Origin: Candidatus Propionivibrio aalborgensis
Lineage (GTDB): Bacteria > Pseudomonadota > Gammaproteobacteria > Burkholderiales > Rhodocyclaceae
Assembly (NCBI RefSeq): GCF_900089945.1
Contig: NZ_FLQY01000268.1
Location: 1 to 33,050, forward strand
Reading direction: 5' to 3'
DNA length: 33,050 bases
Part shown: positions 1-33,050 of the stretch, one piece after another
Numbering within the stretch: position 1 is the first letter of the stretch
Layout of the letters: each line of letters opens with the position of its first letter
The notes under the pieces: model-generated
Database searches by the model: none
What the model was told of the DNA's origin: nothing
Seen by the model: only the letters and a program-made list of their open reading frames with translations
Program-made: the position numbers and the translations under genes

Positions 1-10
1 CACAAAGGGA

Positions 11-55
11 AACCGGCCTCTCGCTTTGTAAATTGCGTCGAGGCCGGTTTTTTTG
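11..55 (+). terminator. Rho-independent terminator of an upstream gene
   Basis: A perfect 10-bp inverted repeat (11-20 with 40-49) encloses a 19-nt loop and runs straight into a T-tract at 48-54. This is a classic intrinsic terminator reading left to right. The gene it serves lies outside the window. Confidence 0.85.
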
Positions 56-160
56 AGGCCCCGTTTCAAAACCATCTCCCCGATATAAGTAAGCATCGGG
101 TAAGGATTGTATCAAGGATGAATAATCCGCCAAAATTTCGTCCGTAATCGCAGTAATTGT

Positions 161-224
161 CAGTCGACTGTAAGTTTTGAAAACGAGACTTCCGACGTGG
201 CTCAGGCAGGCGCTTGAGCTCAAG
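161..224. promoter_or_regulatory. Two palindromes in the leader of the symporter operon
   Basis: CAGTCGACTG at 161-170 and CTTGAGCTCAAG at 213-224 are perfect palindromes of 10 and 12 bp. Both lie in the roughly 195-nt non-coding stretch before the symporter genes, and the second ends 26 nt before the start codon. They could be operators for a dimeric regulator or part of the mRNA leader. No promoter hexamers were clear enough to call. Confidence 0.3.
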
Positions 225-250
225 TTCGGATATAACAGGAGGAAGTGATC

Positions 251-517
251 ATGAATGACAAAATCTCGGACGAGAAGTCGAAGGCTTATTGGTCCGCAAC
301 GCTGGGATTGCTGACCTGGATCATGGCAGTCTGGACCTTTGTTACGTTTGGTTGCGGGATTCTGCTCGCCCCCATGCTGGACTCGATTCATCTGGGTGGT
401 TATCCGCTGGGCTTCTGGTTCGCCCAGCAGGGGGCAATCTACATCTACATCGCGCTGATTTTTATCTACGCCAAAAAGATGGGCGATATCGACATCAAGT
501 TTGACGTTCACGAATAA
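251..517 (+). CDS. DUF4212 small subunit of a sodium:solute symporter
   Basis: This 88-residue protein has two predicted membrane spans, about residues 15-40 and 53-75. The first span has the Trp/Phe-rich look (TWIMAVWTFVTFGCGILLAP) of the DUF4212 family. Members of that family are small partners encoded directly before VC_2705-type sodium:solute symporters, as here. The start is ATG 251: AGGAGG at 237-242 sits 8 nt before it, while an in-frame GTG at 245 would be only 2 nt from the ribosome site. Its TAA stop overlaps the ribosome binding site of the next gene, so the two are probably translated together. The exact role of the small subunit is not established; stabilising or gating the large subunit is inference. 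Confidence 0.9.
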   Translation: MNDKISDEKSKAYWSATLGLLTWIMAVWTFVTFGCGILLAPMLDSIHLGGYPLGFWFAQQGAIYIYIALIFIYAKKMGDIDIKFDVHE

Positions 518-527
518 GGAGCCCTAA

Positions 528-2336
528 ATGGATCTGCAAACCACGATTTACCTCGTTGTCGGCGCAAGTTTCGCGCTGTACATCGGCATCGCCATCTGGG
601 CGCGCGCTGGCAGTACCAGCGAGTTCTACGCCGCTGGTGGACAGGTTCCACCGGTCTTGAACGGCATGGCGACAGCCGCCGACTGGATGTCTGCCGCGTC
701 GTTCATCTCGATGGCCGGCCTGATCGCCAACATGGGTTACGGTGGCGGCCTGTTCCTGATGGGCTGGACCGGCGGCTACGTTCTGCTGGCGATGCTGCTT
801 GCCCCCTACCTGCGCAAGTTCGGCAAGTTCACGGTGCCGCAGTTCATCGGCGACCGCTACTACTCGAAGACGGCATCCGTCGTCGCCGTGCTCTGCCTGC
901 TGACTGCTTCGCTGACCTACATCATCGGCCAGATGACCGGTGTCGGCGTCGCCTTCTCGCGTTTCCTCGGCGTTTCGTCCGACACGGGCATTTACGTCGG
1001 CCAGGCCATCGTGTTCCTCTACGCCGTGTTCGGCGGCATGAAGGGCATCACCTATACCCAGGTCGCCCAGTACCTGGTGCTGATTTCGGCCTACATCATT
1101 CCGGCCGTGTTCATTTCGCTGCAGCTCACCGGCAACCCGATCCCGCAACTGGGTCTGGGTTCCAATCTTGTCGGCCACGATATCTCGCTACTTGCCACGC
1201 TCGACAAGGTGGTGACCGATCTGGGCTTCGGCAAGTACACGACGTCGTTGCCGGGCAGTACGCTGAACATGTTCGTCTACACGTTCTCGCTGATGATCGG
1301 TACGGCCGGTCTGCCGCACGTCATCATGCGCTTCTTTACCGTCCCGACGGTCAAGGATGCGCGCAGTTCGGCCGGCTGGGCGCTGATCTTCATCGCCATG
1401 CTGTACACGACGGCGCCTGCCGTTGCCGTGATGGCCAAGACGAACCTGATCCGCACGATGACGCCGGGTGTGGTCATGCAGGGCACCAGTCCGTATCTGG
1501 CCGATTCGCAGATCAAGTACGACGAGCGTCCGGACTGGATGAAGCGCTGGGAGAAGACCGGCCTGTTGAAATACCAGGATAAGAACGGCGACGGTCGCAT
1601 CCAGTACTACAACGACAAGTCGAAAAATCCGGAATTCCTGAAAAAGGCTGAAGATGCCGGCTGGAAGGGCAACGAGCTGGAGGTTAACGCCGACATCATC
1701 GTGCTCGCCAATCCGGAAATCGCTCTGCTGCCGAACTGGGTGATCGCGCTGGTCGCCGCGGGTGGTCTTGCTGCCGCGCTGTCGACGGCCGCCGGTCTGC
1801 TGATGGCGATTTCATCCTCGGTATCGCACGATCTGATCAAGGGCGTTTTCGCGCCTGACATCAGCGAAAAAGGCGAGCTGCTGGCCGGCAAGATCTCGAT
1901 GGCCGTTGCCATTGTGGTTGCCGGATATCTCGGGCTGAATCCGCCGGGCTTCGCGGCCGGTACCGTGGCCCTGGCCTTCGGTATTGCCGCCAGCTCGCTG
2001 TTCCCGGCGATCATGATGGGCATCTTCTCCAAGAAGATGAACAAGGAAGGTGCCATGGCGGGTATGCTGTCCGGCCTGTTCGTGACCCTGTTCTATGTGT
2101 TCGCGCACAAGGGGATTTTCTTCATCAAGGGAACCGAGTATCTCAACGTGATCGGTGGCGCCAACAGCTTCTTCGGCATCACGCCGGAAGCGTTCGGTGG
2201 CGTCGGCGCCATGGTTAACTTTATCGTCGCCTTCCTGGTCGATAAGGTGACCAAGGAGCCGCCGGAGCATATCCAGCACATGGTCGAAGCGGTGCGTACA
2301 CCACGTGGTTCCAAGACGGTGGATGGCGCGCACTAA
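528..2336 (+). CDS. Sodium:solute symporter, VC_2705 (acetate/ActP-like) type
   Basis: A 602-residue inner-membrane protein of the solute:sodium symporter (SSF) superfamily, closest in feel to cation/acetate symporters of the VC_2705 subfamily. About 13 hydrophobic spans are visible. The early segment GMATAADWMSAASFISMAGL is a typical SSF core helix. Family knowledge suggests Na+-driven uptake of a short monocarboxylate, but the substrate cannot be read from sequence. A hydrophilic insert around residues 325-385 carries an EF-hand-like calcium loop, DKNGDGRIQYYN at 351-362. The start ATG 528 has AAGGAG at 516-521 with 6-nt spacing, overlapping the stop of the DUF4212 gene. A strong terminator follows the stop, making this a two-gene unit. 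Confidence 0.92.
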   Translation: MDLQTTIYLVVGASFALYIGIAIWARAGSTSEFYAAGGQVPPVLNGMATAADWMSAASFISMAGLIANMGYGGGLFLMGWTGGYVLLAMLLAPYLRKFGKFTVPQFIGDRYYSKTASVVAVLCLLTASLTYIIGQMTGVGVAFSRFLGVSSDTGIYVGQAIVFLYAVFGGMKGITYTQVAQYLVLISAYIIPAVFISLQLTGNPIPQLGLGSNLVGHDISLLATLDKVVTDLGFGKYTTSLPGSTLNMFVYTFSLMIGTAGLPHVIMRFFTVPTVKDARSSAGWALIFIAMLYTTAPAVAVMAKTNLIRTMTPGVVMQGTSPYLADSQIKYDERPDWMKRWEKTGLLKYQDKNGDGRIQYYNDKSKNPEFLKKAEDAGWKGNELEVNADIIVLANPEIALLPNWVIALVAAGGLAAALSTAAGLLMAISSSVSHDLIKGVFAPDISEKGELLAGKISMAVAIVVAGYLGLNPPGFAAGTVALAFGIAASSLFPAIMMGIFSKKMNKEGAMAGMLSGLFVTLFYVFAHKGIFFIKGTEYLNVIGGANSFFGITPEAFGGVGAMVNFIVAFLVDKVTKEPPEHIQHMVEAVRTPRGSKTVDGAH

Positions 2337-2385
2337 GCCAATGTCTGCGAAAGTACGCCCGATTCGTCGGGTGTACTGTTAGAAT

Positions 2386-2419
2386 AAAAAATCCCGCCAG
2401 TACACTGGCGGGATTTTTT
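2386..2419 (+). terminator. Strong rho-independent terminator after the symporter
   Basis: A GC-rich hairpin, CCCGCCAG / CTGGCGGG with a TACA loop, is flanked by A6 on the left and T6 on the right. The A/T flanks make it potentially bidirectional, but the genes on both sides run on the plus strand. It ends the DUF4212-symporter unit. Confidence 0.9.
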
Positions 2420-2476
2420 ATGAAATCCTGAAAACACGGTGCAAGCCGACGCAAGCGTACGTATACGGAGTTGCAA

Positions 2477-2851
2477 ATGGTTTTCGACATCAGCGTCGCC
2501 ATGACGTGGATTCTTTTTCTGGCCTTGTTCCCGATAACTTTCTTCTGGTTGCGCCGTGCCTGGCGCATACTGGCCAAGGGCGACTACTCCGAGGTGGCGC
2601 TCAAGCGCGGCGAACCACCGGCCAATGCTCGGAAGTTCGCCCCCTATTGCGCCGGCATCAATCTCATTGGCGGTTGTATTCTAATCTGGGATATCATCAA
2701 CATCCTGCTCGGTGCCATGGCCTACGATACCTGGTCGGCAATCGCCGGCATGACGATCTGGTTCAAATTCATTGCCGACTTCATTCTCAGTCGCCACGCA
2801 CACCCCTGGGGCAAGCAGGCTGACAAGAATCATACTGACAAGAAAGTGTGA
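2477..2851 (+). CDS. Small multi-pass membrane protein of unknown function
   Basis: A 124-residue protein with about three hydrophobic segments (residues 5-25, 57-80 and 86-105), a basic linker after the first and a Lys/His-rich hydrophilic tail. I do not recognise the family. ATG 2477 is preferred over an in-frame TTG at 2471 because GGAG at 2467-2470 is 6 nt upstream of the ATG. It lies 58 nt after the terminator of the symporter operon, so it probably has its own promoter, though a functional link with the symporter is possible. Codon use looks like that of its neighbours. Confidence 0.75.
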   Translation: MVFDISVAMTWILFLALFPITFFWLRRAWRILAKGDYSEVALKRGEPPANARKFAPYCAGINLIGGCILIWDIINILLGAMAYDTWSAIAGMTIWFKFIADFILSRHAHPWGKQADKNHTDKKV

Positions 2852-3128
2852 GCCCGGTCAGACGCTCTTGTTTCGAGGAGCATCATGCTGCACAAACTGA
2901 ACAGCATTCGTGACGGTGAATGACTGATTCCAAGGAGCACGCGACCTGCGCTAATATCGCTATTGTTGCTAATATTCCCAGCATGTCCGCCATACTGAAC
3001 ATGAATCGGGATATGTCGGCGGCGTGGTGCCGGTGTGGTGCCGGATTGCGCGGCGAGTATCGCCGTACGGACACGGCTGAACTCGACGATGTTCCATCCT
3101 TCATTTCCATTAAGGAGCAAGCAAAGAG
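2852..3128 (+). other. Non-coding leader of the two-component system, with a possible mini-ORF
   Basis: This 277-nt gap holds a 12-codon ORF (2885-2923, MLHKLNSIRDGE) just 4 nt after a GAGGAG. Its stop overlaps a second ATG in an ATGA junction. There is also a direct repeat GCTAATAT at 2950-2957 and 2968-2975, an 18-bp period, which could be a regulator site. None of these is supported beyond pattern. AAGGAG at 3112-3117 serves the response regulator. Confidence 0.3.
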
Positions 3129-3821
3129 ATGGCAAGCCGACTGCTCATTGTTGAAGATGATCGTGACCTGGCCAGGAATCTAATCGATTTCCTTGAAATT
3201 CAAGGCTATGCCACGCACTACGCCGCGGATGGCCATGAGGCGCTGAGCCTGTTGGCGGCCAACGAGTACGATCTCGTTATCCTTGACCTGATGCTGCCGG
3301 GCGTCGACGGGATGACCGTCTGTATCCACATCCGCAATCAGCTTCGCAGCCGCGTACCGATCGTCATGCTCACGGCGAAGTCCGAAATCGACACCAAGAT
3401 ATCGGCCTTCGACATCGGAGCCGATGATTACATGATCAAACCGGTTTCCCTGCGCGAGATCCATGTACGGGTTCGTGCCTTGATCCGGCGCGCGAATCAG
3501 ACGGTCGACAACGACATTCTGACGATCGGCGACCTGCGCATGGATACGGGAATCATGAAGATCGAGCGTGACGGCGTGCCCATTACGCTTCCGCCCGGGC
3601 CTACCAAGATCCTCGCCCTATTGATGCGTAACTCGCCCAATGTCGTTCACAACCTTGCCATCCACCGTGAACTCTGGGGTGAGGAAAGAGGCGATACGCA
3701 CGCCGTCGTCGTCCACATGCATACGCTACGCACTGCTATCGACAAGCCCTTCGGCCGGCAACTCATTCATACCGTACGCGGTTTCGGTTACCGGATCGCC
3801 GATGAAAAAACCACCCTATGA
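3129..3821 (+). CDS. OmpR/PhoB-family response regulator
   Basis: A 230-residue two-component response regulator. The N-terminal receiver domain (about 4-115) shows the acidic pocket E9-D10-D11, phospho-acceptor Asp53 in LVILDLMLPG, the switch Thr82 and Lys104 in MIKP. The C-terminal half (about 130-225) is an OmpR-type winged helix ending in HTVRGFGYRI. The protein should bind DNA as a dimer when phosphorylated by the kinase encoded next, whose start codon lies 20 nt inside this gene. AAGGAG is 11 nt upstream of ATG 3129. The regulon is unknown; the flanking symporter, lipoprotein and antiporter genes are candidates only by position. Confidence 0.95.
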   Translation: MASRLLIVEDDRDLARNLIDFLEIQGYATHYAADGHEALSLLAANEYDLVILDLMLPGVDGMTVCIHIRNQLRSRVPIVMLTAKSEIDTKISAFDIGADDYMIKPVSLREIHVRVRALIRRANQTVDNDILTIGDLRMDTGIMKIERDGVPITLPPGPTKILALLMRNSPNVVHNLAIHRELWGEERGDTHAVVVHMHTLRTAIDKPFGRQLIHTVRGFGYRIADEKTTL

Positions 3822-5196
3822 CAGCCTGAGCAAAAGCCTCGTAGTCCCCTTTGTCACTCTGGGTTATGTCGTCAGCGCACTGTTGAGTTTGGTCACTTTC
3901 GGAATTGTCTCGGATCTGGAGGAGCGCGCCATTGTCCGCGTTCTCCAGCTGGAGATGGAAAGCATCCGCAGTCGCCATGCAATCAGTCCGGCCGATCTCC
4001 TGCCAGCGTCTACCGTCTTCGCCGGTTACGTGCTTCCGGATGCCAACTTTCCCGAATTATCGCCCGTCAGACCGGGGCAAGAATACATCGAGGTCCTGCT
4101 GCACGGCGGTCAAAGCTATTCGGTGATGGTCGCCGAAATCGACGGCACGTCCTACGCACTCGTCTATGATCGCAGTTTTGTTAACTCCAGCCTGGGCAAG
4201 CTGGCTTTGTTCCTGATCTTTGGCACCGGTTTCATGACGCTGCTCTCGGCACTCGTGGGCAGGCGTCTGGCTCGACAGGTGGTGCGCCCCATCGCCGTCC
4301 TTCTTGACGAGGTTTCAGAGAAAGCCACGAGAATTAACCTGAAGGACAGCCCGCCCCTGAGCTTCTCTTCCGACGCCTATCCCAACAACGAGATCGGCAG
4401 GCTGGTGCAGTGCATGGACCAGTTTGCACTCCGGCTCCAGGGATTCCTTGATCGAGAGAGTCACTTTGCGGCCGATGTCAGTCATGAATTGCGTACGTCG
4501 GTGGCGATCATCCGCGGTGCCGCCGAGTTGCTGGTCGAGTACCCGTATCTGCCGGAAGCGATCCGACACCGTTTGCAGACTGTTCTTCGCCAAGCGGTTC
4601 GCATGGGTCACATCCTGGAAGCCATGCTGCACCTTGCCAGGGAAGACAAGGCGGAAGACGATCCCGCTTGCGTCATGGCGGAAGTCATCGGCGACGCCGT
4701 GACTGACTGTACTCCAGCCCTGGCAGGTCGCCCGGTGCGCATTACCGTCGATCTGCGCGAGCGCTCGATCCTGCCAGTGGAGCGTTCCATGGCCTGGGTC
4801 GTGGTCAGCAACCTTTTGCGCAACGCTTGCGCCTACACCAAGGAAGGTGAAATCGCGATCAGACTTGATGGTAACCAGCTGGAAATTGTAGATAGCGGCA
4901 TCGGTATTCCAGAGGACCGTTTTCCTGCGCTGTTCAAACGTCTGGATAAGGGTGAGGAAAGTACGGGCTATGGCTTGGGGCTATCGATTGTTGCACGGGT
5001 TGTCCAACGACTCGGCTGGAAGCTGGAAATCCAGAGCAGTCAGGGAACGGGAACCCGGGTGTGCATTACTTTCATGACGCCAGAAAATAGCGATTCACCT
5101 CGGGTGCACAGGAGTCTTGCGCCGGGGACACCGATGTATTTCGGTGAAAAACGCCATCAACACGCCAACAAGGACTTGCTGAACACGAATGCATAA
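3802..5196 (+). CDS. Membrane sensor histidine kinase
   Basis: A 464-residue sensor kinase paired with the preceding regulator. The open frame extends upstream, but ATG 3802, inside the regulator gene, gives the expected short cytoplasmic lead into the first membrane span (about 12-38). A periplasmic sensor region of about 95 residues follows, then a second span (about 133-155), a HAMP linker and a dimerisation domain with the H-box SHELRTS (phospho-acceptor His228). The ATPase domain has an N-box NLLRNACAY, G1 DSGIGIP and G2 GYGLGLS. The roughly 20-nt overlap implies translational coupling. The final ~30 residues are hydrophilic and lie beyond the ATPase fold. The signal it senses cannot be told. 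Confidence 0.94.
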   Translation: MKKPPYDSLSKSLVVPFVTLGYVVSALLSLVTFGIVSDLEERAIVRVLQLEMESIRSRHAISPADLLPASTVFAGYVLPDANFPELSPVRPGQEYIEVLLHGGQSYSVMVAEIDGTSYALVYDRSFVNSSLGKLALFLIFGTGFMTLLSALVGRRLARQVVRPIAVLLDEVSEKATRINLKDSPPLSFSSDAYPNNEIGRLVQCMDQFALRLQGFLDRESHFAADVSHELRTSVAIIRGAAELLVEYPYLPEAIRHRLQTVLRQAVRMGHILEAMLHLAREDKAEDDPACVMAEVIGDAVTDCTPALAGRPVRITVDLRERSILPVERSMAWVVVSNLLRNACAYTKEGEIAIRLDGNQLEIVDSGIGIPEDRFPALFKRLDKGEESTGYGLGLSIVARVVQRLGWKLEIQSSQGTGTRVCITFMTPENSDSPRVHRSLAPGTPMYFGEKRHQHANKDLLNTNA

Positions 5197-5226
5197 GCGT
5201 CCCAACGCGATCTTGCGGCGGCAGAC

Positions 5227-5748
5227 TTACGGCAGGTAGATCAGCTCGACACGGCGCATTTTTTCACGGCACTCGGCTGTCTTGCAGGCAGGCGGCTTTT
5301 TAATGTTGCCGATGCGGTTTCGACGAATCTGCCGTGCCGGCGCTCCGTATGCCAGCAGCAATCTGCTGACATTCATCAGGCGTTCTTCTGCAATCGCCAG
5401 ATTGTAGTTGCGGCTTCCTGTATCGTCCGTGTGCCCTGCAAGCGTCAGTATCTTTTTTGGATTCTGCTTCAGATCCTCGGCATGTCGACGCAGTTTTTCC
5501 TTCCCGTCCTGATCGACCGTAGTGGAGCCCGAAGCGAAGTAAACGTTGTTTTCGTCGAGGACGGCTGCATTCTGTGCTTCGGTCGTCGCCAACGGCGACT
5601 TGTCCATGCCCAAGGGGGGCGACGGGGTGTCCTGGGTCGATGCAGGCGTTTCGCCTCCGGATGTCCGGGTGTGTTGCAGGTCGCTGCATCCAGATAGTAG
5701 AAGGGCGGCGACAATCAAACAGCAAGATCGGATTGAGGGCATAGTCAT
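5227..5748 (-). CDS. OmpA-family lipoprotein (peptidoglycan-associated type)
   Basis: A 173-residue protein with a lipoprotein signal peptide. The lipobox LLLSGC places the acylated cysteine at residue 21, followed by a Ser/Thr/Pro-rich linker to about residue 60. The C-terminal OmpA-like domain contains VYFASGSTTVDQDG and the signature LTLAGHTDDTGSRNYNLAIA, the region that binds peptidoglycan diaminopimelate in Pal/OmpA proteins. It likely links the outer membrane to the cell wall. Two cysteines near the C-terminus (CKTAEC) may form a disulphide. The start could be M1 (5748) or M3 (5742); no good ribosome site favours either. It converges with the sensor kinase, 30 nt away, with no obvious terminator between them. 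Confidence 0.87.
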   Translation of the reverse strand: MTMPSIRSCCLIVAALLLSGCSDLQHTRTSGGETPASTQDTPSPPLGMDKSPLATTEAQNAAVLDENNVYFASGSTTVDQDGKEKLRRHAEDLKQNPKKILTLAGHTDDTGSRNYNLAIAEERLMNVSRLLLAYGAPARQIRRNRIGNIKKPPACKTAECREKMRRVELIYLP

Positions 5749-5848
5749 AGGGCCAAGACGCTGCGATTAAGGAATCGATTCGTAGGCGCCAGCATGCAAC
5801 TGGAAACGCGCTTGGCCGGATTCGTCCAATGCGCCTAGCCTTCTTGCG

Positions 5849-7459
5849 CTAACCGCGGTCAACCCTGATCGAGGAAACAAGCTCGCGCTCGTCGAGTTCC
5901 TCCTCAACCGTTCGCAAGCTTTCGTCGTTGATAACGTCTCTGGCATGCAGTTCGTGAAGACACTGCCGTTCGGCATTGATAGCGGCAAGGCGCAGTCGAC
6001 GGCGCAGGGCGATATGCGTTGCGCGTTGCGAAGCGTGTCCTGGGTCGCCTTCAAGCAATTCGAGCTTGCCCTCGTACTGGTGGGCTAGTTGCTCGGCGAA
6101 AGTGATATCTTCCGGGTCGGCAAGATCCCTGGCGTCAAGCTTTACCGCTGCGATCGCGGCGCGGGCAATTTCGGCGCGTGCCGCATGCTCTTCTTGCAGG
6201 TTCTCCTCACCGGTGTCGATCGCCAGCTTGCGGATCAGCCAGGGCAGCGGGACGCCATTGAAGGTGAGGGTCAGGATGATCGTCGCTGCGGCCAGAAAGA
6301 CCACCAGGTCGCGTTCTGGAAAGGGCGTTCCCGCCGCGATTGCGGTAGGAATCGAAAGCGCAGTGGCCAGCGTGATCGAGCCGCGCACCGCTGCCCAACT
6401 GACCAGCAGAAGTCGCTTGGGTTCCGGTCCGGTCTTGCTACCGCTCCATCCCCAGTCAAGTCGGAATCGAAGATGGGCAGATACCCACACCCAAGTGACA
6501 CGCATGGTCATCAGCAGTACCCACAACACGATAGCGTACAACATCAAATCAACGGGGGCATAGCTATCGACACCAGTAACCATGCGGCGCAACTGCAGCC
6601 CGAGAAGCAAGAAAACCACGCCGTTGAGCACGTAGGACAGCATCAGCCAGACTTCGCGGGCATGTTTGCGGGCTTCAGCGGTCAGGCCTTTGACTTCCTG
6701 ACCGCTGGCCCATAGCCCTGCCGCAACGACCGCCAGGATTCCCGAAACATGTACTGCTTCGGCCGCGAGGTAAGCCCCGTAGGGTAACAGCACGGACAGC
6801 AGGGTCAGCAACACGGGGTCAGCGGCATGCAGACTGATCAGGCGCTGGCGCAGCCCGCGCCCGAACCACTCAACGATAATGCCGACGATAACGCCGCCAC
6901 CAGCCAGGTTGAGGAAATTTCCGGCGACCTCCTGCGATGAAAACAATCCGGTGGCGGCGGCGGCTACGGCGAGCTTGAATACGACCAGTCCGGAAGCGTC
7001 GTTAAGCAGGCTTTCGGCGTTGACAATGTGTACGATCCGAGACGGCAAGGGAAGCAAGCGCGTAGTCGCCACCGTAGCGACAGCGTCGGTCGGCGAAACG
7101 ATCGCTCCAAGGGTGAAGGCGACTGCCAAGGGCATCGACGGGATCAGCCAGTGCATCACGTAGCCGACGGTAACGACGGTCAGTACCACCAGGCCGAGCG
7201 CCAACAAAAGCACGGGTTTCAGCGTGCTGACGAAGTCACGACGTGGTAACACCGCAGCGTCAGCAAACAAGATCGGTGGGATGAACAGTAAGAGAAACAG
7301 ATCGGGGTCAACGGCGATGTCGTCCAACCCCGGCAGGAAGGACGCCATGACGCCGAGTACCACCAGCAAGATCGGCAGTGGAAGCGGGCTCCAGTGGACG
7401 AGCGCGCCACCGACGGCGATCGCCAGCAGAAGCAGCAAGGTCAGTTCGGTTATAGCCAT
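5849..7459 (-). CDS. CPA1-family Na+/H+ antiporter
   Basis: A 536-residue inner-membrane cation/proton antiporter. About 12 membrane spans fill residues 1-410. Family hallmarks include LFIPPILFADAA in the early helices, SPTDAVATV and the ion-binding pair in ESLLNDASGLV. A hydrophilic, charged C-terminal tail of about 120 residues is presumably cytoplasmic and regulatory. It exchanges Na+ (or K+) for H+ and helps set cytoplasmic pH and sodium. It follows the Mrp operon on the same strand after a 217-nt gap (7460-7676) that shows no terminator and no convincing promoter, so both read-through and independent expression remain possible. ATG 7459 has only a weak ribosome site. Confidence 0.92.
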   Translation of the reverse strand: MAITELTLLLLLAIAVGGALVHWSPLPLPILLVVLGVMASFLPGLDDIAVDPDLFLLLFIPPILFADAAVLPRRDFVSTLKPVLLLALGLVVLTVVTVGYVMHWLIPSMPLAVAFTLGAIVSPTDAVATVATTRLLPLPSRIVHIVNAESLLNDASGLVVFKLAVAAAATGLFSSQEVAGNFLNLAGGGVIVGIIVEWFGRGLRQRLISLHAADPVLLTLLSVLLPYGAYLAAEAVHVSGILAVVAAGLWASGQEVKGLTAEARKHAREVWLMLSYVLNGVVFLLLGLQLRRMVTGVDSYAPVDLMLYAIVLWVLLMTMRVTWVWVSAHLRFRLDWGWSGSKTGPEPKRLLLVSWAAVRGSITLATALSIPTAIAAGTPFPERDLVVFLAAATIILTLTFNGVPLPWLIRKLAIDTGEENLQEEHAARAEIARAAIAAVKLDARDLADPEDITFAEQLAHQYEGKLELLEGDPGHASQRATHIALRRRLRLAAINAERQCLHELHARDVINDESLRTVEEELDERELVSSIRVDRG

Positions 7460-7676
7460 GAGATATTTGCCTACAAGTACAGGTGCAGGATTCTAGCGTA
7501 CAAGATTAATTAAATGTTGAGCATGCATAAAATTGGGTCGCACTACATTTTGCGCGGTGGAGTATTTTCCAGAAACGCAAGCAGTCATACACATCACTGC
7601 GGCCGGCAAGTTCCAATCGTCGATTGAAGGGGTCGGAAAATTCGGCGACGTAGCGAGGCAGATGCCTGGTCCGGGT

Positions 7677-9371
7677 TCAGTAGGCGTAGTAGAGCAGCAG
7701 ATAGGCAAGTAGCAGCACAACCACCCAGATCGCCATGCTGCCGATCGGCCAGGTGCGCGCCAGGGTGCCCTGCGCGCCGTGGTAACGGTCGATGTGCGCG
7801 AATAGCCCCCTGGCGACGGTCTTCAGCCCAGCGGCTACGACCGCTCGCGCATGCTCGAGCACGGAGCCTGCCTTCAGCGACAACTTGTACAGAAAGACGC
7901 GGTAAAACCAGTCGCTGTCGAGGTTGACCGAGCGCAGTTCGGGTGGGTAGATACCGGTGCGCATGAGCACGGCAAATGCGAGCGCCGAGAACACCAGCAG
8001 CTGCAGCTGGGCGACGACGTGCGACGAGGTATAGGGCTGGTAGGTGACCGGGAAAGGCAGGATCGAGTACAGCGCGTCCGGGAAGACGCCGATGCCGATG
8101 CACAGCGCGGCAGCGACGCCCATCGCGATCAGCATGTTGCGCGGCGCCTCCTCGCAGCGTATTCCCGAGTCATGCGAAAAGAAGGCAAAATACGGAATCT
8201 TGATTCCTGCGTGGTGGAAGACGCCGGCAGAGGCGAACAGCAGCACCAGCCAAGTCAGCAGCAGACCCTCGTCGGCCGCGGCGGACATGATCATCGATTT
8301 GGTGACAAAACCGCTGAACAGCGGGAACGCCGAGATCGAAGCCGCGCCGACGATGCAGAAGCCGGTCGTCCAGGGCATCGATTTGTATAGTCCGCCCAGT
8401 TCGCTGCCCTTGACCGTGCCGGTACGCAACAGCACCGCGCCCATCGACATGAACAACAGGCCTTTGAACAGGATGTCGGCGAAGGCATGCGCCACCGCGC
8501 CGTTGATCGCCAGCTCGCTGCCGATTCCGATGCCGACCACCATGAAGCCCAACTGGTTGTTCATGCTGTAGGCCAGTACCCGACGCAGGTCGTTTTCGAT
8601 GACCGCATAGAAAATCGGGAAGGCTGCCATCAGGGTGCCGATCCAGATCAGCATCTCGGTGCCTGGGTAGGCGCGCGCCAGCGCGTAGATACCCAGCTTG
8701 GTGGTGAACGCCGAGAGGATCACGGCGCCGGTGGGAGTCGCATCCGGGTAGGCGTCCTGAAGCCAGTTATGCAGCAGCGGGAAGGCACACTTGATCCCGA
8801 AAGCGATCAGGATCAGTGTTCCGGCGAGGCCCGAAAGACCGATGTGGCCGAATGCCAGCGATCCGGTTGCCCGCCAGTGCAGGAGCCCGCCGGCGAGCAG
8901 GAACATTCCCGAAAGTAGCTGCACCACGACATAGCGTAAACCGGTGCGGAAAGTGGTATCGGTGCGCTGCGCCCAGATCAGCAGCACCGACGAAACGGCC
9001 GTGAGTTCCCAAAACATGAACAGCGTCATCAGATCGCCCGCGAACACCGCGCCGATCGAGCTACCGGCGTAAACGAGTCCGGCGACGTGCTGCATCGTGT
9101 CCTTGAGATGGATCGCGTAGATCACGTTGAGCAGCGAGGCGAGTACGAAAATGTAGCCGAAGAGCAGACTCAAACGGTCGACGCGCATCAGCACCAGTGT
9201 CTGACCGAGCAGTTCGACCTGGCCGAACTCGCCGTACGGCAGCGCAAGCAGATACGCGAAAGCGATTATCGGCAGCAGCAACATGTAGGCGGTACGCAGC
9301 CGACCCCGCAGGAAGGGCACCGCTACGGCGCCCAGAACAAAGATCAGCGCGACAGGAAAGTCACCGCTCAT
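7677..9371 (-). CDS. Third antiporter-like (MrpD/NuoN-type) subunit, last gene of the Mrp operon
   Basis: A 564-residue proton-conducting transporter of the complex I/Mrp antiporter superfamily, with about 14-16 membrane spans. It keeps the two charged residues expected of an active half-channel: Glu in LFMFWELTAVSS (TM5-like) and Lys in FGIKCAFPLLHNWLQDAYP (TM7-like), plus a further Lys in FTTKLGIYAL. ATG 9371 is chosen over GTG 9386 because GAGG lies 6 nt upstream; this start overlaps the preceding small gene by 11 nt. It is longer than the two sister subunits, with a C-terminal extension ending in a hydrophobic helix. It is the most divergent of the three antiporter subunits in this operon. 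Confidence 0.88.
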   Translation of the reverse strand: MSGDFPVALIFVLGAVAVPFLRGRLRTAYMLLLPIIAFAYLLALPYGEFGQVELLGQTLVLMRVDRLSLLFGYIFVLASLLNVIYAIHLKDTMQHVAGLVYAGSSIGAVFAGDLMTLFMFWELTAVSSVLLIWAQRTDTTFRTGLRYVVVQLLSGMFLLAGGLLHWRATGSLAFGHIGLSGLAGTLILIAFGIKCAFPLLHNWLQDAYPDATPTGAVILSAFTTKLGIYALARAYPGTEMLIWIGTLMAAFPIFYAVIENDLRRVLAYSMNNQLGFMVVGIGIGSELAINGAVAHAFADILFKGLLFMSMGAVLLRTGTVKGSELGGLYKSMPWTTGFCIVGAASISAFPLFSGFVTKSMIMSAAADEGLLLTWLVLLFASAGVFHHAGIKIPYFAFFSHDSGIRCEEAPRNMLIAMGVAAALCIGIGVFPDALYSILPFPVTYQPYTSSHVVAQLQLLVFSALAFAVLMRTGIYPPELRSVNLDSDWFYRVFLYKLSLKAGSVLEHARAVVAAGLKTVARGLFAHIDRYHGAQGTLARTWPIGSMAIWVVVLLLAYLLLYYAY

Positions 9372-9618
9372 AGTAGTCCTCGTCACGCATCAGGATGCGG
9401 CGCAGCTGCTTGGCTACCAGCACCAGCACCACGCAGGCGAAAAAACCGAACAGGCAGTAGAATCCGAACCACGCGGCGAACGCGAATGCCTCGTGCTTGT
9501 GCAACACCAGGTCGATCGCCAGCAGGGCGAGTCCGAGAATGCACAGGCCGCGAAACAGCTTGGTCACGTTCTCGCTGCTGTCCAGCCAATATTCATTAGG
9601 TCCTGACATGGTCGCCAT
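9361..9618 (-). CDS. Small two-span membrane protein inside the Mrp operon
   Basis: An 82-85 residue protein with two hydrophobic segments (about 23-41 and 45-67) and a charged, acidic/tyrosine-rich end (MRDEDYYER). The start is either M1 (9618) or M4 (9609); neither has a strong ribosome site. It lies 19 nt after the second antiporter gene, and its end overlaps the start of the third by 11 nt, so it is clearly part of the operon. I do not recognise a family. A role as a small accessory or assembly subunit of the complex is inference from position only. Confidence 0.75.
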   Translation of the reverse strand: MATMSGPNEYWLDSSENVTKLFRGLCILGLALLAIDLVLHKHEAFAFAAWFGFYCLFGFFACVVLVLVAKQLRRILMRDEDYYER

Positions 9619-9637
9619 CCATAAAGTTGGGCATTGC

Positions 9638-11107
9638 TTAGCGGGGTACCACCAACTGCTCGACCAGTTCCAGCAGCGGGGCCGAGAAAAGGAACAGTGA
9701 CAGGGTGGCCGTGGTGGTCAGCATCAGCGCGACGACCATCAGTCTCGGCGCTTCGCCATGCGGGTGGTGCGCATCTTCTGCCGACAGCGGCCGGAAGAAG
9801 GCCGCGTAAACAATGGGCAGGAAATAGGCCGCGTTGAGCAGGGTGCTGATGATCAGCACCGCCAGCGCGCCGTATTGGCCGGCGTCTGCCGCGCCGGACA
9901 TGATGAACCACTTGCTGATGAAGCCCGCGGCGGGCGGGATGCCGATCAGCGACAGCGCTCCGACGGTGAACGCGGCCATGGTCCATGGCATGCGCCGGCC
10001 GATACCGTCGAGTTGGCTGACCTCGGTCTTGTGGGCGGCGGTGTAGATCGCGCCGGCGGCAAAGAACAGCGTGATTTTGCCCACCGCATGCGTGGCGATG
10101 TGCAGCGCCGCGCCGATGATCGACAAAGGGGCCAGGATTGCTGCGGCGAGAACGATGTAGGAAAGCTGGCTGATCGTCGAGTAGGCCAGCCGGCGCTTCA
10201 GATTGTCGGCGTGAAGCGCTACCACCGAGGAAGCAACGATGGTGAAGCCGGCTATCGCCACCAGCCAGTCGGTGTTCGTTGCGCTGGCCAGCGTCCCCGT
10301 GCCGAAGACGTAGACCACGACCTTCAGCACGCTGAAGACACCGGCCTTGACCACCGCCACGGCGTGCAGGAGAGCGGAAACGGGCGTCGGCGCCACCATC
10401 GCCGCCGGCAGCCAGCGGTGGAAGGGCATCAGCGCCGCCTTGCCGATGCCGAACATGAAGAGTGCCAGCAGTCCGCCGAGCGCAAAGCCGGACAACTTGC
10501 CGTCGAGGATGCCTCCGGAAACGAAATCAAGCGTGCCGGCGACATGCCAGGTGATGGCGATGGCGGGCAGGAGGAACAGCATCGAGGTGCCGATCAGCAG
10601 GCCGAGATAGGTGCGTCCGCCGCGCCTCGCGTCCTCGCTTCCCTTGTGCGTTACCAGCGGATACGTAATCAGGGTCAGCGTCTCGTAGAAAAGGAACAGC
10701 GTCAGCAGATTTGCGGCGAAAGCGATGCCCATTGCGGCGGCCAGCGCGCCGGCGAAGCAGACGTAGAAGCGTGTCTGCTTTTGCTCGTCGTTGCCACGCA
10801 TGTAGCCAATCGAATACAGCGAGTTGACGATCCACAGGCCGCTCGCCACCAGCGCGAAGAGCATGCCCAGCGGTTCGACGCGGAAGGCGATCGAGAGTCC
10901 GGGAAACATCTCGAACAAAGTCAGCTCCGGCCGCTCGCCGGCGCTGACCGGCGCCAGCAGGGAAATCACGCAGAAGAAAAGGAGAGTGGCCGTGGACAGC
11001 GTCGCCGTCTCGCGCAGGTTTGGCCGGCGGCCGAGCAGGGCGATGGCCAGCGCCCCGGCCAGCGGCACGATGAGGGCGGCGCCTATGGCGGTTTGCGTAC
11101 CGATCAT
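9638..11107 (-). CDS. Second antiporter-like subunit (MrpA-N/NuoL-like or MrpD-like)
   Basis: A 489-residue proton-pumping subunit of the complex I/Mrp superfamily. Conserved elements are Glu in LFLFYETLTLITYP, Lys in GKAALMPFHRWLPAAM and the stretch VAPTPVSALLHAVAVVKAG, which resembles the MrpA/NuoL version more than the MrpD version. It may therefore supply the function of the missing N-terminal half of MrpA. The frame is open far upstream, but ATG 11107 overlaps the stop of the preceding gene as ATGA, the arrangement seen throughout this operon, with GGCGG as a weak ribosome site. About 14 membrane spans are expected. Confidence 0.9.
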   Translation of the reverse strand: MIGTQTAIGAALIVPLAGALAIALLGRRPNLRETATLSTATLLFFCVISLLAPVSAGERPELTLFEMFPGLSIAFRVEPLGMLFALVASGLWIVNSLYSIGYMRGNDEQKQTRFYVCFAGALAAAMGIAFAANLLTLFLFYETLTLITYPLVTHKGSEDARRGGRTYLGLLIGTSMLFLLPAIAITWHVAGTLDFVSGGILDGKLSGFALGGLLALFMFGIGKAALMPFHRWLPAAMVAPTPVSALLHAVAVVKAGVFSVLKVVVYVFGTGTLASATNTDWLVAIAGFTIVASSVVALHADNLKRRLAYSTISQLSYIVLAAAILAPLSIIGAALHIATHAVGKITLFFAAGAIYTAAHKTEVSQLDGIGRRMPWTMAAFTVGALSLIGIPPAAGFISKWFIMSGAADAGQYGALAVLIISTLLNAAYFLPIVYAAFFRPLSAEDAHHPHGEAPRLMVVALMLTTTATLSLFLFSAPLLELVEQLVVPR

Positions 11108-12576
11108 CCGCCGACCCCGAGCAGCATTTGCGCGGCGCGCGTTGCACCGCCAAGGGTAAAGCGGGTGTCGACGCCGAAATAGATGGACAGGGCTACCATC
11201 AGCCAGGCCGGCACCAGCATCGACCACGGCGCCTCGTTCTTCTCCTGGCTTTCGGGCGGCGGTTCGCGCAGGTAGGCGGCTTCGACGAAGCGCCAGACGT
11301 ACGCGACAGCCAGCAGCGAACTGGCGACGATGAGCGGTACCAGCCACCACCTGCCTGCTTCGAGCGATGCCGTGATGAGCGCCCATTTGCTGACGAAGCC
11401 TGCGGTGCCGGGCACGCCGATCAACGTCAGGCCGGCGATGACGATGCCGAGAGCTGTCACCGGCATGCGGCGCGCAAGTCCGGCGGCGTGACTCAGCGTT
11501 ACGTCACCGGTGCGTAGCATGATGCCGCCGATCAGCATGAACAGCGCGCCCTTGGCCAGCGCGTGATTGAACAGATGAACGATGGCGGCGGAGAGGCCGC
11601 CGACGGAATCCAGCGACAGTCCCAGGGTGATATAGCCGATCTGTGCGACGCTGGAGTAGGCGAACAGGCGCTTCAGATTGTTCTGGTAGATGGCAGCGAG
11701 CGAGGCCGTAATCATGGCCGCGATCGACAATACCAGCAGAATCTGCAGATCCCTGAATACCAGGCTGTCGCCGAATACCGAATAGTAGAAGCGGATTAGC
11801 ACGTACACCGACACCTTGGTCGCCGTGGCCGCCAGAAAGGCGGAAATCGACGACGGCGCGTAGGTGTAGGCGTTGGGCAGCCACAGGTGCAGCGGGAACA
11901 ACGCCAGCTTGAGCGAGATGCCGACGGTGAGGAAGGCCAGCGCCGCAAGCACCGGTCGTTTTTCGGCGACCGCGGGCAGTCGCTGGGCGATGTCGACGAG
12001 GTTGAGCGAGCCGGTCATCAGGTAGAGCAGGCCAACGCCGATGACGATGAAAGTGGCGCCGATTGTGCCCATGATCAGGTACTGGTAGGCCGCGGTCAGG
12101 GCGCGGCGGTCGCGTCCCAGTGCGATCAGCACATAGGTCGACAGCGAGGAAATCTCAAGAAAGACGAAAATGTTGAAGGCGTCGCCGGTGATCGTGATTC
12201 CGAGCAGGCCGGTCAGGCAGAGGGCGAACATGGAGTAGAAGAGGTAGTGCAGCGCCTGCGGCACCTCGGACATCACGCTGCGGCGACTGTAGGGCACCAC
12301 CACCGCTCCGGCAAGGGAAACCAGCACGAGAACGAAGGATGACAGCGCGTCGACGCGGTATTCAATTCCCCAGGGCGGTGGCCAGTTGCCGATATGGTAG
12401 GAGATCGGGCCGAATTCGGCGACCTGTTGCGCCAGCAGGAGGGAGATCAGCAACGATATCCAGGCGACGGTCAGCATCAGGCCGTAGGCGATGCCACCCC
12501 GGCGTACCAGCACCATCAGCGGTGCGGAAATCAGCGGCAGGACGACCTGCAGGGCGGGCAGATGCGCGGCGATCAT
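11104..12576 (-). CDS. mrpD: Mrp antiporter subunit D
   Basis: A 490-residue membrane protein of the NuoM/NuoN/MrpD superfamily with about 14 spans. TM5-like NIFVFLEISSLSTYVL supplies the conserved Glu, and TM7-like ISLKLALFPLHLWLPNAY supplies the Lys of the proton path. Its position directly after mrpC, with an ATGA overlap, is the canonical place for mrpD. Together with MrpC it would form the core of the proton/sodium exchanging module. MrpD is the best match by order, but because two further homologues follow, the division of labour among the three is uncertain. Confidence 0.92.
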   Translation of the reverse strand: MIAAHLPALQVVLPLISAPLMVLVRRGGIAYGLMLTVAWISLLISLLLAQQVAEFGPISYHIGNWPPPWGIEYRVDALSSFVLVLVSLAGAVVVPYSRRSVMSEVPQALHYLFYSMFALCLTGLLGITITGDAFNIFVFLEISSLSTYVLIALGRDRRALTAAYQYLIMGTIGATFIVIGVGLLYLMTGSLNLVDIAQRLPAVAEKRPVLAALAFLTVGISLKLALFPLHLWLPNAYTYAPSSISAFLAATATKVSVYVLIRFYYSVFGDSLVFRDLQILLVLSIAAMITASLAAIYQNNLKRLFAYSSVAQIGYITLGLSLDSVGGLSAAIVHLFNHALAKGALFMLIGGIMLRTGDVTLSHAAGLARRMPVTALGIVIAGLTLIGVPGTAGFVSKWALITASLEAGRWWLVPLIVASSLLAVAYVWRFVEAAYLREPPPESQEKNEAPWSMLVPAWLMVALSIYFGVDTRFTLGGATRAAQMLLGVGG

Positions 12577-12941
12577 TCCTTTTCGCGCTCCCGTTCGTCG
12601 TCGAGCGCAAGAATCTCGTCTTCCTCAATGGTGCCATAGGCTTCGCGGATGCGCACCACCAGCGCCAGTCCGAGCGCCAGTGTCGCCACGCCGACGACGA
12701 TGGCGGTGAGGATTAGCACGTGCGGCAGCGGGTTGGAGTACACCGTGAAGGCTGTGGCGAAGATCGGGGCAGTGCCGCCGATGAGCTTGCCGGGCGAAAT
12801 GTAGAGCAGGTACACAGAGGTCTGGAAAATTCCCAGGCCGACCAGTTTCTTGATCAGGTTGCCGCGCGCGATGAGGATGTAAAGACCCGCCATCAGCAGG
12901 AAGACGGTGATCCAGTAGGCGAAGTGGCTGCCGGTGTTCAT
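12573..12941 (-). CDS. mrpC: Mrp antiporter subunit C (NuoK-like)
   Basis: A 122-residue protein with three membrane spans, homologous to NuoK of complex I. The central segment GLGIFQTSVYLLYIS and the third helix with NPLPHVLILTAIVVGVA are typical of MrpC. The acidic/basic tail (DDEREREKE) is cytoplasmic in the family. Its stop overlaps mrpD by 4 nt, and its start overlaps mrpB by 4 nt (ATGA in both cases). MrpC pairs with MrpD in known Mrp complexes. Confidence 0.93.
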   Translation of the reverse strand: MNTGSHFAYWITVFLLMAGLYILIARGNLIKKLVGLGIFQTSVYLLYISPGKLIGGTAPIFATAFTVYSNPLPHVLILTAIVVGVATLALGLALVVRIREAYGTIEEDEILALDDEREREKE

Positions 12942-13366
12942 TCCGACTCTTGCCTGCCGCGTCCGGCAAACATGTAGAAGATTTTCAGCATCACGCCGGA
13001 AACCGTGGTCGCCACGCCGACTTCGACCCAGAAGATGCCACGGTGCTGGCCTGCCACCGAGTCGGCGGACAGCACGAAGTAGTCGAGGAAGTTGCCATCC
13101 AGGAAGATGCCGGCGATGCCGACGCCGGCGTAGATCAGCACGCCGGCAGCGAGCATCGTTTCGACCAGCCAGCCCGGCACGACCTTGCGCGCCTTGGGCA
13201 GACCGTAGATCAGCGAATAGAAAATGACGGCGGCAGCAGCAATGACGCCGGCCTGGAAGCCGCCACCGGGCCCGAAGTCGCCGTGGAACTGGACGTAGAG
13301 CGCGAACAGCAGCATGAAGGGAATCAGCATCTTAGCAATGACGCGCAGGACGAGATAGCTCTTCAC
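12938..13366 (-). CDS. mrpB: Mrp antiporter subunit B (MnhB domain)
   Basis: A 142-residue, four-span membrane protein of the MnhB/MrpB family. The signature is FHGDFGPGGGFQAGVIAA near residues 28-45, followed by the later conserved GIFWVEVGVATTVSG. The start codon is GTG 13366, overlapping the TGA of the preceding gene as GTGA. MrpB is required for assembly and activity of Mrp complexes in characterised systems. Confidence 0.93.
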   Translation of the reverse strand: MKSYLVLRVIAKMLIPFMLLFALYVQFHGDFGPGGGFQAGVIAAAAVIFYSLIYGLPKARKVVPGWLVETMLAAGVLIYAGVGIAGIFLDGNFLDYFVLSADSVAGQHRGIFWVEVGVATTVSGVMLKIFYMFAGRGRQESE

Positions 13367-13911
13367 TTGATATCCTCGTCATCCTTGCGGCCGATGCGCC
13401 GCCGCAGCAGGGCGATGACACCGATGCCGGCGGTGAACACCACGGTCGTTTCGCCCAGCGTGTCGAAACCGCGATAGCTGGCCAGAACGGCGGTCACCAC
13501 ATTGGGCACGCCGGTTTCACGAGGACCATCCACGAGGTAGCGGGGTACGACGTGTGCGTGGATGGGAGCCGCCGGATCCGAGAATGCCGGCAGGCCGAGC
13601 GTGCCGTAGACCAGTGTGGCGCCGGTCGCCAGGGCCAGCATGAGGGGCAGCCAGGGGCGGTGCAGCGGCTTGGCCTCCTCGCTCTTGCAAAGATGCAGGG
13701 CGCCCAGCAGCAGAACCGTCGAAATGCCGGCGCCGACGGCGGCCTCGGTCATCGCCACATCGACCGCGTCCAGCGCCACCAGCACAGTCGCCATAAGGAA
13801 GCTGTAGATGCCCCCGAGCACCACCACCGCGAACAAATTCCGGCTGCGCGTCAGCGCGACCACGGTGACCGCCATCATTGCCAGCAGCACGTTGATGATC
13901 AGGGTTTCGAT
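13363..13911 (-). CDS. MrpA C-terminal-like subunit with MbhD and MbhE modules
   Basis: A protein of about 182 residues equal to the C-terminal part of a full-length MrpA. An MbhD module (formerly DUF4040; SRNLFAVVVLGGIYS, then MTEAAVGAGISTVLLL) is followed by an MbhE module (VTAVLASYRGFDTLGE). It lacks the large NuoL-like N-terminal part of MrpA. No ATG lies at the expected beginning. Homologues start with a Met at the position occupied here by an ATC codon (13911-13909), and GGGGAG lies 5-6 nt upstream, so I set the start there; the first acceptable GTG (13890) would remove seven residues and has no ribosome site. The gene overlaps the end of mrpG and its stop overlaps mrpB. Confidence 0.85.
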   Translation of the reverse strand: METLIINVLLAMMAVTVVALTRSRNLFAVVVLGGIYSFLMATVLVALDAVDVAMTEAAVGAGISTVLLLGALHLCKSEEAKPLHRPWLPLMLALATGATLVYGTLGLPAFSDPAAPIHAHVVPRYLVDGPRETGVPNVVTAVLASYRGFDTLGETTVVFTAGIGVIALLRRRIGRKDDEDIK

Positions 13912-14228
13912 GGCGGCTCCCCGTCCTCGTCCAGTTGCGGCTGCACCCCGCGCGTCAGCGCCGCCTTGGCCAATGCGTGGGTGGCGGTCGGGCTGGTGAA
14001 CGCAATCAGCAGTACGATGATCAGCAGCTTGGCCGTCACCAGCGTCAAGCCGGCCTGCAACATGAGGCCGAACAGGATCAACCCGGCGCCCAGCGTGTCG
14101 GTGACGCTGGCGGCGTGCATGCGTGTGTAGAAATCCGGCATGCGCAAGAGGCCAAGCGCGCCAACCACGCAAAAGAAGCCGCCAGCCAGCAGGCAGGCCC
14201 AGCTTACCCATTCAAGCAACAGGCTCAC
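13899..14228 (-). CDS. mrpG: Mrp antiporter subunit G
   Basis: A 109-residue, three-span protein of the MnhG/MrpG family. GALGLLRMPDFYTRMHAAS near residues 23-41 is the family signature, and the third helix is followed by a hydrophilic acidic tail (LDEDGEPPSKP). The start is GTG 14228, overlapping the TGA of mrpF as GTGA. MrpG belongs to the E-F-G group that builds one edge of the complex and is needed for full activity. Confidence 0.93.
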   Translation of the reverse strand: MSLLLEWVSWACLLAGGFFCVVGALGLLRMPDFYTRMHAASVTDTLGAGLILFGLMLQAGLTLVTAKLLIIVLLIAFTSPTATHALAKAALTRGVQPQLDEDGEPPSKP

Positions 14229-14506
14229 TGTTCTTCCTCCTCTTCGCCTGGTTCGCCCAGGTCGCCGTACGTGAAATACTTGAGGACGGCGATGGTGCCG
14301 ATGACGTTGAGCAGCCCGTAAACAATGGCCAGGTCGAGGAATTCGGGGCGGCCGTTGAGGAAGCCGATCACCGCCAGAAGGAGTACGGCAATCGTGCCGA
14401 TGGTGTTCGCTGCCTGTGCGCGGTCGAACACGGTCGGTCCGAGTACGGCACGCGTCAGGGTGAGGCCTAGGGCCACCAGCAGGGCAAGGGCGGCCGCGGC
14501 GAACAT
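14225..14506 (-). CDS. mrpF: Mrp antiporter subunit F
   Basis: A 93-residue, three-span protein. The conserved core GPTVFDRAQAANTIGT (residues about 23-38) and the downstream FLDLAIVYGLLNVIGT identify MnhF/MrpF. The Asp in the first motif is highly conserved in the family. The C-terminus is a run of glutamates (GEPGEEEEEQ). The gene begins one nucleotide after the stop of mrpE and overlaps mrpG by 4 nt. Confidence 0.94.
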   Translation of the reverse strand: MFAAAALALLVALGLTLTRAVLGPTVFDRAQAANTIGTIAVLLLAVIGFLNGRPEFLDLAIVYGLLNVIGTIAVLKYFTYGDLGEPGEEEEEQ

Positions 14507-14507
14507 G

Positions 14508-15032
14508 TCAGGCGCTGCCTTCGAAGCGGGTGGCGCGGCGATCCATGTCGCCGCTCGCCACGCCCTCGGCGGCCTCGCGGGTGACGGCGTGGACCAGGAA
14601 TTCGTCGGGGCCGACCTCGACGGAAATCGTGCCCGGCGTGAGCGTGATGGAATTGGCGTGCGTGACGAGCCCTTCAGGCGTGCGCTGCGTCGGCTTGATG
14701 CGCACCAGCGTCGGACTGATCGGAAGACGTGGATTGAGAATGATCTTCGAGACGTCCCAGCTCGACTTGACGATTTCCTTGATCAGCCAGGGCCAGTAGG
14801 TGAGGGCGCGCCAGCTTAGATGGACGGGGTGTCCCTCGCGGTCGACGACGCCCATGCGCCGCGAAAAGGCAAAGACCGCCAGCGACGAGGCGGCGCCCGC
14901 GCTGATGAGAAACGCGGTAAAGAAGCCGGACAATACCAGCCAGAAAGAAAACAGCGCCAGAATCGCGCTTACCGCATGAAGCATCCAGAAAGCCCTGGGC
15001 AACGAAAGGATCGGATAGGGCCGACGTACCAT
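14508..15032 (-). CDS. mrpE: Mrp antiporter subunit E, first gene of the operon
   Basis: A 174-residue protein with two N-terminal membrane spans (about 16-57) and a soluble C-terminal domain. The stretch TYWPWLIKEIVKSSWDVSK and the later SITLTPGTISVEVG (a beta-rich segment) are diagnostic of MnhE/MrpE. It is the promoter-proximal gene of the ten-gene unit. ATG 15032 is the clear start; the promoter should lie in 15033-15348, but I could not pick hexamers with confidence. Confidence 0.94.
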   Translation of the reverse strand: MVRRPYPILSLPRAFWMLHAVSAILALFSFWLVLSGFFTAFLISAGAASSLAVFAFSRRMGVVDREGHPVHLSWRALTYWPWLIKEIVKSSWDVSKIILNPRLPISPTLVRIKPTQRTPEGLVTHANSITLTPGTISVEVGPDEFLVHAVTREAAEGVASGDMDRRATRFEGSA

Positions 15033-15348
15033 GGCGGCCGACGAGTTGCAAATTATATACGAACGCGGCGGCCCGACAAATAATGATTGAACATAAACTT
15101 AATGAAAGTTGACTGTAAGCGTAACAAAGGTTGACCGCGAACTCTTCAATTGTGCAGCAACTTCGGCGCTATCCCTTTGCCAGTCGCAAATGGATTCTCT
15201 GATTTCCGTTGAGCTTCAGCCAAGAGTACAAGCCGGTGCGGCACAGGCGGAACACTGGCGTCGCGTATGACGTTCTTGCCGTTGCCCGGCATGATCCGCA
15301 TGAGCGTCAATTAGAGTGCAGACGGCCGCAAGAGTTGGAGGTCGATCA
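15033..15348. promoter_or_regulatory. Divergent control region between mrpE and the ClC unit
   Basis: This 316-nt gap separates minus-strand mrpE from the plus-strand CxxC/ClC genes, so it must hold the promoter of the Mrp operon and probably that of the ClC unit. It is more A/T-rich near mrpE. It contains two imperfect direct repeats, AAAGTTGACTG at 15105-15115 and AAAGGTTGACCG at 15126-15137, 21 bp apart (two helical turns), a plausible regulator site. No coding potential was seen apart from the beginning of a frame that is better started at 15349. Confidence 0.4.
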
Positions 15349-15519
15349 ATGAGCAAGAGCAGTGTAAGCTTACAGAAAGTTGAGCCATGCAAAATGTGCC
15401 GAACCGTCAAGAATCATGGTTCCAGCTCCGCAGGCGGTTTGGCGCAAGGAATGGGTGAGAGCATTCTGTCCGCTGCCGATATAATGTCGTTCGGATTGAA
15501 CGCTTTGTTGAAAGAATAG
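15349..15519 (+). CDS. Small CxxC protein translationally coupled to ClC
   Basis: A 56-residue ORF with the best ribosome site of the area: GGAGG at 15337-15341, 7 nt before ATG 15349. The product has one CxxC motif (EPCKMCRTVKN, residues 12-15 region), a Gly/Ser-rich turn and a C-terminal amphipathic helix-like stretch (SAADIMSFGLNALLKE). No signal peptide or membrane span is evident. Its TAG stop is 3 nt before the TTG start of the ClC gene, which lacks a good ribosome site of its own, so translation of ClC probably depends on this ORF. The family is not recognised; a leader role, a metal/redox role or a ClC partner are all possible. Confidence 0.6.
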   Translation: MSKSSVSLQKVEPCKMCRTVKNHGSSSAGGLAQGMGESILSAADIMSFGLNALLKE

Positions 15520-15522
15520 CAA

Positions 15523-16821
15523 TTGGCTCGACTCCTTGGACCACTCAGCACTTTGCGTTGGCGTACCCGGGCAAAGCTGTGGTTTGCAGCATTGCTGGCG
15601 GGCCTGATGGTCGTTGCGTTCGCCGAACTGGCGGATATGGCGCTTGCACTTTTCGGCAGGCTCACAACGGGCCGCCCCTGGATGCCTTTCGTGCTGGCGC
15701 CGACCATCGGCATGCTGACCGTATGGCTGACGCGACGGCTCTGTCCGGGAGCCGCAGGGAGCGGGATCCCGCAAGTAATCGCCGCAACCTGGCTTGCTGC
15801 CAAAGGAAAGCCCGTCAATACTTTGTTGTCGTTGCGGATTGCCTTCGGCAAGATAATCCTTGGCGCGCTGGCTCTGGTGGGAGGGTTCTCGGCAGGGCGT
15901 GAGGGACCTTCGGTTCAGGTCGCTGCCTCGGTCATGCATTCCATCCACAATATCTTTCCGAGTTCCCGCGCGTTGCGAGCTCAGGATCTCATCCTGGCTG
16001 GAGGCGCGGCGGGCGTGGCTGCAGCATTCAACACGCCTTTGGCTGGTATTGTCTTCGCCATTGAGGAGCTGGGGCGCAGACTTGAAACACGCACCAGCGG
16101 CGTGTTGGTCAGCACCATCATCATTTCCGGTCTGGTGGCCGTCGCCCTGCACGGCAATTACAATTATTTCGGCCAGCTCAAAGTGATCAACCAGGATCGA
16201 ACCATCGTTCTACCGATCATTGTTACCGGACTTGTCTGCGGCTCATTGGGTGGGCTGTTCAGCCGCTTGATGTTATGGCCGCAAAAGCGAGTGGATCTCA
16301 AGCTGTGGCGTTGGCGGGCCGAGCACCCGATATATTTTGCCGGCGCCTGTGGTTTGCTGATAGCGATTATCGGTCTGGTCGGCGGCGGCCTCTCGTATGG
16401 CAGCGGCTACATGATCACTTCACAGGTTGTGTCCGGTGAATTGGAGCTTCCCTGGCACGCGCCGATCACTCGTTTTCTGGCCACCATAGTGAGTTACTAC
16501 TCGGGCATTCCTGGCGGAATTTTCGCTCCAGCCTTGGCCGTTGGAGCCTCTCTAGGCTCCAATCTGGCCCAGCTGTCGGGAATTCCCGCGGATACGATTC
16601 CGATAATCGCCCTGTGCATGGCTGGATTCCTGGCTGCGGTAACGCAGGCGCCCATAACTTCGGCAATTATCGTCATGGAGATGATTGACGGTCACGAAAT
16701 GGTGATCAGCCTGATGGCGGTCACTCTGATCGCCAAGGCCGTGAGTGCTCGGCTGAGTCCGGAGCTATACCAGCAGTTGGCCCTCGGGTTTCGGGCCACG
16801 AAAGACCCTGCAGGATCCTGA
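15523..16821 (+). CDS. ClC-family chloride/proton antiporter
   Basis: A 432-residue ClC protein with all signature loops: GSGIP (79-83), GREGP (125-129) with the gating glutamate Glu127, and GIPGGIFAP (328-336). Glu182 in FAIEELGRR matches the inner proton glutamate (Glu203 of the E. coli ClC), which is seen in exchangers rather than channels, so 2 Cl-/1 H+ antiport is expected. A Tyr in SPELYQQLA is a candidate for the chloride-coordinating tyrosine. No C-terminal CBS domains are present. The start is TTG 15523, with no ATG before the first helix; it follows the CxxC gene by 3 nt. It may assist acid resistance or provide charge balance to cation transporters nearby. Confidence 0.93.
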
Positions 16822-16871
16822 ATGCAACTCCGCCAGACTGCAGTCGGACTCGCTCGTTTACGCATGTTTTC

Positions 16872-18776
16872 TTGACGTCGGCCTGCCTTGTGACCCATTC
16901 GGCCGACTCGTCCGCTGTCGCGATCCTGCACGAATTGTTCGGTTATAAGGACTTTCGCGGCGCGCAAGCAGAAATTGTCGCGCATGTGCTCAGCGGTGGT
17001 GACGCGCTGGTGCTGATGCCCACCGGTGGCGGCAAGAGCCTGTGTTACCAGCTGCCGGCGATCATGCGGCACCGCGCCGGTCACGGCGTGGCGGTCGTTG
17101 TGAGCCCGCTGATCGCGCTCATGCACGATCAGGTTGGTGCTCTCGAAGTGGCCGGTGTGCACGCGGCGTTCATCAATTCGACTCTGACGCTGGAGGAAAC
17201 GCAGCGGATTGAGCGCGAAATGTTGAGCGGCCGTCTGGTGCTGCTTTATGTGGCACCCGAACGCTTGACCACGCCGCGCATGCTCGCGCAGCTCGATTCG
17301 CTGCGCGAGCGCGGTCTGCTCAGCCTTTTTGCCATCGACGAGGCGCATTGCGTAAGCCAGTGGGGCCACGATTTTCGTGAGGATTATCAGGCGCTTAACG
17401 TATTGCACGAGCGCTACGCCGGTGTTCCGCGCATCGCCCTCACCGCGACGGCCGACGATCTGACGCGCGCCGACGTCATTGAGCGGCTTGCATTGAGCGA
17501 AGCCCGCGTTTTCATCAGCAGTTTCGACCGACCAAACATCCGTTACGCCGTGGTCGAAAAGGACGATGCACGCCGGCAGTTGTTGCACTTCATCCAGGAG
17601 GAACACCAGGGAGACGCAGGCATCGTTTACTGCCAGTCACGCCGGAAGGTGGATGAGACGGCAGTGTGGCTGGATCGTCAGGGTATCAGTGCGTTGCCCT
17701 ATCACGCCGGGCTCGCCGCCGAGGTGCGCCGGCGTCACCAGGACCGCTTCTTGCGCGATGAGGGCCTCGTCATGGTCGCCACCATCGCTTTCGGGATGGG
17801 GATTGACAAGCCAGACGTGCGCTTCGTCGCGCACCTGGATTTGCCGAAGAACATCGAGGGCTACTACCAGGAGACCGGTCGGGCGGGCCGCGATGGCTTG
17901 CCTGCCGATGCCTGGATGGCTTACGGCTTGGCGGACGTGGTCAACCAGCGGCGCATGATCGACGAGAGTCCGGCCGTCGAGGCGTTCAAGCGCAACCAGC
18001 GCGGCAAGCTCGACGCGTTGCTGTCGCTGGCCGAAGCGCACGATTGCCGGCGCGTCCGGCTACTCGCCTATTTTGGCGAGGCGAGTGTCGTATGCGGTGC
18101 GCACCAGAACGCCTGCGACAACTGTCTGAATCCGCCAGCGACCTGGGACGCCACCGAGGCTGCGCGCAAAGCACTTTCCGGCGTCTATCGTTTCCTCCAG
18201 CAGCGCGGCCAGCGCTTCGGCGCCGGGCATCTGATCGATGTGTTGCGCGGCAAGACTACGGAGAAGGTTGCGCAGTTCGGGCATGAGAGTCTCACCACTT
18301 TTGGCATCGGCTCCGACGTGAGCGAAGCGCAATGGCGTGTCGTGTTGCGTCAACTGATCGCGCTGGGCTACCTGCAAACCGAAGGCGACTACAACACTTT
18401 GGAGCTCACGCCTGCAGCGCGCGAGGTTTTGCGCGGCGAGGTGCAGATAACGCTGCGCCAGCCCGGCGTTGCGTCAAAGGCGGCGCGCGTCGCGAAGCGT
18501 GGAAAGGGCACCAGTGCTCAGCGCACCAGGGGCAAGTCGCCGCCGTTACCACTCGACGAAGCCGGCCTGGCGCGTTTCGAAGCGCTGAAGGCGTGGCGCG
18601 GCGAGCTAGCGCGCGAACGCAAACTACCGGCCTACGTCATCTTCCACGATGCGACTCTGGCTGAAATGGCGCACACGGCGCCTGGTTCACTGGAGGCCAT
18701 CGAAAACATCAGCGGTGTGGGCGCGAAGAAGCTTGAGGCCTACGGGCGCGACATCCTGCGCGTGTTGGGCGGCTGA
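16872..18776 (+). CDS. recQ: ATP-dependent DNA helicase RecQ
   Basis: A 634-residue 3'-5' superfamily 2 helicase. Walker A MPTGGGKS (Lys55), the DEAH box in [15 protein letters not shown] with the aromatic-rich loop, motif V/VI ([25 protein letters not shown]) and the zinc-binding cysteines (CRRVR...[11 protein letters not shown]) are all present. A winged-helix RQC domain and a C-terminal HRDC domain (about 560-630) follow, so the protein is full length. It acts in recombination repair and fork restart. TTG 16872 is given as the start; GTG 16890, six codons later, fits homologue length equally well, and neither has a clear ribosome site. It follows the ClC gene by 50 nt on the same strand. 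Confidence 0.96.
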
Positions 18777-18830
18777 TTGAGCAATCGCCCGAGCGCAGGG
18801 ACGAGCGACAATTTCGGTTAAGCTGTCCGC

Positions 18831-19127
18831 ATGGATTTTCTGGATATTCTCGGGCTTCTGCTGCTGGTTGCGACTGGCTGGATATGGTTCGATAGCCTCA
18901 AAGCCCGCGAGGCGGCGGTGTCGGCTTCGAAGGCGGCCTGCAATTCCGAGGACAAGCTGCTGCTCGACGACACCGTCGCCATTCAGCGCATTGGTCTGGG
19001 TCGGGATGACGAGGGCGTCTTACGCATTCGTCGCCTCTATGGTTTTGAGTACAGTGACACGGGTAATGATCGGTGTGCAGGACGCATTGTCATGCTGGGA
19101 AGTCAGGTGCTGGTGATCAACCTGTAA
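18831..19127 (+). CDS. DUF3301 membrane-anchored protein
   Basis: A 98-residue protein with one N-terminal hydrophobic segment (about 4-20) followed by DSLKAREAA and a soluble beta-rich domain containing LLDDTVAIQRIGLGRD and RRLYGFEYSDTGNDRCAGRI. This pattern matches the DUF3301 family of small proteobacterial proteins of unknown function. It lies 54 nt after recQ. No ribosome site is obvious. The N-terminal helix should anchor it in the inner membrane; the orientation of the domain is not certain. Confidence 0.88.
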   Translation: MDFLDILGLLLLVATGWIWFDSLKAREAAVSASKAACNSEDKLLLDDTVAIQRIGLGRDDEGVLRIRRLYGFEYSDTGNDRCAGRIVMLGSQVLVINL

Positions 19128-19265
19128 TCAGGCTGCGGTATTTATGCGCTTGCGGAAGTATGGGAACATCAGGTGCGAGCGAAATCGACGATCGGCAAGC
19201 GTTGATGGCCCTGATTCTCCGTTCGGCGGCCCAAAATTCGATATTGTTCAATCTGGCGCAACGAA

Positions 19266-21989
19266 ATGAACGCAGTGGCTCATAAGAACCCGGTCCATCG
19301 AAGGAATGACTGGCATCATCTTCCGGTCGATCAGGTGGCTGACGATCTGAAGACGGTGCTGGACGATGGTCTGTCGGACGAAGCAGTCAGTTCCCTGCGC
19401 GCACAGCACGGCGAAAACCGCATCACGCCACAACCCGGCCGGGGGCCCTTGCTTCGCTTTGCGCTACAGTTCAGCCAGCCGCTGGTGGTTGTGCTGGTGA
19501 TCGCCGGCGTTGTAACGGCTTTTCTTGGCGAATGGGTTGATTCGGGGGTGATTTTTGGAGTCACGCTGATCAATGCGGTGATCGGCTTCATCCAGGAAGG
19601 CCGTGCTGAAGATGCCCTGGCGGCTCTGGCGCGTTCGGTGACGAGCGAAGTGACGGTGCTACGCGGCGGTGCCAAACGACGTTTGCCGTCGACGGCGCTG
19701 GTTCCTGGCGATGTCGTGCTGCTGGCGGCGGGTGACAAGGTGCCGGCCGATCTGCGCCTGTTTCGCGCGAAAGAACTGCAAGCGATAGAGTCGGCGCTGA
19801 CCGGTGAGTCGACGGCAGTGAGCAAGCACCACAAGGCACTTTCGCCGGATACCCTGCTCGCCGAGCGCGGCAACATGGCTTATGCCGGCACGGTGATGGT
19901 TCGCGGTCAGGGCGCCGGCGTCGTGGTGGCAACCGGCGACGCGACCGAGACAGGACGCATCTCGCGCCTGATCGCCGAAGCGCCCGATCTCACCACGCCG
20001 CTCACGAGCAAGATGGCGGTTTTCAGCAACTGGCTGCTGATTGCCATCGGCCTGCTCGCGGTGCTGACCTTCGCGATCGGACTGTGGCGCGGCGAGTCGG
20101 CTTTCGAAATGTTCATGGCCGCCGTGGCGCTGGCGGTGGGGGCGATTCCCGAGGGATTGCCGGCGGCGATGACGATCACGCTGGCGATCGGCGTTTCACG
20201 CATGGCCAAACGCCGCGCGATCATCCGCAAGTTGCCGGCGGTCGAAACGCTAGGCAGTACGACGGTGATCTGCTCGGACAAGACCGGCACGCTGACCGAG
20301 AACCAGATGACGGTACGCGAAATTTTTGCCGGTGGCGTGAGCTACCCGGTGAGCGGCAGTGGCTATGCGCCGACCGGCAAGATTGCCGACGAGCCCGACC
20401 TGGATTCGCCGGATTCCTGTGCACTGCGCGAATGCCTGCTCGGCGGCGGGCTGTGCAACGATGCCGGCTTGCGCAAATCTGGGCGGCATTGGGAAATTAC
20501 CGGTGATCCGACCGAAGGTGCGTTGCTCGTTGCGCTACGCAAGGGCGGGCTTGACGAAGCTACGCTGCAGAAACTGTTTCCCCGACTCGATGAAATCCCC
20601 TTCGATTCGGCACGCCAGTACATGGCAACCCTGCACGAAATTGAAGGGGTGCGTATTGCGTATTTCAAGGGCGCCATCGAGCAGTTGCTGCCGCGCTCGA
20701 CGAGCATGCTCGATGCGGCAGGCGTGCCAGTGCCTATCGATCGCGAGCGGATCGAGAAAATCGCTGGCGAGATGGCTGTCGAGGGCTTGCGTGTGCTTGC
20801 GGTCGGGCGCCTGGCGTCCCTTTCAGGCGGTTCCTTGGACCACAAACAGATTGAACGGGATGACTGCGAACTTCAGTTCGTCGGGCTGTTCGGCATGATC
20901 GATCCGCCGCGGCCAAAGGCGATTTCGTCAGTAAAAGCCTGTCATGCAGCCGGAATCGTGGTCAAGATGATTACCGGCGACCATGCCGTGACGGCGCTTT
21001 CGATCGCCAGCCAGATCGGTATCGTCAAGGCGGGTGCAGAGGCTGAAAACACCGTACTGACCGGGCGTGATCTGGCCGCGCTCGACGACGATGCCCTGCG
21101 CGGCGTGGCGCAAGCCGTGCATGTTTTCGCCAGGGTCGAACCCGAACAGAAGCTGCGACTGGTGCGTGCCCTGCAGGCCGATGGCGAGGTTGTGGCGATG
21201 ACCGGCGACGGCGTCAATGACGCGCCGGCACTCAAACAGGCCAATATCGGCATCGCCATGGGTCTGGCCGGCACAGAGGTGGCCAAGGATGCGGCGGACA
21301 TGGTGCTGACCGACGACGATTTCGCCACGATTGAGGCGGCTGTCGAGGAGGGGCGCGGGGTCTACGACAATCTCGTCAAGTTCATCACCTGGACGCTGCC
21401 GACCAATTTCGGCGAAGGCCTGGTCATCATGGCGGCCATCGTTGCCGGCGCCACGCTACCGATCACGGCGCTGCAGATTCTGTGGATCAACATGACGACG
21501 GCGGTGTTTCTCGGTCTGACCCTTGCCTTCGAGCCGATCGAGAAAGGCGTCATGCGTCGCGTGCCGCGACCGCCGGGCACGCCGATCCTTGATCACGCAT
21601 TGATCGCCCGTATCGTGCTGGTCGGCGTGTTGTTGCTCGGCGGTTCCTTCGGCCTCTTCCTGCTGGAGCTGGCGCGCGGGCACACCCTGGCCGAGGCCCG
21701 CACGGTGGCGGTCAACGTTTTCGTCGTGGTCGAGACATTCTATCTGTTCAACTGCCGTTCCTTGAGTCGCTCGGCGCTGAAAATTGGCCTCTTCAGCAAT
21801 CCGGCGATCTGGTACGGCGTGGCGACGATGGCTGTTCTGCAGTTGTCCCTGACCTATGTGCCGTTGATGAACCAACTGTTTCAAACCGCACCGATTGACG
21901 CCCATGCGTGGATGGAGATTTTCGCGGTGGGTCTTTCTGCATTGTTGGTCGTCGGCGTGGAAAAACACCTCCTGCATCGACGCCGGTAA
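19266..21989 (+). CDS. P-type cation-transporting ATPase (P2 type)
   Basis: A 907-residue P-type ATPase with an N-terminal cation-ATPase domain, actuator loop TGES, M4 motif IPEGLP (Glu296), phosphorylation site SDKTGTLT (Asp338) and hinge TGDGVNDAPAL. Ten membrane spans are expected, with the last four in residues about 725-900. The layout is that of PMCA/SERCA/Na,K-type pumps. The M6 region reads WINMTTAVFLGL (Asn742-Ala746), so the aspartate that binds Ca2+ in SERCA M6 is absent. The transported ion is therefore open, with Ca2+, Na+ and H+ as candidates. ATG 19266 is the only sensible start; a ribosome site is not clear. The 138-nt gap before it presumably carries its promoter. Confidence 0.93.
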   Translation: MNAVAHKNPVHRRNDWHHLPVDQVADDLKTVLDDGLSDEAVSSLRAQHGENRITPQPGRGPLLRFALQFSQPLVVVLVIAGVVTAFLGEWVDSGVIFGVTLINAVIGFIQEGRAEDALAALARSVTSEVTVLRGGAKRRLPSTALVPGDVVLLAAGDKVPADLRLFRAKELQAIESALTGESTAVSKHHKALSPDTLLAERGNMAYAGTVMVRGQGAGVVVATGDATETGRISRLIAEAPDLTTPLTSKMAVFSNWLLIAIGLLAVLTFAIGLWRGESAFEMFMAAVALAVGAIPEGLPAAMTITLAIGVSRMAKRRAIIRKLPAVETLGSTTVICSDKTGTLTENQMTVREIFAGGVSYPVSGSGYAPTGKIADEPDLDSPDSCALRECLLGGGLCNDAGLRKSGRHWEITGDPTEGALLVALRKGGLDEATLQKLFPRLDEIPFDSARQYMATLHEIEGVRIAYFKGAIEQLLPRSTSMLDAAGVPVPIDRERIEKIAGEMAVEGLRVLAVGRLASLSGGSLDHKQIERDDCELQFVGLFGMIDPPRPKAISSVKACHAAGIVVKMITGDHAVTALSIASQIGIVKAGAEAENTVLTGRDLAALDDDALRGVAQAVHVFARVEPEQKLRLVRALQADGEVVAMTGDGVNDAPALKQANIGIAMGLAGTEVAKDAADMVLTDDDFATIEAAVEEGRGVYDNLVKFITWTLPTNFGEGLVIMAAIVAGATLPITALQILWINMTTAVFLGLTLAFEPIEKGVMRRVPRPPGTPILDHALIARIVLVGVLLLGGSFGLFLLELARGHTLAEARTVAVNVFVVVETFYLFNCRSLSRSALKIGLFSNPAIWYGVATMAVLQLSLTYVPLMNQLFQTAPIDAHAWMEIFAVGLSALLVVGVEKHLLHRRR

Positions 21990-22084
21990 TTCTGAAGTTG
22001 AAATCGATCCGACATCGACGATTTCCGCAATGTAGCAATCGACGTCGTGTTCCGGCTCAGCTTGCGCGCGTGCCGGATAATGTA

Positions 22085-22113
22085 CTTGAAGAACGTGCAT
22101 CTGGCCTCCATAT
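22085..22113 (+). promoter_or_regulatory. Sigma-32 (heat-shock) promoter of htpX
   Basis: CTTGAAG at 22085-22091 matches the RpoH -35 consensus CTTGAAA in six of seven positions. CTCCATAT at 22106-22113 matches the -10 consensus CCCCATNT in all but one defined position. The 14-nt spacing is ideal. Transcription would start near 22120, giving a leader of about 60 nt before htpX. Confidence 0.75.
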
Positions 22114-22181
22114 GGTGCCACGTCGTGCGGGAGATCGTGCGCACGGTACACCTTGTAAACGAATACTTCTTAGGAATCGCG

Positions 22182-23063
22182 ATGAAACGAATTCTGCTGT
22201 TTCTCGGCACCAATCTGGCCATCGTGCTGGTACTGTCCGTCACCATGCGCCTGCTGGGTGTCGAGCCCTACCTCAACGCCAACGGATTGAACCTCGGTTC
22301 ACTCCTGATCTTTGCGGCTGTCATGGGCTTTGGCGGCTCTTTCATCTCGCTGGCCATATCCAAGTGGTCGGTCAAAAAATCGATGGGTGTACAGGTCATC
22401 GAAACACCGTCGAATTCGACCGAATTCTGGCTGGTCGAGACCATCCGCAAGTATGCGACGGAAGCCGGTATCGAGATGCCGGAGGTCGGAATCTACCAGG
22501 CACCCGAGGTCAACGCTTTTGCTACCGGCATGAGCAAGAACAGTTCGCTGATTGCCGTCTCAACCGGCTTGCTTCAGCAGATGTCGCGCGCGGAGGTCGA
22601 GGCGGTGCTCGGGCACGAGGTGGCACATGCCGCCAACGGCGACATGGTGACGCTGGCGCTGATCCAGGGCGTCGTCAACACCTTTGTCATGTTCCTGTCT
22701 CGCGTCATTGGCCATCTGGTGGACAAGGTCGTGTTCAAGACCGAGCGCGGCCATGGCCCCGCGTTTTTCATCACCATGATCATCGCCGAGCTGGTGCTGG
22801 GCATTCTGGCGTCAATCATCGTCATGTGGTTTTCGCGGCAGCGCGAATTCCGCGCCGATCGCGGAGGTGCGCGCCTGGCTGGTCGGCAAAACATGATCGC
22901 CGCATTGCAGCGCCTGAATGCGCTACATCCGCAACCCTTGCCTGACCGGATGGCCGCGTTCGGTATTGCCGGTGGTGGCGGCAGCGGATTCAAGCGCCTG
23001 TTCATGACCCATCCGCCTTTGGAAGAGCGTATTGCCGCGCTGAAGGCATCGCAGGAGCGGTGA
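22182..23063 (+). CDS. htpX: Membrane zinc metalloprotease HtpX
   Basis: A 293-residue M48-family protease of the inner membrane. Two N-terminal spans (about 4-24 and 34-54) precede the catalytic HEVAH (His145, Glu146, His149). A second hydrophobic pair lies at about 165-220, and the third zinc ligand is expected in REFRAD. HtpX cleaves misfolded membrane proteins and works beside FtsH in membrane quality control. The frame is open upstream, but ATG 22182 has AGGA 6 nt before it and matches the usual MKRI start of the family. The heat-shock promoter at 22085-22113 fits its known RpoH control in other bacteria, though many species also use CpxR. Confidence 0.96.
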
Positions 23064-23087
23064 CTCATCTGCGCCAGCTGAGTTTTT
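23063..23087 (+). terminator. Terminator of htpX
   Basis: A hairpin starts within the htpX stop codon. ACTCA (23063-23067) pairs with TGAGT (23079-23083), and CTG pairs with CAG inside, with one mismatch, leaving a 3-nt loop and then a T5 run. It separates htpX from the convergent djlA gene. Confidence 0.65.
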
Positions 23088-23125
23088 CAGCACCGTCATT
23101 ATTGATGCCTTGACGCGCGATTCAC

Positions 23126-23899
23126 TCAGATCTTCCGGCTCTCCGCGATCAGGTCGTAGGCAAGCTGGATCTCTTTTGCCTGTTCGGTTGCCAATGCGAT
23201 CATGTCTTCCGGCAGGCCCTGTCCGATCAGCTTGTCCGGGTGGTACTGGCTGATCAGCTGGCGATAGGCATGCTTGATTTCCTTGTCGGTGTTGTCTTTT
23301 GTGACTCCCAGGGCTTTGTAGGCGTCGTCCAGCGCGGCGGCTGTTTTGGGCTGACCTGCAGCGAAATGGGACTGGTTCAGCACCATCTCCATCAAATGCC
23401 TGAACGTGGCCGGGTCATAGCCGAGACGCCTGGCGACGTCGGCGAGCACCGTTTCTTCTGCCGGATGAATATGTCCATCCGCCGTCGCCATCACGATCAG
23501 ATAAACCAGCAGTATCTGTCGGAGATGCTTGGTTTTGCCACAAACCGAAATGAATCTGGCGTAAGTCGCCCCGATTTCAAACGCCGGGTCGGCTCCACGC
23601 TTGAACAACGCGATCGCCTGCGCACGGTGTTCTGCGGTCATCCCCAGCTTCTGCATCAACTGTTCGACATGCGCGATTTCGTCTTGCGAGACGTGCCCAT
23701 CCGCCTTGGCCAGTTTGCCCATCGAGATGAACATCGTTTCGAGGAATACGCTCTGACGATTTGCATTCTGCAGCGGGTTTATTCCGCCGGGACCATAGGC
23801 TCGCGAGCGGTCGATCAATGAACCGATAAACAAGCCAAAGAGCGCTCCAAAAAATCCGGAAAAGTAGAAACCAGCGATGAAGAAAATTAACTTGAACAA
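23126..23899 (-). CDS. djlA: Membrane-anchored DnaJ co-chaperone DjlA
   Basis: A 257-residue protein in three parts: an N-terminal glycine-rich membrane segment (FIAGFYFSGFFGALFGLFIG, about 5-28), a TerB-like helical domain (about 50-170, with KADGHVSQDE and TADGHIHPAE repeats) and a C-terminal J domain (about 190-257) with the HPD motif in SQYHPDKL. This is the DjlA architecture at the usual length. DjlA stimulates DnaK at the membrane. The start is TTG 23899, with GGAG 5 nt upstream; no ATG exists near it. It follows the TIR gene on the same strand after 59 nt, so the two may be co-transcribed. Confidence 0.92.
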   Translation of the reverse strand: MFKLIFFIAGFYFSGFFGALFGLFIGSLIDRSRAYGPGGINPLQNANRQSVFLETMFISMGKLAKADGHVSQDEIAHVEQLMQKLGMTAEHRAQAIALFKRGADPAFEIGATYARFISVCGKTKHLRQILLVYLIVMATADGHIHPAEETVLADVARRLGYDPATFRHLMEMVLNQSHFAAGQPKTAAALDDAYKALGVTKDNTDKEIKHAYRQLISQYHPDKLIGQGLPEDMIALATEQAKEIQLAYDLIAESRKI

Positions 23900-23958
23900 G
23901 GTGACTCCAGAAGGTTTTCGGGTTAAAGACGGGGCTGCCTATCCCGATTCGAAAGGAT

Positions 23959-24855
23959 TTAGCGTCCCATCTTGGTGTACGCATCGGGTACGGTCGTCCT
24001 GACGCGGCTCAGAGCGGCGTTTGCCGTCTCTCTCGATTCAAATGGGCCAATCGCCACGACCCACAGGTTTGGAGCAAGCAAAGGGTAGTCATTCGAGTCG
24101 ATCACGGTCGTATCAAGCCCCGCACGGGTGAGCCTGAGGTGATGTCGTTCGGCAGACTGCAGGTCGTCGCGGCCGAACGAGCCGGCAACGACGAGCCAGG
24201 AACCGCCCGGGCGGGTTGCCTCAGCCGTCACGGCGCGATCACGTGCTACTTGCATCGGAATCGACGGCGAGGGGACGTGCTGCTTGCCGGTCTGTAGCGA
24301 CTCGACGACAAAATAGCCCGCAATGCCGATGGCAAAGACGGCAAGGAGTGCAACTAAAACGGTTCGCCGGCCATGCATCGATCGACCTCCGGCTTGACCT
24401 TCAGCTTTGCGTTCCGGCGTAAAGGGCTGGCCGGCTGGTGGCATCTCACGCGCTGATGCGGACGGCTTGCCCAGGATTCGCCGGAGATCCCCGATCAACT
24501 CGGTGAAGCGTTCGGAAGCTTGTCCCGGTTGCCAGCCCGATATGTCAGCGGCCTGGATTTCACGAAACCCGCGCGGAGCGGGCACCTGATCGAGCAGCAC
24601 CGGAACCAGTATCTTGCGCGCCTTCCCCTCGTCGGCCTCCTCCGCAACCCATTGCGATTCAACCGAAGACTGCGACCAGGCGACCACGATGCAGCGGGCA
24701 TCCTGGAGGGCGGTGCCGATGTAGCTTCGCCAGGTCTCTCCCGCCGGGATGCGGCGATCCCAGAAGACCGTCCAGCCCTGTGCCTCGAATTCAGTAACAA
24801 GGCTCTTGATTCTCGCCTCGTCTTCTCGGGAGTAGCTCAGAAAAATGTCTGCCAT
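23959..24855 (-). CDS. TIR domain - transmembrane - SPOR-like domain protein
   Basis: A 298-residue protein. Residues 1-128 form a TIR domain: ADIFLSYSREDE at the start, then FWDRRIPAGETW, and WVAEE with Trp69 and Glu73 at the place of the catalytic glutamate of NAD-cleaving TIR domains. A Pro/Gly/Ala-rich linker leads to a single membrane helix (about 165-184, preceded by HGRR, so TIR inside). The periplasmic part ends in a domain (about 218-298, GSWLVVAGSF ... LWVVAIGPFESRETAN ... TKMGR) that reads like a SPOR peptidoglycan-binding fold. TIR domains cleave NAD+ or make signalling nucleotides in bacterial defence, and SPOR domains bind denuded glycan. The combination suggests an envelope-sensing TIR, which is inference. 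Confidence 0.85.
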   Translation of the reverse strand: MADIFLSYSREDEARIKSLVTEFEAQGWTVFWDRRIPAGETWRSYIGTALQDARCIVVAWSQSSVESQWVAEEADEGKARKILVPVLLDQVPAPRGFREIQAADISGWQPGQASERFTELIGDLRRILGKPSASAREMPPAGQPFTPERKAEGQAGGRSMHGRRTVLVALLAVFAIGIAGYFVVESLQTGKQHVPSPSIPMQVARDRAVTAEATRPGGSWLVVAGSFGRDDLQSAERHHLRLTRAGLDTTVIDSNDYPLLAPNLWVVAIGPFESRETANAALSRVRTTVPDAYTKMGR

Positions 24856-24983
24856 TGCTGTTTCGAGTCTTCCAACAAAACCTACCTGGAATCAGAACAA
24901 GTTGTATGTCATTTCTGGCGCACAATCGACACCTGCCCGGTAGATTTGCAACATACGCCAACGCCCATTTTAAGCGATAGCCG

Positions 24984-26654
24984 TCACGACCGGGCCGCTG
25001 GCGCTGCGGGTCGTTCTGCCGAGGTGGCTCGAAATTCCCGCATATATTTATCCAGGCCCGTGGTTGTGCCGCACACAAACAGGACGTCATCTGCGCGCAC
25101 CTGAAATTCCGGGTCGAACTCCACCAGTACTTCCGTGCCGCGTTCCACCGCCACCACGGCGGATGCGGTTTTCTCGCGGACTTCGGCCTTCCATGGGTGT
25201 CTGCCGACCATTGTGCCTGGCGCCACGCGGGCGAGTTTGAGCCGCTGTTCCACGGTTATCGCGCTCTCGCCCAGCAAATGGTGGGCGAGAATCTGGCCGG
25301 CGACCTGGCCCACCGACAGGGCGAAGTCGGCACCGGCCTGGTAGAGTCGGGCCACATTCGGAGCCAGATTCACGCGCGCGATCAGTCGCACTTCGGGCGC
25401 ATAGTCGCGCACTACCGCGGTGGCGAACACCCCGGCGCTGTCGTTGCTGAGCGCCAGTACTACGGCGCTCGCATTGCGCACCCTGGCGTGTTCCAGGGTG
25501 GCGTGCTCAAGGATGTTGCCAACAACATCGACCTCAGGGTCGGCGCGCACGTCGATCACGATGGTCGTTTCACCGGCATCGTGCAGCATCTCCACCACCT
25601 TGCGTCCGACCGCCCCGTAGCCCGCCACGACAATTGGGCCGTGGAGACGCAGCGGGGTGGCCATGCGTTCGACTCTGGCCAGATTGGCGAGTGCTCCGGC
25701 GACGACCAGGATTGCACCAGCCTCGATACGCGTATCCGGGCCTTCAGCCGAGGCGAAACGACCGCCATTCCATTGCCCGATCACCGTAACGCCGTGGTGT
25801 GCGCGCATGCGCAGGTCGCCGAGACGCTGCCTGGCCAGCGGGCTGCTGGCCTGAACCCGGAAGTCGGCGATGCCGACTCGTTCGCCCAGTAGTTGAAGCC
25901 CTTCCACCTTGGGGCTGATACGCGCGCTGGCGCGAGCCGCCAGGGCCGCACCGAGTACGTGCGAAGGGGTAAACACCGCGGTTGCACCGATCTTTTCCAT
26001 CGGCGGACGGTGCAGCGGATCCTCGGCCAGCGCCAGGATGGGCCCGGTATAGCCGCGTTCCCTGGCCATCATGATGAAGGTCGCATCGGCGTGATCATCG
26101 GCGTTGGTGATCAGCGCTTGCGCAGCCTCGACGCCGCTCAGCATCCCGGGCTGCTCGTCCAGCGCGCCGAAGACCACGTCGTAGCCGCGATCCCGCAGGC
26201 GACGGGCCTGGCGTTCATCCTGTTCCAGAACGACGAACGCCGTGCCGACGCGGCGCAGCTCCTCGACCAGCGAATCCACCGCCGGGCCGTAGCGATGGAT
26301 GAGCACACGTCCGGCCATCTCGGGCAGACTGCCTGGCAGGCGCGCCTCGAAGCGTTCCTCAAAGTAGGGCAGAAAGAATACGGGGAAAATCAGCACGTAA
26401 AAGGACATGCCAACGAGCTGAAAAAATATCACGAACACGATCATCAGCGGATGCGTCCAGCGCGCGTCGCTGCCGTAACCGGTGGTGGTCAGCGTCTCGG
26501 CGGCCCATTCCACGCTGGCCAGGAAGTCGCGCGGCGCATGCTCCAGATAGGTCATGCCAAACATGTAGATCAGGCCGCCCGCAAGGATCACCACGGGAAT
26601 GCTGAGAATCAGTGCGAGCAGGCGCTTTGTCGAACGTTTGAGTTGCGCAGCCAC
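24984..26654 (-). CDS. Potassium channel with two RCK (TrkA-type) domains
   Basis: A 556-residue channel subunit. Two membrane helices (about 12-34 and 68-97) flank a pore loop with the filter TTTGYG (56-61), the second position of the canonical TVGYG being Thr. Two tandem RCK units follow. The first begins at about 115 but has lost the Rossmann glycines (HRYGPA at 120-125). The second begins at about 340 with an intact GYGAVG (345-350) and is followed by a C-terminal RCK_C domain to about 540. Such channels assemble as tetramers gated by nucleotides or ions. ATG 26654 is the start; the frame ends 128 nt before the TIR gene on the same strand. Confidence 0.9.
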   Translation of the reverse strand: MAAQLKRSTKRLLALILSIPVVILAGGLIYMFGMTYLEHAPRDFLASVEWAAETLTTTGYGSDARWTHPLMIVFVIFFQLVGMSFYVLIFPVFFLPYFEERFEARLPGSLPEMAGRVLIHRYGPAVDSLVEELRRVGTAFVVLEQDERQARRLRDRGYDVVFGALDEQPGMLSGVEAAQALITNADDHADATFIMMARERGYTGPILALAEDPLHRPPMEKIGATAVFTPSHVLGAALAARASARISPKVEGLQLLGERVGIADFRVQASSPLARQRLGDLRMRAHHGVTVIGQWNGGRFASAEGPDTRIEAGAILVVAGALANLARVERMATPLRLHGPIVVAGYGAVGRKVVEMLHDAGETTIVIDVRADPEVDVVGNILEHATLEHARVRNASAVVLALSNDSAGVFATAVVRDYAPEVRLIARVNLAPNVARLYQAGADFALSVGQVAGQILAHHLLGESAITVEQRLKLARVAPGTMVGRHPWKAEVREKTASAVVAVERGTEVLVEFDPEFQVRADDVLFVCGTTTGLDKYMREFRATSAERPAAPAARS

Positions 26655-26741
26655 GCTGTTTCTCCGTTAGTTATGGGGGTAATGGTCGGAATCCGGCATC
26701 ATGGACTTTCCGTACCGACAATCCGGCCATTTCCGTGCACT

Positions 26742-27410
26742 TTACTGCGTTCCCGGTGGCTGGAGCATGTCGGTATGAAGCAGCGAAGCGACCGCCTGCG
26801 ACAGCGCTGTGCCCAGCGCAAAATGCTGTTCGACGTCCAGATGCACGCCGTCGACTTTGCTGGAGGTGATGACAGTGTTCGAGTCGAAGAAGTGACACCC
26901 AAGCTCCTGGCATACCCTATGGTAGGCGTCGGCGAGGCCGACGCACCTTCTTTCGCCACCTTCGAACTTCGGAGCGATCGGTCCCTTGGGCGAACCGATG
27001 AGCGGTGGAGCGACTACCAGAACGGGCGGTACGGGCATGCCCGGTTCGATCGGCGCGCTGCGGATGGCGGAAACCAGCGCGGCTATTCCCTGCGCGGAAT
27101 GCCAGGCGTTATACGCGTGCATCGACTGGAAATCATTTGTGCCCAGCAACAGCACGACCAGCGCCAGCGGAGAGTGAATCTCGATACGCTGAGCGAGTCC
27201 GACCAAGCCATTTCTTCCCGGCTTGAACGGATCGTCCCAGACCGTGCGCCGGCCATTGAGGCAGTCTTCGATGACACGCACGCTTGTCCCGGACTGATTG
27301 AGCAGATTCTCCATCACTCCCGGCCAGCGCTGATCAAAGGGCAGCCGCTGGCGAGTGGTCGGGACGATGCCCCACGATAGCGAATCGGCATAAACAAGAA
27401 TGTGCTGCAT
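26742..27410 (-). CDS. SGNH/GDSL-family esterase
   Basis: A 222-residue hydrolase of the SGNH fold. Block I is HILVYADSLSWG with the nucleophile Ser; the usual GDS is ADS here. The block III asparagine is in LLLGTND, and the block V catalytic pair is DGVHLD near the C-terminus. No signal peptide is seen, so it should be cytoplasmic, like arylesterases and lysophospholipase-type relatives. The frame runs on upstream to 27458, but ATG 27410 places block I at the very N-terminus, as in the family. The substrate is unknown. It is 87 nt from the K+ channel gene on the same strand. Confidence 0.87.
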   Translation of the reverse strand: MQHILVYADSLSWGIVPTTRQRLPFDQRWPGVMENLLNQSGTSVRVIEDCLNGRRTVWDDPFKPGRNGLVGLAQRIEIHSPLALVVLLLGTNDFQSMHAYNAWHSAQGIAALVSAIRSAPIEPGMPVPPVLVVAPPLIGSPKGPIAPKFEGGERRCVGLADAYHRVCQELGCHFFDSNTVITSSKVDGVHLDVEQHFALGTALSQAVASLLHTDMLQPPGTQ

Positions 27411-27475
27411 GAGGGTTCCCAAGGATGAGTTCCGTCGCAAGTTTTCTTGGCACACCACGAATCAGTCCGGCAGTG

Positions 27476-27817
27476 TCATTTGTTGGCGTCTGCCGAAACC
27501 CTTTGTTCGGCACTCCTGATTTCGCCATCCAGAAGCTTCAGCTGGTCGATTATGGCAACCAGTTTTCGACCATTTGCGGTCAGCGAATACTCTGTCCTGG
27601 GAGGCACTTCCGCATAAACATGCTTTGCCAGCAAACCATACGTCGTAAGTTTTCGTAGCCGCTCAGACAGAACCTTGGTCGAAATCCCCTGGACATGACG
27701 TTCCAATGCGCCCGGCCGTGTGACGCCGTCGGCGATGGCTCGCAGGACCGAGACGGACCACTTGCAGCCCACGATATCTTCGAGTTGCGAATAAACGGAT
27801 TTCGCTGCGGACGACAT
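27476..27817 (-). CDS. HxlR-family transcriptional regulator
   Basis: A 113-residue winged-helix protein. DIVGCKWSVSVLRAI, GISTKVLSERLRKL and EVPPRTEYSLTANGRKL are the conserved HxlR blocks. The usual Gly-Gly-Lys-Trp reads Gly-Cys-Lys-Trp, with Cys18 as the only cysteine. Several HxlR proteins (YodB, HypR) sense electrophiles or disulphide stress through a single N-terminal cysteine, so a thiol-redox role is a reasonable guess. ATG 27817 has AGGGA 8 nt upstream. It is divergent from the CPVC protein gene, its most likely target. Confidence 0.93.
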   Translation of the reverse strand: MSSAAKSVYSQLEDIVGCKWSVSVLRAIADGVTRPGALERHVQGISTKVLSERLRKLTTYGLLAKHVYAEVPPRTEYSLTANGRKLVAIIDQLKLLDGEIRSAEQRVSADANK

Positions 27818-27842
27818 TTATTTTTCCCTGACGATTCTGCAA

Positions 27843-27860
27843 GTTACACCAAAAAGTGAC
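27843..27860. promoter_or_regulatory. Candidate HxlR operator
   Basis: GTTACACCAAAAAGTGAC is an imperfect inverted repeat (GTTAC / GTGAC) around an A-rich centre. It lies 25 nt from the regulator's start codon in the divergent intergenic region. Its form resembles operators of HxlR-type repressors, but it has not been compared with a collection. Confidence 0.35.
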
Positions 27861-27916
27861 CGGGGTACCGGAATGTGCCTTCTTGCGGAAGCTGGCGCCG
27901 TTCTTACCATGCAGGT

Positions 27917-27930
27917 GTGCCAGTTGGCAC
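27917..27930. promoter_or_regulatory. Perfect palindrome before the CPVC gene
   Basis: GTGCCAGTTGGCAC is a perfect 6-bp inverted repeat with a 2-nt centre, ending 24 nt before the start codon of the thioredoxin-like gene. It could be a second regulator site or a leader hairpin just upstream of the ribosome site. Confidence 0.35.
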
Positions 27931-27954
27931 GAACGAACCTTGAGGAGAACAGTC

Positions 27955-28191
27955 ATGAAGACCAACGCCATTTTCTACCACGCCGGCTGCCCAGTATGCA
28001 TTGCGGCTGAACACACTATAGCCGAAGCGCTTGATCCTGCGAAGTACGCCGTTGAAGTCGTCCATCTTGGCAGCGACAAGTCGCGCCTGAAAGAAGCGGA
28101 AGCCGCCGGTGTCAAGTCCGTGCCAGCACTCGTCATGAATGGAGCAGCATTCCATATCAACTTTGGCGCTGACATCGCGGCATTGCGTTGA
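27955..28191 (+). CDS. Small thioredoxin-fold protein with CPVC active site
   Basis: A 78-residue glutaredoxin/thioredoxin-like protein. The first strand NAIFYHAG leads to CPVC (Cys12, Cys15), and the cis-proline loop is VKSVPALVMNG, both hallmarks of the fold. It has no signal peptide. The redox partner and substrate are unknown. AGGAG at 27943-27947 lies 7 nt before ATG 27955, so the longer upstream frame is not used. Being divergent from an HxlR regulator suggests inducible expression under thiol stress. Confidence 0.88.
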   Translation: MKTNAIFYHAGCPVCIAAEHTIAEALDPAKYAVEVVHLGSDKSRLKEAEAAGVKSVPALVMNGAAFHINFGADIAALR

Positions 28192-28203
28192 CCGTCCGAT
28201 CCC

Positions 28204-28239
28204 GCAGGTGGGGGCTGGCCGAAGGAAGCTCCCGCCTGC
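28204..28239. other. Strong hairpin between convergent genes
   Basis: A 13-bp stem (28204-28216 with 28227-28239), continuous if two G-U pairs are allowed in the plus-strand RNA, encloses a 10-nt loop. No T-run follows, so it is not a standard terminator. Its place between the CPVC gene and the convergent methyltransferase suggests a transcript-end or mRNA-stabilising structure. Confidence 0.5.
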
Positions 28240-28245
28240 AGGGCG

Positions 28246-28935
28246 TCAGGCTTTGACGCGATATCCAGCTGGGGGTTCAAGTAGTCGTAGTTGTGTTTCC
28301 ACATGACCTTTGCGACGGGCGACGCCATGGTAAGTATTTTCTTCAACGTCCTCATTGCCCCATTGGTGCCAGCCTTCACGTTTGAATCTGGCAAAAAGTT
28401 CGAGATAGGGGCCGGGAGAACAGGACTCAACCAAGTCATAGATTTCGTCTGGTTTTCTGGAATGCTCTCGTTTTCTCGTGCTCAACAAATTTACTTGAGT
28501 TCGCCCGGGACTGAGCGTACGCATGCTGCCTCGAACACCAAATAGTACGAGCTCGGTCACATTCCGGAAATAGAAACCCACGCCGCGTCCGTCCGGCCCG
28601 CCATCCTTGCGAATCTTGTACCAGACGAGATTCGACTTGTACGTAAAACCCCATGCCTCCATTACTTGAAGGCCTTCCTGAAGCAGTGCGTTAGGAACCC
28701 ACAAATAGAGGTGGGATTTTGCCGCGGCCATTTTTGAAACAGGTAAGGCAGCAATTTCCTTGAGTTCCATGGTCGGATAGCGCAACAATCGCCGGTGCTC
28801 CGGGGCCATCTTCCCCGTGCGGTTTTGGAACTGCCACGGTGGATCAGCCAGAATTGTTGAGTATTGCCCTTCTACTTTGGCGATCAAGTCCTCCGACGGA
28901 TTCGGTTCTGCGATGTTGTACACCTTTCCGGCCAT
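28246..28935 (-). CDS. MT-A70-family adenine DNA methyltransferase
   Basis: A 229-residue N6-adenine methyltransferase of the MT-A70 type. The catalytic DPPW is at 31-34 in STILADPPWQF. Other blocks are HLYLWVPNALL and the C-terminal SAM-site segment KPDEIYDLVESCSPGPYLELFAR. It should protect host DNA from the nuclease encoded just upstream. ATG 28935 is preferred, with GGGG 6 nt upstream; a TTG at 28947 would add four residues. The gene starts 15 nt after the nuclease stop, so the two form one unit. Base composition is visibly more A/T-rich than flanking genes, which fits acquisition by transfer. Confidence 0.92.
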   Translation of the reverse strand: MAGKVYNIAEPNPSEDLIAKVEGQYSTILADPPWQFQNRTGKMAPEHRRLLRYPTMELKEIAALPVSKMAAAKSHLYLWVPNALLQEGLQVMEAWGFTYKSNLVWYKIRKDGGPDGRGVGFYFRNVTELVLFGVRGSMRTLSPGRTQVNLLSTRKREHSRKPDEIYDLVESCSPGPYLELFARFKREGWHQWGNEDVEENTYHGVARRKGHVETQLRLLEPPAGYRVKA

Positions 28936-28950
28936 TTGTTGCCCCAATTC

Positions 28951-29679
28951 TCAAACAAGCACTATGTTTTTTGGAATGCCTATCAAAACGAGCGGGCATG
29001 GGTTCCCGACACCCCTATGAACCCGGTCGACCAGTTTTCGCCAATGCGTCGTTGCCTCACCAAACTTGTCGGACACGAAGGCGTTTGCCCAACCGTCGTG
29101 AAACGACGCTTTGGATATTGCTGCCCGTTCAATGAGTTGTTTCTGCCTTGCGGTTGGCGCGTAGTACGCTTGCAGATCCGATAGGGTGTCGATACCCCGT
29201 TTCTTGGCAAAAGCACTCACGATTTCCTTCATCGAGTCTTGAAGCGATTCACCGCGAGTGATAATTCCGCCAATGGAAATCACCCCGTCAGCATGAAGCC
29301 TCTTGAAGTTTTCGAGATCCCGGTCGAAAAATGGATCCTTGTTGTTCCATTCGATTTCGAGCGCAAAAGTTCCGGCCGGGAATTTCTTTACGTGATCGAT
29401 TTCATGCGAGATTGACTCCTTCTCGACGCCATCGACGATCTTCTTTATTTCGAAGTTGTGCTTCTTCCAGCCGTATTCGACGTTGAGCGCTCGTCTCAAT
29501 CTTTGCGTGAGTTCCCCTTCACCGCCACCACCCCGAACCAGCTCCTCGGCAGGGATGGACGCGCCTTCCAGCACCGACTCGATCTCGGTAACCGCTGTTG
29601 CCATGTCGTGCGTCAGAATCGCTTCGGCATGGTGCAAAGTGAGTATTTGGTAGCCGCGTTTCTTCAGTTTTTCGAACAT
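28951..29679 (-). CDS. BglII/BstYI-family type II restriction endonuclease
   Basis: A 242-residue protein matching the BglII/BstYI restriction family. The key block is ALEIEWNNKDPFFDRDLENF, followed by GVISIGGIITRG. Asp95, Glu108 and Glu110 are the likely metal-binding catalytic residues of the PD-(D/E)xK core. BglII and BstYI cut AGATCT and RGATCY, so a GATC-centred site is a reasonable first guess, though not certain. ATG 29679 is chosen; GTG one codon earlier is possible and no good ribosome site is present. It precedes its cognate methyltransferase, an order in which delayed methylase expression must be managed. Confidence 0.9.
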   Translation of the reverse strand: MFEKLKKRGYQILTLHHAEAILTHDMATAVTEIESVLEGASIPAEELVRGGGGEGELTQRLRRALNVEYGWKKHNFEIKKIVDGVEKESISHEIDHVKKFPAGTFALEIEWNNKDPFFDRDLENFKRLHADGVISIGGIITRGESLQDSMKEIVSAFAKKRGIDTLSDLQAYYAPTARQKQLIERAAISKASFHDGWANAFVSDKFGEATTHWRKLVDRVHRGVGNPCPLVLIGIPKNIVLV

Positions 29680-29752
29680 CACGGCATTCTACTGGCATCG
29701 CTGCTGTTTCCTTGACGCACAGCTCTGTGATTCAACGACGCGGTTGGCTCAC

Positions 29753-32575
29753 TCACCCGCAAGTACCTACCGCCCCGCAGGCCGTGCAGAAATCACACCC
29801 GTCCTTGCGGATCATCGTGTGGTTGCCGCATTCGCCGCACAGCTTTCCGGCGGTGGGCTTGGCGGCGGTGCTGCCAGCCGGGGTTTCGAGTATGCCCATC
29901 TGTTGCAGTGGTATGCCTTTTTCATCGAGGATGCCGAGCATCGCGTAGCGGTGGATCACAAGTTGCGCGAGGTAGGCGACGGTTGACGGGTAGTTGGTCT
30001 GCCGGCGGGTGCCGGGGATGAAGGCCATGAAGTCGCCGAGCGGCTCGGGGTAGTCGAGAAGCTTACGCAGTTTCATGCCGATCCAGGCCGGGTCGAGGAC
30101 GCGCATGTCGAGCGAGAGCAGCTTGGTCAGGCCGTCGAGGGCGCGCGGGTAGTTGCCGGAGAGCCACATCGAGTAGGGGCGCGTGACGCCGTCGGGCAGG
30201 GTGATTTCCTTGACGCCGAGCACGAAATCCTCGTCGGTGGCCGGGTTGAAGATATCGACTGTCCATGACAGCGTGCCGTCGGTACCGGTCTTCGGCTCTT
30301 TCAGGCTGAACAGGGCGTCGAGTACCGGCGTCGGGCCTTCGGTCTTGAATGCGCCGATCTGTTCGACGCGGAACTGGATCAGCCGCGCCATCGCGGAGAC
30401 GACGGACGGCATGCGCTTCTTCTCGCCGTGCGGCGGGAAGACCAGGTCGAAACCTTCGCCGTTCGGCGTCTTGGCCAGCGATTCGAGCTTGAGCTTGAGC
30501 CAGCCGTGGTCGTTGGCGCGCATGTCCATCGACAGCGTCTTGGCGACGGCGCCGAGTCCGCGGGGTTGCGCCGGGCCGTTGACCCAGGCTTCGAACGGCC
30601 ACGAGCGGCCATCCTGATCGATCTGACCTACGAACAGGGCGAACTTGCCGTGCTCGTGCTCGATCATGTAGGTCCATGCCATATTGCCTTCGGGCATGTC
30701 CGGGCGGTCCGGCCAGCGCAGGCTGGAGAGTACCGGGGCGGGCAGGTGTTTGATCGACAGGCGACGGTTGGCGTCGCCGCTGACAAAATCATGCGGTGCC
30801 TTGGCGTCGGCCTCGGCGCGAGTAGGCTCGACCGATAGAACCGAGCCGAGAATGCTGTTCGGGCGGTAGGTCGCCAGACCCTTGAGGCCGGCTTTCCAGG
30901 CGCTCATGTAGAGATCCTGGAAGTCCTCGTAGGGGTATTCCGCGGGGACGTTGACCGTTTTCGAGATCGAGGTGTCGATGTACGGGGCGACGGCGGCGAC
31001 CATGTTTTTGTGCGCCTGGGCGGAGATTTCAAGCGCGGTGACAAAATAGTCGGGCAGTTTCTCGACGTCGCCGCCCATGTGTTTGTAAAGGCGCCAGGCG
31101 TAGTCTTCGACGGCGTATTCCTTGATCGTGCCGTCGGTCATGCGCTTCTTGCGGCTGTAGGTCCACGAGAAGGGCGGCTCGATGCCGTTGCTGGCGTTAT
31201 CGGCAAAGGCCAGCGAGATGGTGCCGGTGGGGGCGATCGAGAGCAGGTGCGAGTTGCGCAGGCCGTGCTTGCGGATTTCGCTTTTGACCTCTGCGGGGAG
31301 CCGCGAGGCAAAGTTGCCACCCGTGAGGTACAACTCGGCGTTGAACAGCGGGAAAGCGCCGCGTTCCTTGGCCAGTTCGACCGAGGCGAGGTAGGCGGTA
31401 TTGCGCATGTGCTCGGAGATGCGCGCGCCCATGGCGGTCGCTTCCGGGCGGTCATAGCGCATGCGCAGCATGCACAGCGCATCGCCCAGGCCGGTGTAAC
31501 CCAGGCCTATGCGACGCTTGTTGGCAGCTTCCTCACGCTGGCGTTCAAGCGGCCAGGCGGTCACGTCGAGCACATTGTCGAGCATGCGCGTCGACACCTT
31601 GACCACTTCGCCGAAGGCGTCGAAGTCGAACTCGGCACGGTTGGTAAAGGGATGCTTGACGAACAGCGTCAGGTTGATCGAGCCCAGACAGCAGCAGCCA
31701 TAGGGCGGCAGTGGCTGTTCGGCGCAGGGATTGGTCGCTTCGATCTGCTCGCAGTAGTAGAGGTTGTTGTCCTTGTTCATGCGATCAAGGAACAGGATTC
31801 CCGGCTCGGCATGATCGTAGGTGGACTTCATCACCTGATCCCACAGGTCGCGGGCGCGCACCTTGCGATAGACCCATATGCCGTCGTCACGCTGATAGGC
31901 GCCGGAAATCTTCATGTCGGCATTCGGTTCGGCGCGGTGCGTCAGCTCGACTTCGTCGTCTGCCTCAACCGCCTGCATGAAGGGGTCGGTTACGCCGATC
32001 GAAATGTTGAAGTTGGACAGGTCGCCATGGTCCTTGGCGTGAATGAAGACTTCGACGTCGGGATGGTCGCAGCGCATGACGCCCATCTGCGCACCGCGGC
32101 GGGCGCCGGCGGACTGCGTGCCCTTGACCAGCGCACCCTGAGGGCGGATCGACGAGAAATCGTAGCCGACGCCACCGCCACGGCGCATGGTTTCTGCGGC
32201 TTCGGCCAGGGCGCTGTAGATGCCCGGCTTGCCGTCGACAATCTCGACGATCGAGTCGCCCACCGGCTGTACGAAGCAGTTGATCAGCGTGGCTGCCAGC
32301 GGCGTGCCGGCGGCCGAGTTGATGCGTCCGGCGGGGACAAAACCGTTCTCCTGCGCCCACAGGAAGCGCTCCTCCCACAGGGCGCGGTCTTTTTCGACTT
32401 CGGTGGCGGCCAGCGCATTGGCGACGCGGCGACGTACGTCATGAACGTTGGTTTCGCGGCCTTTGGCATATTTTTCGATCAGGACTTCGCCGGAAATTTC
32501 CTGCTCGGCAAGCGGAGCCGCACCCGGCGAGTCAGCGATGGCGGTAAAGCTCAGTTGCTTCGCATTCTGGTTCAT
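29753..32575 (-). CDS. nrdJ: Class II (adenosylcobalamin-dependent) ribonucleotide reductase
   Basis: A 940-residue enzyme that makes deoxyribonucleotides using a cobalamin-generated thiyl radical, independent of oxygen. Hallmarks are [18 protein letters not shown], the active-site block [14 protein letters not shown] and [14 protein letters not shown] roughly 300-residue C-terminal extension ends in a zinc ribbon with [17 protein letters not shown], as in many bacterial NrdJ proteins. The second ATG (32575) has AGGAG at 7-nt spacing and is chosen over ATG 32581, which lies almost on the ribosome site. Two NrdR-box-like sites upstream suggest NrdR repression. No cobalamin riboswitch was recognised in the leader. 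Confidence 0.95.
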
Positions 32576-32880
32576 TTCCATTCTCCTCCATTTTTGTGAC
32601 TACGTTGCGGCGTCAAAGGCACAGCTACTCCATGAACGTGAATCTGCTGTCGTTCGTGCTGCAGAGAGCTGGCTGATCGCGCCGGCGATTATTTTGTGAA
32701 TCAGCTACCAAGCTACTACATACAGTGGTGATAGGCAAGAAATTAACTAAATGTAGTCATTTTGGCCTGAGTGCAGCAGACGGAAAAAGACTGTGAATTC
32801 ACTGTGCTGAGGGGAATAAAATATATTTTTGCTGCGCTGCACAAGCCGGGCTCAGGAGCGCCGGTCGCGCGAGGAGAGTT
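32576..32880. promoter_or_regulatory. Promoter and leader region of nrdJ
   Basis: This roughly 300-nt non-coding stretch carries the ribosome site of nrdJ (32582-32589), the paired NrdR-like boxes at 32713-32759 and an A/T-rich tract around 32815-32830 that could be part of a minus-strand promoter. I looked for a B12 box, since the enzyme needs cobalamin, and found no convincing match. Confidence 0.5.
32713..32759. promoter_or_regulatory. Tandem NrdR-box-like operators
   Basis: Two 16-bp imperfect palindromes, CTACTACATACAGTGG at 32713-32728 and TAACTAAATGTAGTCA at 32744-32759, match the NrdR box consensus (acaCTAtATaTAGTgt) in 11 and 10 of 16 positions, including most of the CTA/AGT half-sites. 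Their starts are 31 bp apart, the three-turn spacing known for tandem NrdR boxes before nrd operons. NrdR is a (d)ATP-sensing repressor of ribonucleotide reductase genes. Confidence 0.65.
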
Positions 32881-32943
32881 CTACTGAAGCGCTTGCTCGA
32901 ACGAAGCGCCGCCATTGCTGGCGACCAGGATGCTCGGAATCAT
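32881..32943 (-). pseudogene. Possible truncated acetate kinase start
   Basis: A 20-codon ORF (MIPSILVASNGGASFEQALQ) overlaps the stop of the phosphate acyltransferase gene as ATGA. Its beginning resembles the N-terminal phosphate-binding strand and loop of acetate/butyrate kinases (ILVLNAGSSS type), and kinases of that family often follow phosphate acyltransferases. The frame then stops and no continuation was recognised in the following bases. It may be a relic left by deletion, or chance. Confidence 0.3.
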
Positions 32944-33050
32944 TCGGTTTTGGCCTGCTTGCCGCGGTTGGCGTGGGCGATCAGCGTGGCAATTACGCAG
33001 GAGGCGATTCGCGTTTCGGCCGTGTCGGCGCGGCTGGTCAGCACGATGGG
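32940..33050 (-). CDS. Phosphate acetyl/butyryltransferase, C-terminal end (partial)
   Basis: The last 36 codons of a minus-strand gene that begins outside the window. PIVLTSRADTAETRIASCVI is the conserved C-terminal stretch of phosphate acetyl/butyryltransferases, including the form fused to an enoyl-CoA hydratase (MaoC) domain. It would interconvert acyl-CoA and acyl phosphate. The end is Lys-rich (RGKQAKTE). Whether the full gene is fused cannot be seen. Confidence 0.75.
   Translation of the reverse strand, partial: PIVLTSRADTAETRIASCVIATLIAHANRGKQAKTE

What the first reader, a model, noticed from the sequence alone, without database searches (positions are those of the whole stretch)
23959..24855. 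TIR domain joined through a membrane helix to a SPOR-like periplasmic domain
The sequence shows an N-terminal TIR domain with the candidate catalytic Glu73, one transmembrane helix, and a C-terminal segment with SPOR-type pattern (GSWLVVAGSF ... LWVVAIGPFES). Known bacterial TIR proteins usually act as cytoplasmic NAD+-consuming effectors or signal makers in phage defence. A TIR tied to a peptidoglycan-sensing module would point to a protein that reads cell-wall damage outside and changes NAD+ or makes a nucleotide signal inside. I do not know of a described system with this layout.
Basis: partly seen in the sequence, partly recalled or inferred. Interest (0 to 1): 0.68.

Follow-up and report, generated by a model that had tools for sequence, protein, structure and literature searches.

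The report
Membrane TIR enzyme with SPOR domain
This bacterial gene encodes a TIR domain, the kind of NAD+-cutting enzyme used in immunity, tied across the inner membrane to a wall-binding-type SPOR domain; it looks like a small membrane receptor, though its SPOR domain lacks residues that usually grip the cell wall.

Summary
The 298-aa protein at 23959-24855(-) is TIR_2 (res 4-120, E=1.8e-22), one predicted transmembrane helix (166-184) and SPOR (217-286, 27.2 bits, cut-off 21). AlphaFold models fold as a TIR (best Foldseek E-value: AbTir) and as a SPOR (best: RlpA and CwlC SPOR). A full-length homologue (55% identity) lies in another family of the same order (G148). Its TIR (76%) and SPOR (51%) are conserved, its linkers are not, so the layout is under selection. 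It is rare: only these two genomes in my searches. Neighbours are not shared, so it looks like a stand-alone accessory gene. E73 aligns with the Glu of AbTir and is kept in 50 of 50 rows of a similarity-chosen alignment. The TIR belongs to a family of TIR-helix-X proteins with differing C-terminal modules (FGE, TPR, Sel1, WD40, SPOR, unnamed), reminiscent of one-component receptors. My searches of the held paper library found no description of this layout.

The parts
23959..24855 (-). TIR-TM-SPOR gene, 298 aa, ATG start
   Evidence: ORF; full-length homologue at 55% identity in G148
24496..24846 (-). TIR_2 domain, residues 4-120, predicted cytoplasmic
   Evidence: Pfam 1.8e-22; AF2 model, Foldseek best E-value to AbTir TIR 7uxu
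24637..24639 (-). Glu73, aligned with the Glu of NAD+-cleaving TIR domains
   Evidence: HMMER alignment to BtTir, BtpA and AbTir; Glu in 50 of 50 rows of A2
24304..24360 (-). single transmembrane helix, residues 166-184 (predicted)
   Evidence: Kyte-Doolittle 2.74; helix 166-184 in the AF2 model, at low pLDDT
23998..24207 (-). SPOR domain, residues 217-286, predicted periplasmic
   Evidence: Pfam 27.2 bits over cut-off 21; profile hits CwlC and FtsN SPOR; single-sequence AF2 model matches RlpA SPOR at Z 8.7 and CwlC SPOR at TMt 0.72

Best explanation
A one-piece, single-pass membrane receptor. The SPOR domain sits in the periplasm and binds or is gathered by a ligand there (a peptidoglycan feature or an envelope protein). 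Gathering the SPOR domains brings TIR domains together on the inner face of the membrane, and the assembled TIR domains use E73 to cleave NAD+, giving NAD+ depletion or an ADP-ribose-type signal that halts growth, most likely as protection against phage or another envelope assault. Shown: domain content, predicted folds, conservation of both domains, the position of E73, unshared neighbours and patchy presence. Inferred: topology (from the helix, its flanking charges and the TIR starting at residue 2-4, which leaves no room for a signal peptide). Inferred from TIR family knowledge: NAD+ cleavage and activation by assembly. Open: the ligand and the biological trigger.
For: TIR_2 and SPOR over curated cut-offs. 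TIR model with best Foldseek E-value to AbTir, and profile closest to BtTir, BtpA/TcpB and AbTir, with W-x3-E aligned. E73 in 50 of 50 rows and W/F/Y at 69 in 49 of 50. Homologue in G148 with TIR 76%, SPOR 51%, helix 38%, linkers 19-25% identical; dN and dS 0.17/2.2 (TIR), 0.41/2.3 (SPOR), 1.1/2.7 (linkers with helix). Basic residues before the helix exceed those after it in this protein (3 v 1), and in 19 of 29 rows with a helix, the reverse in 2, ties in 8. In the tree of 53 TIR domains the ten module labels need 22 changes where 9 is the least possible (shuffled labels 31.3), so modules follow TIR lineage in part but are exchanged; the TIR-SPOR pair is one clade (100/97), and its nearest other row, L040, has a C-terminus without a Pfam match. 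Patchy presence and unshared neighbours.
Against: The two TIR-SPOR proteins lack SPOR polar glycan contacts. No dedicated partner or effector gene was recognised beside it, and nothing here tests NAD+ cleavage. Foldseek lists non-enzymatic-type TIR domains (TLRs, MyD88) close behind AbTir, and the Hydra TRR-2 TIR has a higher TMt (0.82 v 0.71), so the fold does not tell enzyme from scaffold. In the G148 homologue the charges around the helix tie (2 v 2). Defence models match only the TIR part: NCBIfam far below its cut-offs, PADLOC with weak E-values and no cut-off shown. Two genomes is a thin base.
Confidence: 0.5

Rival explanations
1. Peptidoglycan sensor in the strict sense: the SPOR domain binds peptide-free (denuded) glycan made by amidases or phage lysins, and this ligand switches the TIR on.
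For: SPOR model closest to RlpA SPOR, the glycan-bound entry 6i09 included (Z 8.7), and to CwlC. The paper's passages say that many contacts are main-chain, that a Phe stacks on the glycan, and that the residues forming the basic patch differ between SPOR proteins (PMC6895207); the Phe (F227) is kept in both TIR-SPOR proteins, and basic residues elsewhere could make another patch.
Against: Gln and two Args of RlpA are V223, V266 and A268 here and V, V, T in the homologue, while 4 of the 7 other SPOR proteins aligned from the same genome keep the Gln.
Confidence: 0.25
2. The SPOR domain is an address tag or protein-binding module, not a ligand sensor: it parks the TIR at the division site or at an envelope protein, and the trigger acts on the cytoplasmic side.
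For: Missing polar glycan contacts together with a conserved stretch YxLLxPxLWVV leading into strand 3 in both copies suggest a different surface. Other SPOR proteins of this genome also lack the Gln (3 of 7).
Against: Relatives carry many unrelated C-terminal modules, which looks more like changing sensors than changing addresses.
Confidence: 0.3
3. The TIR is a non-enzymatic assembly domain and the protein has a housekeeping role in division or envelope upkeep with the neighbouring djlA and htpX.
For: djlA starts 59 bp downstream on the same strand and htpX lies next beyond it on the other strand. Non-enzymatic TIR domains are also close in fold.
Against: The neighbourhood is not shared with the homologue. 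No full-length match was found in the other 27 genomes of the genus, unlike a housekeeping gene. E73 is invariant in the alignment.
Confidence: 0.12
4. Chance fusion or spurious domain call.
For: The SPOR Pfam score is modest (27.2 bits).
Against: Same layout at 55% identity in another family with both domains conserved, and a SPOR-like fold recovered from a single sequence.
Confidence: 0.02

Closest known systems
AbTir, BtTir and BtpA/TcpB type bacterial TIR NAD+ hydrolases or cyclases
   Same: TIR fold, W-x3-E arrangement, best profile matches and best Foldseek E-value
   Different: As recalled, none of these is tied by one helix to a SPOR domain
SPOR proteins (FtsN, DamX, DedD, RlpA, CwlC)
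   Same: SPOR fold. FtsN, DamX and DedD also have a single helix with SPOR outside (recalled)
   Different: The cytoplasmic part here is a TIR domain, and Gln and two Arg glycan contacts are missing
Thoeris ThsB
   Same: TIR domain of related sequence; weak matches to ThsB models
   Different: No ThsA recognised beside it; the best NCBIfam Thoeris model (ThcB4) scores 31.8 against a cut-off of 220; membrane anchor and SPOR are extra
Animal Toll-like receptors (layout only)
   Same: Sensor-type domain outside, one membrane helix, TIR inside
   Different: Order of domains is reversed (TIR N-terminal), the ectodomain is unrelated, and this TIR keeps a catalytic-type Glu; no claim of common descent of the whole receptor

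Membership tests
TIR domain, NAD+-cleaving type | TIR family match over curated cut-off | tested here: met
   PF13676 80.5 bits against 28; PF01582 21.8 against 21.3
TIR domain, NAD+-cleaving type | TIR fold | tested here: met
   AF2 block pLDDT 85-94 over residues 1-130 but for one block at 72; Foldseek prob 1.00, TMt 0.71 to 7uxu
TIR domain, NAD+-cleaving type | catalytic Glu four residues after an aromatic residue | tested here: met
   W69 and E73 aligned to AbTir and others; Glu in 50 of 50 rows, chosen by similarity. By alignment only; pocket geometry not measured
TIR domain, NAD+-cleaving type | NAD+ cleavage | not testable with these tools
   needs an enzyme assay
SPOR domain | SPOR family match and fold | tested here: met
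   27.2 bits against 21; homologue 29.0 bits; PDB profile hits CwlC (0.0031) and FtsN (0.21) only; RlpA SPOR Z 8.7
SPOR domain | conserved Gln and the Args of RlpA that contact denuded glycan | tested here: not met
   V223, V266, A268 here; V, V, T in the homologue; contacts from passages of PMC6895207. R302 could not be placed; a basic patch from other residues is not excluded
SPOR domain | binding to denuded peptidoglycan, septal localisation | not testable with these tools
   needs pull-down and microscopy
Thoeris (ThsB) | ThsA effector gene next to the TIR gene | tested here: not met
   no ThsA-type domain among the 20 window ORFs that I scanned with Pfam, both neighbours included
Thoeris (ThsB) | Thoeris family model over curated cut-off | tested here: not met
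   NF058526 31.8 bits against 220; PF08937 17.6 against 21.2
Thoeris (ThsB) | a STALD-type effector anywhere in the genome | tested here: inconclusive
   none found, but no control genome rang either

The most novel reading that the evidence does not exclude
This is one member of an undescribed class of bacterial transmembrane TIR receptors: a constant catalytic TIR inside, one helix, and interchangeable extracytoplasmic sensors outside. The SPOR version would detect wall strands stripped or exposed by phage lysins or amidases and trigger NAD+ loss or an ADP-ribose signal, a bacterial counterpart in layout to Toll-like receptors that senses the cell's own damaged wall.
Probability: 0.22. Interest if true: 0.82.

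Novelty: new variant of a known kind. Interest (0 to 1): 0.52.

Why it matters
How bacterial TIR proteins sense their trigger is known in only a few cases (recalled). A TIR enzyme with its own periplasmic domain would put sensor and output in one chain across the inner membrane, making 'what outside the membrane can switch on a bacterial TIR' directly testable. The family also offers natural module differences on a related TIR, so chimeras between relatives could show whether the outer module really controls the enzyme.

Tried and rejected
Operon with djlA, htpX or the potassium channel as functional partners: rejected as general context, since tblastn finds none of them near the G148 homologue (20 kb examined). 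The channel gene and nearly all of the TIR-SPOR gene lie in the stretch between djlA and the GDSL gene that does not align to the 14 kb fetched from same-genus genome G762; the aligned djlA block reaches 34 bases into the 3' end of the TIR-SPOR gene.

Phage or plasmid origin: no match in 50,697 phage records. 15 plasmid records match, none covering 80% of the query and none reaching the SPOR part. IMG/VR gave 5 distant TIR loci and no SPOR relative.

I noticed one TIR tied to another wall-binding module, L087 (ParA-type ATPase by eye, TIR, helix, PASTA), but by eye its TIR has Ala and Gln where W69 and E73 stand, so it is not evidence for a wall-sensing enzyme.

The STALD effector search in the own genome was uninformative because no control rang. 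Promoter and terminator scans of 22900-25100 gave nothing above chance.

Limits of the survey: full-protein genome searches used different E-value limits (1e-3 to 1e-20) and the larger draws scored at most 5 to 7 first-look candidates per genome, so further TIR-SPOR copies may have been missed. The relatives' alignment A2 holds 49 of the 83 loci I listed; the others were dropped for identity under 33%, late start or short match, no hit, or duplication. ORF starts of relatives were chosen by my script. Module labels were set by my own text patterns and by hand, 19 of 53 rows are lumped as 'other', and L104 was labelled 'other' though its end resembles the CysQLGE group. 25 of the 50 inner branches of that tree were open and the bootstrap had not settled. 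My Kyte-Doolittle cut-off misses some helices (L071 and L054 look helical there by eye).

In the VIA-align list unrelated chains come close behind (eIF4E at Z 7.5 after CwlC at 7.9), and FtsN (6.3) and DedD (5.8) are mixed among unrelated rows; the model is from a single sequence with pLDDT 71.

Full report
Observation. The ORF at 23959-24855 on the minus strand encodes 298 aa. Pfam finds TIR_2 at residues 4-120 (1.8e-22, 80.5 bits, cut-off 28) and SPOR at 217-286 (27.2 bits, cut-off 21). One hydrophobic segment lies at 166-184.

Folds. AlphaFold2 on the window protein with seven TIR relatives (the SPOR part had practically no relatives in the alignment) gave block pLDDT of 85-94 over residues 1-130, apart from one block at 72, and 76-82 over 221-290, with low confidence (under 50) at 132-216, helix included. 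Foldseek's best PDB match by E-value for the whole model is the AbTir TIR domain with bound 3AD (7uxu, 2.3e-6, prob 1.00, TMt 0.71); animal TIR domains without known enzyme activity follow closely, and Hydra TRR-2 has a higher TMt (0.82), so the fold alone does not show an enzyme. A model of residues 210-298 from the single sequence (pLDDT 71) has CwlC SPOR and DedD SPOR as the first two Foldseek matches, the first at TMt 0.72 (E 2e-3 and 2.7e-2; none of the 1008 matches reaches 1e-3). In the VIA-align second look the RlpA SPOR structures lead with Z 8.7 over 73 residues, the only two chains at or over Z 8, then CwlC at 7.9, then an unrelated chain at 7.5; FtsN is at 6.3 and DedD at 5.8, among unrelated rows. 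By sequence, a two-row profile of the SPOR part hits only two PDB sequences at E up to 10, CwlC (0.0031, over half of the domain) and FtsN (0.21), both SPOR.

TIR active site. Profile alignments put E73 on a Glu of BtTir, BtpA/TcpB and AbTir, four residues after a Trp. In an alignment of this protein with 49 relatives (A2), F5, D12, V70, E73 and P94 are invariant in 50 of 50, and position 69 is W in 41, F in 4, Y in 4 and A in 1. The rows were chosen by similarity to this protein, so this shows conservation within the family, not across all TIR domains. That the aligned Glu is catalytic in AbTir is recalled knowledge. I did not measure the pocket on the model.

A conserved but rare layout. Genome searches with the full protein covered 101 family, 300 order, 369 class, 28 genus, 398 phylum, 60 G148-family and 67 G148-genus genomes, with overlaps (handles ran up to G1260). 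Full-length matches were found in two genomes only, G000 and G148. A profile of the SPOR part alone, searched in 250 order genomes at E up to 1e-7, found the same two. The two proteins are 76% identical in the TIR, 51% in the SPOR part, 38% in the helix and 19-25% in the two linkers; dN is 0.17, 0.41 and 1.1 for TIR, SPOR and linkers-with-helix, with dS over 2 (saturated) throughout. I conclude that both domains are kept by selection. Within the genus, G000 is the only one of 28 genomes with the layout.

Context. Same-strand djlA starts 59 bp downstream, a TrkA_N/ion-channel gene lies upstream, and htpX lies beyond djlA on the other strand. None of these is found near the G148 copy, whose surroundings include a DNA polymerase III alpha-type gene, two genes between it and the TIR gene that I read as imuA and imuB by eye (Pfam found no match for them), and a TctC-type gene. 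In the same-genus genome G762, djlA (78% over 871 bases) and parts of the GDSL-HxlR-ribonucleotide reductase stretch align to the window, but 23993-26842, which holds the channel gene and all but the last 34 bases of the TIR-SPOR gene, does not. So the gene sits in a variable slot. It has no match in the phage collection and no full-length match on plasmids.

A family with differing C-terminal modules. Relatives share the TIR, in more than half of the rows followed by a helix, and then quite different parts: Pfam finds FGE-sulfatase in 10 of 50, TPR types in up to 8, Sel1 in 2, SPOR in 2, WD40 in 1; several more ends had no Pfam match in the ten relatives scanned one by one. A helix starting at 130-300 is seen in 32 of 53 rows. 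Around it, basic residues are more frequent on the N-terminal side in 19 of 29 rows, less in 2, equal in 8, which favours TIR inside and module outside. The tree of 53 TIR domains needs 22 changes of module label against a minimum of 9 and a shuffled mean of 31.3: modules follow the TIR lineage in part but have been exchanged. TIR-SPOR is one clade (100/97), and its nearest neighbour L040 has another, unnamed C-terminus (half of the inner branches were open, the bootstrap had not settled, and the labels were assigned by me). A kept output domain with a changing outer module is how one-component membrane receptors are built; that reading is inference.

What speaks against wall sensing. In RlpA the side chains of Q270, R302, R309 and R311 contact the denuded glycan; the Gln is described as highly conserved and a basic patch as preserved, though the residues that form it differ between proteins (passages of PMC6895207). 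By alignment these positions are V223 (Gln), V266 (R309) and A268 (R311) here and V, V, T in the G148 protein; the Phe (F227) is kept. R302 I could not place, and a basic patch made by other residues is not excluded. Of 7 other SPOR proteins aligned from this genome, 4 keep the Gln and 3 do not, so lack of the Gln alone is not rare. The stretch YxLLxPxLWVV is shared by both TIR-SPOR proteins and may be a different binding surface.

Mechanism. I favour a single-pass receptor in which a periplasmic event gathers the SPOR domains, the TIR domains assemble and cleave NAD+ with E73, and the cell stops growing. Domain content, predicted folds and conservation are shown. Topology is inferred. NAD+ cleavage and activation by assembly are inferred from TIR families. 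Ligand and trigger are open.

Comparison and novelty. It is a TIR protein and carries a SPOR-fold domain, but lacks the side-chain glycan contacts of RlpA that I could test. It is not Thoeris by the tests made. Searches of the paper library for 'TIR domain' with 'SPOR domain' (0 papers), and related term sets, listed none that I could see describing this layout. I read only passages of PMC6895207, PMC7159879 and PMC8195603, and titles or abstract beginnings of the listed rest. The two comparative papers describe TIR and FGS (FGE) domains in conflict systems; the passages I saw do not describe TIR-helix-SPOR. The library lacks most subscription papers, so the absence is limited to it.

Noticed in passing
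window 28246-29682 (-): A BglII-type restriction endonuclease (Pfam 9.1e-23) next to an MT-A70 methyltransferase (2.6e-31). The stretch is missing from the syntenic place in same-genus genome G762, so it is a second variable slot near the TIR-SPOR gene.
   Followed up: partly
L087 268-2592 (G828): One open frame reads as a ParA/MinD-like ATPase (by eye), a TIR domain, a membrane helix and PASTA domains (Pfam 5e-18); by eye the TIR has Ala and Gln at the positions of W69 and E73.
   Followed up: partly
L041, L085, L104, L105: TIR-helix proteins, TIR about 48-52% identical to this one, ending in a short similar stretch with a Cys, a QLGE or GLGE motif and a second Cys; no Pfam name for it in the two that I scanned, L041 and L085.
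   Followed up: no
L032, L033, L034, L037, L038, L047, L069, L070, L079, L088: TIR joined to FGE-sulfatase-like domains (by my text pattern; Pfam counts 10 of 50), in several with a helix between. FGE (FGS) domains are targets of diversity-generating retroelements in conflict systems of PMC7159879 (passages); I did not look for retroelements here.
   Followed up: no
window 23126-23899 (-): djlA was matched in only 2 of 28 genomes of the genus, the own one included, at E up to 1e-30, although it reads as an ordinary co-chaperone gene.
   Followed up: no
window 7677-14211 (-): A run of Proton_antipo_M genes with MbhD/MbhE, which looks like an Mrp or Mbh-type antiporter operon, beside a Na/H exchanger and, further on, a CLC channel.
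   Followed up: no
L110 about 6100-6400 and 8600-9100 (G762): G/C-rich low-complexity stretches within otherwise alignable genes look like sequence errors in that genome record.
   Followed up: no
L061 (own genome, contig C366): A protein with a FecR-like part (by eye) and a C-terminal SPOR domain that also lacks the conserved Gln.
   Followed up: no
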